DNA of 64,000 nt from Zygnema cylindricum (Eukaryota; Streptophyta; Zygnematophyceae; Zygnematales; Zygnemataceae). The translations under genes and the position numbers were made by a program. The notes below the pieces were generated by a model. That model did no database searches. It saw only the letters and a program-made list of their open reading frames with translations, and was not told where the DNA came from. Below, in pieces: positions 1 through 64,000 of the stretch (position 1 is the first letter of the stretch; each line of letters opens with the position of its first letter). The stretch is from NCBI GenBank assembly GCA_037447655.1, contig JBBHKE010002876.1, positions 122,489-186,488 of the forward strand, read 5' to 3'.

Positions 1-115
1 GTGACTACGACAAGTATGAGGGCTAGAGAGAGAAGTTAGAAGAAGGTTGCCTCTGCTTTTTCCTGCTCCTATTTAACTTAATTAAATAACCTAGAAAATA
101 CCTTTAATTTCAACA
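1..115 (-). mobile_element. 5' end of a copia LTR, cut by the window edge
   Basis: Read on the minus strand the segment starts TGTTGAAAT at 115 and continues with TATTTTCTAGG, the start shared by the copia LTRs at 14109, 25535 and 56575. The part near position 1 (gtgactac-aacaagtatg type) matches 13988-14060. The LTR interrupts the integrase C-terminal region of element 1, which begins at 116, so it is a later insertion. The target-site duplication cannot be tested because the other end lies outside the window. Confidence 0.75.
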
Positions 116-1328
116 AGGATCTCCGGAAAAAATATATCCGTATGGAAATCAACGGTGAGAGGTGTGTCAGGTAGATTTGGTACGAGTTGGCGAATTAATG
201 GGTCTTCATTAAAAATGACATCATGTGAAACAACAATACGATGTGTTTTAAGGCAATATATTCAATATGCTGTGGAGTGGGGGGCGTAACCAACAAATAT
301 ACCTTTTATGGCTTTCGCACCCCATTTTCCATCGGTATTTGTAAGATTTTTGTAGTAAGCCTAGCTTCCAAAAATACGGAAGTGGGAGACATTTGGTTTC
401 CTTTTATGCCATGCCTCAAAAGGAGTCTTGTTTTTTAGGGCCGATGTGGGTGACCTATTGCGAACATAACAAGCCGTTAGTAATGCTTCGGCCCAAACGG
501 ATTGAGGTAACATAGCAAAATGCATCATTGATCGTGCCATATCGGCAAAGGTTCGGTTAAGTCTTTCAGCATCCCCATTTTGTTGAGGTGTATGTGGGGC
601 ACATAATTCATGAATTATGCCACATGATGCTAAGAATTCATTGAATTCATGAGACATATATTCCCCCCCATTATCACTTCTTAACATTTTTCTCCGAGAG
701 GAGAATTGATTTTCGACGAGTGACTTAAAATGTTTGAAGTGAGTAAAAGCCTCAGATTTGTTTTTAATGAGATATATACATGAGTAAATCTTGAGTAATC
801 ATCAATGAAGGAAATGAAATATACAAATCCACTCAAGCTTGGTACCCTCATAGGTCCACATACATCACTGGAAATTAAATCAAGGGGAGAGTTTGATTCA
901 GAAAAGCTTGTTGGAAAAGGTAATCGGGGCATCTTGCCAATAATACATCCATGGCAAAAATCAAGATGTTTTGCATCATATGGGTCTAAGCCTAAAATTA
1001 GGCCTTTACTAAAAGACACTAAACTTTGCCTATTTAAATGGCCATATCTCAAATGCCATTTGTGGAAACAAGAAGGGGAAGATTTTGCTACATTTGTATG
1101 CGCTAGATCTCTAAAGGATTTTAACATATAGAGATTACCACATTTAATTCCTTTTCCAAGGAAAAATAAGGATTGACGAAAAAAACTGGACGTCGGTTGC
1201 GGAAATGATTCCAAAACTACCATTTTTAATTGTCGTACCCAAAGAAAAAAATGTTTTTTTTTTAGTTGGCGAACGTAGTAAACGTTCTCCAAAATGAGTG
1301 GCTCGGAACTACTCGGGTTTATGGCCAC
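116..1328 (-). pseudogene. Copia element 1: GAG-pre-integrase and integrase, broken
   Basis: Minus-strand fragments encode a copia integrase in the expected order. The GAG-pre-integrase segment (WHLRYGHLNRQSL) and the zinc-binding end (CHGCIIGKMPRLPFP) lie at about 920-1090. The catalytic core follows, with DVCGP and FIDDYSR at about 800-880 and LRSDNGGEY at about 660-690. HTPQQNGDAERLNRT at about 550-600 carries the catalytic glutamate. The C-terminal FRIFGS and GIFVGYAP motifs run to about 270. Frameshifts near 685 and stop codons after FRIFGS break it. RT and RNase H would lie to the left but are cut off by the LTR at 1-115. This is dead sequence. Confidence 0.85.
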
Positions 1329-2104
1329 CTGTCCAACAAAATTGTTAGGACAGAGTTATCTCCAAGTAAAATGTGTAAAGGAGAGGAAAGCATAACAAGA
1401 TTTGTCATGATAGATTTAGAGCATGACATGTGCTGGGAGGCACCAGAATCTATTAACCAATCATTATTGTTACCTGAAGTATTGAAAGCGTACCCATAGT
1501 CGATTGGAGGAATGGGAGCTGGTGCGGAATTGTTATGGTTAATAGGCGGTACGTCCAGATATGTTATGTCAAACTGAAGGAGTGGAGGAGGTACAGTTGG
1601 CGCAAATTGGAAATGTGGCGACATATTGTACCATGGGGGAGGAGGTACGTAAGGACCGTACGAAGGAGTAATGTATGCTGGAGTCGCGTGTCCAACCGGA
1701 TTGTACGCGACAGATGGATTTGGCGGCGCTCTTGGATTTGGAGCGTTGTAATTGTTTTGACCGCCGCCGCCACCACCTGACGCACGTTCACGTTTGCGAG
1801 CGAGAACTGGACACGCGTCGATCAGATGATCTTTCTCTTTGCAGTATCTGCAAAAATTGGAAGATCCTGCAACACCTGTAAAAGATTTTATAAGGACAAG
1901 AGTAATAAGTGTTGTGGCGTCAGATGATGTCACATGCTTTTTAAGTCTTTGTCTACTTTCTTCATAGAGAAGTTGATTAGTTAAGTCCGGATAGCGTGAC
2001 ATTTGCAGGATTTTTGTCAACCGTACCAACAAAAGATTCAAAACTGGGTGGTAATCCTGCCAAAATCACGCTAATAAGATCTTCATGCATCACAGGGTAA
2101 TTGA
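1319..2104 (-). pseudogene. Copia element 1: C-terminal gag and protease
   Basis: The minus frame holds a UBN2-type gag end (ISVILAGLPPSFES near 2040-2085), a CCHC zinc knuckle (CRYCKEKDHLIDAC, about 1820-1860), a proline- and asparagine-rich linker, and the copia protease active site (DWLIDSGASQHMSC, about 1440-1480). A frameshift lies near 2010-2040. The N-terminal part of the same gag is at 8306-8782, because element 2 (2105-8305) inserted here. The protease motif D-S-G-A is intact but the frame is not. Confidence 0.85.
2100..2104. repeat. Target-site duplication of element 2, left copy
   Basis: The 5-bp sequence attga lies directly outside the LTR start (plus-strand TGTTGTTC at 2105). 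An identical attga lies at 8306-8310, directly after the other LTR end (acaaca). A 5-bp duplication is normal for copia integrase. Confidence 0.85.
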
Positions 2105-3124
2105 TGTTGTTCTACAACCACCGTTGCAGGAGGAGAACCAGCAGTAGTAGTGGAAGTAGACATGAAAAACAGTGGAAACTATCAAAGTACCTACTAAACA
2201 GCCAATTTTGAACAGACACAAAATATGACTCAGATAGCCAAAATGCCTCAAATTTGCCACAGTGATGAACAATACAGTAAACTGACAATTCCCAAAAATT
2301 GCAGCCCAAATGACACAGTAAACCATAAGATATGATGTTTGGAAGTTTCCCAAAAACTGCCCTTAGAAAATCATATTCCCAATACTGGATACTACAAAAT
2401 TGGCTAAGTCCTAAGTTATACACTCATTGTGTGTATCTACTGATCTACACTAATTTGGGTTACCGTTACTACGGTTATTATCCTGACTAACGACAACGCA
2501 TCCTACCCGTACGTCACTGTACCTCAAAACCCTAATTATTACTTTCTAAAAACCTGCTTAATGGAACACTATTTTTTATTACACTAAAATACAAAACAAT
2601 GTTATTCAAATATTTCCAGATATTGAACCGTATACAAAACGTTCCAACCGTACACAAAATGTTTCAAATGCTTAGTCAGCGAGAGTCGCTAAAATCCAGC
2701 CGAAAGTGGTCGTGTAGTATGAAGCACCTGAGTGCTTCGTCACTTGTGGTCCCACGCGAATTACGCTTGTGGTCCCTCGTGAATCATGCTTGTGGTCCCA
2801 GGTGAATCGCGTCTGTTGGAACAAATTCAATCGACGATGGTACCGTCGAACTGTACCATTTATTTCCGGAATACCCGGTTCAGATCCCGTTCGTCCGATC
2901 TTGTGAATCATATCGTCAACTGCGTGACGCGTGTGGTTGACTGTCGACGCCACTACGAAAAACCTGAATACGTTCTTTTGCTGACACGTGTCCCAGTAAA
3001 AGTACAATACACTGTATTGTACTTTTGCTACTGTAACGCTAATTAAGGTAAGTATTACTTAGAAAAATAATCTAAGTTATTTTTACCCCTATTTACTGAA
3101 ATAAAGATTTTATAAATTACAACA
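2105..3124 (-). mobile_element. Element 2, 3' LTR (1020 bp)
   Basis: On the minus strand the LTR runs from TGTTGTAATT (3124) to GAACAACA (2105), so it is bounded by the inverted repeat TGTTGT/ACAACA. It is a near copy of 7252-8305. A purine-rich tract (minus strand, CTAAAGATTTAGGGGAG, 3125-3141) precedes it as expected for plus-strand priming. Its U3 holds three copies of a 23-bp repeat at 2743-2811; the 5' LTR has four. The last bases of the LTR contain the gag start codon region (MSTSTTTAG). Confidence 0.85.
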
Positions 3125-4690
3125 CTCCCCTAAATCTTTAGACTCAAATACTCACTTAGTCCAATAACATCTCTGCAAAATTGTAACTTAGGAGCACGTA
3201 GGGCTTTTGTTAACATATCAGCTACCATCTTCTCGTTCGGTGAATAACATAACTTAACGACTTTTGCAAGTATTTTTTCTTTAACAAAGTGAAGTCTAAC
3301 ATCCATGTGTTTGCTCTTAAAGTGATGGTTGAGGTTAGAGGCAATTGCAATGGCTGCCTGGTTGTTACACCAGATAGCTTGAGGACCAGTTTGCATATAC
3401 CCAAGTTCTTGTAAAACGGACTTGACCCATAGGAGCTCCTTGAGGGCGGAAGCTGCTGCCATATATTCTGACTCCATTGTGGATTGAGCTGTAACCTTCT
3501 GTAATTTGCTACTCCAGCAGCAAGTTCCGTCTCCAATCTTCAAAACAAAGTCGGTCGTAAATTCCCGGCTTGGCATGTCTCCATAGCTAGCATCGCTTCA
3601 CGTCTGTATTTTCTCCTCTCCTCCTCCGAGTATAAGCTTAAGATTTCCAGTACCTGCAAGATATCTCAGCACCATTTTTGCTGCTTCCCAATCTGCCTTT
3701 TTAGGATTCTGCAAACTTCTACTCAAGACCCCCACATCTGCTGCAATATCAGGTCTCGTACAATTTATAAACTATATAAGACTTTCAACTACATGTCTAT
3801 ATGGCTTTGGAGCCATAAACTCCTCTTCCCCTGACTCTAGACTCTCACACACCATAATGCGTGACTCTGAATCCCTTCCTTCCAATTTTTGCCTGAGTTC
3901 CATGGGAGTTATAGATCCCTTTACATCTTTCATTTCATATCTTTCCAACATGTTACCTATTGTTTCTTTCTGAGTTAACATAATCAGCCTTTTGTTTCTG
4001 GCTCTTTCTACCTGTATTCCTAAAATATACTTGGCCTCACCGAGGTCGTTCATTCGAACCTAGACCTTAAAGCCGCTTAAATGCGGTTTATTTCATCCAT
4101 TGACGTATTTATTATTAATAAGTCATCCACATATACAGCAATGTATAGTATCCCATCCTCCCCTTGTAAGACATATACAGAATGATCTGAGCTAATTCTC
4201 CTAAATCCCAGCCCAGTCAAAAACTCATCTAACTTCAAATTCCACTTACGCGGGGCTTGTTTTAGCCCATACAAATATTTCATCAATTTACACACTAATT
4301 CTTCCTTTCCCTTTTCAACGTACATTTCAGGTTGTTTCATATAAATTGTTTCTTCTAACTCTCCATGCAAAAAGGCAGTTTTAACATCCATTTGTTGTAT
4401 TTCCATATTCTGTATAGCCGGTAGACCTAGCAAAATTCTGACAGTGGGAAATCTGACAACTGGAGAGAAGGTTTCTTCAAAGTCAATACCTTCTTTTTCA
4501 TTATACCCCTTGCCCACTAGTTTGGCCTTATACCTTTTGATGGTGTTGTCCGGGTTCAGCTTCATTTGTTGCTGATGGCTTTTCTGCCCGGAGGGAGATC
4601 CACCAGCTCCCATGTCTGTGCCTCCATAATAGACTTCATTTCATCGTTTGCCGCCTCGATCCATTGATTTCTCTCAGGTGATGAGTAGGC
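3125..4690 (-). pseudogene. Element 2: reverse transcriptase and RNase H, broken
   Basis: The minus frames encode a copia RT with conserved segments: ERNQWIEAANDE-type start near 4650-4690, YKAKLVGKGYNEKEGIDFEE at about 4460-4540, QQMDVKTAFLHGE, LYGLKQAPR and the catalytic YVDDLLI near 4110-4130. The second part (LGEAKYILGIQVER) continues from 4053 after a frameshift. RNase H with ATSYGDMP, QSTMESEYMA and WCNNQAAIAIA lies at 3130-3576. Stops and frameshifts near 4060, 3770 and 3580 separate the parts, so it cannot make one polyprotein. Confidence 0.85.
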
Positions 4691-4760
4691 CTCCTAGATC
4701 GTTAGAGGCTCCTCTGTAGCTGCAGAAAAAGCAAAGTGAGAGCTTGCTTGTAGACGGCTG

Positions 4761-5876
4761 CTAGATCTCTTTCCCCCCGGAAATTCTGAGGCTGACATCG
4801 TCGACAACCTCTGATTTTTTATGTTTAGTGTGAAGCGTAACTTGATTTGGTACATAGTCTGTAGTAGTTCCTTCCACCTGAGGCGTAGCTTGTGGTGAAG
4901 CATCCTGTAAAGGTTCCAGAGGAACTGAAGGAAGAGGTGTCCTACTTGCCTGTGAAAAGTAGACTGGCTGCGTATGGTGAAAAATGACATATTCTTGCTT
5001 TTGCTTTGCCGGTTGATCCGGCACTTTAAAAAGATCAACCGAATCCTGTTCATCTTTAATCTGGATATTCCTAGAAATAATCAATTTCTGTTTCTCAAAT
5101 ACAAAAACTCTATATCCTTTTGCATTATCATCATACCCCATAAAAATTCCTGGTAAGCCCTTAGGCTCCATTTTCCATCTATCCTGTGAAGTATCTAGAG
5201 TAAAACACTTGTTGCCAAAGATTTAAAAGTGGCTAACATCAGGTTTCTCTCCTGCCCAAAGCTCATAAGGTGTGGTGCTAAGAGATCTAGAAGCAATTCT
5301 ATTCTTAATATAAACAGCACAGTTTAGTGCTTCAGCCCAGAATTTCAAATCTAGCCCTTTATCCGCAAGCATGGACCGAGCACTCTCTGTCACTGTTCTA
5401 TTTAATCTTTCAGAAACACCATTCTGTTCTTGTGTGTAAGGAACAGTAAGATTGTGACTAATACCTTATTGAATGAGAAATTCTTTGAATTCCTTTGATG
5501 TGTATTCTCCCCCATTGTCCGATCTCAACGCCAAGATTGGAACTCCAAGAAGTTTTTCCGCCCACGCTTTGTAGTGTTTGAAGTGAGTGAACACTTCACT
5601 CTTATGTTGCATGAAGTAGAATTTAGTGTACCTCGAGTAGTCATCTGTGAATGTAACCATATAGTGGACGCCTCCAGCTGAAGCCACTTGTGAAGGACCG
5701 AGAACATCAAAGTGTATTAGCTGCAGAACGTTCTCCGATCTGTGGTCTATTTCCTGTGGAAATGGCAATTTGTGAATCTTGCCAAATGAACAACCATCAC
5801 ATGATTTTATAGGATGAGAACTAAGAGAAACTCCCTCGATTTTTCCGGAATTATACCATTTTCTTAAGACTATCAT
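4761..5876 (-). pseudogene. Element 2: integrase, broken
   Basis: The zinc-binding end (CDGCSFGKIHKLPFP, about 5760-5800) precedes the catalytic core with HFDVLGPS and FTDDYSRYTKFY, then RSDNGGEYTSKEFKEF near 5470-5530. A stop at about 5466 interrupts the core before the catalytic glutamate. The remaining core and C-terminal segments follow, with FMGYDDNAKGYRVFVF at about 5090-5150. Several stops and frameshifts lie between 5466 and 5171. Confidence 0.82.
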
Positions 5877-7310
5877 AATTTATATGTCCTAATCTTTTAT
5901 GCCACACCTCATTGTTAGATTCGACACTAGAGTAGAGAACATCATTTTCTTTATATTCAGCCATGTCCATCCGATACATTTTGCTAGCATCTCTAGTTTT
6001 TGTTAGTGCTACTTTCCCTTTCTTGCTAACCACCTGTCTCACTCCTTTCAGAACAACTTCAAAGCCTTCGCTCTCCACAATTGATGTAGAAAATAATTTT
6101 TTCTTAAAGTCTGGAACATACAAAACATTATGAAGTGTTCTCTCTACCGACTTTCCCCCCATATCAACCATCAAAGATACATCACCCTGAGCTGAGGTTT
6201 GAACACTCATGCCACAAGCATAGTAAATACTCCTTGGAGATGTTTGCTGCAGATTTGCAAAAGCCGCTTTGTTCCAGCACATATGGGCAGACGCTCCCAT
6301 GTCCATGATCCATCCTGCATCTTTTGGACCCTCCATTGCAGCCGCCATAGCAAAGAGCTCCGCCTCCTCTTGCTCATTGAAGCTTAAAGACTCATCTGCA
6401 TCAGTTGCAGAAGCTGAGAAAAGAGCATTTCCACGGGAAGGATTTCCAGAAAATCCTCTGTGATACTGGCTTTGCTGCCAACCTGGCCTGTATAAGCCTG
6501 ATTCATTAGCCTTCTTCAGTTTAAGACAGCACCTGTATCCATGACCCTTCTCATAACAATAAAAACAACTAGTAGTAGATGACCTATTCTGTCTTTGATT
6601 AAATTGATTCTGATTCTGGTTAAATTGACTCCTGTTCTGATTAATCTCATTTCTTTTGTCAAAGTCTGTGGCAAATGCTTCAACTATTCCTTCTCCTTCA
6701 AGGAGTTTAGTATTAGTCTCTTCCTCGAATATAAGATTGTACGCTAACTGAAATGACCAGCTAGCTTTATCATGACTCTTTAATTGAACAGACACACCCT
6801 TCATGCTACTAGGAAGACCTTTAATAAACAGAGCTGCTTGTTGAAACTCAGGAAATGACCCCCCAGCAGAAGAGTGAGCATCAATAAGGGCACGAAAATT
6901 TTCACAATACTCGACCATAGTTCCCTCCGAGTATTTGCATCCCCAATTTTTCCAGCCACCAGCAACTCCTCTTGAACATTCGCTTTCTCAAAAGCGGATT
7001 TTAGTGATGTCCAAATCTCACTCGCCTTCTTCATTTTCAGTCGAGACATGACCAAATTTTCTGAAATACAAATAATAAAATTGTTCCATGCCATTGAATT
7101 CTTTTTCGCCCAAGATGGATCTGTTTCATCAAGGGAGCGATCCAAGACTCCCAATAAGTCAGCAGTTCCAAACGACGATTCAACCATCGCCGCCCAGTAA
7201 GCATACTTTTGGCCATTGAAGATAGGAATTCTTGACGAAATACCCAAAACCTGTTGTTCTACAACCACCGTTGCAGGAGGAGAACCAGCAGTAGTAGTGG
7301 AAGTAGACAT
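5851..7310 (-). pseudogene. Element 2: gag, protease and GAG-pre-integrase
   Basis: Gag probably starts at the minus-strand ATG 7308-7310 (MSTSTTTAGSPP), which lies inside the 5' LTR; an in-frame upstream ATG at 7367 is also open. The frame shows IPIFNGQKYAYWAAMVESS (DUF4219/UBN2-type gag start). It then shifts near 6900-6920 into a second frame with the CCHC knuckle CFYCYEKGHGYRCC (about 6535-6580) and a protease site. The protease reads D-M-G-A instead of the usual D-S-G-A (about 6300). The GAG-pre-integrase motif VWHKRLGHINYDSLKK ends the segment. Confidence 0.82.
7240..7251 (-). promoter_or_regulatory. Degenerate half-tRNA primer-binding site of element 2
   Basis: Directly after the LTR end (minus strand ACAACA) the sequence reads GGTTTTGGGTAT. 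It resembles the GGTTATGGGCCC complement of the initiator tRNA-Met anticodon arm that is intact in the neighbouring families. The match is partial, so the call rests on position and on the relatives. Confidence 0.5.
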
Positions 7311-8305
7311 GTAAAAACAGTGGAAACTATCAAAGTACCTACTCAACAGCCAACTTTGAACAGACACAAAATATGACTCAAATAGCCAAAATGCCTCAAA
7401 TTTGCCACAGTGATGAAAAATTCAGTAAACTGACATTTCCCAAAATTGCAGCCCAAATGACTTAGTAAACCATAAGATATGATGTCTGGAAGTTTCCCAA
7501 AAATTGCCCCTAGAAAATCATATTCCCAATACTGGATACTACAAAATTGGCTAAGTCCTAAGTTATATACTTACAGTGTGTATCTACTGATCTACACTAA
7601 TTTGGGTAACCGTTACTACGGTTATTATCCTGACTAACGACAACGCATCCTACTTGTACGTCACTATACCTCAAAACCCTAATTATTACTTTCTAAAAAC
7701 GTGCTTAATGGAACACTATTTTTTATTACACTAAAATACAAAACAATGTTATTCACATATTTCCAGATATTGAACCGTACACAAAACGTTCCAACCGTAC
7801 ACAAAACGTTCCAAATGCTTAGTCAGCGAGAGTCGCTAAAATCCAGCCGAATGTGGTTGTGTAGTATAAAGCACCTGAGTGCTTCGTCACTTGTGGTCCC
7901 GCGCGAATCACGCTTGTGGTCCCTCGTGAATCACGCTTGTGGTCCCTCGTGAATCACGCTTGTGGTCCCAAGTGAATCGCGTCCGTTGGAAAAAATTCAA
8001 TCGACGATGGTACCGTCGAACTGTACCATTTATTTCCGGAATACCTAGTTCAGATCGCGTTCGTCCAATCTTGTGAATCATATCGTCAACTGCGTGACGC
8101 GTGTGGTTGACTGTCGGCGCCACTCCAAAAAACCTGCATACGTTCTTTTGCCGACAAGTGTTCCTGTAAAAGTACAATACACTTTTTTGTACTTTTTGCT
8201 ACTGTAACGCTAATTAAGGTAAGTATTACAGTACACTACTTAGAAAAATAATCTAAGTTAGTTTTACCCCTATTTGTTGAAATAAAGATTTTATAAATTA
8301 CAACA
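7252..8305 (-). mobile_element. Element 2, 5' LTR (1054 bp)
   Basis: The termini are TGTTGTAATT (8305, minus strand) and ACAACA (7252). It aligns along its whole length with 2105-3124. The four 23-bp repeats at 7890-7981 (core cttgtggtccc) against three in the 3' LTR explain part of the length difference. The flank at 8306-8310 is the right target-site copy attga. Confidence 0.85.
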
Positions 8306-8782
8306 ATTGATACATTTTAAACCACCAGCGTATGATTGTACTTTTTGTATGAATGACAACATATCTTCTGACTTATCCTTTTCAAGTAAAATAAATTCTC
8401 GTCGAAGGGCTAAACGATGCGGCCACGTGTCAGTTTCATACGCGACATATAAAAATATCCACGCTTCATTTGCGGTTGTGGCGCTTCGCACAAGGTTTGC
8501 GATTGTTCTATCCAGCGACAGAATAAGTCGAGACAGCGCGACGAAGTCCTTTTCTCTCCACGCAATGATTGCAGTCTGAGTGGCCGCAAAATCATCGTCA
8601 TCCTCATCTGGTATAGTAGGAATGATGACATCTCCTATATTACGTGGCCCCATAATTTTTCGAAACTAAATAAATGCTGGATTAGAAACTTCCAGTTGTA
8701 AAAATCTTGTCATTTGAATTTGTGTATTGAGTTTGACACATCCGAGGCTGTGGGCCCATAACCTAATAAATTAGCGGCCATA
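8306..8782 (-). pseudogene. Copia element 1: N-terminal gag
   Basis: The minus frame reads MAANLLGYGPTASD from 8782. A second frame (8291-8653) carries a UBN2-type gag: AWREKDFVALSRLILSLD, ETDTWPHRLALRREF and SEDMLSFIQKVQSYAGGL. It ends exactly at the element 2 insertion. Removing 2105-8305 and one attga copy joins it in frame to the gag segment ending at 2104. Frameshifts lie near 8650-8700. Confidence 0.82.
8752..8763 (-). promoter_or_regulatory. Half-tRNA primer-binding site of element 1
   Basis: The plus strand reads gggcccataacc, identical to the anticodon-arm segment of plant initiator tRNA-Met as I know it, so the minus strand GGTTATGGGCCC could pair with the tRNA. It lies within gag codons (G-Y-G-P), downstream of the ATG at 8780-8782. 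Confidence 0.7.
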
Positions 8783-9240
8783 AAGAAAATAAAGATTTGA
8801 AGAACATAACAAGAAAACTTACAAAGTACATAAAAAGGACAAATGACAGCAAGAACAAAGTGAGACTGTCGAGAACTTTTGTTCAAACAATTATATAGAA
8901 AAAGTTGTATTAACAAAGTGAGACGCTTGAGTTTATAGATGTACTCAAGCGTGTAAAGCGCACTAAAAAGGAGGTTTGGACTAAACTAGGTAGCATCTGC
9001 TAAGTGGGACTTAACTAGGTGTATCTGTAAGTGTAGGTAGAACTAGTTAGAAAGATTCCAAGGATTTAGTGGGAATCTTTCTACGTAAAGAATGATATGT
9101 ACAAAGTAAGGTACACCAAGTAAAATAAAGTAAGGTAAACCAAGTACATGAACACTAAATTAAGTAGTATATTTAGACTTTAGTGTTCTAGGACTTAATA
9201 TCTATCAAAAGTAACTATCTAAACATAGTGGTTCAGAAGT
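8764..9240 (-). mobile_element. Probable 5' LTR of copia element 1
   Basis: The sequence lies just upstream (minus strand) of the element 1 primer-binding site and, by analogy with the neighbouring families, should be its LTR. The second LTR is outside the window, so the outer boundary is a guess. Short imperfect repeats (aagtaaggtacacc / aagtaaggtaaacc near 9105-9140) and an inverted pair around 8930-8950 are the only internal structure seen. Confidence 0.45.
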
Positions 9241-9269
9241 AGTGTGGAATGAAGAGTCGGTGAATTCCA

Positions 9270-9440
9270 ATAAGAGGGAGAGGGAGAGGGAGAGGGAGAG
9301 GGAGAGGGAGAGGGAAAAGGAGAGGGAGAGGTGGGGAGAAGGAGAGGGAGAGGGAGAGGGAAAGGGAGAGGGAGATTGGGAAAGAGAGGGAGAGGGGAGT
9401 GGGGGAGGGTGTGGGGGAGGGAGAGGGACAAGGAGAGGGA
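9270..9440. repeat. GA-rich microsatellite (GAGAGG)n
   Basis: The plus strand is an almost uninterrupted run of gagagg units with a few g-rich interruptions. It produces spurious long open frames of Arg-Glu on one strand and Pro-Ser-Leu on the other; neither is a gene. Confidence 0.95.
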
Positions 9441-9999
9441 TAACTCATGTCGCCACTTACGTAGATGTTACATATATTGAGGTGGTGAGGTTGTACATTG
9501 ACAACCTGTAAAAACTATATGATTTGTAAGAAGATTTCCAATCGTAGAAAACTCTTCATTTTATAACAATTTTTTGGGAAGAGGTATGCGAAATTATTGA
9601 TTAAAAAAAATATACATCCACTACGTTTTTAATGAAGACATGTGGTTTAGCAAAGAAAGTTATAAATGTGCAAGGTAGATAACAAATGCATATTCTGATG
9701 CCCTACAATGACGAATAGAATGAGTTGTTACTCGTCGTAACATATATTGTCAACAATTTAATATACGCAAAACACTAAGGTCAAACAATGAAACTTAATT
9801 TTCACCACTATCGTGTAAACACCCCATGTTTTTGACGCGGGAAGGATAACACCAAAATAATACACATTCAAAAATAATGTTTGACTCGTGGCGTCGCTTT
9901 GATATTAAGTAACTTCAATTGTTTAACTAGTTTAACAACAAACACTTTGTGATAAAATTCACATGGACCTATGATTTAAAATTAATACAGGTTGGACCA

Positions 10000-10125
10000 T
10001 AAGTTTGACAAAATAATGCTAGGTCGCTTATAAGTTGGCCTTCCTACAAAATAGGACATGAGTTTGACAATATATCGCTCGGCCGCTTATAAGTTGGCCT
10101 TCCTACAAAATAGGACATGTCACTC
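10000..10125. repeat. 59-bp tandem repeat, two units
   Basis: The core ataagttggccttcctac followed by aaaataggacatg occurs at about 10030-10060 and again 59 bp later. The preceding agtttgaca segment is repeated too (10001 and 10061), so two units are nearly complete. Confidence 0.8.
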
Positions 10126-11251
10126 CGCATTATATATTGTTTTTCTTTAGCTGTAAAATCTGGTTGTAGAGGTGCAACCTCCGCGGTCACATGTCACCAC
10201 TATGTGCGCTTTTAAGTGTGAAGTATAGTTTAACGGCAGCGAGGTCCGTAAAGGCTAAGGTTTGCAATTGACTTTTCACAGTAAAGTTGTTTGGCTATCT
10301 ATGTAAGGCAATGAGCTCTACGAAGAGCATGGTTTATCACTCGATGAAAACAATTTATACGTTGTACCATTGATTACCATTTTCTTATATATAAAATAGT
10401 AACATAGATTACTATGTACCTTTCCCGAATTACATATTCATAAGTACTATCTCTATGGATATCTAGAGGTGGTGGGCTACAAATTCACTGTTAGTGACAA
10501 TTGTAACCCACGTGTAGAGACACTTCATTTATTATAGGGGAATGATAACTATTTGAGGGGTTTTTGCTGCTTATGCTTTTGTCACTAATAATGAGGCTAT
10601 TCGGTGAGTTAAACATGTTTGTAACAAAATACACATTGGAGAAAATTGTTAAGTGAATGGGGACGTCGCTTAAATGATTTTATTTAACTTGTTCAACACT
10701 TAACACTCACCTATTAAATTCACATGTGTACTTGGTGAAAACATGTGGGTTATTCAAAAAATAAGGAAAAAATTGGGCTTTAGTTGCATATCAATGTGTT
10801 TGGAAAAGGAGTAAGCAAAGTAGGCGGGTTAAACATCTAAAACAAACTTAAAATATCTTGAAATAATGTGTCAAAACATTACTAAACTGTAGTGTATTGT
10901 ACTGCACTGTAGCATATTATATTTGACGCTACGGTACGCTAATTTTTGTCGTGATTATAGGGTTTTTACCGATTTAACGACCTGACTTGAGTAACAAAAG
11001 CGCCTTTTTTCTGTCATTTTTCATGTCGACCATTCATGACCTTATATAACTACATATGTATGGGGCGTGATAACCCTAACTATAATGTTGGCGTGTGTAC
11101 CAATAGAGTACGATCAATAAAGTATGAAAAGCTTATGGACGTTACCCGGTTCGCTATAGTAACGTTAACTAACCCCCGTTTTCGTACGGTCATTTCATAC
11201 AGGATATACAGAAAATATCTATCCACGCGATGTCTACAATGTATTTTCTAG

Positions 11252-11345
11252 TGTTGTGTATCACTAAAAAAATTATCGCGATAACACCGATACCGATAGT
11301 TATCGGTTATCGAACCCGTCAGAGGTCCCGATATATCGGTACTTT
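11252..11345. repeat. Partial copy of the TATCGG inverted-repeat element
   Basis: It starts with tgttgtgtatcact and continues gataacaccgataccgatag, then cagaggtcccgatatatcgg. The same sequence is found at 36731-36820 in the channel gene intron. Only the left end is present here. Confidence 0.7.
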
Positions 11346-11907
11346 ATGTGCTTTATGTCCGGAGTACATTCTGTCCGTTAAATTGAACAAAAATTTACGT
11401 GAAATATACGGTTTTTTTCCGAGAAAAGTACGGACTTTGATGAAAAAATATGTTGCACTTTGTAGTATTTTTTGGTCGGTTAATTAAACAGAACTTTTAC
11501 GAGAACGTACGGAACTGTATCGACAAACTGATGATCATGGAACACAAAAAGGACAGCGGACACAAAGTACAACGGATGCAAAATTGTAATAAGATTTCTA
11601 ACCTCTCAGAAAATCCCATTACTACATCACATTTCAACCACACATTCCACACATTGGAAAATTACACATTCTCATTGGAAAACACTCACATACAGAAATA
11701 AACTTTAAATTAGAGAAAGCTTCTGTCCACATAACATTAGCTTGGTCTCTTGCCCTCGTGGCTCAACCCTTCTTTTAAAGTGTTTTCCTCTACTCTTCAC
11801 TCTTAATAATTCTATCTCTTAACTACTAAAACACTACTTAGTTTGTAAGAGATTTCAATGCCAAAATTCTAATTCTCCAATTTGGGTTTAATCGCTCAAG
11901 ACCAAGA

Positions 11908-12267
11908 TCAGTCGGAATTTCCACAAACTTTTCCCATATCGTTCTCCGCGGTCTTCACAGTCGCCGCTCCCGAGACTGTGGCAATAGGAGTGAGGGGTGT
12001 CTCCTTCCCTTTCCCCTTTTCAGACACACTGCTGTCCCCATCATCTGCCTCCTCCGCTGAGGCAGCCGTTGCTGCAGGAATCCTTACTCCTCCAAATCCT
12101 GGTGGAGTTCCCGAACGTGGACCTTTCACTTGTCCACTGACGATACCCCGGTATCGTTTTTCGCACAAAGCTCCCATCATCATGGCTTCCCAATAGATGA
12201 ACCCAGATCCATTGAAGGTGGGTACCCTAGAGGGTGGGCCCATAACCTGCAATTATGTGTCCTCCAT
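11908..12267 (-). pseudogene. Element III second copy: truncated gag N-terminus
   Basis: The minus frame from the ATG at 12265-12267 encodes a gag start closely matching 17263-18459 (MGPPSRVPTFNGSGFIYWEA). It stops after about 110 residues near 11930, where it diverges into unrelated sequence. It follows LTR type a in the same order as in the complete copy, so it is the truncated end of a tandem duplication rather than an independent insertion. Confidence 0.8.
12236..12247 (-). promoter_or_regulatory. Half-tRNA primer-binding site (element III, second copy)
   Basis: The plus strand gggcccataacc equals the initiator tRNA-Met anticodon-arm sequence. It lies 8 nt from the LTR end (TGTGTCC at 12256), inside the gag codons for Q-V-M-G-P. 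Confidence 0.75.
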
Positions 12268-13085
12268 TGGACCACAGAATACAAAACCCTCTTGATAGTA
12301 TTTAACTAACCCACTTCAAGCCACAACCACTGCTGTCCTGGAAAGCAAAATGAAAGTTTGACTGCACCCTTATGCAACCTGGACTCCCCTGAGTCAGTAG
12401 CAAAAATAATCACTGAAAACGGCCAACCAGCCGATAAGTTATGAGTCGGAAAAAATGCCAAGTTTATACAAACTCTCAAAGGGAGAGAGGTACCTATCTA
12501 CCAAATTCTCTAAGTCTTAAATCCCTTTCACTACCCCTATCTATTGAAGTACGAACTAATCAGATCACAGTAGGGTACAGAAAAGTACTATGGCCGATGT
12601 ACTTTCTGTACGGCCTATGTACGGCAACGCAATTAAGTGGACGCGTGTCCACTTTTAACTTGTCCTTATGTTCGCCGAAATTCTTGCTACCAAATGTCAC
12701 CCCTCCGCGTGGCGCCACGTCATGCCACGTCCATAAACGCCAAAGTGACCATTCCGCGATCTCGGCAGTGATATACGCCGTCGGATTAAATCCGACATTA
12801 AATGTCCCCCGTCGAAACAAATGTCCGATTCATTTGTTTTCGTGCAAGATAATGTTCGCACTATATAATACTTGGTTCTATGTTCCTTCGTTCGTCATTC
12901 CGTTAACCGAATTTATGTCGTAACAGTGTTTAAATATATATCAAACCTAATGTATCCTAACGGACTTCTATGACAAACTGGCTAGAGCTAACGGCTACGC
13001 CGCGCTCTGCCGGTCAGAGGTTTGAGTCCTGCCGGACTCAACCTTTTGTTGAGAGTGACATAAGTCACTCTTTAGCCCTATATTT
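12256..13085 (-). mobile_element. LTR type a (second copy), 5' truncated
   Basis: The inner end (minus strand ...GGAGGACACA) contains the gag ATG. The sequence is a near copy of 18448-19276. It is about 200 bp short of a full LTR and ends shortly after a B-box-like hairpin (GGTTTGAGTCC at 13019-13029), where LTR type b begins. The same a/b junction (agccctatatt then tgtgtcctct) recurs at 19276/19277. It carries five GTAC motifs at 12575-12622. Confidence 0.75.
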
Positions 13086-14109
13086 TGTGTCCTCTATTGG
13101 ACCACGGAATACAGGAAGCCTCTAGATAGTATTTAACTAACCCACGTCAAGCCACAACCACTGCTGTCCTGGAAGGCAAAATGATAGTTTGACTACACCC
13201 CTATGCAACCTGGACTCTTTTGAGTCAGTAGCAAAAAGAATAACTCAAAACGGCCAACCAGCCGATAAGTTATGAGGCAGTAAAAATGCCAATTTGTACA
13301 AACTCTCAAAGGGAGAGGTGACTTCCTACCAAAATTTTCTAAGTCCTGATTCCCTCAAATAACTTCTATCTACTGAAGTACGGACCAATCAAATTACTGT
13401 ACCGTACCAAAAAGTACTACTACCGGTGTACCTTTTGTACGGCCTATGTACGACAAGGCTATTTAGCGGACGGGTGTCTACTTTTCACTCGTCCGTACAT
13501 TTCTCGGAATTCTCATGACCGAATGCCATCTCTCCACGTGGCTCTAGGTCATGCCACGTCACAAAACGCCAAAGTGACCACTCCGAGATTTTGGGGATGA
13601 TGTGCGCCGTTGGATTTGCAGTGAGATGCAATCTTAACCGTTATAAATACTTGCGCGACATTTGTTTCGCTGTCGGAACAAAATGCGTGGTATCCGTTTT
13701 GAAATAGTATCGTACTTTGTACTTTCATAAAATCGTATCTATGCATGCCGTATACAGTTTTAGTTAAATGGATTTGTTCCTCTCTAAATATATATATATC
13801 TGTCACATACTATAGCATTTAGCATTGGCCCTTGTCTAAAAGGATAAAGTTATCGGCCAACTTGACGAACCGCATGTACCGGGATCAAATCCCGGGTCCG
13901 TCAAGTATATCTCTAGTAACCTACTAAAAATAACTGCCTGTTTGAACGAAGGCAGCCCTGGATCAACCTCCCTCTCTATCCTTCAGTGACTACAACAAGT
14001 ATGGGGGCTAGAGAGAGGAGGTGGAGGCAGGTTGCCCGTCCTTTTCATTTCCTTTTATACTAACATATTTAAACCTAGAAAATACTCTAGAAATCTATAA
14101 ATTTCAACA
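13086..14109 (-). mobile_element. Element III, 3' LTR (type b, 1024 bp)
   Basis: On the minus strand it starts TGTTGAAATTTATAG at 14109, directly after the polypurine tract (AAAATAAGAGGAG), and ends GAGGACACA at 13086. The R-U5-like part is similar to type a. The outer part holds the intact 47-bp hairpin at 13860-13906, and a G-box (cacgtgg near 13536) lies further in. Confidence 0.8.
13860..13906 (+). other. 47-bp T-arm-like hairpin in LTR type b
   Basis: The outer stem acttgacg/cgtcaagt (8 bp, perfect) encloses an inner stem ccggg/cccgg with a 7-nt loop atcaaat. The inner arm has the geometry of a tRNA T-arm, and ggatcaaatcc matches the pol III B-box pattern. An A-box-like ggataaagttatcggc lies about 20 bp upstream. 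It is antisense to the element. Same-length hairpins occur at 25743-25789, 53594-53640 and 56758-56804. Confidence 0.75.
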
Positions 14110-15700
14110 CTCCTCTTATTTTCTAGTCTAATTTTAATATTTCTTTCAACCCGCATTTTTCCCGACAATATTTTGATTTAGGAGAGGGCACAGGTTTGGT
14201 CATCATGTCGGCCACCATTTCTTCATCAGGTCTATACACAAGATTTAAAATTTTATTTTCAACTTTTTCTCTTACGAAGCTTAATCTTATGTCCATATGT
14301 TTTGTTTTGAAATGGTGTTTTGAATTGGCTGCAATTGCGATTGCAGCTTGATTATCGCAAAATATTTCATGCACTCCCTCCTTCATATATCCGAGTTCTT
14401 GCAACAATGACTTCACCCACATTAGTTCTTTTACAGCAGAACAAGATGCCATATACTCAGCCTCCATAGTAGACTGAGCAACCACCTTTTGTTGCTTACA
14501 GCTCCAACAGCAAGCACCTTCCCCCACATACAAAACATATCCAGAAGTGCATCTTCTCATAGGTGCATCCCCATAACTGGCATCACTCCAAGTGGTGATA
14601 TCAGTGTGCTCCCCTCCCAAATGCAACCATAATTCTCTTATCTCATGACTCTTTTGGCTGCCTCCCAGTCTCTCTTCCTAGGATCATTAAGACTCCTACT
14701 GAGTACTCCAACTGCTGCCGCTATGTCCGGCCTGGTACAGTTCATAAAATAGATTAAACTTCCTACGACCTGTCTATAAGGGATAGACTTCATGAACTCT
14801 CTCTCATTTGGACTCATCTGATCGTCTAAGATCATCACTCCTCCTTCTACACTCCCATCACTTATTTTTTTCAAGTCCATGGGAGTGGTACAACTGTTAG
14901 CATTTTCCATTTGGAATTTCTCAAGCATATTACCTATTGATTCTTTCGGAGTAAGTTTGATAATCTTCTTCCCCCTATCTCTCTCCATTTGGATCCCCAA
15001 AATATATTTTGCCTCCCCTAAATCCTTTATATCAAATCTGCCCCTAAGATCTTTCTTTAGCCTATTGATCTTCTCCAAAGACTTACTCAACACAAGCAGA
15101 TCATCCATATAAATTGCAATAAAAATGACACCATTCTCATCTTCAAACATATAGATAGAATGGTCAGAGCTGATACGCTTATATCCCATATCGGTGAGAA
15201 ACTCATCTAGTTTCTTATTCCACTGTCGGGGAGCCTGCTTCAGTCCATATAAGGACTTTATGAGACTGTAGACTTTGCTCTCTTGTCCTTCTTCCACGAA
15301 CCCTTTGGGTTGCCTCATAAAAATTTCTTCCTCTAACTCACCATTAAGAAAAGCAGTCTTAATGTCCATCTGTTGTACTTCCAAGTCTTCAGCTGCTGCC
15401 AGACTGAGGAGAATCCTTACTTATGGGAACCGTACAACTGGAGCAAAGGTCTCCTCATAGTCAATCCCCTCCTTTTGGGTGAACCCCTTTGCTACCTATC
15501 GAGCCTTATATCTCTCAATGGTATTATCTGGGTTCAGTTTTAGTTTAAATATCCATTTACACCCAATAAATTTTCTGTCTGGAGGACAATCCGCTAGTTC
15601 CCAAGTATTTGCTTCCATGATAGAAGCCATCTCATCATTTATGGCTCTAATCCATCTTTCTTTCTTTGGACTATTCACTGCCTCCGAGTAAGACTGAGGC
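14110..15700 (-). pseudogene. Element III: reverse transcriptase and RNase H
   Basis: The minus frames carry copia RT. WIRAINDEMASIMEANTWEL is near 15600-15670, QQMDIKTAFLNGELEEEIF near 15330-15375, LYGLKQAPRQW near 15230, and the catalytic YMDDLLVLSKS near 15080-15115 (YMDD instead of YVDD). RNase H follows with TTWSDASYGDAPM, QSTMEAEYMAS and FCDNQAAIAIAAN at 14123-14600. A stop near 15420, a frameshift near 14640 and a break near 15480 interrupt it. It is the best preserved copia pol in the window. Confidence 0.87.
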
Positions 15701-15779
15701 TCATCTGGGTGAGATAGCTTAGTTACCTTATGAGCGACCTGTTTTTCTTGTATCCTTTTGCTGCTCCTCCTTCCTCCCT

Positions 15780-17345
15780 CAAACTTCTAAGTTGGAATGG
15801 ATGGAAGTCTTAGGTTTCTTCTCACTGTCTCATCGGCTCCCCTGTTCCATGGAAGCCGGTTCTGATCCCGCTTCTTCTATCTTTTCGAGGTCCATAGGAG
15901 TATGTGAGGTTTCCGGTGAGTCTTCTGTATCTCGGATCTCCCTTGAATCTGCAATCACGGTTTCACTCATGTCCCTTTCAAGAATGACCAAGTTCTCCTC
16001 ACTTTCAGACTCGAATCTGATTTTTATCTTCTTTATATATTTGAAGGGATCAAATGACTTTCCTTCATTCATGACAACTAGGTGTTTTACCAGGATGATA
16101 TCCTTCTTTGCTAAATCATACACTCTATACCGCTTAACATCCTCATTATATCCCACAAAGTATCTAGGTTTTCCCTTAGCATCTAGTTTCTAGTTTTTCC
16201 TATCCGTGTCAAGACTGTAAACTTGGCTACCGAACACTTTAAGGTGTGAAATATCTGGTTTCCTTCCAACCCATCTCTCATAAGGTGTCATTCCTTTTAC
16301 AGCTGAGGTAAGGACTCTATTCTTAATGTAGTTGGCACAGTTCACTGCCTTTGCCCAAAATCTCTTTCCTATTTTCTTGTCGGCCAACATACTGCATGCA
16401 CTATCTCCAAGTGTTCGATTCAACCTCTCAGCTACCCCATTTTGTTCGTGGTTATATGGTACAGTTTTTTGGTGTTGTACTCCCTCATCTCTCAGATATT
16501 CCTCAAATTGGTTAGAGGTATATTCCCCCCCATTATCACTCATTATCCTCTTAAAGAGGGTTTCATGCAACTTCTCACTCCTTGCTTTATATTCTTTGAA
16601 GTAAGTTGATGCTTCAGACTGTGTTTTTAGAAAGTATACTCTAGAGTATCTAGACCAGTCAGCGGTTATTGTCATCATAAACCTTTTTCCTCCAACCGAA
16701 GGTACTTTTGCAAGTCCCCAAATATCTGTGTGGACCAAATCTAATACTTTCTCACCTCTATATGTGGCGGCTTTGGGAAAGGGAAGTCTGTGAGCCTTAC
16801 CTTGAGCACAACCACTACAATCATCTATCATTTCATTATCCCCAAACTGAATGCCTTCTACTACCCCAAGCTTTTTCATTTCCCTCAACCTATCAAGATG
16901 TACATGCCCCAACCGCTTATGCCAAATCATCAACTTAGGAACACCAATATAGTAAGCATTCTTCTTTTCATTACGCAGGTTAAGCCTAAACATTCCTTGG
17001 CTACCCTTATCTGCCGTGAAGTAAACTTCATCCCCATACTTAGCTGTAAAGACTCCCTTTGTAGTGAAGGTATCAAACTCTTTGTCATCTAACACAGACG
17101 TAGAGACAAGATTTTTACTCAGCTGAGGAATGTAGAGTACATTTGAGAATGTAAGTATAGAAGTCTTACCCTCCACTAAGACTTTCAGATCTACTGATCC
17201 CACTAGATCTGTAGTAACCACTCTCCTATCCCCATACTCTATCTCTACAGTAGGGATCTTTCTTAGCTTAGTGAAGAGTTCCTTATCACGACACATATGC
17301 ATGGATGCACCTGAGTCGATGATCCATCCTTCCTGAGGAGCCTCT
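15780..17345 (-). pseudogene. Element III: protease and integrase
   Basis: A long minus frame (16190-17302) begins inside the protease (active site D-S-G-A-S, about 17310-17325, one frame off from gag). It continues with MIWHKRLGHVHLDRLREMK, the zinc-binding CSGCAQGKAHRLPFP, the core motifs HTDIWG, TADWSRYSRVYF and MSDNGGEYTSNQFEE, then EQNGVAERLNRTL with the catalytic glutamate, and the C-terminal DISHLKVFGSQVY. After a stop at 16190 the C-terminal domain resumes with MGYNEDVKRYRVYDL at about 16100-16156. This 370-codon frame is intact for the catalytic core. Confidence 0.87.
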
Positions 17346-18459
17346 CGAATTGCTCCAAGGGCACATTTCTATCTACGAGGGATCTCCTTCTCCTCCACAT
17401 TCTCTCAAGAAGAAGCTCCCCATCCTCCTCAGAAGACTCATCCAAGGTTTCTCTTGTCACTTTTGTAACCACAAGTATCTTTTTCTTCCCTCCGAAAGAA
17501 CCCCCTCCACGGTTCTCTTGGAGCCTCAGCTCCGACAGCTTGACACAATCTGCAATGAAGTGTCTCGACTTTTTGCAAAAATGACAAAGACCCTTTGGGG
17601 GCCTCGGTCCTCTAGAATGATCTCTTTCCCCTTTGTACGATTTCTTCGGGTCCTTCCCCCATCGGTCCCCTCCTGCTGCTACAGCTTGAATGCTCTTTCC
17701 TCCTCTCCTAATCTCTATGGTGTTTTCCTGCACAAGTATCATCTTGACCACTGTGTTCCATTTCCATGAACTATCAGCCATTTCGTACACTCGGTACACT
17801 ATGTTCTCGTACTCATCTGGTAACTTCATGATAAGGGTGTTAACTTTCATTTTCATTGTACCTGTCCAACCGGCACTTTCCATCTCCACATACAAACAAG
17901 AAAGACCATTAAAGTAATATAACATCTTTCCTCCTTTGTAAGTGTAACTCACTAGCTTTTGCTCAGCCAACTGGAGCTCCTGAATAGTTCCAGCTCTATA
18001 AATATCCTCCAACCTCACCCACAACTCCTCGGCCTTGTAAATGTGAAGATGAGAAGTGGCCAAAGCTTGAGTGAGGTGCCTCAGAATAAAGTTCTTGGCA
18101 GCCATGTTTACATCCTCCCACATTTGAGTATCGTTCTCCGCGGTCTTCACAGTCACCGCTCCCGAGACTGTGGCAATAGGAGTGAGGGGTGTCTCCTTCC
18201 CTTTCCCCTTTTCGGACACACTGCTGTCCCCATCATCTGCCTCCTCCGCTGAGGCAGCCGTTGCTGCATGAATCCTTACTCCTCCAAATCCTGGTGGAGT
18301 TCCCGAACGTGGACGTTTCACTTGTCCACTGACGATACCCCAGTATCTTTTTTCGCAAAAAGCTCCTATCATCATGGCTTCCCAATAGATGAACCCAGAT
18401 CCATTGAAGGTGGGCACCCTATAGGGTGGGCCCATAACCTGCAATTATGTGTCCTCCAT
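17263..18459 (-). pseudogene. Element III: gag
   Basis: Gag starts at the minus-strand ATG 18457-18459 inside the 5' LTR (M-E-D-T type start). It reads through the primer-binding site as Q-V-M-G-P-P and continues with VPTFNGSGFIYWEAM, then LRHLTQALATSHLHIYKAEE and KLPDEYENIVYRV (UBN2 gag). The CCHC knuckle is CHFCKKSRHFIADC at about 17560-17600. A frameshift near 17340 separates it from the protease frame. About 390 codons are open. Confidence 0.85.
18428..18439 (-). promoter_or_regulatory. Half-tRNA primer-binding site of element III
   Basis: The plus strand gggcccataacc lies 8 nt inside the 5' LTR boundary at 18448. The minus strand GGTTATGGGCCC is complementary to the anticodon stem-loop of plant initiator tRNA-Met, the position used for half-tRNA priming in Drosophila copia. 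It is embedded in gag. Confidence 0.8.
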
Positions 18460-19276
18460 TGGACCACAGATTACAAAAGCCTCTTGATAGTATTTAACTA
18501 ACCCACTTCAAGCCACAACCACTGCTGTCCTGGAAGGAAAAATGATAGTTTGACTGCACCCTTATGCAACCTGGACTCCTTTGAGTCAGTAGCAAAAAGA
18601 ATCACTGAAAACGGCCAACCAGCCGATAAGTTATGAGTCGGAAAAAATGCCAAGTTTATACAAACTCTCAAAGGGAGAGAGGTACCTATCTACCAAATTC
18701 TCTAAGTCTTAAATCCCTCTCACTACCCCTATCTATTGAAGTACGAACCAATCAGATCACAGTAGGGTACAGAAAAGTACTATGGCCGATGTACATTCTG
18801 TACGGCCTATGTACGGCAACGCTATTAAGTGGACGCGTGTCCACTTTTAACTTGTCCTTATGTTCGCCGAAATTCCTACTACCAAATGTCATCCCTCCGC
18901 GTGGCGCCACGTCATGCCACGTCCATAAACGCCAAAGTGACCATTCCGCGATCTCGGCAGTGATATACGCCGTCGGATTAAATCAGACATTAAATGTCCC
19001 CCGTCGAAACAAATGTCCGATTCATTTGTTTTCGTGCAAGATAATGTTCGCACTATATAATACTTGGTTCTATGTTCCTTCGTTCGTCATTTCGTTAACC
19101 GAATTTATGTCTTAACAGTGTTAAATATATATCAAACCTAATGTATCCTAACGGACTTCTATGACAGACTGGCTAGAGCTAACGGCTACGCCGCGCTCTG
19201 CCGGTCGGAGGTTCGAGTCCTGCCGGACTCAACCTTTTGTTGAGAGTGACATAAGTCACTCTTTAGCCCTATATTC
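18448..19276 (-). mobile_element. Element III, 5' LTR (type a), outer end missing
   Basis: It ends GGAGGACACA at 18448 on the minus strand and is almost identical to 12256-13085. It contains GTAC-rich palindromes near 18768-18815 and a tRNA-like A-box/B-box pair (ggctagagctaacgg 19171-19185, GGTTCGAGTCC 19210-19220). It lacks the TGTTGAAAT start and abuts type b sequence at 19277. Confidence 0.75.
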
Positions 19277-19886
19277 TGTGTCCTCTATTGGACCACGGAA
19301 TACAGGAAGCCTCTAGATAGTATTTCACTAACCCACGTCAAGCCACAACCACTGCTGTCCTTGAAGGCAAAATGATAGTTTGACTACACCCCTATGCAAC
19401 TTCGACTCCCTTGAGTCAGTAGCAAAAAGAATCACCGAAAACGACCAACCAGCCGATAAGTTATGAGGCAGTAAAAATGCCAATTTGTACAAACTCTCAA
19501 AGGGAGAGGTGACTACCTACCAAAATTTTCTAAGTCCTGATTTCCTCTAATAACTTCTATCTACTGAAGTACGGACCAATCAAATTACTGTACCGTACCA
19601 AAAAGAACTACTGCCGGTGTACCTTTGGTACGGCCTATGTAAGACAAGGCTATTTAGCGGACGCGTGTCTACTTTTCACTCGTTCGTACATTCCTCAGAA
19701 TTCTCATGACCGAATGTCATCTCTCCACATGGCTCTAGATCATGCCACGTCACAAAACGCCAAAGTGACCACTCCGGGATTTCGGCGATGATGTGCGCCA
19801 TTGGATTTCCAGCGAGATACAATCTTAGCTGTTATAAATACTTGCGCGAGATTTGTTTCGTTGTCGGAACAAAATGCGTGGTATCT
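19277..19886 (-). mobile_element. LTR type b, first copy, truncated
   Basis: The sequence aligns with 13086-13693 at an offset of about 6190 bp and breaks off at 19886, within gtatctg, where a plus-strand LTR begins. The continuation seen at 13694-14109 is missing. Confidence 0.75.
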
Positions 19887-20191
19887 GTAGAAACTAATGG
19901 TTTTATTAGTATTTTCTAGGTCTGAAAAGAAATATAGAAGTCGAGGCAGTCTATCTCTAACTTCTCTCTCCAACTCTTAAACTTGTCGCAGTCACTGAGA
20001 AATTGGAGAGGAAGCTAGAGCCATGGCTACCTTGGCTATCCTGAGGTTTACGGGAATTTTATATTAGGGTTTATTTATTTAATTAAAAGGTATGTGCCAG
20101 CGGCAGGATTTGATCCTTGTACCTTCCGGACGGCAGTTAGGATATAGCCGGTAGCCTTAGCCGTTAAGTCTAGCGGTAGTGTTACGTAGCA
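19887..20191 (+). mobile_element. LTR of an element V-type copia, truncated by the gap
   Basis: It starts tgtagaaactaatgg and continues agtattttctaggtct, then cttgtcgcagtcactgag, as in the LTR starting at 25535. A B-box-like match (RC of ggatttgatcc) occurs near 20108. It runs into the N gap. It may be the 5' LTR of element V, but minus-strand fragment c lies between and no matching TSD was found (gtatc before, cgccg after 26587). Confidence 0.6.
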
Positions 20192-20201
20192 NNNNNNNNN
20201 N
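20192..20201. other. Assembly gap (10 N)
   Basis: Ten N characters. The true length is unknown, so linkage of the pieces on either side depends on scaffolding. Confidence 0.99.
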
Positions 20202-20519
20202 AATTACCGGAACAGCATGTTTCCAGCATGTTTTTCATGTAACCGTCATCATGAAAATACAAGACATGTCATAAGACTAATCAAGCATGACAATCATCTA
20301 TCCCCAACTATCTCCCTCGATCCTGAATCTTTTTAGACCATCTACCAGAAGAGAGAGAAACTCTTCAACATATTTAACAGTAAAAACGACCGAATATTGA
20401 ATAGCGGACCAACCCGCAAAAGTCTCTAAGAAAAAGGATGCCTGAGTCGCCTCAGGTTCGACGTGTCCTCACGTCAATTTAACAGACGAACACACGATCC
20501 CATCGTCACCAACCGTAAC
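20202..20519 (-). other. Unassigned sequence with a short open minus frame
   Basis: On the minus strand about 20298-20470 is open for roughly 55 codons (segment E-A-T-Q-A-S-F-F-L-E-T-F-A-G-W-S), ending in a TAG at 20298-20300. I do not recognise it. It resembles coding sequence from another element more than random DNA, but it could be chance. Confidence 0.3.
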
Positions 20520-21012
20520 TTTCACCCAACTACAGAGTACATGAAACCTCTAGATAGTTATTAACTAACCCACTTTCAATGCCAACCACTGCTACCCTAG
20601 CACACAAGCAGACAATTTAACTGCACTCCTGTGCAGCTTGGACTCCGCTGAGTCCGTAGGAAAAAGAATCTCTGAAAACGCCCAACCAGGCGATAAGTTA
20701 TAAGCCAGCAAAAATGACAATTTATACAACTTCTCAAAGAGAGAGAAGACCATCTACCAGATTTTTCTAAGTCCTAGCTCCCTCTATCAACCCCTATCTA
20801 CTAACAGTACGAACTAATCAGAATACTGTACAGAACATAAAAGTACTACTGCCAATGTACTTTTTGTACGACCTTTGTACGACAAGGCCATTAAGCGGAG
20901 GCGTGTCTATTTTCCACTCGTCCGTACGTTCCTCCTAATTCCCGCGACCGGATGTTATCCCTCCACGTAGCGCTAGGTCATGCCACGTCACTAAATGCCA
21001 AAGTGACCATTC
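20520..21012 (-). mobile_element. Fragment c: partial LTR
   Basis: It matches 22705-23185 (gagtacatgaaacctctagatag and following). The outer part and first bases are missing, and it joins integrase sequence directly at about 21013, so RT, RNase H and the LTR start have been deleted. Confidence 0.75.
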
Positions 21013-22708
21013 TATATGTGGCAGCTTTGGGAAAGGGAAGTCTGTGAGCCTTACCTTGAGCACAACCACTACAATCATCCATCATTTCATTATTTCCAAA
21101 CTGAATGCCTTCAACTACCCCAATCTTTTTCATTTCCCTCAACTTATCAAAATGCACATGCCCCAACCGCTTATGCCAAATCATCAACTTAGGAACACCA
21201 ATATAGTAAGCATTCTTCTTTTCATTACTCAGGTTAAGCCTAAACATTCCTTGGCTACCCTTATTAGCCGTGAAGTAAACTTCATCCCCATACTTAGCTG
21301 TAAAGACTCCTTTTCTGGTGAAGGTATCAAACTATTTGTCACCTAACACAGAAGTAGAGACAAGATTTTTACTCAGCTGAGGAATGTAGAGTACATCTGA
21401 GAATGTGAGTATATAAGCCTTACCCTCCACTAAGACTTTCACATCTAATGACCCCACTAGATCTGTAGTAACCACTCCCATCCCCATACTCTATCTCTAC
21501 AGTAGGGATCTATCTTAGCTTAGTGAAGAGTTCTTTATCACGACATATATGTATGGATGTACATGAGTCGATAATCCATCCTTCATGTGGGGCTTCGCGA
21601 ATTGCTCCAAGGACACACTTCTGTCTCCGAGGGATCTCTTTCTCTTCCAAACTCTCGTCAAGAAGAAGCTCTCTATCCTCCTCAAAGGACTCATCCTCGG
21701 TTTCTCCTGTCACTTTTGTAACCACAAGTGCCTTTTTATTCCCTTTGGAAGAACCCCCTCCACGGTTCTCTTGGAGCCTCAGCTCCGACAGCTTGACACA
21801 ATCTGCGATGAAGTGTCCGAGCTTTTTGCAAAAATGACAAAGACCCTTTGGGGGCCTTGGTCCTCCAGAATGATCACTTTCCCCTTTGTATGATTTCTTC
21901 AGGTCCTTCCCCATCGGTCCCCTCCTGCTGCTAGAGCTTGAATGCTCTTTCCTCCTCTCCTAATCTCCATTGTGTTTTCCTGCACAAGTATCATCCTGAC
22001 CATTGTGTTCCATTTCCATGAATTATCACGCATTTCCTGTACGCAATACACTATGTTTTCGAACTCATTTTGTAACTTCATGATAAGAGTGTTAACTTTC
22101 ATTTTCATTATACTTGTCCAACCGACACTTTCCATCTCCATATACAAACAAAAAAAATCATTACAGTAATCTAACATCTTTCCTCCTTTGTAAGTGTAAC
22201 TCACTAGCTTTTGCTCAGCCAACTAGAGCTCCTGAATTGTTCCAGCTCTGTATATCTCCACCAAACTCACCCACAACTCCTCGGCCTTGTAAATGTGAAG
22301 ATGAGGGGTGGCTAAAGCTTGAGTGAGGTGCCTCAGAATGAAGTTCTTAGCAGCCATGTTTACATCCTCCCACATTTGAGTATCGTTCTCCGCGGTCTTC
22401 ACGGTCGTCGCTCCCGGTATTGTGGCAATAAGAGTGAGGGGTGTCTCTTTCCCTTTTCCCTTTTTGGACACACTGTTGTCCTCATCATCTTTCTCCTCCC
22501 CTGAGGCAGTCATTGCTGTAGGAAACCTTACTCCAAATTTTGGTGGAGTTCCCGAAGGTGGATGTTTCACTTGTCCACTGACGATACCCCAGTATCGTTT
22601 TTCGCACAAATCTCCTATCTTCATGGCTTCCCAATAGATGAACCCAGATCCATTGAAGGTATGCACCCTAGAGGGTGGGCCCATAACCTGAAACTTTGTG
22701 TCCTCCAT
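21013..22708 (-). pseudogene. Fragment c: gag, protease and start of integrase
   Basis: The gag start (MEDTKFQVMGPPSRVHTFNG) runs from 22708. The gag core follows, then a CCHC knuckle CHFCKKLGHFIADC near 21830 and a protease site reading D-S-C-T-S in place of D-S-G-A-S. GAG-pre-integrase and the integrase zinc end (CSGCAQGKAHRLPFP) lie at about 21030-21070. It is cut at 21013 inside the integrase, and frameshifts separate the parts. It is a diverged sister of element III. Confidence 0.83.
22677..22688 (-). promoter_or_regulatory. Half-tRNA primer-binding site of fragment c
   Basis: The plus strand is gggcccataacc, the same 12-mer as in element III, in the same position relative to the gag ATG at 22706-22708. 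Confidence 0.75.
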
Positions 22709-23465
22709 TGGACTACAGAGTATAAGGAGCCTCTAGATAGTTATTAACTAACCCATTTTCAATGGCAACCACTGCTACCGAAGCAGACAAGCAGACAATC
22801 TGACTGCACCCTTGTGAAGCCTGGACTCCGTTGAGTCCGTAGGAAAAAGAATATATGAAAACGCCCAACCAGGCGATAAGTTATAAGCCGGCAAAAATGC
22901 TAATTTATACAACCTCTCAAAGAGAGAGAAGACCATCTACCATATTTTTCTAAGTCCTAGCTCCCTCTCACAACCCCTATCTACTAACTGTACGAACCAA
23001 TCAGAATACTGTACAGTACATAAGAGTACTACTGCCGATGTACTTTTTGTATGACCTTTTTACGACAAGGCCATTAAGCGGACGCGTGTCTCTTCTCTAC
23101 TCGTTTGTTCGTTTCTCAAAATTCCCGCGACCGAATGTTATCTCTCCACGTGGCGCCAGGTCATGCCACGTCACTATATGCCAAAGTGACCATTCCACGA
23201 TTTCGGCAATGATGTGCCCCATTGGATTTGACTCGAAATGTAATCTCAGCCGTTATAAATACTTGCGTGATATTTGTTTCGTTGTCGATACAAAATGCGC
23301 GGTATCCGTTTCAAAGTAGTATCGTACTTCGTACTTTATATAACTGTATCTATGCATGCGGTATAGAATTTCAGTTAAATGAATTTGTTCCCTGTTAAAT
23401 AGATATATATTTATCACATACTATAGCATTAAGCATTGGTTCTAGTCTAATAGGATAAAGCTGAC
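22697..23465 (-). mobile_element. Fragment c: 5' LTR, outer end missing
   Basis: It ends with tgtgtcctccattgg (gag ATG inside) and resembles LTR type b up to taggataaagct at 23451-23462. That is where the 47-bp hairpin would begin, and the sequence changes there to plus-strand integrase coding sequence. Confidence 0.7.
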
Positions 23466-25534
23466 AATATAAGGATATGTTAGGATATGATGAGGATGTC
23501 AAAGGATATAGAGTTTATGGTCTAAAAAGGGAAGATATAATCTTAGTAAAGCACCTAGTAGTTATGGATGAAAGAAAGTCTGTGGATCCCTTCAAGCATA
23601 CAAAGTCAATAAAAATCAGACTTGAGTCAAAAAAAATCGATTACTTTGAGCTTCATAATTATCCAAGTTTTAGAGAAGATGACATTTTTGCCGGTACAAA
23701 TCAGACCGAGAAAGACTCAGCCGCGGAAACTCCAGTGACAACTATATCAGAAGCAGAAGATGTGATGGAAAATGACTCAGAATCAATGGACATGGGAGAA
23801 GCCGAGATTGTTCGAAAGAACCCACGGCAACCGAATATTCCGGCCGTTGATTTTGAAGGGGGGAGGAGAACTAGCAAAAGGTTGCAAGACAAACAAAATA
23901 ATAACAAGGTAACAAAATTCTCTATCATCTGGATGAATCTCAAACTTATAGAGAGGGGATGAATTGTCCAAAAAGGAACAGGTGGAAGACAACCATTAAT
24001 GAGGAGATGGCCTCAATCAAGGAAGCCGATACTTGGGAGCTGGTGGATTGTCCACCTAACCGAAAACCAATCGGGTGTTAGTGGGTGTTCAAATTAAAAT
24101 TGACCCCAGATAATACCATTGAGCGCTACAAAGCCCGGTTAGTGGCCAAAGGATTTACACAAAAATAGGGAATTGACTACGAGGAAACCTTTGCCCCGAT
24201 TGTCAGATTTCCTTCTGTCCGCATACTTCTCAGTCTAGCACCTGTAGAAGACATGGAAGTTTACCAGATGGACATCAAAACAACCTTTTTGCATGAAGAA
24301 TTAGTAAAGGAGATCTTCATGCAACAACCCAAACTATTTGTGGAGCAAAGAGAGGAAAGTAAGGTATGCCAGCTGATTAAATCTCTTTATGGGTTGAAAC
24401 AGCCACCCCGACATTGAAAAAAGAAGCCTCATAAGTTTCTTACCGGTTTGGGATACATCTGGATGAGCACAGATCACTCAATCTATGTTTTTGAAGATGA
24501 GAAAGACATTATTTTTATTGCAATTTATGTTGATGATTTGCTTGTTCTAAGTAAATCAATGGACAAAATTAATAAACTGAAAACGGATCTTGAGGGCGGA
24601 TTTGAGATGAATGATATGGGAGAGGCAAGATATATTTTGGGAATTCAAGTAGAAAGAGAACGAGAAAGAAAGTTTATAAGGCTAACTCAAAAGGAAGCAA
24701 TTGGGAATATGTTGGAAAAGTTTCAGATGGATAAGGCTAATAGTTGTACAACTCCAATGGAGTTGAAGAAGGGAAGTGAGGGGAGTGTGGAAGAAGCAGT
24801 CATAATATTAGACGAGTAATTAGGTCCAGAAGAACAGAAGTTTATGCAGACTATTCCTTACAGGCAAGTAGTGGGAAGCCTAATTTATTTTATGAATTGT
24901 ACCCCTCTGGATTTGGCTGCAGCTGTAGGAGTGCTTAGCAGAAGTCTAATTGCCCCCACTAAGAGAGATTGGGAGGCAGCTAAGAGAGTCCTTAGATATT
25001 TGATAGGAACTAGGGATCTATGGTTGCATTTGGGTGGAGGGAATACTGACATCACTACTTGGAGTGATGCCGGTTATGGTGATGCTCCGATGAGGAGATG
25101 TACTTCTGGATATGTTTTGTATGTGGGTGATGGAGCTTGTTGCTAGAGTAGCAAACAACAAAAGGTTATTGCTCAGTCCACCATTGAGGCTGAGTATATG
25201 GCCTCTTGCTCTGCTGTAAAAGAATTGATGTGGGTAAAGTCTTAGCTTGATGAGCTTAGTCACCTTAAGAGTGGTGTGCATAATTTTTTTTGTGATAATC
25301 AAGCAGCAATCGTTATTGCTGCCAATCCTAAACATCATGTTAAAGCCAAACACATAGACATTAGACTCACCTTTGCCAAAGAGAAGGTAAAACACAAAAT
25401 AATCAGTTTAGAGTACAGACGACATAGCGAGATGTTTGCAGATATGATGACCAAACATGTGCCTTCCCTTAAGCTAATTTTGTGCAGGGAGAACTGTGGT
25501 CTTAAATTAAAGAGTGACTAGAAAATAAGGGGAG
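23466..25534 (+). pseudogene. Element V: integrase C-terminus, reverse transcriptase, RNase H
   Basis: The plus frames encode the integrase C-terminal domain (MLGYDEDVKGYRVYGLKRED, 23477 on). RT follows with YKARLVAKGF, VYQMDIKTTFLHEE, SLYGLKQPPRH and the catalytic YVDDLLVLSKS (about 24526-24555). RNase H follows with DITTWSDAGYGDAPMR, QSTIEAEYMAS and FCDNQAAIVIAAN, ending near 25521. In-frame stops occur at about 24080, 24167, 24418, 24817, 25144 and 25245. Gag, protease and the integrase core are absent: the element is 5'-deleted at 23466. Confidence 0.87.
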
Positions 25535-26587
25535 TGTAAAAATTAATGGTTATTTTTAGTATTTTCTAGGTCTAAAATATAATGCAGAAAAGAAAGCGAG
25601 GCAATCTGCATCTAACTCCTCTCTTCAGCCGCCACACTTGTCGCAGTCACCGAAGGTTAAAGAGGAAGCTAGAGCCATGGTTGCCTATGCCACTTCGAGA
25701 TAGAGAGACAATTAGTATATTTTGGTAGATTTACCAAAATATACTTGATGTTCCCAGGATTTGATCCTGGTATTTGCCGTTCGTCAAGTCTAGCCGTAGC
25801 CAGTAGCTTTATCCTATTAGTTTAGGATCGGTGCTGGTATATATGGGGTTTCATAATTACTTAAACAATTTTATGTACACAAGTTCGTTTTACGGCGTGA
25901 ACAGTTTTTTAGGCATAGACACAGTTTTGTATAGTAGGCGTACGGTACTCCACGAAATGAATATCGCGCATTTGTTTCGACCGTGAAACAAATACCACGC
26001 AATTAATTTCGACTGCTTTAATTAATTGTCGATCTACATCGAACGGTCGTGATAGATGTCGAGATCGTGGAATGGACGCTTTGGCAATTTTCGGTCATCG
26101 CCACGTAAAATGACACGTGGCACAATCACATTGGCAAGCGGCATCTCTAGAGAATACGGGAACAAATCCGGATATGGCAGGCATCGACATTTTGGCCATG
26201 CCGTACAATGGCTGTATAGAAAGTACATCGGCAACTGTACTTTTCTGTACACCACAGTAATCTGATTGGTTCGTACTCTAGTAGTATAGGGTTTAGAGAG
26301 GGGTTAAGGTCTTAGAAAATTTGGTAGGCAGACCCCTCTCTCCTAGAGAGCTCCTATACAAAAGGTCAACTTTGACCTTTAATAACTTATTGCTCAAGGG
26401 AGCAAATTAAGAGATTATTTTTGCTATAGACTCAAGGGAGTCTTACCTTCACAAGGGTGAAGATGGTCGGAGTTTTTATTCGTCAGGGTTGCAGTTATTC
26501 TTGTGGAAACTCAAAGGGGTCAAGGTTATCTTAAGGGCTTCCAGTGAGCTGCCTACTCTGAATGCCAATGGAGGTCTCAGAGTTTCA
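25535..26587 (+). mobile_element. Element V, 3' LTR (1053 bp)
   Basis: It follows the polypurine tract gaaaataaggggag and starts tgtaaaaattaatgg. It ends gccaatggaggtctcagag then tttca, like the element IV LTR. Internal landmarks are the 47-bp hairpin (25743-25789), the ACGT motif pair (gccacgtaaaatgacacgtg, 26099-26118) and GTAC palindromes near 26205-26255. Confidence 0.8.
25743..25789 (-). other. 47-bp T-arm-like hairpin in the element V LTR
   Basis: Read on the minus strand, an 8-bp outer stem (ACTTGACG paired with CATCAAGT, one wobble) encloses a perfect CCAGG/CCTGG stem with a 7-nt loop ATCAAAT. The length, the offset of about 210 bp from the LTR start, and the antisense orientation all match 13860-13906. 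Confidence 0.7.
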
Positions 26588-26606
26588 CGCCGGTGTATGC
26601 TTCGAT

Positions 26607-27217
26607 GCATAGTTCAAAAGTAGGCGTTTTAATGGTATGCCTTTGGTAGGCGTACAAAACTTGGCACAAAACTCGCGTAGAGTAAGCATATTGTATGTGT
26701 GTGCGTTTGTGCACACTCTTATACAAACGTACGAATCTGACTTATCATCATAGTACAGCGCACGCCGCCTGGCGATTTTTGTTAGCGAACTGACACGGTG
26801 TAGGATGACATTCCGCGGGAAAAAAAACCGGGAAAAAAGAAACCCGGAAAAAAAAAACCTGAAAAAAAAACCCGAAAAAAAAAAAACTCGAACGTAAGTC
26901 CTATCGTAAGTTGTGTTGTGGGATTTTCATGTGATCTTTTTAGATCGTTACTTTGATCAGCGACCGTCCGATCGTCCAAATATGACGGTTTAAATAAAAA
27001 ATACCTCAAAACTCACGGAAAAATAAAAATTTGTCTGAATGTTTTTCAAAATGTAGACATAACGTTTAATTCTCTATCGATCGATGTGCAACTCAACTCT
27101 GTTACTATTATTTTTCATTTTGGGACCAATACAATATGGGTCTTAAGGCCATATTGTAAGGTTTGCGTACAATAGGCATATTGTATGTGCCTACTTTCAC
27201 CTACTTTTGAACTATGC
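26607..27217. mobile_element. Probable non-autonomous inverted-repeat element, 611 bp
   Basis: A perfect 18-bp inverted repeat, gcatagttcaaaagtagg, occurs at 26607-26624 and as its reverse complement at 27200-27217. The inner flanks also share cagcattgtatg-like and gcgtacaa segments. There is no coding potential. Homopolymer-rich aaaaaccc sequence lies at 26820-26885. No clear target-site duplication was identified. Confidence 0.5.
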
Positions 27218-27371
27218 TTTGATGTCCACTCGTGCAATGTTCAAAAGTGTACACGAAACAATGTAATGTGGAAAGTTTTGAAAATATAACCTAAAACTTC
27301 GTATTGGTCACCCTTGGTGATGTGATTGGTCATCTAAGGCAATCTGTTTCTTTTTTCGCTTTGTTTTCATG

Positions 27372-27446
27372 ATTTTTTCCTGTCTCTTTTTCCTGTCTCT
27401 TTTTCCTGTCTCTTTTTCCTGTCTCTTTTTCCTGTCTCTTTTTCCT
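27372..27446. repeat. 13-bp minisatellite (tttttcctgtctc)n
   Basis: About six near-perfect tandem units on the plus strand. On the minus strand they give a Lys/Arg/Glu-rich open frame, which is an artefact of the repeat. Confidence 0.92.
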
Positions 27447-28806
27447 GATCTTTTACTTTCTTTCCCGGGATAGTGCTGTATGACAACGACCGACAAGCCT
27501 TCCACTCGAATCTTTTTCGTCTTTTTTATGGTCGGATTTTTTGTTTTGGAGGAAACGTGCTCGCTGGCCGTTAGCCTTTTGCGTAAACGGCGGGCATTCC
27601 GTTTCAAAGCGAAATACTGAGATATCCCAAAAGGTGGGAACAAACGCTATTTTTAAAGCAGTACAGTACTATAATGTACGGTTCCGTACAATCCAAAACT
27701 GGAAAAACCGAATCCAAGATTTGATGCGTTGACAATATAATCTCTTTGCTGGAAGAAATCGTCAGTACGGTTTATCCAGCTACAGCATTGACATACGACG
27801 TCCATGCCAGGCTGGAAGGTAATCATAAGTGGCCGGCAAGTGTACCCGCTGAAATTCTTCAGCTCACAATTCTCTGCCATTTTCCATTCGGAAATTTCCT
27901 TACAATTTCCATTTTATTGGTTTATTACAAATATTTTGCCCAACCGGCCGGCAATAGGTCCGAACTCCGAAGCTCTAGGCTGGTCGGTTGACAGCTCTAT
28001 ATGGGCAAATATTCATTGTAACGACGAGGCTTTCGTTAATCTTGTCGTATTCAATTGTTTTTGAAGTGCTCGCAGGTCCGTTTAACTTTTCTGGCTAACG
28101 AATGGCTCCCCGTTTGAATGTACCCTAACCCCTAAAATTGTACGATTACGAGATTTGGTGCGATCGCAGCACAATCGACCGATTTGAGTGTGAACCTCCA
28201 AAGCTTCAAAGCCGACAATTCCAACCGCGAACAGGCTGGCCTATGCACATTTTGACAAAACTATAGTACAACCGTGAATCGTAATTAGCGTTAATGTATT
28301 TTTCGTCTCTTAAACATCTTTTCTCCGTACACACACGTCGGATTGTGGATCTGACGGTTGCGATTGAAAGGTATGATTCTCAGCTTCCGATTGGCGGTCT
28401 CAGATTGAAAATGGGACAAGTGTGCACTTAGAAAGATGTTTTGACTGGCAAAAAAAACATGAACACTAATAACGATCCACTGTTGGTGTAAGCCGTGTAA
28501 CGATAGAAGTTTGGGACATTTCTTGTGTGAATACGCAATGGAGCTTAGGGTACTTTCGCATGTAACCGAAACTTAGTCTTGCTACTTTGTTTTTTAGCGA
28601 AGATTCTCCGTACAACTTTCAGAGCATTCGTATGTAAAGAAAATGAAATCGTAACTTTAGATTGTGACGGATATAGACGTAGGTGCAATTTGTGACGATT
28701 GTAGACGCGTACAAAACTCGCGCAATTGATGACGTTTACAAAGTAGAGACGGTTGTAGACGTCTAGCTACTTGTGACATTGTAGATGTGTAGGGTTTGTG
28801 ACATTT

Positions 28807-28842
28807 TGACGTCATGCGTACTTATGATAGCGTCGACGTCAC
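28807..28842. promoter_or_regulatory. Two ACGT-core (bZIP-type) sites upstream of the channel gene
   Basis: The perfect palindrome TGACGTCA lies at 28807-28814 and GACGTCAC at 28835-28842, 21 bp apart centre to centre. They match consensus plant bZIP/TGA sites. They lie about 800 bp upstream of the ATG, inside the TIR element. Function is inferred only. Confidence 0.35.
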
Positions 28843-29233
28843 GAATTCCAAAACATTCCGCCATGGTTTCCCGATTTTGTTTTTTCGTCCGTTCTCACTC
28901 TACTTGCCACCAAAATAAGCTAAACGACAGCCAAAAGAAATATTTTTTATAGATCTTTCATTTGATACCTTTCTTGCCTTTTTTCATTTTAGTGGGAGCG
29001 GAAGAGAGAGAGAGGCGTTTTCACGGACTTCGCTTTTGCGAAATGGCGTCCGTTGGTCGAAACCCCCTCCACGGCCCCTGTACGGGAAAAAGCGCACGGG
29101 AAAAAGTGCACGGGAAAAAGTCACGCACAGGTTGGAAACGTGCGGTGGGTTTTTTTTTTGGTTGTTCGCGCTCAAAAATTGTAAAAAACTTCTGGCACGT
29201 GCAACAACATCTGCCTATTCGTTTACCTCATGG

Positions 29234-29277
29234 AACTTTATTTAAAATCACCTCGCGAGGTGATTTTATATAAAGTT
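29234..29277. repeat. 44-bp palindrome
   Basis: The arms aactttatttaaaatcacct-cg and cg-aggtgattttatataaagtt pair with one mismatch around the centre cg|cg. The inner 24 bp are a perfect palindrome. It could extrude as a cruciform or be the fold-back core of the surrounding TIR element. Confidence 0.85.
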
Positions 29278-29641
29278 TGAAGATGAGCTGGAAGGACGCG
29301 AAATTGGGTCGAAATGTGCTAGACGACAAACTGCTTCGCGCTAAACGACAAATTGCAGTACATTTAAAGTTGTAAGGTAACGCAATTTGTACGGTGTTAA
29401 TTTCATTTTTTTGGTACTGCTGCGGATTTTCTAGTTTTTTTCTAAGTTATAGAGGAAAACGACAGAAAATAACTGTAACTTTAGCACATGCGAAAGTACC
29501 CTAATTCCAGACGAGAATTGACCTGGATTTCGCACGGGAGACGGAATCTTTTGCTGCGTTCCTGCAATACTAGCCGGCTTACTTTTCACTCCTGTCTCTT
29601 CATCCCTCTTTTTCATCCTTCTCTCTCTTTTGCGAGACACC

Positions 29642-32600
29642 ATGAACAATAGAGCCGCATTCGATGCCCCGCCGCCCGCCATGTTCTCCTCAGATGATGA
29701 CGACGACGACGAAGAAGAAGATTCGGGAAGACCTAATTTGTTGGCGGTTCCGAAACTCTCGCCATCTCGGCCGGATTCAGATACAGATACAGGAAGAACT
29801 CCAATGCTTGCTCTACTTCGGCCAGGAAAAACTAATTCCGCCTCATCTTCTGTAAATGATTCTGATAAAGGACTGGCAGGTAGTAAGGTATTAGCAAAAG
29901 AAAAAATCTCTGAATTGGAGTCAAGTGAAAATGGGGAGAATCGTGACTCCGTGGGTGTTCATGTGAATCCTAACCCTAATTTTAACCCTAACCCTGTGCC
30001 TTTCCCTATCCCTAACCGTATCTTCAATCCTCAATTTCAGCCACAGCCGGGACTTGTTGAACGAAAGAAGATTTATTCAAGTTCTTTTAATCAATGTCGC
30101 GATCCTAACTGCACATCTTGTCCTCCGGAACTACACGAATGGCTGAGGGCAAAAGAACTGGCATCTGTAAAACATAAAAAAGCTGCTGTAGCTTCTTCTA
30201 CTGGAGCCAAACTTTCCTTGATGGAAGACATTGAAATGAACCTCAGTGATTCGGATAACGACGATGCAACTGTCGTCCAAAAAGTTTTTAAGGGAATTCA
30301 AAAAGTAAGTATGTGTACATGTACGCCTGTTATGATGCCATATGGTGTTTGAAATGACAACTAAGGCATAATGTTTCAGATGCCTGTCATACATTGTTAT
30401 CTTACATCATGAGTTCGCAATGTGTGATTCGGTCGTTTTTTTTTTTTTTTGCGTTGATTTTATTAGTGCAATGTAATGTAGATTGTGTTTATGCTGGTCA
30501 GGTAGAGTTAATGTTTTGTTGAATGCCAAGCTATTATGCTGATGGGTAGGTGATTATGGTTGAGAATAAATTCTGTTCGCATTGATTTAATTCGACCTTC
30601 ACTAACTGTCTTTTTCTATTATTACCTCAGATGTCGAAGCAGAAGAGGTCTGACCTGAAGGATGGATGGAATTCAGTAAAACAACTTCGTAAAGAGGCCA
30701 TCAATCCATCAGGCGCATTCTATAAGCATTTTAGTCAAATATTCGTGGCTACCATGTTCTTATCGTTTGGAGTTGACCCACTCTTCTTCTTTGTAGTTTC
30801 AGTTGACCCGGTCTGTTGTTTTCCTTGCCACACAACCCTATTATCTGTGGCTTGAATAATCTAACATATTGGCAGCATGTTGTAGTTATTATGTTCATTT
30901 CCCTCTTTTTGCTTTGATGGTGGTGCACATTTTCACACTTCCTCATCGTCATCTCAGTTTTGGTTCATGCAAAGGCTGCAGCTGAATTCTGGTTTTTCAT
31001 GGCTTGGCATAAACAAATCGTTCTTTTCCTTTCTGTAAGTAACTGGTCATGTTTTTTTTTTTCGAAAGTTCATGATTCTTGTGCTGTAATATGAGTTTCT
31101 CTGAAATTTTGTATCTGTCTTGATGGTTATGTAACGGGCTGTTCTTGCAGGATAATGTTTGTGCATATACCAATTGGGAATATGTGCGGATACTGGTAGC
31201 TCTCAGAACTTGTTTTGACTTCTTCTACTTGTTACACATACTGGTGCAGGTACAAAATATTTTAACCAAAGTCTTGCTTTTTGGTTTTAAATTTTTTCAC
31301 GAGTTGCACAATATAGTTAAGCTGGGCTGTGTGTAGGCGTACCTGTGAAGTTAATTTTAAATTATCTCTGAGAATTTTCTCATTCTACATCCTAGTAGCA
31401 GTTTTTTACCCATCTGATGCGGTAAGTTGCCGTCAAATTGCAACATTTTGCAAGTTATTGAGTGGTCAATTGTGCCAGGTTTATAATTAATTCAACTTTT
31501 CTGTTGCAGTTTCGTGTGACCTACATCGTCCCAACTACTCCTCAGCTGAATTTTTTTTCCGGAATCCCATTCAAATATCCAAAACCTCCTGGTGAATGGG
31601 TCAAGGATATGAGAGATATTCGCATTCAATACATGAGAACCTGGTTTCTCTTGGACGTGTTTGCTTTACTGCCTGTCCCTCAGGTGAGCTCTCATCGATG
31701 CGGCTCACCATAATTGGTATTACTTACTCGAGTCTATGAAGTTATTACTTCTCCAAGCTGATTTAATAAGTTTTTTAGGTGCAATCACCAATTATGCTCA
31801 ACAAATGATGTGGACTGCAGCTGATTAGGAGAAATCACACATGACATTATTTAATGTAATCACACAATGTGATCATGCAAGTAAGCTTACCTAATAAGAT
31901 GAGCTTATTAACTTGTTCAGAAGGTTTTGTTTCTGTTTTGTTTGAATACATATGGGAAAGACTTTCTTTGACCTGCCACCATCTTGTCTCAAAATCTGGT
32001 AACGAAGGAGTTGGCGGAAGTTCTGTTAATCCAGTGTTCACTAAATTTTTCTTGGAACAAATGCTAGAAAAGATTGAAAACAATTGATGGAATTACTGCT
32101 CAAGGATACATCGTCACAGAATATTACAGGCAAATTAAATTGTCACAGATTATGTCAATGGAAATTTGTTGAGAAGAATTTCAGAAACAAATTGCCTAAG
32201 ACTGTCAGGAGTTTTTCATCAAGAATGTTCAAGAGTAGTTACCAAGAAGAATTTCAAGGGAAAACCGTTGAAATTAGTTTGTCAAGAATGTTGATAGAAA
32301 GTTTTACGAAGGATGTCAAAGGGAAATCGTGAAAAAGAATGTCAAGGTCAAAAAGAAATTATAATAAAGAATGTCGAAGGAATTTTTCTACCCACTTCCT
32401 TGAAGTACGTTAGTCATCAACAATCTGCGTTCTAGGAAATAACCCGATGAAGTTTTTTGACTTACAACTAACGAGAAACCATTCTTTCTACAGGTAATTG
32501 CCTTAGGGATTATTCCGGGTATGGATAAGGGAACGGCCTCTCTTCCTTCTACCTTACTTCGTCTTATGGTTCTTGTCCAATATTTTCCTCGTATAAGACG

Positions 32601-35600
32601 TTGTTATCCGTTACTTCGAGGCTCGGAAACTGCTGGACTTCTATTTGAATCGGCGTGGGCAAGTTTTTTCTTGAACTTGGTTATGTATGTCATGTCGTCC
32701 CATGTTATCGGCTCAATTTGGTACCTTGGAGGAGTGCAGGTGAGATTTGTTTTTGTTTAATGATCTATAGTCTTCCTTTTTATTTTGCGGTTGATGTAAC
32801 GATTTCAGTTTGTGCATTTATTTTGCCTGTTCAAGATTCTGTTTTTGTGATTCAAGCATAATCTGTACTAGCAATCTCTCACATTGTAATATTTACCTGT
32901 TGCTTGTAAAGATCATACATCTCTCTTGATGATAACGTTTATGAAATATAAATGACCCCTATCTCCCAGAATATAGCTCAAAGGCTTCCCTTCATCATCT
33001 TTCTGAATCTGTCCCTTCAAGAGGAGATTGTCACTTGTTCCCTAAAATATTTGCGCCAGACCCCTTTTCGTATGTTAATTCACGTTGTAACTACCAATTT
33101 CCAGATTCCACAATCCAGCAGTTAGCAACCTCCATTTCCAAGTTTCAATTTTGATCTCCAATATTGAATCGCCTACAGTGATTATCCAGCCTAAGTTCTC
33201 TTACCTATTTCAAATAAAAATCTCCTGTTTCCAGTTTCCAATTCCAATTTTAATTTCAATTCCCAAATTATCATAATGTTATACCTCCAATCATTCCAGT
33301 TCCTACGTCAATTTCCAAGCTACAGCAGAACCTTAACAATACTGCCTAATTCAATCACCACCATAATGACTTGCATAATTCAATACCTGCACCCGGGCCT
33401 GAGGTTGGGCCCATAGTTAAAACCCTGCTTAATTCAGTAACCTGTCTAATTCAATAACGACCCTTGTTCCCAAGAGAATTTTTTTAGAGAGGTTCTACTG
33501 TATTAGAATGTCTAACCTCCGATGTCCAATGTCCATTTTCTAAAATTCAGTCTCCATTGTTAAACTGCTCTCCATTGTTAAACTACTGCTTTCAACCGAT
33601 CTCCAGTGTCCCATTCTAATATTCAGTCTCCATTGTTAAACTGCTCCTTTCAACCGATCTCCAGTTTCCCATTCTAATATTCAGTCTCCATTGCTAAACT
33701 GCTCCTTTCAACCGATCTCCAGTGTCCCATTCTTTCTGTTGCAGAGATGGGATGCTTGTGCCACAAAAGCTTGCTCCGAAGCTTTGAATGGGACCGGCAA
33801 TTGTTTTTTCAGCTGCCCATATACTCAAACACACTACCTGCAAAATACGCAGTGGCTAAACTACTACCCAAATGCTTCAGATAATTCGACGACAATGAAA
33901 GACGTGATACAAAAGTCTTGTGATCCTCACTACGATTCACATTTCAGCTATGGCCTTTTCGGGCAAGCAATTCCTCTAGCATTGTACCAGGCACCATTCA
34001 GCAAATACATTTACTCGTTGCAATGGGGTTTTACGGTAAAGTTTGAAACAGCTTTTCTGTCTCTCCGTCTCTCTCTGTCTTTGTTTCTGTCACTCTGTCA
34101 TAGTGTCTTTGTCTATGTCTCCATCTGTCCCGCCCTCCCCTCTCTGTCTCCCTTGCATTCAATGTTTCAATTGTAGAAACTACCTTGTTATTATTGTTTT
34201 TTCTGTTTTTGACTGACAACCACAGCTCATCTGATGTTGCTGCAGCAAATCTCTACCCTTGGAGGAAATCAAGTTCCGAGTTATTTTATTCCTGAGGTTT
34301 TGTTTATGCTTACAATCACTGCAGGAGGTTTGCTTTTGTTCGCTGTTTTAATCGGTAACATTCAGAGTTTTCTACAATCACTTACTCGCAGGTAAGTGAA
34401 AGCAAAAAATGTGGATATGTTTGTTTCAAGCAGTGAATCGGTTCACTATTTTTTGAAAACATCAGGTTCAGTTTAATGTTTGAGTTTGTTTGTTTGTTTC
34501 TGTTCCGGACTTGGAATTTATGGTTTGATCTTTGTTTGTTTATCTTTTTGTTTTGATTTTTTCTGACTCAGAGGTTTCAATCTGGTTTTTGAACGTGTTT
34601 GTGCCGTTCCCACTTAGTAAGGCTTGTATATTGTTTTTTTTGGAGTAATTTCCATGTATTTGATGAAAAGCGCCAGATAAACTGTCCGAATATTGACTAT
34701 CTCTTTGCCAGAATTAAATTTGTCCGAAAACATGGACAAAAATAGTCCATGTTTTTTGTCTCAAAAAAATAGTTTTTTGTTACAGAACCTGAAGTTCAAC
34801 CATTTGATATGAACTTAAATATGCCTTTCGCGGTTAAACTAGAATTTTGGTATTGCTACTCGTTTTATCAGAGTTGTCTGTTTCTCTTTCAGCTGTTTGT
34901 AAAAAAAATTATCTGTTGCTTTGACTTGGAATATGTTTATAATTATAAACCTTTACAAAAACCCTTTAGTTTTATGGAATGTTGAAAACCCGCATGAACC
35001 TGTAGATATTGGATATTAGACTTACCTGGTAGAAATGCCAAAATTATCCGTAATAACATGTAAAAAACCGTTCCGTCTTATGAAAATCTGGAGGGTAATC
35101 TGGAGGAAACTGGAGGATGAGCTTTGTAAATCATTTTGAAGTCAATCTCATACAAAATCTTGTTGATTGCGGTAATCTTTTGGTGCGATTTTTGGACAGA
35201 ACTTTTGACTATCAGCTTCAAAGGAGGGATGTGGAGAACTGGATGAGTCGCAGGAATCTTCCGAATCATCTGGCAAAGTGAGATGTTTATATATTTGTAT
35301 AGCACTTTTGTGATAACTTCCCTTCTTGTTTCTCCGCCTCCCCATTCCCTCCCCCTCCCTCTCTCCCTCCCCCACCTGCCCCTTCCCCTCCCTCTACCCC
35401 ACTCTCCCTCTCCCTCCCCTTCGCCCTCCCCCTTGCCCTGGACCTGGCCCTCGCCCTTGTCCCCGCTCTTGCCCTCGCCCTCCCCCTTCCCTGCCCCCCG
35501 CCCTTGCCCTCTCTCCCTCTCCCTTTCTCTCCTTCTCCCTTTCTCTCTTTCCTCACCTCTCTCTCAAGTATTTCGTGCAATTAAATCAATTAAATCAGAA

Positions 35601-38600
35601 TGTTTCTTTTTCCTCGTTTTATTTGATGTGGTGTTTGACTTACTGTGGTCAACATGTATGATAAACAAGATCTTGAATATGTGATGCTAAATAGAGTAGG
35701 TCTTTTGGGCATATTCATTCTTTTTTTTCAAACTTAACTAATAGTTATTTGCTTATAATGGTACAAATTTTTTGTTTTTTTCTGCAGGCGAGTGAGGAAA
35801 CTGGGAAGGCTCCAATGGTCGGCCAATCGGGGAGTTGATGATAACGAGATTTTGGATATGTTATCCGAAGATTTGCAACGTGACATTCGTAGATTCTTGT
35901 GTCTCGACCTTATTTCTAAGGTGAGCTTTGTTTTTTCTTTGGGACGGAGGGAGGGACTGATATATTGACGCGTTATATCTTATTGAAATTGACGGGCCCC
36001 TGTGAAAGACAAACGGGTATGTTAAATGACTCTAGTCCTGCACTTTTGTGAAAATAGTTGGAAAGGATAAGTTTGTACAGTTTAGATAGGAGATGTGGTA
36101 CAAATAGTCATCTGTCAGCATTTGTCGATTTTTCCTCTGTGGGAAACCGTTCCCATTTTCACTTTGTTTTTTTCGACAAAACTTTACTTTGCAATCATAT
36201 GAGGGCACTAAGATTGTTTACATCAATCTGGGTTTAATGGTGTGGATTTTTATAATCGAGCTAGTATGATTTAGGGTCAGTTGAAGGGCTTCAAAAGAAG
36301 TACTACCTTTTCTGTATGTTCTGCGATGTTTTTCTGTTGTACATTTTAGTTTTTGTGTTGTCCAAAATCAAAGACAATGCACTGTACTTCGGCCGGCTCT
36401 TTTTTTTCCGTTGGAAGAAGACAACAGAAAGTCAACTGCTAAAAATATGTTGCCACGTTATCAATCAATTGAAACAAGAGATTGCGTGGATTTAAGAACT
36501 GTAAGATATTGGAAATTGGTATGGATGGTAAACTAATTTAGGAATGCTGCATTTAGTGTTCTAGGGAGGTCCATACATGTGTTTCAAAGGAATTGCACTA
36601 TCGAAATTTACCTCCTTTTGGGTGGGTAATCATACAGTTGTGTGAGTAGCCGTACGTATGATTACTTACACAAGTTTGCACTTGTGTTTAACCAGAAAAC
36701 AAAATTATATTTCCGGATTGAAATTTATACTGTTGTGTATCGGCAAAAAAATTATTGTGATAACACCGATACCAATAGTTATCGGTTTTCGAACGGTCAG
36801 AGGTCCCGATATATCGGTCTGAGACCAACAAATTCCTTATCGGCGATAACTTAAAAATATAGTACGCATACAATATTACTTTATAATATACTGTATTATA
36901 TTATTGACTTTATATAGCGTGGCATGCCACGTATAGGAATCTGTTCCGTATTCTGTTTAACTGAAGTTCATTACGGACAGCGCAGCACGTAAACGTTGAC
37001 AAATTTAAAACAATAGTTTATAGTTCTAAAACTATATTACCGAAACGAAAAAATTAAATTACGTTGTAAATTTGTAAAATCAAACTTTTTCAAAAACCAG
37101 ACGAACAGACAAACAGAGCAGACGAACAAGTCTGTTTGACTGCCGCCATTTACTGCCACCATCTTCTGAAAATTATGTAACCAGGCAGCACTTATTTTTT
37201 CCCGAAATCGGGGGGAAGGGGGTCCGCGTCGCGTCCGGGGAATAACCCGTACAGTTGAGTGTACTAGCCGTATTAGCTGTACGGTCCGTACAATTATCGC
37301 CAATAGTTATCGATATCGGTGTTATCGCCGATAGACATTATCGGTTGTTTATCGGCGATAACACCGATGTCGATATATCGTGCCAATTTATCGATTATCA
37401 GCAACCCAAAAAAAGGCCCATATCGGTTATCGGCAAATCCTTGCCGATACACAGCACTAGGAATTTCCCTATTAGTGTGGGATGCACGAATTTCCAATCC
37501 ACTCTTATGTCCATCCAGATTTATTACCGCGACAGCTGTAGTTAAAATGTAGATAATTTTATACCAGAATTTTAGTGTCAAGTCCGACTTTTTTCTTGTA
37601 TCTTCCCTTGCCCTCGCCCTCTCCCTTCCCCTTGCCGTTTCTTTTTTACTTTCTCTTTCCCTTTCCCTTTCCCTTTCCATTTTCGTTTAACTTACTTATT
37701 TCCAATTTCTTTTCTTTCTTTTTCGCAATTGCAGTCGGAACTTTTCCAAGCCATGGACGATGCAGTGAAAGACACGATTTGTCGAAGAATGATCCATCGC
37801 ATATATACCGCGGGAACCGTAATCATCCACAAAGGGGAACTTGTGGATCGAATTTTCTTTGTGCGAAAAGGTTCTCTTCAAGGATCTTCTTCTACACGAT
37901 TGCAGTCTGTGCACGAGCCGAAAATTAGGGAGGGAGATGTGTTTGGGGAAGAGCTTTTAATAGCATATTTGGAGCTAGGTGACACTCAACAGCAAGGAAG
38001 AATGCGTCGCGTCCATTCAGGTCCTTACTGGCTTCAAATTTGTTTACTGGTTTTTCGGTTTTTATTTCACTTTTTACTTTTTTTATCTGCTCTTCATTAC
38101 TTTGTCTTCCATCCGAGTTTCTGCGAGATTTCAATTTTTCCTACTACTTTTTCTTTTTTCGCTAGTTTACTTTTCAACTAGTAAATTCGTTCCGGACTTT
38201 CAAGACTGACCTGAATTGATTCCGGTTTTTAATTTGACCCAAGTTCTTTGTTTTAATACTGGACCAGCTCAATTTGTCTGCTGCAGGTCTCTCCTTAAGC
38301 TTTGGAAAGGCCGGTGTGGACATATTACCTCGTTCCGAACGTGAGATTATGTGTATAGAAAATGTGGAAGGCTTTACTTTGGAGGCTTCTGACGTGGAAT
38401 TTATCTGCAAACAGTTTAAGACCAGTTTTGCTCGAAATGAGAAGGTCCAACGGGCTCTAAAGTAAGTGTTTTTTTGCAAGTATTTTTCTTCCTCGTAGTT
38501 CTCTTCTGTAGTTTTTTAGTTTTGCTTGAAATGAGAGTGTCCAACTGGCTCTTAAGTAAAGTGTCTTTTTTCAAATATTTTCCTTTCGCTAAGTCCTCTC

Positions 38601-39280
38601 CTTTAATTTTCTTAGTATGTTGTCTTGCAAATCAGTTTCATTGATTCAACATTTTTGTGGCTTACCAAGACCAACAGAAATAAAACGATTAGGATTTTAT
38701 TTTATTAATTTTTGGGCGAGGGGGAGTTGTTTCATCACAGGAGGAATGATGCACAGTCACATTATGGATTTTACTGTTTCTTGTCTTTTTCTTAGAACTC
38801 ATGTCACAATTTTTCTAAGATGTAACTCTTTTTTTCTTTCATGATTGAATGGATACCTGAAGTTCGAATTTTCGTCAACTTTTTGAAATTTATTCTCCGG
38901 ACTTCTTTCAGATTTGTTGTTTGCAATTCATTTAGTACCTCGTAGTTTTGCGCAACAATATTTTTGTTTTTCAATTGTAAAGATTCGATTCTCCTTGGTT
39001 CCTTAACTAATCAACACTTCCTTTTATCTGCAGCAAATGCTCCCATCTGAGACGTTCCCGTGCCGCAACGGCTATCCAACTGATATACCGTTACCATTTA
39101 CGGAGACGGTTGGGCATGAATCTGGAGCATGTGGAACTCGTTTTATCGCAAGGCTCGTATGGAAAAGCTGTCAAATTTGCTGCGGATAATCCAGGGAGAC
39201 AACTCGTTGTGCGCCTCAACTTGCCTAAGCCTCGACCACGCCATATCCATGGCTTAATGCCTTCACAACCTCCTAATTAA
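29642..39280 (+). CDS. Cyclic nucleotide-gated ion channel, CNGC19/20-like (group IVA type), 12 exons, 905 aa
   Basis: Plant CNGCs are tetrameric plasma-membrane cation (mainly Ca2+) channels regulated by cyclic nucleotides and calmodulin. The model by GT-AG sites and phase is: 29642-30304, 30631-30810, 31151-31249, 31510-31683, 32494-32739, 33745-34035, 34246-34391, 35201-35278, 35788-35920, 37735-38020, 38287-38461, 39034-39280 (TAA). An acidic N-terminus (about residues 18-27) precedes a CxxxxCxxC motif (C152, C157, C160), as in Arabidopsis CNGC20. S1 is about 256-279 and S2 about 290-314. S3-S4 (basic FPRIRRCYPLL) is about 355-412 and S5 about 424-451. The pore helix is QISTLGGNQVPSYF, with filter G-G-N at 557-559. 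S6 is LLLFAVLIGN. The C-linker contains RRDVENWMSRR. The CNBD has the GEELL phosphate-binding cassette, but Y replaces the usual W after it. An IQ motif (AIQLIYRYHLRRR) lies near 835. The ATG at 29642 was chosen over the in-frame TTG at 29630. No frame damage is seen. Confidence 0.9.
33541..33744. repeat. About 69-bp tandem repeat at the 3' end of CNGC intron 5
   Basis: The unit ttcagtctccattgttaaac then tgctcctttcaaccgatctcc and agtgtcccattctaata is present about three times. The last unit runs into the splice acceptor (ttctgttgcag) of exon 6. Because the units are pyrimidine-rich, they supply the polypyrimidine tract. Confidence 0.85.
35201..35278 (+). other. CNGC exon 8 (78 bp), C-linker exon
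   Basis: This small exon is bounded by ttggacag and aaagtgag and keeps phase 2 on both sides. It encodes the C-linker helix segment YQLQRRDVENWMSRRNLP, which matches the conserved RRRDVEQWMSHRRLP of plant CNGCs. Skipping it also keeps the frame (78 = 26 x 3), so an isoform lacking part of the C-linker is possible. Confidence 0.85.
35330..35565. repeat. Pyrimidine-rich low-complexity tract in CNGC intron 8
   Basis: A run of ccctcccc, ctctccctc and ccctcgccctt units. It makes spurious open frames on both strands. A similar shorter tract lies at 37605-37680 in intron 9. Confidence 0.9.
36731..37456. mobile_element. TATCGG inverted-repeat element in CNGC intron 9, 726 bp
   Basis: The terminal TGTTGTGTATCGGCAA (36731-36746) is matched at the other end by the reverse complement TGCTGTGTATCGGCAA (37441-37456), one mismatch. 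Both ends are rich in gataacaccgat / atcggtgttatc motifs. It lies in the largest intron (35921-37734). A partial copy is at 11252-11345. The terminal sequence looks hAT-like, but the 8-bp target duplication is not convincing. Confidence 0.6.
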
Positions 39281-40094
39281 CTTGTTTCATTACTTATTTA
39301 TTTATTTATTTATTTTATTCTCTTTCTTTCACATTTTCTTGAACCAAGTTTGCGTGTGACTCCATTATATCGTATTCAGGTAGATATCCACCTCGCATAT
39401 GCCAATTTTGGTGATATACTTAAACAAGATTTAGTGCGTAATTATTGGCATAAATGAATAGTAGTATTTCCCTTTTATGGTTTAGATACTACTGTTCATT
39501 ATCTTGTTTGATAGAAGTAGTGTAACCCTTTTTTCTGCTTATAATTGTTTGAGGTTTTTACGAGGACAAAATCTTCCTTTTATACCAAATACTGTCGAGG
39601 TTAGAAACTGGGCGTAAAAGGAAAAGGTTAAGGGGTTTTATATGTTGTGGGCTTCCTGATTACTTTTGTTGTTACTTTTCCATCTCAGTTAGGGTTTGTT
39701 GAGACGCTAATGGGCTGGACACATAATTTATGTACTGGCTAATTTCAATGAGTACAGTGTAAATTCTGGTAAATTTCTTTGGTTATTATATTGTTTTTTT
39801 GCTTTTCAATTTTTTCCCTATGCTTTTCGCTTTTGCTTTTAGGTTTTGGCTTTTTGCCTTTTTCTTTTTGCCCAGCAGGTGAAATTGGAGTATTATTTTT
39901 GTTTTTTCTTGCCGCTTGCACTTGATTTAAGCTGTTATGTCTCTTAAAGAAATCTGGTCCAAGACCTTTGTGTGATTAATATGAAACAATTTGTCGTTTC
40001 TTAATTGGTCCATGACCTGAGTATGACTTGCATCTCCATTGATGGACCGTCTTTTGAACTCGCCCGATGAAAAGGTTTTTAAGATATGTGAGAC
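39281..40094. other. CNGC 3' region, no gene seen
   Basis: AT-rich sequence after the stop codon with a run of ttta units at 39294-39315. It probably holds the 3' UTR and polyadenylation region. No open frame of interest was seen on either strand. Confidence 0.5.
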
Positions 40095-40096
40095 AT

Positions 40097-40367
40097 TGTT
40101 GAGCGTGCCTGATCAACGTGAGGGAAGGGCCCACAGCCCGGAGTCGTCGGCATCGGAGTCCTGCAAATAACCCCCAAATGCGAATGCTTCCCAGAATGAT
40201 GATCATGCCCCCTGCTACCCACACCCCTCACATAGAGATGCAAGGATAGGGAATATGGTTGAGCACAGGGGGAAGGCGAAAGTTATCCTCTCCCCCTTTA
40301 TTCCCCCCCCCTCCCCCTGGCCGGGGAAAGGGATTTGGGTCTCGGTAATCAGGCTGATATCCCAATT
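40097..40367 (-). mobile_element. Extra partial copy of the gypsy LTR-adjacent sequence
   Basis: It aligns with 42769-43046 (gagcgtgcctgatcaacg to ggctgatatcccaattt) and sits directly outside the gypsy 3' LTR. The gypsy LTR is thus flanked on both sides by the same roughly 275-bp sequence in the same orientation. Confidence 0.7.
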
Positions 40368-40370
40368 TGT

Positions 40371-42765
40371 TGCTCCTACGAGAAGTCGATCGCACTTGTT
40401 CCCTCAAAACCCACTGTTCTGATCATAGGGGGTTTCAGTTTACTCCGTGCGGGTCACTCCGAAGCAAAGAGAACTCCAGATGAAGACACAAATGCACTAC
40501 CTCGTAGAAATATATATAGGTAATAGGATTGGCTTTCCTAATTCAACAATATCACCTTGTCCCAGAAAAGAGAATAAAAGAAAGAGAATGTGAAATATAG
40601 CGAAGCAAGCTTAATATACCCCAACAATAAACGACGACAGCGAAAGAAAGGCGATCCCTCTCCCGACAGTATCGTAAATAAGTATGGTGCTCCTTCAACC
40701 TCCGGGGTCCGCAGCTCGGAACCGGCTAGACTCTTCTCGGTTTCAAACAGCAAAAAGTCCAAAAATCACCCAAAAAGCAGATAGTGCCAACTACCCACCC
40801 GGACTGTGATTCCCACAAGAGACAGATCCAAAACCAAGATGGCAATAGAGTGAAACAAAACAAAGATTCTCCAAAAGAAGCTTTGTTGGATTTTATGAGA
40901 GTTTTCACAAGAGACAGTACTGAAAAGCAACCTGTCTCTTTCGACCCCAAGCGCCTTATACATCAAAGTTTATCAAATTGCAGGTCCAAAAGTCAAAGCT
41001 ATGCTGTTAACGAATGAGCGGCAAGCAAGTGTAATGGAACTGACGCAAGACAAAACAATCCGTACTACACTCGGGGGCAAAAAGTTCTGCTCCGGACTGC
41101 GGCTAGATCCGCGGCCGGAAGTAATTATTTGGTCCACTATTATGAGACAAAGTCCTGAAAAAGACACTAACTTGCCAAACTTTGACCTGACGTAATTAAT
41201 GGACCAAAGGTCAGCTGAGCCTGAACTAAATGAAATTCTATGGGCTCCATTGCCCACAGAATTCGCAGATCCAAAAGAAGCTAATCTAGATAGTGCCGAC
41301 TCCAAGTTGATATAAACCCAAATAAATGATCCCTTGATAATCAAAACCCCAATACAACTTCACCCCTGTGAAGATAAGACCTTGTGTGTGCTCAGTTCCA
41401 CCACAGAATGCAAAGCTTGAATATGTGTTTTGGACAGTATTCCCCACTTTGACTTTCCCACTGAATAAGTGCCACCCTGACACGCAAAAACCTCTGACCG
41501 ACTACACCCCTGTGTAGCCTAGAATCCCCTTAGTCAGCAGCAAAAAGAATTACTGAATTTGCTCACCCGAGCAGTAAGTTATGGCTGGTCAAAGATGACC
41601 TTTATAGTTACAAGCTCTCTTAGAGAGAGGTACCTAAATATCACTAAGTCTTGGTCTGCCTACTCACGACTACCTACTACTAAACCTTAGTCCAATAGGA
41701 ACACTATATAGTACAAGAAGATACAATGGGCGATGTACTTATTGTACGAGCATTGTACGACAAGGTCTACAAGGTGACACCTGTCAAATTGGAAGCCATG
41801 GTTACTCCCATCTTCTCTGGTATCAAATAATGTGGCGCCATGTGGCACCGCGTGACGCTATCTCTGTATGCCGCTAAAAGCTCACTTCGCGTGGCGGCTA
41901 TAATGCTGGCCGTCCGATCAAAACATATTTTACACGGTTCAGATTCGCGTATATGCAGGAATTGCTCCTTTTGGTTAGTCTGTTGTTAATTATGTATTCA
42001 TAAAACCAGTCATATGTATCGTTTCGATAACGCCTTATTGGTTAAGGCTTACCTCTAAAAATATAACCACAGACCATGGTTCAAAACTGGTCTACATCAG
42101 GTTTTGGTTATTTGTTAGTTTGTTAGAACTCTCTACTTCTACATTTATAAATACTTATTGTACCCCACATATGCCATCGTTGACTCTAAGCTATAGGTTA
42201 AAGCTAACGGCTATTAAGGATGATAGGTACTAGGATTAAATCCTGATTTTGGCAATCCTCTTTTGTTACAAACTACGAATCAGCCTATCCCCTTTAGACA
42301 GCCATGGCACTAGCACTCTCTTTGGTCTTCAATGACTGCAACAAGTATGGGGACCGGAGAGATTTGAGCAAGAAGCACGCTGCCTTTGTTGACTTACTCT
42401 ATTTATTTGTCCAATACAGACCTAGAAAATACATAAATTTCCAACACTAAATTCCTACTGACGACTAACAACATAATCTAGAAGCAAATCCGGAAAATTA
42501 CGTGGCTATCCACAATGTACCCCCCACAGGGGCTGGTGGAAATTGGTCCCATGTAACGGAATTGCTATCTTTGAGACGGTAGAACTTTGTCGCCCGGCTT
42601 CCGTTAGGCGTGTAATAAAGTGCGTTCCGCTCAGTTTAGGAAATACAAGGATCTCGTCCGACTTCGTGCACTCACCCCTCCGTACTCTGAAGACCATAGA
42701 GGATAAAAAGGGCCCGGAAATTCTTGGTGATATAAAGGTAGGCCTGAAAAGCATAGAGCTTGACA
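40371..42765 (-). mobile_element. Gypsy 3' LTR, interrupted by a solo copia LTR
   Basis: On the minus strand it begins TGTCAAGCTC at 42765 and ends GTAGGAGCA at 40371. It aligns closely with 59362-60538 once 41231-42447 and one ctaaa are removed (about 1173 vs 1177 bp). A purine-rich AAGAGGGGGGGAAA followed by TGGGATATC lies at 43046-43060, so the true LTR may begin about 280 bp further out; the 5' copy lacks that part. Confidence 0.75.
41231..42447 (-). mobile_element. Solo copia LTR, 1217 bp, TSD ctaaa
   Basis: On the minus strand it runs from TGTTGGAAATTTATG (42447) to GAATTTCA (41231). It is flanked by ctaaa at 41226-41230 and 42448-42452. The inner part (aaatccaaa-type gatctgc, cttggagtcggcac) shows it belongs to the element IV family. 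The paralogous gypsy LTR has a single uninterrupted ctaaa near 60223-60228, which is the empty site. A decayed B-box-like ggattaaatcc lies near 42236. Confidence 0.92.
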
Positions 42766-43098
42766 GCTGTCGAGCGTGCCTGATCAACGTGAGCGAACGG
42801 CCCACAACCCAGAGTTGTCAGCATCGGAGTCCTACAAATAACCCCCAAATGCGAATGCTTCCCAGAATGATGATCATGCCCACTGCTACACACACCCCTC
42901 ACATAGATATGCATGCAAAATAGGGGAGATGCTTGGACAGGGAATATGGTTGAGCACAAGGGGAAGGCGAAAACAATCCTCTCCCCCTTTATTACTCTTG
43001 GCTGGGGAAAAGGATTTGGGTCTCGGTAATCAGGCTGATATCCCAATTTCCCCCCCTCTTAGTCAACAGTGACTAAGATATAAAAACAATTACCCGCT
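42766..43098 (-). other. Gypsy sequence between pol and 3' LTR
   Basis: It is non-coding, with a short perfect inverted repeat cttagtca/tgactaag (about 43058-43077, loop acag) next to a C-run (minus-strand polypurine AAGAGGGGGGGAAA). The junction with the LTR is palindromic (cttgacagctgtcgag). Confidence 0.55.
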
Positions 43099-43323
43099 CT
43101 ATTCCCAGTTTGGACAAAACCAGGTGTTGGAGGGTAGAGGGTGTGGCTCCCAAGAGGAGGGGAGACAGGCTGAATTCCAACACTGACCGCATTGATTGCA
43201 CACCAATATGTCGTGTAGCTGAGAGGACTGAGGGCAAACTGATGAGCAGGAAGGAGGATCAGCAAAGTAAGTTAAGTGGAAAGTGGGTTTGTCTTCCAAT
43301 CCCCGAAGATGGCAAGGGGCCAC
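43099..43323 (-). pseudogene. Gypsy pol C-terminus: degenerate PHD-finger-like zinc motif
   Basis: Downstream of the integrase C-terminal fold (LILKVVQVSNKGVLTLEGKD and VAPCHL) the minus frame reads SCSSVC, then ILVCNQCGQCWNSACL, then NTWFCPNW and a stop (43099-43101). The spacing C-x2-C-x7-C, a hydrophobic stretch and W-F-C-P fits the second half of a C4HC3 PHD finger. The usual His is Asn and the last Cys is Trp. In PHD proteins the domain reads histone H3 tails; here it could have guided integration, as chromodomains do in chromoviruses. The fold assignment is from spacing only. Confidence 0.5.
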
Positions 43324-43446
43324 ATTGATCTAATTCTCTTTAATTCGTCGACCATCCTTTCCCTCCAATGTAAGAACCCCTTTGTTGGAGACTTGAACCA
43401 CTTTCAAAATTAGTCTCCCGGCAGAAATATCCATCGTGTCCTTCTT

Positions 43447-44581
43447 CTATTGCATCTGATAGACAAAGTCCCCCGGCATAAATCGTCGCTGCGGGGAACA
43501 TAATTCTCGCTCCGGCGTTGAGAATACCACAACTGATCTCGGTGTCGAGCCGCCTGCAAATTCCCCATGGCGAGTGGCATCTCGGTGAAATATCTTGGCT
43601 CTATCAGCGATCAGTTTTTCGACTGTCCCCTTAGCATCCATCTCCGAAGGACCATCGCTTGGGCCGATGCCGCCCTGGGCAAGATGGGATGCCGTCCAAA
43701 TAGAATGAAATAAGGGTTATTGGAGTTGAGAGAAGCTTGCCTGCTGAATCTATAACCCATAGCTATCCAAGGCACTTTTCGGTCCCACTCCCCCAAATCT
43801 TCCTCAACTGCATATTTTTGTAGTGACCGCTTCACTGTCTACACGCACCTTTCGGCCAAACCGTGGACTTGAGGGTGGTCACGGCTGGTCAGCCGATGGT
43901 CGACTAGGCATTTTTTCAAGAGGTTGGAAAATTCTCCGGCAAATTCGGAGCCTTGGTCGGTTAGGACTTCCGCAGGCGCCCGAATTGGGCTAAAACCCTC
44001 TGCAAAAAGGCATCTGCAATTGCTTTGGACTCCTTTAAGGGCAAAACCACCAACTCGATCCATTTGGAACAATGTTCTATCATGACCAGCACGAAGGCGT
44101 TCTCACGCCTTCTGGTCGGAAGAGGTCCCAAAAGATCGAACGACCACCGATAAAACATCCCCCGGATAGGAAGCGAATGAAGCTCACTCACGCCTTTTCT
44201 GTCAAAAGCTGATTTGACTCGATCGCACGAGGAGCATGTCTGCACAATTCGGTTAACTTGGGTCCGCAACCCATGCCACCAATAAGAGCCAACAACCACG
44301 GAATTGGTCCGTTTTTGCCTGAAGTGTCCACATTGCCGATGGAGATTGGAAATGAGAGCTTTTCGGTCAGAGGGGGGAGGAACCACTTTCCTCGTGCCGT
44401 CTAACCATTTCCAAAGGAGAACGCCTCTGTCCCAATCATACGCAGCCATCCGGGTTTGTATTCGAGATAATTGATTTCCTGTCAAGTGGGGAAGAGGCGA
44501 CCCTTGCTGGATAGATTGGAGAGGATCGTGGTTGTTCCAGATGTCCTTCAGTCCGGCCCCTATGGGCGCCTGCCCCTCCAC
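43447..44581 (-). pseudogene. Gypsy integrase, broken
   Basis: The minus frames show the zinc-binding segment (HRQCGHF, then CSSCDRVKSAF), the core DLLGP (first Asp), then LTDQGSEFAGEF (second Asp, after a frameshift near 43965) and HGLAERCV-stop-TVKRSL (Glu followed by a nonsense codon at about 43836-43838). IMPYRFSRQ-like and PYFILFGRHPILP complete the core, and PGDFVYQMQ begins the C-terminal part. The D-D-E triad is recognisable but spread over three frames. Confidence 0.85.
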
Positions 44582-44644
44582 GTCGGCCGAGAAAGTTGAC
44601 GGTTCCCCCCCAGATTGGGGAAGCCAGATGAAAGCGGAGGATGC

Positions 44645-45037
44645 TCAAATGAGCCCCAAACTGATCTCCGGGTCCTCATCATGTCGAGCCCCTGTAGAAT
44701 CCAAGGTGGAGGGATCAGGATTCCGGCTAAGTCCGTTGGTATTCCCGTGTATTTCCCTTGCCCTATGAACAATGTCGAAATCATATTCTTGCATGATAAG
44801 AACCCATCTGGCTAGTTTGCATGATAACTTACTATTCTCCATGATCCATTTCAGGGGTTGGTGATCCGTAATCAAGGTGAAATGGACTCCGTACAAATAA
44901 GGCCGAAAATGCTGAATGGCCCAAACCGCTGCGAGTAACTCTCCGTGGTAACTGCTGTAATTCCCTTCTACTCTGTTGTTGCTCCGGCTGGCGTATGCCA
45001 CCACATATTCAGCTCCACCATCACCGACTTCAGCCAA
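44645..45037 (-). pseudogene. Gypsy RNase H
   Basis: The open minus frame of 130 codons includes YVVAYASRSNNRVEGNYSSY, HGELLAAVWAIQHFRPYLYG, FTLITDHQPLKWIME and IVHRAREIHGNTNGLSRNP, the standard Ty3/gypsy RNase H order. The domain itself is uninterrupted, but it is separated from RT by stops. Confidence 0.87.
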
Positions 45038-45229
45038 AACTGCTCCTTATCCAAACCTGCTCCTATCGGTATAAAGGAGGAAAAGCCTCTGGTGATCAAG
45101 CATACGGAGCACGGGGTGCTCCTTCAGAGCATCCTTCAAAAACTGGAAGGATATCTGTTGTTCTTCGGCCCACTGCCACTCTTGGTCCTTCTGCAATAGC
45201 TGGTTAAGGTGCTGAGCGTGACTACTGAT

Positions 45230-46320
45230 TTAGGGGTTGAGCGTGACTACTGAACTCGGGGGATAACCCGCCGATAGTAGTTGGCCAAACCCAGAAAGGT
45301 GCGAAGGGCCGAGATGTCCTGCGGTGGGGAATGAGCGTCAAGGGCTGCCACCTTGACCATGTGGGGACCCACAGTCTCGAGAGTCACCTCATGTCCAAGG
45401 TAGATAGTCTTTTGTACTCCAAAAATACCTTTGCCCGGGTGACATTTAAAGCCCCCTGCTTGGAGTGCCCTGAGAACAATATGGACATGCTCCAGGTGTT
45501 CCTAAAAAGTCTTTGAGAATATAATAACATCATCAATATAACATTGGGCACAATCAATTCCTCGGAGCGCTTCGTCCATTGCCCGTTGGAATTTGGCCGG
45601 TGCATTTTTGAGCCCAAATGGCAAATAAATTCATTCATAAAGTCTTAAACCGGCCCAAAACGCGGCTCTCTCCCGGTGCTTCGGTTCCATGACAATCTGG
45701 TGGAAACCATTCTTCATGTCCAAAGTGGAGTAGATAGTGGCACCAGTAAGGGAGTCAAATATCACTTCTAGGGTAAGCATCGGATACCGGTCAGAGATGG
45801 TGGCCGTGTTGAGCATACAATAATCTCCACACATCCGGAAATCTACAGTCTTCTCGGAAGAGTCCTTCTTGGGAGGGAGAACTATCGAGAAGCGAGCCCA
45901 TGAAGTCCTGTACTTTCTTGAACCAAACTGGCTTCCACCAAAGTTTGGACTTTAGCTGTTATGAATTAATTTTCCTTGAAGCTGAGAGGATATTGCTTTT
46001 GCCAAACAGTAGCCATCTCGTCGATCAAATCAATTTGGAAAAGTGTACCTTTGTAAATACCGACATATGATTCTGACCATGAGAACACCTGCCTGTTTTC
46101 GGCCAATAGTTCAAAGAGCCGCTCCTTTTGCTGAGGATCCAACTGCTCCCCTAGTGTCCAATCCACTTTCCCAGGCTCTACAGCAGCCCCAGCCTCCGGC
46201 GGTCTACCCCAGAGGTTAATGTCGAATTCCAATCCTACCGGTGGATCTGCCTCTACTCCTCCGGCTAGAACGCTACTGCTGACAACTCCCGCTAAGCTGT
46301 CGCCATCTGAGTCGGCGCCT
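45230..46320 (-). pseudogene. Gypsy reverse transcriptase, broken
   Basis: The minus frames give the N-terminal segment (LDPQQKERLFELLAENRQVFSW, about 46080-46150). MCGDYCMLNTATISDRYPML and STLDMKNGFHQIVM follow (45650-45830). In a shifted frame come CYIDDVIIFSKT (catalytic YIDD, about 45519-45550), HPGKGIFGVQKTIYLGH and LRTFLGLANYYRR (about 45260-45310). A stop after SKTF (about 45510) and frameshifts near 45640 and 45965 disable it. The N-terminal part is fused in frame context to the upstream methyltransferase region. Confidence 0.87.
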
Positions 46321-46411
46321 CCCCTCAATGGGAATACCTGCGGTGGTGAAATGTTGTGAATTTTTCTTCTCCTTTCTCTCCCCCCCTCGAGCTCCAAAGT
46401 TGCTTGCATCG

Positions 46412-47581
46412 CTAACAATTGAGGAGCTTGAAGGTTAATAGCCTTAGATTCCTTAGACCGGAAAAGGCGAGTGCATGCTTGAGTACCCATGTGATTGAAT
46501 TCAGATCCATACTCTGCCCAATTAGGCTGCACCTTTGAAAGTATGAAATACCTAGTGCTGTCGTGGTGCCTTTTTTAAATCCCATTTCTTCTTCCCGTTC
46601 TGCAATCGTTGGTGATTTCCAAATCCCCGCATTCCTATCAAAGATCATTCCCGCTGCTCTTTTTCAATAAGCGTGACTGTTAGGGAAAGAAACCAAAGTC
46701 GGGAGTGCTCTTCGTGGTAATCCCGGTTGGTTCCACCGAAATAAAGGAGAGCGGTATGGTCTCATCACAAGGGTGGCCATTCTGCCTTCCCCAAGTATTT
46801 GCTGCACCAAATTCCGCGGGTCGGGAATTTGTGTGTCCAACAGTTGTTGGAGTACTGGAAGCCGAATCATATTGGTCTAATATGCCCTTACTCTGTGTGC
46901 ACGGGATCCCATCTGTGCGGCGTCAAAAACCAAGGGAGCTCCTAAAATTCGGGTTACATGATTTCAGCTGTCTGCAACCTGTTTCCTTTCATCATCTCCT
47001 AGGTGGACATTTTCCAGAACGTACCCCACCGGTGTGTCTTGGAGCTGTTGAAGCCACGTGATTAATTCGATCATCCGGTAAAATGTTCCACTTCTGCGGT
47101 CTTGATGCCCTTTTCCTTGTCCCGTTAGGGACAATCCCTAACAAGGCCAACCTGCCAACACCAAATGCACTCTTCCCAAACTGGCTAGATGGGTCGCAGT
47201 GATGTTTTCTACATTTTCGGGAAGACTTCGGTGTGTTTTGGAAAAAGGGGTCACCGGTAGCTGTTGAGGATATAGGTGATGAAGTTGATGGAGGCGATGT
47301 TCTTTGATAGCTCCTGCCTCAGGTGATATTTCCACGGCTGCGTATGACTCCACCAGGTATCCTGTTTTCAAAACCGCTTCCAAATCGGAACTAATTCCCG
47401 AAAATAGAGATAAAATACGCAGTCCCGAATCGGGGACTGCCAATGACACCACTTGTCTATTGAACTCCTCGTTAGCGGACTTGAGATTGGAAGCATTAGA
47501 CAGTGGTGTAGAAACGACAACCTTCAATGTTAAGGCCGAAAATGCCGTATCCACTCCCCGTCGGAGTTTTGCTACCTGCAA
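46412..47581 (-). pseudogene. C5 cytosine DNA methyltransferase domain inside the gypsy polyprotein
   Basis: This enzyme family transfers methyl from S-adenosylmethionine to C5 of cytosine in DNA. The minus frame shows motif I (GLRILSLFSGI, about 47380-47420), motif IV with the Pro-Cys catalytic pair (LVLAGWPC, 47141-47164), motif VI (YVLENV, about 47010-47030), motif VIII (AAQMGSRAHRVRAY, 46880-46920), motif IX (REEEMGFKKGTTTAL, about 46545-46600) and motif X (LIGQSMDLNSITW). The order is canonical, not the permuted order of plant DRM enzymes, and the style is DNMT3-like. In-frame stops lie at 47138-47140, 46964-46966, 46877-46879 and 46664-46666, and a frameshift near 46520 leads to RT. It lies between protease and RT, so it was part of pol. 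It is inactive here. Confidence 0.88.
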
Positions 47582-47591
47582 TAATCTATTC

Positions 47592-47879
47592 TTATATTCC
47601 TCTTCCCACCGCTTGGAAATTGGGAATTGCTAGATTTATCTTGCAATATCGGTAGAACTGCCAAACAGTTTCGTAGGAGATGATGTAGTGCACACCGGGT
47701 AGCAACCAGACACCGAGACATTTGTCTTCCCTCAGTTCCATAAATCCAAAGGAACCACCACTTTGGTTCTTTCCGGATTTCTTGGGTCCCGAACAGTACA
47801 TTGTTCCTTCCACACGCTCAAACTTATATTGAGTCGGGTCTAAGTGGCCATTCCCAACAGAATTTCGAATTGAGTCCAT
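47592..47879 (-). pseudogene. Gypsy polyprotein linker upstream of the methyltransferase
   Basis: The open minus frame of 95 codons includes LDPTQYKFERVEGTMYCSG and WLLPGVHYIISYETVWQFY. I do not recognise a domain. It precedes the methyltransferase by a frameshift or stop only and was probably translated with it. Confidence 0.5.
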
Positions 47880-47887
47880 TCCACCAC

Positions 47888-48125
47888 CAAGAAGGCCTTC
47901 CTCTTTCCTCTTCCTTCCCTTTTCCTCTTCCTTCGTCTATCATATTCCTTCGTCTTTCCTCTTCCTTCGTCTTTCCTCTTCCTTCCTCTTTCCTCTTCCT
48001 TCCTCTTTCCTCTTCCTTCTCTATCCTATTCCTTCGTCTTTCCTCTTCCTTCGTCTTTCCTCTTCCTTCCTCTTTCTTGTTTCTTCCTCTTTCCTCTTCC
48101 TTCGTCTTTCCTCTTCCTTCGCATC
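47888..48125. repeat. Pyrimidine microsatellite (ttcctctttcctc-type) in the gypsy element
   Basis: About twenty imperfect units of cttcgtctttcctcttcc / cttcctctttcctcttcc. On the plus strand it yields a spurious Ser/Leu/Phe-rich open frame. It separates the protease from the methyltransferase linker. Confidence 0.92.
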
Positions 48126-48690
48126 CTTCTCCCCATTTCGCCTCTCGTTACCACAAATACAAACCATTCACTCACACGCTAATTTTGTGTCAAAACTGCT
48201 GAGGCAAATAGCAAAAGCCTGAAAAGCAGAAAGTGGGTATCGATAATCCATCGTAAACATATCTTTCCCAATCTTTCCGAACTGCAACCCATACCCACAA
48301 AATAAAAAATACAAAAAACAATCGTCACTTACAAATTTTTTCTCAAGCACCACCAGAAAATATAAACAAGTCGTCTGTTACAATCGAAACAAAAACTGGG
48401 TAATGCTTAAAAACTCTCTCCTTAAAGCGTCCGCCTCAATCTAAAAAATAACCCCGAATGCACCGTTCAACAGAATAACCAGAAAGGACGAAACAAAATA
48501 TAAAAAAACATACCAGATTGCCATAGAGAAGTAAAAACTTGCAAAACCTGTAAAAGCACTTTCTCCAGAACATCCGAACAGCAGAAAAATGGGACAATAA
48601 TGAATTGAAAACAGCAAAAACATGCACCGCAATCACAAAAGAATATAAAATAAATTTAATGAATTGAAAATAAAATCTGTGAATCAGCTG
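48126..48690. other. Gypsy interval with no recognised domain
   Basis: AT-richer sequence between the microsatellite and the protease. The short open frames on the minus strand (for example 48436-48636) are Phe/Leu-rich with no recognised motif. It may be a later insertion or a degenerate linker. Confidence 0.4.
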
Positions 48691-48699
48691 TTACCTGCA

Positions 48700-49484
48700 G
48701 AAGCACTTTTTCAGGAACCGTTGGCCTCTGTCATCAGAAAACTCGATTTCCATGGCTTTGATTATTCCATGGACTGGTTGACTACCGCTCCGGTGCTTAA
48801 GCAGATATTGCTGGGGCGGATTTCGGGTCGGAGTTCCTCGGGCATTTTCTACAAAACGGAGGTGGTGATAAGATTGGGGAGCGCCCCGGTGTAGACTACA
48901 GCGTCTTGGTATCCCCCGTACCCGTTGAGTTTGAAGTTTCCCATTCGGTTCAGTATAAGAGCCACTGATAAGGCTTTGTATTCCTTATCCACTATAGGTG
49001 TTTTCGGATTTGTGGAAAAAAAGACTGCAGTTGGCGTTGTGGCTCTGTCGACCCTTCATTTTCCAGAGTAGATTTCTTCTCCCAATGCCTGAATGAGGAT
49101 TTCTTCGGGCAGGTTGTGGGAGGATGCAAGGGTCTTCACGTTTGTGAGGGCATATGGCATGAGGTGCCGGACTAGCATGACTGCCGATTTTGGAGGAAGG
49201 AAGAGTTGCTTTCGGTGAAGATGGGGATGAGTTCGGTCGCTGCAGATCCTGATCTTCTCCTTCTTTCTCACTCTCGGAGTTGGAATCTGCCACTGGAGGT
49301 GTTTGGGGAGTGTTATTCTCTGGGCGTTTTGCCATGTATTTCTCAAACCAGTCTTGGGTGTCCTTCTTTTCTCTTTCCAGTGACTCTTTCTCTCGCTGTT
49401 GTTTCTCGTTCTGGTAATTTTCAAAACCGGGAGGCAATTTAGGTTTTGAAGGAAGAGATGGCGGGTGATTCGGTTTGATTCCAA
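48700..49484 (-). pseudogene. Gypsy protease region and pol N-terminus
   Basis: The minus frames carry a charged Glu/Lys-rich segment (49437-49200), then SLFFHKSENTYSG, GGYQDAVVYTGALPNLITTSVL split by a stop, and EIEFSDDRGQRF. The D-T-G-A aspartic protease active site is recognisable as Y-T-G-A, so the catalytic Asp is lost. Frameshifts lie near 49080 and 48985. Confidence 0.6.
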
Positions 49485-49505
49485 GGCCGATGTCGCTGTT
49501 TATAA

Positions 49506-51406
49506 TTACTGCTCAAGGAGTAAATGACAAAGGCCTTGTAGCTTTCCGATTAAGATCCCTCTAACCCATTTTTTGCCTATCTTGTCTTTACATTGAGGTG
49601 GAATTGCAGAGTTGTCGGCGGTTGTCTCCCACCCCCACATTCCAAGCTCTGGACAGGAAGGTTTGGGCATGGTGGGCAATTGGGGGTTCCAAATCCCAAC
49701 CCAAAAAGTCTTCATCGTTGGCACCCGCTGATCCTTGAAGCTCAAGCTCCGCGAGCTTCTATAACAACTCTTGTTTTTGCTTTTGGAGTCGTTGGGCAGC
49801 GGTGAGAGGAGCAGGCCGGGAAGAAGGTCCAGAAGGAGGGCAGCCAACTCGGCAGCCATTGCGGCCAGCTGCTGACGCTGCTGCTGTATGATGATTTTAG
49901 GCGTAAGCTTGGCTAGAGCAGGTGGGGTTTGCTCAGGTCTCTCCTGCGTGGACATGAGTTGGCGCTCCCAAGGATAAAGAAGTTGGAGTGGGAGAGGGTT
50001 AACGATTGTTTCTCCTTCTTCAGTAAACAAAACATATTGCATCATTTCCTTAGGTACCTTATTTTTCAGAAAACATTGCCCTTCTTTGTGCCCCAGAAAT
50101 CCACAAGCCTCGCACTTGGCGCCCTTGGTGGTATATTGACTCCATATCTCGTTGGATATTTGAGCGACATCAAACTTTGAAAATTTGATTTGCCGCAATT
50201 GAGATTGGAACATCTTAGAGGTTTCGCTCCGTGGAGTTAGACGGTAAGTTTCCTTTGTTACCGGGGTCTTGTCCTCTCCCCTCCCTCCCTTCAATTTTTC
50301 TTGTTGTTTCAAGGTTCTTTCTGCACGTTCTTTCTCCCATTCCTTTAGCTTCAAGGCCAGCTCCAGTTTTAGTTTTCGGTTGCAGTGCTTCCACCTATGA
50401 CCGGGTTGTTGACAATTCATGCAATTAAAGAGAAACACTCGCTCATCTGCTCCCATAGCTGGTTTTGACCCGCTCTCAACTATTGGCTTCCCCTTAAGCT
50501 TCGGCAAAGCTTGAATTTCCGCCTGTTCCTCCTCACTCAAGGAAGTCTCCCCGGCAAATCCTGCAAAATTTGCGCGGCCCTTGCCGGTCACGCCTTCTCC
50601 CTTGCCTCACTGTGGACAAAGTGATCGTACAATTTCATCGCCACCACCGAGATGTCTTTGGCGGAGGGATTAATGTCATGAATCGCTTTCCCATCAATCC
50701 AATTATCCAGAGCCGTTTGCCTTGTTGGCCCGAAGGAATTACAGACGACTATGAAGTATTTTGTGGCCATCGCCGGAAGATCAATTGTGGACAACTTTGT
50801 CTTATGGCGAAGGTTAGAGAGTAGGTTAAAGAGGGTCTGCGAAGTCTCGTTCTTCAAACAGTGGAATTTCGTGAATTCCTTAATTGCAGACTCGTTCCTC
50901 TCGGTGTAAAGGAGTCTCCAGATGTTAAGCAGATTCGTACAAGGGTTGGGATTGGCAACCATGCGCGTTGCTGCCTAGGCTGCCTGACTTGCTTGCAGCT
51001 GGTTAACATAGGCACCCCCCTGTGCCTGTAGTTTTATGTCCTGGGTGTAGGTAGCAGTCACAAGGATTGCAGCCGCAACGGCCAAGTTAGCCTCTACTTG
51101 TAACACAACATCATCAAGGGCAGAATCCAAGATTTTGATGCTAAGGGCCATCAAAAGAGGTTGACGCTCTTTGTAATCCGCCAACGCCCCTCAAAGGTAG
51201 TTGACCATCATAGGGAAGAGGGTTGTTCCAAAGTCATCCGGAATGACTCCTCCCTTGTACTTATTGATCTCAAATTGGGTGAAGGATTTCCACAACAATT
51301 CAAAATCTGAAAATGCGATCCCCGAGCTATCTCCCGTAAAGATCCCGATGTCCCCCATTTTCTTTTCTTCCTCTGCAGGATTGGAGAAATGGAAAGAGGA
51401 AGGCAC
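49506..51406 (-). pseudogene. Gypsy gag: capsid-like and double zinc-knuckle nucleocapsid
   Basis: The minus frames cover a capsid-like part (50588-51406; NIWRLLYTERNESAIKEFTK, LFNLLSNLRHKTKL) and a 361-codon frame (49506-50591). The latter carries two CCHC knuckles, CMNCQQPGHRWKHC (about 50383-50424) and CEACGFLGHKEGQC (about 50078-50119), both with intact C-x2-C-x4-H-x4-C spacing. Stops occur near 50963, 51187 and 50590. Confidence 0.8.
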
Positions 51407-51650
51407 CGTAGGACTGACAAACTGAGCGGGCGAGATGACTCTGTGTCTCCTCCCTCGAGAACGAAACCGTCTCCTCCTCCAGTAGGAGGTATTGCCCTGG
51501 AAGGTAAGGATCTCCCTCCCAAAGAGGAAGTACTTGCGATTGGAAAGATGGTTGGAGGAAGGATGTTCCCCACTACTCCTTTATATCCAGGAGAGTGTTG
51601 TTCTTCCTTGAGAACTTGCTCCACCGATGGGATGTGTAGGCGAGGTCGGT

Positions 51651-53412
51651 TCAAAGGAGGTCCTTGGGAAATGGGTGGTGGCGGAAAAAGGGACGACTGT
51701 TTGTTGTGAGGAGATGATGTATGTCTCCTGAATGGTGTCTTTCTCCATGGTCGTCTTTAGCATGGTGTCTTTCTCCATGGTCGTCTTCAGCAGGACTCTG
51801 GAGGAGGAGTTCCATAACTGAAGGATTATATAGCGCCGGTGAGGTGGTGAGTATAGGTTGTGTTTGTAGGGTAAAACAAGAGGATCCGGTGACCCACGGA
51901 CCGCCGCAGCGGGAGAAAAGGTGAAAAGGGAGAGGAGGCGTGAACGTTCGGGGCTCTGTTGTAGGACCCGGGAGGTGAAAAGATAGAGGGGAAGAAGATG
52001 GGAGATCAGGGGATTTTCCGAGAGCTGGTGAAGCGGGTGTTGACGGCCTCAAAGGAATGTGAATCCTCTCGTCTGGTTGTAACTCCACCAAAGCCTCCAA
52101 GGTGCAAGCAACCTCCACCGATACAAAGGTAGGCTTTTCCCGGGGAAGAGATGCAAACTCAGGTTGTAAATGTGCACCCATAACCTTCAAGTTAGGTTCA
52201 ATGTTTCCCCCCCCTTCCTGCTGAAGAGGAGGCTCTCGGCTAGTATCCGAGGTAGGGACCTGTAGCTGGGGACGTGCAAGAGGAGAAGTCCCCGGAGCCA
52301 GCGCTTCAAGATGCGACTCGGTTCTTGATGTAGGAGGAATCTGCCCGCTGAGAATCCCACTAGATCTACGCCCATCTTCCCTAATAAGTTTCCGTTCCTG
52401 TTCCTATTGTTTTCGCCTTTCTGCCTCTAAGGCTTCCCAATCTATCGTTACGGGTCTGGCCCCCGCCGTAGCCTTGCCTTGAGACTTGAGAACTTCCACT
52501 AGTTCCTTGGCCTTTTCGACTACTGTTGTAAGATCCGCTATCTCCATCCTCGAAATCTCGGGATTGTCAAGTCGAGTCCGCCACCTTCCCTCGGACAAAT
52601 CCTCTTGGCCCGTACCCGGAACCTCTGGATCAGTGGGTTTGGATCGCCAAAGCCCTTTGGTAGGGCGGACACGAGTTACGGTAGGAAAAGGTTTCTCGGT
52701 TGAGGAGGACAAAGGAGTTGGGGACGTCTCCTCTTTCGGAAGAGGTGAGAATCTCCCCTTATTGTCGTTGTGGTCAAACCTCTTTCCCCTCAAAGTATCT
52801 CGAGTTTCCCTCTCGCTAACCCTTTCTCCTCTACGAGGCCTCAAGGAGGTGCGCCACCGGGAAGGTCTGCTGGCTGCGGTTTCCTGAGAGGAAGAGGGAG
52901 GAGGGCGAGATTAGGGAACTCTCTGTGACCGGTCCGGCACCGACTGTGAAAAGTTGCTATCCGAAAAACTGCTCAAAATCTCAACCACCCCTCCCAAGGG
53001 TCTAACCACCCTGACTCGATCTGTCCGAGCCAATTTTTGCACCAACTCCTTCTTCACCTTCAGCTCATGGGGGTCATGAAGGGCAAGGAGTTCCTTACGA
53101 CTTGGGCGACGTGGATCCGTCAAAACCGCGGGGTCTATTTGAATCTCTGCCCCGGGAATCTTGGATCTGGTGTGAAGCCGACCTCCAAAAGAGGACCCAA
53201 ATGGGGTTCCCTCTTTGGCCGAGCCTTGGGAGACACTCGGTTCCTTTCTTGGGATTGAGCCCGGGCTTCTTTCCTTTCCTCAGAAAAGGTTTTAGCGGCC
53301 TCCGCCAAGGAAGGGTAATGTTCGGGAGTCAAACTTGGAGGAGGAGGAGGAGGAGAAGAAGCACCAGCTGGTTCCTTCATCGGAGAATAAATGACAGCCT
53401 CCAGGGGTGAAG
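51651..53412 (-). pseudogene. Gypsy gag N-terminal region, copy next to the capsid (includes repeat copy 1)
   Basis: The minus frames are Pro/Ser/Glu-rich: KEPAGASSPPPPPPSLTPEH (53320-53380), LTTVVEKAKELVEVLKSQGK (coiled-coil-like, near 52480-52550), KVMGAHLQPEFASLP and a DDHGERHHAKDDHGERHH direct repeat near 51740-51780. The part 52014-53412 is duplicated at 57749-59146. The N-terminal half of a gypsy gag is expected here, but no family domain is recognised. Confidence 0.7.
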
Positions 53413-53593
53413 ACTATTTGAGTATTTTCTAGGTCTTTATAGAAAAAGAGCAAAGGCAGTCTGTCCCTAACTCCCTTCTCCAAGCCCCCACACTTGTTGT
53501 AGTCACTGAAGGCTTAATAGGGAGCTAGAGCCATGGCTGCCTAAAGCTCACTAGAGAAGACATGGGATGGATTAGATATATTTACTAAAAGTT

Positions 53594-53640
53594 AATTGAC
53601 AGACCCAGGAATTGATCCTGGTACATGCCGTCCGTCAATT
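53594..53640 (-). other. 47-bp T-arm-like hairpin, element IV 5' LTR
   Basis: On the minus strand AATTGACG and its partner TGTCAATT form the outer stem, enclosing CCAGG/CCTGG with a 7-nt loop ATCAATT. GGATCAATTCC fits the B-box. An A-box-like GGTTAGAGCTAACG lies just upstream. An identical copy is at 56758-56804. Confidence 0.72.
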
Positions 53641-53949
53641 TCCATCAGACGTTAGCTCTAACCGTTAGGCATTGGACACATATTACGATATATTGGATTT
53701 GATAAATATATAAATCGTTACATGTAGATTAATTCGTTTAACGGCGAATAGATACCTAGTGCATAAATACAGTTTGATGTAGTACGCCGTACGGTATGGG
53801 GACAGAACGGACACCGCGCATTGCTTTCAATAGCGAAACAAATACCGCGCGTCAAATTTCAGCGGCTACGATTATAGCCGGTTTTGATCGGACGGCCACG
53901 ATAGGCGCCGCGATCACGGAAAAGGTACTTTTGGCGTTTTACGGTATTT

Positions 53950-53971
53950 GCCACGTCAGATGACACGTGGC
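53950..53971. promoter_or_regulatory. Conserved inverted ACGT motif pair in the LTR
   Basis: gccacgtca and tgacacgtggc lie 2 bp apart in opposite orientation, forming a near palindrome that contains a G-box core (CACGTG). Related pairs occur in the LTRs at 26099-26120, 57116-57136 and, with wider spacing, near 13532-13562. Such motifs bind bZIP/bHLH factors in plants, so stress-responsive transcription is a reasonable guess. Confidence 0.5.
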
Positions 53972-54564
53972 GTGATAAAATTGGATTACGGGAATTCCGG
54001 AGATTACATGAACTAATCCTGATTTGACACGTGTCAACATTTTGGCCATGTCGTACAATGGCTGTACAAAAAGTACACCGGCACCTGTACTTTTTTGTAC
54101 GATACAGTAATTTGATTGGTGCCGTACTTTAGTAGATAAAGTTTTAGAGAGGGAATAGGACTTAGAAAATTTTGGGTAGGTAGCTGCCTCTCCTAGAGAG
54201 CACCTTGTATAAAATGGCAAAATTTGGCCAGCCATAACTATCAATTTACTTGACCATTTTCAGTGATTCTTTTTGCTGTGGACTCAGGGGAGTCGAAGCT
54301 ACACACTTGTGTAGTCGGTCAAAGTTTTTGTCTGCCAAGGTAGCGGTATTTCTAAGGAAAAGTCAAAGTGGGTGATTGTGTCCAAATCTCATATTCTAAC
54401 TTTGCATTCTGTGGTGGAACTGAGCACACAGAAAGTGTTATTTCACAGGGGTGAATCTATATTGGGGTTCTGACTGTCAAGGGGTCAGTCATTTGGGTTT
54501 ATATCAACTTGGAGTCGGTACAATCTAGATTAGCTTCTTTTGGATCTGCATACTTTGAGGGCCA

Positions 54565-56508
54565 ATGGAGGTCTCAGAGTTTTAGGTTTTGGGCCCACCA
54601 TCTAGGGTGCCTATGTTTGATAGAACAGGCTTCACTTATTGGGCGTTTACAATGGAGGGATTGCTTTTCGAGAAGCACTTATAGGGAATTGTTGCGCGAC
54701 AAGTGAGATGTCCGCCATCTGGATTTGGAGGAGCTTACTATGGAGAATCATCTGATGCTGCCCAGAATATCATCCGGAGTTTAGATGCAACGGAAGGTGA
54801 AGGGAAAAACCTTTCCGTGGATGGGGAAATAGGGGAGAAGGAAAAGGGGACACCTATGGTGAGGGGAGCTAGGCTCTCAGCTATGGTACCACATGTAGGG
54901 ATTAAAACTGAAGAAAATGACAGAAAAATATGGGAATACAAAAACACTATAGCAAAACATCTCATACTTAGATATGTGTCTAAGTCGATAGCTATCACTC
55001 TTTTAAGTCTAACCAAGTCTTCAGAGATATGGGAAGCACTAAGTCAGATTTATAAGAGTGAGACTATTCAGAGGGAGCAATTAGTAAAACAGGAAATTGA
55101 GGCCTATGTTTATAAAGGCGGTAGCATGATAGAGTTTTGCAATGATATTGCTGCGTTATATGTTGAGCTAGCTAGTGCGGGATATGTAGAATCTGAGGAG
55201 AGTAAGATTAATACACTACTTATGAAACTCCCAGATGAGTACGAAAACATCATTTGTCGTATGCAGGCACCTGATGGTTCCTCATGGACTTGGAGCTTTA
55301 CCATGGGGATAATTCTTATGAGGGAAAGCACTTTGGAGCTTCGTAGGGGAAGTGACAGGGTGAATGCATTTACAGCTGGTGGTGATTGGCGGAAGCGTGA
55401 TGAGAGGAACGGCGGTGATTGGCGGAAGCGTGATGAGAGGAACGGTGGTGACGAGCGGAAGCGTGATAAGAGGAAGAAAGACAAAGGTAAACCTTATCGG
55501 AACTTTGGTGGAAAAAGAGGGAGAGGAAAAGACACGGGAGTTTTGAAAAAAGGGGTTTGCTTCTTTTGTGGGGAACCGGGTCATTATATGGAGGAATGCC
55601 CTTGTTTGGAAAAACTTAGAAGTTGGAATGTGGATGAGGAGGATGAAGAGGAAGAGGAGAAAGAGGATGAAGAAAAATTGGAGCTTCTTCACATCGGTAG
55701 AATGGGGAAGAGAGAAAAGTACACAGAAAATGCACGAAGGCAACAATGTGCTTTTGGAGGTATAAGGGAAGTAAAGAGAGAGGAGGTAGTTGAGGATGTC
55801 GAGGAGTGTAGAGTGTATGACTTAGAAATGAGAAAGTTAGTTATAGGATCCATAAGTGAAAACGGGAAAGATAAAATTAATCAGGATAATTTTATAGATA
55901 ATAGGGAAACACAAAACTGGTCGGAAAGGGAGACTTCAACGGATTCCGAGGAAAGGGGAGAAGTGAAACTCGAAGAGGTTTTAAAGGATAGGGGAGAAGA
56001 GAAATATTTGATTAAAGGTTTAGGGGAGAAGAAATATTTATTGGGAATTAAATTAGAAAGTGATAGTGGAAAGAATTCCATGGGAGAGAGTGAGGGAAGT
56101 TCAGAAAATGGGGTAATTATCATGGATAAAAATATGAGTACGGAAGATGTAGATCTTATGAGGAGCTTAGTGGGGACTAGTGTTTTTTGGGAATATTTGG
56201 GGGTGGATGGATTTGACATCACTACTTGGTGTGATGTCGCTTGTGAAGATGTGCCTGTAAAAGGGTTATCATCCGGGTATGTGTTGCAGGTTGGGGATGG
56301 GGCTGACTGTTGGAAATGCAAAGGGGAAAGTAGATTCTGGTTGGATGAAAAGGGGAGGAGGTGGATAAAATCTTTGATCAGATTTGTGATAAGTAAGGTG
56401 CTAAATGAAATGTGTGATGCAATTATTATTTCAGTTCATCTAATGCATTGTTTTAAATACAAGAGTATTTTTCTTAAGTTTTATAAAAAGAAAAGAAAAA
56501 GGAAATAG
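54565..56508 (+). CDS. Element IV: gag fused to RT/RNase H remnants, long open frame
   Basis: The gag frame starts at the ATG 54565 inside the LTR and meets TAG at 54583 (Gln in relatives) and TAG near 54682 (Trp in relatives). It is then open for about 600 codons to 56508. It shows the UBN2 gag core (LMKLPDEYENIICRM), a tandem GGDWRKRDERN repeat, a CCHC knuckle CFFCGEPGHYMEEC and an acidic stretch. Short pieces aligning to the end of copia RT (KKYLLGIKLESD) and RNase H (DITTWCDVACED, SGYVLQVGDGADCWKCK) follow. Protease, integrase and RT catalysis are gone. It is a gag-only, non-autonomous element that needs a partner to move. Confidence 0.75.
54585..54599 (+). promoter_or_regulatory. Half-tRNA primer-binding site of element IV
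   Basis: GGTTTTGGGCCCACC follows the LTR end directly. It is complementary, with one mismatch (T for A), to the initiator tRNA-Met anticodon arm. It overlaps the gag codons V-L-G-P after the ATG at 54565-54567. Confidence 0.75.
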
Positions 56509-56574
56509 GGGAAGGAGTGTTTGTTTATTTGTTTGTAAGAGTTGAAAGGAAGTAGACTAGAAAATAAGGGGAGT

Positions 56575-57748
56575 GTTGATATTTAGTATTTTCTAGGTCT
56601 TTATAGAAAAAGAGCAAAGGCAGTCTGTCCTTGACTCCCTTCTCCAAGACGCCACACTTGTTGTAGTCACTGAAGGCTTGATAGGGAGCTAGAGCCATGG
56701 CTGCCTAAAGCTCACTAGAGAAGACATGGGGTGGATTAGATATATTTACTAAAAGTTAATTGACAGACCCAGGAATTGATCCTGGTACATGCCGTCCGTC
56801 AATTTCCATCAGACGTTAGCTCTAACCGTTAGGCATTGGACTCATATTACGATATATTGGATTTGATAAATATATAAATCGTTACATGTAGATTAATTCG
56901 TTTAACGGCGAATAGATACCTAGTGCATAAATACAGTTTGATGTAGTACGCCGTACGGTATGGGGACAGAACGGACACCGCGCATTGCTTTCAATAGCGA
57001 AACAAATACCGCGCGTCAAATTTCAGCGGCTACGATTATAGCCGGTTTTGATCGGACGGCCACGATAGGCGCCGCGATCACGGAAAAGGTACTTTTGGCG
57101 TTTTACGGTCTTTGACACGTCAGATGACACGTGGCGTGATAAAATTGGATTACGGGAATTCTCGAGATTACAGGAACTAATCCTGATTTGACACGTGTCG
57201 ACATTTTGGCCATGTCGTACAATGGCCGTACAGAAAGTACAACGGCACCTGTACTTTTCTGTACGATACAGTAATTTGATTGGTGCCGTACTTCAGTAGA
57301 TAGAGTTTTAGAGCGGGAATAGGACTTAAAAAATTTTGGGTAGGTAGCTGCCTCTCCCAGAGAGCACCTTGTATAAAATGGCAAACTTTGGTCAGCCATA
57401 ACTATCAGTTTACTTGACCATTTTCAGTGATTCTTTTTGCTGCGAACTCAAGGGAGTCCAGGCTAAACACGGGTGTAGTTGGTCAGAGTTTTTGTCTGCC
57501 AAGGTGGCGGTATTTCTAAGGAAAAGTCAAAGTGGGTGAATGTGTCCAAATCTCATATTCTAACTTTGCATTCTGTGGTGGAACTGAGCACACAGAAAGT
57601 GTTATTTCACAGGGGTGAATCTATATTGGGGTTTTGACTGTCAAGGGGTCAGTCATTTGGGTTTATATCAACTTGGAGTCGGCACTATCTAGATTACTTT
57701 CTTTTGGATCTGCATACTTTGAGGGCCAATGGAGGTCTCAGATTTTCA
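56575..57748 (+). mobile_element. Element IV, 3' LTR (1174 bp)
   Basis: It follows the polypurine tract agaaaataaggggag, starts tgttgatatttag and ends gattttca at 57748. It differs from the 5' LTR at few positions, which points to a recent insertion. It contains the 47-bp hairpin at 56758-56804. Confidence 0.9.
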
Positions 57749-59146
57749 TTTCCGAGAGCTAGTGAAGGGTGTGTTGACGGCCTCAAAGGAATGTGAATCC
57801 TCTCGTCTGATTGTAACACCACCATAGCCTTCAAGGTGCAAGCAACCTCCACCGATATAAAGGTAGTTTTTTCGGGGAAGAGACACAAACTCAGGTTGTA
57901 AATGTGCACCCATAACCTTCAGGTTAGGTTCAATGTTTCCCCCCCCTCCCCGCTTGAGAGGAGGCTCTCGGCTGGTATCCGAGGTAGGGACCTTTAGCTG
58001 GGGACGTGCAAGAGGAGAAGTCCCCGGAGCCAGCGCTTCAAGATGCGACTCGGTTCTTGATGTAGGAGGAATCTGCCCGCTGAGAATCCCACTAGATCTA
58101 CGCCCATCTTCCCTAATAAGTTTCCGTTCCTGTTCCTATTGTTTTCGCCTTTCTGCCTCTAAGGCTTCCCAATCTATCGTTACGGGTCTGGCCCCCGCCG
58201 TAGCCTTGCCTTGAGACTTGAGAACTTCCACTAGTTCCTTGGCCTTTTCGACTACTGTTGTAAGATCCGCTATCTCCATCCTCGAAATCTCGGGATTGTC
58301 AAGTCGAGTCCGCCACCTTCCCTCGGAGAAATCCTCTTGGCCCGTACTCGGAACCTCTGGATCAGTGGGTTTGGATCGCCAAAGCCCTTTGGTAGGGCGG
58401 ACACGAGTTGCGGTAGGAAAAGGTCTCTTGGTTGAGGGGGACACAGGAGTTGGGGACGTCTCCTCTTTGGGAAGAGGTGCGAATCTCCCCTTGTTGTCGT
58501 TGTGGTCAAACCTCTTTCCCCTCAAAGTATCTCGAGCTTCCCTCTCGCTAACCCTTTCTCCTCTACGAGGCCTCAAAGAGGTGCGCCACCGAGAAGGTCT
58601 GCTGGCTGCGGTTTCTTGAGAGGAAAAGGGAGGAGGGCGAGAATAGGGAACTCTCTTGACCGGTCTGGCACCGATTGTGAAAAGTTGCTATCCGAAAAAC
58701 TGCTCAAAATCTCAACCACCCCTCCCACGGGTCTAACCACCCTGACTCGATCTGTCCGAGCCACTTTTTGCACCAACTCCTTCTTCACCTTCAGCTCATG
58801 GAGGTCATGAAGGGCAAGGAGTTCCTTACGACTTGGGCGACGTGGATCCGTCAAAACCGCGGGGTCTATTTGAATCTCTGCCCCGGGAATCTTGGATCTG
58901 GTGTGAAGCCGACCTCCAAAAGAGGACCCAAATGGGGTTCCCTCTTTGGCCGAGCCTTGGGAGACACTCGGTTCCTTTCTTGGGATTGAGCCCGGGCTTC
59001 TTTCCTTTCCTCAGAAAAGGTTTTAGCGGCCTCCGCCAAGGAAGGGTAATGTTCGGGAGTCAAACTTGGAGGAGGAGGAGGAGGAGAAGAAGCACCAGCT
59101 GGTTCCTTCATCGGAGAATAAAGACAGACTCAAGGGGTGAAGACTC
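57749..59146 (-). repeat. 1.4-kb direct repeat, copy 2 (gypsy gag N-terminal region)
   Basis: It aligns with 52014-53412 in the same orientation with few differences. Copy 1 ends exactly where the element IV 5' LTR begins, and copy 2 starts exactly after the 3' LTR (tttccgagagct). The coding frames are as in copy 1: KEPAGASSPPPPPPSLTPEH at 59050-59111 is the probable start of gyspy gag, and LTTVVEKAKELVEVLKSQGK is near 58212-58270. Confidence 0.88.
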
Positions 59147-59361
59147 CTCGGACATCTGAGACCTCTCCTCATATACGGGCTACTTCGCCTTCCCTGCTCT
59201 CCAGATCCGTTATCCGGAGTCTTTTCTACCACCATGATGACAGAGGTAACAAGAGAAAATGTAATGAATGTAGCTGGAACTGAATTCCAAAAAGAGAGCT
59301 CCCAAAGTCAAGCTCTTATCCCCTCGAATCCGAGCGGACATGTTACTTTTCAATACTGTGA

Positions 59362-60538
59362 TGCTCCTACGAGAAGTCGATCGCACTTGTTCCCTCAAAA
59401 CCCACTGTTCTGATCAAAGGGGGTTTCGGTTTACTTCGGGAGGGTCACTCCGAAGCAAAGAGAACTCCAGATGAAGACACAAATGCACTACCTCGTAGAA
59501 ATATATATAGGTAATAGGATTGGCTTTCCTAATTCAACAATATCACCTTGTCCCAGAAAAGAGAATAAAAGAAAGAGAATGTGAAATATAGCGAAGCAAG
59601 CTTAATATACCCCAACAATAAACGACGACAGCGAAAGAAAGGCGATCCCTCTCCCGACAGTATCGTAAATAAGTATGGTGCTCCTTCAACCTCCGGGGTC
59701 CGCAGCTCGGAACCGGCTAGACTCTTCTCGGTTTCAAACAGCAAAAAGTCCAAAAATCACCCAAAAAGCAGATAGTGCCAACTACCCACCCGGACTGTGA
59801 TTCCCACAAGAGACAGATCCAAAACCAAGATGGCAATAGAGTGAAACAAAACAAAGATTCTCCAAAAGAAGCTTTGTTGGATTTTATGAGAGTTTTCACA
59901 AGAGACAATACTGAAAAGCAACCTGTTGTCTCTTTCGACCCCAAGCGCCTTATACATCAAAGTTTGTCAAATTGCAGGTCCAAAAGTCAAAGCTACGCTG
60001 TTAACCAATGAGCGACAAGCAAGTGTAATGGAACTGACGCAAGACAAAACAATCCGTACTACACTCGGGGCAAAAAGTTCTGCTCCGGACTGCGGCTAGA
60101 TCCGCGGCCGGAAGTAATTATTTGGTCCACTATTATAAGACAAAGTCCTGAAAAAGACACTAACTTGCCAAACTTTGACTTGACGTAATTAATAGACCAA
60201 AGGTCATCTGAGTCTGAACTAAATTCCTACTGACGGCTAACAGCATAATCTAGAAGCAAATCCGGAAAATTACGTGGCTATCCACAATGTACTCCCCACG
60301 AGGGTTGGTGGAAACTGGTCCCATGTAACGGAATTGCTACCTTTGAGACGGTAGAACTTTGTCGTCCGGCCTCCGTTAGGCGTGAAATAAAGTGCGTTCC
60401 GCTCAGTTTAGGAAATACAAGGATCTCGTCCGACTTCGTGCACTCACCCCTCCGTACTCTGAAGACCATACAGGGTTAAAAGGGCCCGGAAATTCTTGGT
60501 GATATAAAGGTAGGCCTGAAAAGCATACGAGCTTGACA
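59362..60538 (-). mobile_element. Gypsy 5' LTR (1177 bp)
   Basis: It is the near-identical counterpart of 40371-41225 plus 42453-42765. On the minus strand it starts TGTCAAGCTCG at 60538 and ends GTAGGAGCA at 59362. It carries the empty ctaaa target near 60223-60228. The leader to gag (59147-59361) shows no convincing primer-binding site. A two-copy 19-bp repeat (cattcatgtatgacaacaa) lies just outside at 60540-60580. Confidence 0.82.
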
Positions 60539-60580
60539 ACATTCATGTATGACAACAAACATTCATGTATGACAACAATA

Positions 60581-61887
60581 CATACCAGTATTCTTTTTGT
60601 CCATTATGTTTAATTTTGGAAGCCGCCCTAGCTCCTTTGTTTGTTAGTTAGGTTTTTATGTGACCATGTCCGTACAAGATTGATTGGTAATGTGGAAGCC
60701 ATAAGAATTTATTAAGAAAGCACCACGGTAAACCATCTGAGTACATGGGAATACAAAAAAAAAAGCTCTCACGATTCATTATTTTTGCTAATTTTAGACC
60801 ATAATCAAAAATACACCAGAACAGCTCTAAAACGTTTAGATTCCAATCGCGGAACAAAGTTTCTGAACTCCAAGCGCACAAAGCGATATTCAGTAGTGTT
60901 GTACTTGTTTGATTTTTCCATTGACTTTATTTTGGTGTCGAGGGAATTTGTAAAAACTAATGTCAACTTTGGCTTCCAATGATGTCTATTATGCGAGGTT
61001 TATGGAAACAGCTACAATGGTATGTACAGTAAGCAAATGCTATATGAAAGAAAATATATAATGTCATTCAGATGATGATTACGGATAATAAAGGACAAAT
61101 TGATATATAGTAAGCAAAGGCTATATGAAAGAAAAAAAAGAGAGAAAAATATATAATGTCATTCAGATGAGGATTAACGATAATAAAATTCAGATTTTGT
61201 ATCAATTGAGCCAGTTCCACATGTTAAAAAAAGTACTCCCCGATACTCTTATGATTGCTTCGATTTAAAAATGGTGGACCGATGACAAGTAATGTAGTCC
61301 TAAGATCTGTAGTGTGCTTACTTTTTTTTTTCATCGTATTGTTTCTGCGCTAAAGTAGTATTTTTCTTTTTTTCTAAATTTGGGGAAATGAAATAGTAAT
61401 TTAAGGATTTATGACACTTCTAAGCCGCAAATAGTCCCCGTGAAAAAAAAAACAAGAGAAAAAAAATGGAGGAAAAGTAAGGCAGATTGTTGAGTTTATA
61501 TTTTAGTTGTCAGTTTTATTTATTTAATTAATTTTATGCCGGAGACAGGAGAGAGGAAAGGGGATGGGGCAGAGGGGAGAGGGGAGAGGGGAGACCTACA
61601 GTAGGAGATCCTAATTGTCAAAATTTACTTATGGAACCGCCGTACCGAATATTGGTGTACCTTCGTACCACGAAATCGCCGGAATCGGGTGCGCCGGTCT
61701 TTGATTTTCGGTTTATTCCGTACCGCACTGTACCGAATGAAAGAAATTCGGTACGGTACGCAACTCTAAAAATTAGTGAAAATAAGTAAATAACAAATTT
61801 CTAAAGTAGGGTTGGAGCGGGACGAGAAAGCATAGCTAGGGAGGGAGGAAACGGGGAAGAAGGAACGAGGGAGGAACGAGTGTAGTT
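60581..61887. other. Non-coding interval with short repeats
   Basis: No recognisable gene. It contains an imperfect direct duplication (61028-61100 and 61110-61190: agtaagcaaaggctatatga, atataatgtcattcagatga), a GA-rich tract at 61545-61600, and an inverted repeat cgtaccgaat / attcggtacg at about 61638 and 61747. Confidence 0.55.
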
Positions 61888-62711
61888 ATGGCTGTCACGC
61901 CATTGCTCCCCTCTCCCCTCTCTCCCGCCTTCTCTCAGGATTTGAGCCACAGTCTCCGTTTCCAGAAGTTGTCCTCTCTCTCTCCCTCTTCCCTCTCTCC
62001 TCCCTCTCCTTTTTTCCACTCTATTTTTCGTTCTCTTCACAGTTCCCCTATCCATCTCTCTCCACCTTCCCTTTCTTCCTCTTCTTGTCCAGTCATATCA
62101 TCTCTCTGCAACCATGTCTCTTCTCCCTCCCCCTGTTCGCTCTCTCTCCCCTCTCCCTCTCCTTCCCTCTTTCCCCATTCCCATTTCCTTTCTGCTGCGG
62201 CCTTGGCTGCCCAACTGGCTGCCACGTGTCACTCGCAGAAACTGCCACTTCGTTTTGCTTGCCGAGCTTCCTCTGGAGCTGCTTCTGATGACTTGGCACT
62301 TGGGGCAATTGCTGTAGAGCCGCCACGTGGCAATTTTCTGGGGGGTGGTGAAGAGGGGCACAGGGGTTCCGGAGAATCCGGGGATTCTGCCACTCTAGAG
62401 AAGAGAGAAGAGAGAGAGACTAGTGAGGGAGTAGAGAGAAGGGTTGGAAATGAAAGTGAGGGAGAGGAGGAAAGGAATGGGAAAGAAGTGAGTGGTGAGA
62501 GTGGAGGGAGAGGAGAGGTGGATGGGCGAAAAGAGAGGAAAGAGAAAAAAGTACGAGAGACGAGAGAAGAGAGAGAGGACAGGGAGGAGATAGAGGAGAG
62601 GGGGAGCATAGGGGGCTGGAGGTCGTATCAGGCTTGGCAGATAGACGGCGATCCTGGAAGGAATGGAGGAGGAGGAGAGACACAAGCGATAGGGGCGAAG
62701 GAGCCCGTGTA
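61888..62711 (+). CDS. Candidate first exon of a plastid-targeted protein (function unknown)
   Basis: The ATG at 61888 (context gttatggctg) opens a frame of about 275 codons. Its first 100 residues are Ser/Pro/Leu-rich with almost no acidic residues, typical of a chloroplast transit peptide. RFACRASSGAASDD (near residue 120) looks like a processing region. A Glu/Arg-rich low-complexity stretch follows, then GGWRSYQAWQIDGDPGRNG and KEPVYQ before a possible donor site (cag|gtaggc at 62711/62712). The DNA is a CT-rich then GA-rich repeat, which also favours chance open frames. No domain is recognised and no downstream exon was found in the window. Confidence 0.35.
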
Positions 62712-62724
62712 TCAGGTAGGCTGA

Positions 62725-64000
62725 AGGAAAACAGAGGGAGGGATGGAGCGGGAAGAGAGGGAGGGAAGTGGGAGAGAGTAAGAGAAAGGGAGGGATGGAG
62801 AGGGAAGAGAGGGAGAAGAACAGGGGAAGCGAACGGAAATGGAGAGAAATTGAGAGATCGGGAGCGAAAGAGGTTGGGGAAATGGAGGGGGAAAAGGACA
62901 GGATTGAGGGAGAGAGCAAGAGGTAGGAGAAAGGGGAAATTGAAAGGAAAGTGAGGGAGGCGAATGGATGGAAAAAGACAGAGAGGAGCGGAAAGCTGGA
63001 GTTAAGGTGTATTATTTGGAGACCGGGAGTATTGATGTTCTAGAATGGATCATAAGTTTTTTCCCAAACTTTATCATATTGATGGCTCTAGTTGTCTCCA
63101 TTTGTTGAGATTTTTTTTTGTTTAAATCAATGTGGACCACGGTCTTATATTTGACTAAGAACTTGGAATATGCAAGGCGTAAAAAACAGCCTCTGCTGTT
63201 CCAATTTCTTGAAAAAGTGCCTTTTTTTTGGGGAATTTTTTTTGCACACATATTTGCTTTTAATACCTGAGCAACGAGGTATTTGAAATTCATGTTATTA
63301 GTGTGGTGACAGTCTAATACAAACTTTTGGAAAAAGTTAACACTTTTTTATAATCCAAAACAATCAATACAAAAGTAAAAAATACCCATGGTTTACTCTA
63401 ACTCAAACGATGGGATGGAATTTACACGCTGATGTAAAGAGGTGCAAGTACAATATACGATTTATTGTGTTCACATCTCATAGATATAAGACGAAACAAG
63501 GTACCGTGAGTTGCTTTGAGCAATAATAACTCTAATTTGGCACCTTCCTTTCTTGGTCTTTGAACACAATAGCGTTAACAATGCTGAATTGTTCCATTCA
63601 TATCCCTTCTTGGTTTGCGGTCAAAAGATTTCTATACCGCTTGGACCTAATTTGGAATTGGTACTATATGTTTTTCAATGTTAATAGTGATTCAACGTTG
63701 TAATTGATGGTCTAACTTTTTGGTCTTTTAGAACGTTTTATATTGCTCATTTGCTTCTTCTTTGACAGTTTGTGATTCTTCAAATGTGTTTCAATTTGTT
63801 AAAATATGTCAAAATCAGTCGACAACCGGGAAAAAATCACAATCCTAGTTCTAGTTAAACTTTTTAGAGTGATGTTTTTGCTTTGTTAATTTGTTTCGTA
63901 GGGATTACACTAATTTAAGGTGGGTAACATGGGCATTAATGCAGCCATACCTATTTTAGATCTAACGGGTTACATGTAAGCACACCGAACTAGAGTGCAG
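62725..64000. other. GA-rich tract, then AT-rich sequence with no gene seen
   Basis: 62725-63000 continues the gagagg-rich low-complexity tract. 63000-64000 has no convincing open frame and could be intron sequence of the gene starting at 61888 or intergenic. Confidence 0.4.

Follow-up and report, generated by a model that had tools for sequence, protein, structure and literature searches.

A decayed Ty3/Gypsy-type retrotransposon of Zygnema cylindricum with a DNMT3-related methyltransferase in its Pol region

Cytosine methylation is a major host weapon against transposons, and an element that keeps a methyltransferase of its own under selection therefore challenges the simple arms-race picture. 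Such an element was suggested by a 64,000-nucleotide stretch of the Zygnema cylindricum genome (contig JBBHKE010002876.1, positions 122,489 to 186,488; here called the window), where a sequence-only reading had placed a C5-cytosine DNA methyltransferase (DNMT) on the minus strand, between the protease and reverse transcriptase (RT) of a Ty3/gypsy retrotransposon. Is the enzyme there, does it belong to the element, and what might an element do with it?

The minus strand from 47629 to 46415 forms a single frame of 405 codons, with 4 stops and no internal frameshift. Translated with X in place of each stop codon, this frame matches the Pfam profile DNA_methylase (PF00145) above the cut-off of 22 bits (26.7 bits, E = 4.8e-6), and the best solved structure in a search of PDB sequences is human DNMT3A (1e-7). 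Both matches bear out a C5 methyltransferase on this strand, an identification that hung on such a profile match. The extent first given, 46412..47581, holds for the methyltransferase as such and errs in the start of the frame, which lies about 50 bases further out. Motifs I (LSLFSGI), IV (WPC, with a stop codon right after it), VI (ENV), VIII (SRAHRVRAY) and an X-like GQSMD follow one another unrearranged, in the canonical order described earlier. The X-marked read-through was the query needed to retrieve protein relatives; as a protein query, the N-terminal piece (47138-47629) returned no matches. The window copy is dead, and a full methyltransferase cannot be made from it.

Among solved DNMT1, DNMT2, DNMT3, DRM and bacterial enzymes, DNMT3 is the closest in profile and in fold, with a modest fold-score margin over M.MpeI, HhaI and DNMT1. 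Motif IV of DNMT3 typically reads Pro-Cys-Asn; this triplet is absent from the copies carried by the retrotransposons (retro-DNMTs), which have PCQ or ECQ instead, and for this reason we call the methyltransferase DNMT3-related.

The element around it spans 60538-40097 on the minus strand and has a Ty3/Gypsy-type Pol (Table 1). A protease region lies upstream of the methyltransferase, and RT, RNase H and integrase lie downstream, colinear with sister copies L010 and L012, so the proposed position between protease and RT stands. The order RT, RNase H, integrase, with Gypsy-type domains, holds in the window, L009, L010 and L012. In the broken window copy the RT match (RVT_1, 0.00041) is under the Pfam cut-off; in sisters L009, L010 and L012 both RVT_1 and rve exceed their cut-offs, and the protease motif is intact as DTGA in L012. 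Decay of the window copy is also evident as frame changes in gag, RT and integrase relative to L010 and L012. Its closest sister is L018.

Table 1. Features of the window element, listed from its 5' to its 3' end (minus strand); positions are those of the window.
Feature	Position	Strand	Basis
4-bp target-site duplication, 5' side	60539..60542		read by eye
Split direct repeat A1, 5' end, begins TGTC	59362..60538	-	self-comparison
5' gag region, one copy of 1.4-kb duplication	57749..59145	-	97% to 52015-53415; matches L010/L012 upstream of gag
Nested LTR element, 1168-bp LTRs (96%), Copia-like gag ORF by eye	53415..57746		absent from colinear L010 and L012
Broken gag region, two CCHC-like knuckles (~50420, ~50110, by eye)	49460..53415	-	ORFs, sister comparison
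First part of protease region; degenerate DTGA near 48890	48718..49238	-	tblastx to L010/L012
Private insertion, AT-rich and purine simple repeat, ~0.8 kb	~47894..48717		absent from L018, L010, L012
Protease-ORF C-terminal part	47633..47893	-	sister comparison
Conserved TAG stop, then CAATTC, between protease ORF and DNMT	47630..47632	-	sister copies
DNMT3-related C5-cytosine methyltransferase region, 4 in-frame stops	46415..47629	-	Pfam, PDB and sister-copy matches
Pre-RT region and reverse transcriptase	45259..46247	-	Pfam, sister comparison
RNase H	44645..45235	-	PF17917 7.6e-28
Integrase (H2C2 zinc finger, rve core)	43258..44644	-	PF17921 6.7e-13; rve 0.0011, below cut-off; colinear with L010
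Degenerate PHD finger after integrase	43090..43245	-	aligned to L010 PHD stretch; by eye
Polypurine tract directly before B1	43050..43062	-	
Split direct repeat B1	42768..43049	-	self-comparison
Palindrome GACAGCTGTC at B1/A2 junction	42762..42771		1 in window vs 0.04 expected; junction shared with 5 other loci
Split direct repeat A2, interrupted by ~1.2-kb insertion ~41232-42445	40371..42765	-	self-comparison
Split direct repeat B2, 3' end, ends ACA	40097..40368	-	82% to B1 with indels
Target-site duplication of 4 bp, 3' side; minus strand ATGT	40093..40096		read by eye

Several further features of the window were noted in passing. The nested LTR element is bracketed by 1.4-kb direct repeats (97%, 52015-59145) of the 5' gag region, a duplication much longer than target duplications usually are; the region is single in L010 and L012. 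Within the insertion that interrupts A2, the segment 41228-41789 is ~75% similar, in inverted orientation, to the LTR of the nested element. Elsewhere, inspection of 684-18444 by eye shows several Copia-like ORFs, with a gag knuckle and fragments of integrase and RT, along with tandem or nested repeats, and an ORF at 37576-38178 with a stretch resembling, by eye, a cyclic-nucleotide channel is probably a host-gene exon.

Whether the methyltransferase belongs to the element was addressed in the genome as a whole (352.8 Mb, 2689 contigs). The PF00145 profile gave at least 123 scored matches, of 782 candidates, and the window DNMT at least 103, of 1948 candidates, at 59-86% identity apart from the window's own; 19 of the 104 window-DNMT matches are stop-free, some of those partial. 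Merged, the two lists comprise 195 places, at least one of which (L007) is likely a host exon. In each of L009, L010 and L012, a single open frame holds DNMT, RT, RNase H and integrase, all above their Pfam cut-offs, and the L009 frame contains in addition a zinc knuckle and an aspartyl protease, both below cut-off. A search for further copies with the order protease-methyltransferase-RT, as the sequence-only reading had proposed, was successful: stop-free sisters exist, the DNMT is followed by RT in 36 of 37 loci, and it is preceded by the protease ORF in 33 of 37 (the window is included in both counts). Viewed from the RT side, 54 of 104 RT places have a listed DNMT no more than 4 kb upstream; eight of the other 50 were fetched, and all eight carry at least part of a DNMT, one of them beside an assembly gap. 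Linkage from both sides therefore makes the DNMT a regular part of a retrotransposon lineage. It is a standing component of the element family, not a stray host gene.

These data leave virtually no chance to the one explanation that had been named as fatal to the original claim, a host methyltransferase pseudogene fallen by chance into a single retrotransposon copy, because sister copies, for all the four stops in the window copy, carry the DNMT at the same place between protease and RT, at 59-86% identity and under purifying selection.

The open stretch of the likely host exon (L007, on C514), which has non-open sequence on both sides, resembles the catalytic domain of a plant chromomethylase. 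Such an exon fits a streptophyte host, as do the relatives in Closterium, although chromomethylase-like enzymes have also been reported from Chlorella (in passages of PMC9861306).

Selection was assessed on the copies free of stops. At 41 loci, at least 85% of the domain falls in one match; 15 of these are stop-free, or 14 without one copy that was fetched twice, a fraction that is not an estimate for the genome because the 41 loci came from the best or most open matches. Across the 26 pairs used (of 91 among 14 copies, with dS of 0.02-1.5; pairs share sequences), the median dN/dS is 0.176, with a range of 0.109-0.433. These ratios indicate purifying selection on the DNMT of stop-free copies. 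The retro-DNMTs of this genome form two diverged lineages. In the tree, DNMT3A and the DNMT1-like rows sit on long branches, and only the inner grouping was used.

The motif IV Cys, motif VI Glu and motif VIII Arg are functional residues of C5-cytosine DNA methyltransferases, and 13, 13 and 14 of the 14 stop-free copies, respectively, have them. One alternative, which we regard as unlikely, is that the domain no longer methylates DNA and serves instead in RNA methylation, or as a structural part of RT or integrase that binds DNA or AdoMet. Such a change of role would be most likely for the second lineage, where all four stop-free copies (L009, L011, L013 and L016) read WECQG in place of WPCQG and dN/dS is still 0.25 in the two usable pairs. 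The same Pro-to-Glu change is seen among relatives retrieved from databases: of 108 proteins, 61 have P directly before the Cys of motif IV, 10 have E and 37 are unreadable there, giving E in 10 of the 71 that can be read (P0027, P0036, P0038, P0039, P0042, P0051, P0066, P0081, P0089 and P0102), four of them from Closterium. However, the WEC copies keep the Cys itself, and stop-free copies of the first lineage retain Cys in 9/10 (the exception is L020), ENV or ENI in 9/10 and AHR.R in 10/10, which speaks against such a change of role. We also considered WECQG as the mark of a single lineage and rejected it, as a recount and the tree place E proteins on several branches; P0027 is sister to the second lineage. 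Because the E proteins are not one branch in the tree, the change is either old or repeated.

The boundary between protease ORF and DNMT is marked by a stop codon that hardly varies. TAG occupies this site in 34 of 35 readable copies, and CAATTC follows it in 33 of 35 (39 loci tried; window included in both counts); L009, of the second lineage, has no stop at the boundary. Compared with the type I readthrough motif of plant viruses, UAG CARYYA (as given in part of PMC5382211), UAG CAAUUC matches at 5 of 6 positions and fails at the sixth letter. Of the 43 conserved two-fold positions in the DNMT, 7 show no variation, TTC included, and CAA is found in 33 of 34 copies. CAA and TTC after the TAG are thus very constant, but not uniquely so within the domain. 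RNA folding 3' of the TAG in five copies gave no consistent structure (z from -3.1 to +1.3).

At its other end, Pol closes with a PHD finger, which scores 44.4 bits in L051 and 26.1 bits in a piece of L010 (cut-off 24) and falls below the cut-off in L048 (21.8) and in the whole L010 ORF (21.5). A PHD finger has been reported for one family of Ginger1 transposases (passages of PMC2836005), and a PHD expansion, with proteins at least 9-fold more numerous, is described for Zygnema cf. cylindricum SAG 698-1a (passages of PMC9915684). Among the open-access titles and abstracts listed, none combined a PHD finger with an integrase of this kind.

The repeats of the window element are arranged, on the minus strand, as A1, internal region, B1, A2, B2, with ends TGTC...ACA. 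A second, fresh copy (C1344) has A1/A2 at 100% over 931 bp and B1/B2 at 99.6% over 243 bp, between TTGG flanks. A1 and A2 had been considered as ordinary LTRs, an assignment that was ruled out once B1/B2 appeared; neither the window nor C1344 contains two ordinary long terminal repeats, and since the repeats are split, the element is called Gypsy by its Pol only. The DIRS-like trait of split direct repeats is whole in these two copies and partial in L011 (B1/B2), L014 and L015 (A1/A2) and L016 (A1 and B1). The fragments retrieved from C544 and C1374 showed no split repeats, although C1374 matches repeat A of the window in its 5' part. At the B1/A2 junction, the window and five exact-match loci read GACA-GC-TGTC, and a run of purines lies 190-290 bases upstream of it. 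The five are not all independent, because L013 and the C1344 pieces (L009 and L051) are near-identical copies and two of these, L013 and L051, are among the five. Of 59 loci, 54 lack an exact copy of the palindrome. Most of these stop short of the relevant region, but L048 and L050 are located downstream of Pol and are without it.

Split direct repeats are a known feature of elements with a tyrosine recombinase, and DIRS-like elements, which use such an enzyme, are not known to leave a target duplication. Here, no Phage_integrase domain was found among the six ORFs scanned, Pol contains an integrase with rve and H2C2 domains, and both copies read (window and C1344) are flanked by 4-bp target duplications.

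The repeats also carry a possible record of methylation. Between A1 and A2 of the window, 30 of 1181 aligned columns differ. Transitions account for 22 of these differences, and 9 of the 22 are in CHG context, compared to 96 of 534 C sites; these transition contexts hint at CHG methylation of the window elements. Five comparisons, drawn from A1/A2, B1/B2, the nested LTRs and the 1.4-kb duplication, sum to a CHG share of 30/88 transitions versus 322/1915 C sites. CG context is not enriched among the same transitions (16/88 versus 344/1915 C sites).

How might these parts work together? The copies themselves show which domains are present and in what order, how numerous the family is, that the DNMT of stop-free copies is under selection, and that there are split repeats, a target duplication and a stop before the DNMT that hardly varies. 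From these features we infer the following scheme. In the window's lineage, ribosomes would read through the TAG at a low rate, which would keep the DNMT at a fixed ratio to RT and integrase and bring it into the particle. There it may methylate the newly made double-stranded DNA of the element, either before integration or during it, such that the new copy would be host-like in methylation from the start. The PHD finger would steer integrase to particular chromatin, and integrase may cut the internal GACA-GC-TGTC junction with loss of the central GC, yielding the split repeats. That the window holds a decayed Ty3/Gypsy-type copy whose Pol comprised DNMT3-related methyltransferase, RT, RNase H, integrase and PHD finger, and that this Pol would have worked by readthrough, cDNA methylation, PHD targeting and junction cutting, is a reading to which we give slightly better than even confidence. 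Weighing against it are the missing motif IV proline of the second lineage and the missing Cys of L020, the lack of methylation by the K. nitens enzyme in yeast, the mismatch at the sixth letter and the inconsistent RNA folds after the TAG, the low PHD scores of L048 and the whole L010 ORF, and the C544 and C1374 fragments devoid of split repeats. More tentative, and on balance doubtful, is the full combination in one Pol of a methylation writer and a PHD reader, UAG readthrough, methylation of the element's own cDNA, a DDE integrase that makes split repeats by cutting a palindrome without a tyrosine recombinase, and Trp-Glu-Cys on some branches.

The target of the enzyme could be another. The DNMT might act on host chromatin, at the target region or on competing elements, either alone or within a PHD-led integration complex, and the presence of the PHD finger on the same polyprotein and the abundance of the family in the genome are consistent with this. 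However, expression at the level of Pol would be expected to put the enzyme into the particle with the cDNA, and Klebsormidium nitens, a host of such elements, has a plant-like methylome (in main-text parts of PMC5890265). We consider action on host chromatin improbable, and methylation of the element's own cDNA remains our preferred reading.

Among known systems, chromoviruses are Ty3/Gypsy elements with an integrase chromodomain; they likewise have a chromatin reader at the integrase C-terminus, which here is a PHD finger instead of a chromodomain, with a DNMT in addition. An arthropod retrotransposon family reportedly captured a methyl-CpG-binding domain, and so also took up a methylation-related domain, but a reader, not a writer. 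Four Closterium sp. NIES-53/54 entries (P0039, P0042, P0066 and P0081, each an 'unnamed protein product') contain a related DNMT, and P0081 also has an RT domain. They are 36-39% identical to the first query sequence, form a separate branch in the tree and have WECQG as motif IV. A search for viral or prokaryotic relatives gave 37 pattern matches in viral contigs and 18 in genome contigs, none confirmed; distant relatives could be missed because each scan used two short peptide patterns. One related DNMT (P0012) is labelled as a bacterial MAG (Obscuribacterales) with a longest contig of 2410 bases, and is possibly a misbinned eukaryotic retrotransposon fragment.

A close counterpart is KnitGypsy-Dnmt3 of K. 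nitens. The genome of that alga is ~100 Mb, whereas the present one has 352.8 Mb and contains two diverged lineages of the DNMT. De Mendoza et al. 2018 (main-text parts of PMC5890265) describe Gypsy elements with DNMT3, DIRS-like repeats and Ka/Ks <0.2. The two families are alike in their Gypsy domains, an unrearranged DNMT3-type domain in Pol, low Ka/Ks and DIRS-like repeats, and the hallmark of KnitGypsy-Dnmt3, a DNMT3-type domain in a Gypsy Pol ORF under purifying selection, is present here. The early suggestion of a relative of charophyte retrotransposon DNMTs thus fits at the level of architecture. Expressed in yeast, the K. nitens retro-DNMT gave no methylation, a result its authors called inconclusive (same paper). 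The TAG site, the PHD finger, the 4-bp duplication and the GACA-GC-TGTC junction distinguish the present family from what the main-text parts of PMC5890265 say of KnitGypsy-Dnmt3; neither 'PHD' nor 'split direct' occurs in that main text. SymbioDIRS-Dnmt3 of Symbiodinium, treated in the same parts, also has a DNMT3 in Pol and A/B repeats, but uses a tyrosine recombinase, whereas the window family has an rve-type integrase and 4-bp target duplications. A 2025 survey (passages of PMC12344493) reports that some DNMT3s are embedded in streptophyte and dinoflagellate retrotransposons; the families named there are LTR Copia and DIRS, in contrast to the Gypsy-type Pol found here, and the window's host may be among the species surveyed.

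The open-access titles and abstracts listed contained no other work on DNMT-bearing Gypsy elements, and open-access text searches returned neither a near-invariant TAG-CAATTC, nor a split-repeat GACA-GC-TGTC junction with a DDE-type integrase, nor a WEC motif IV. The kind of element is thus already published, from K. nitens; the TAG site, PHD finger, junction and WEC copies are those of its features that these text searches did not bring up. A DNMT-bearing Gypsy kind published for one charophyte, according to the parts of the literature cited above, is now found in another genome, at high copy number, in two lineages and with relatives in Closterium, and its TAG site, PHD finger and split-repeat junction provide handles on when and where the enzyme acts and on how the element integrates.
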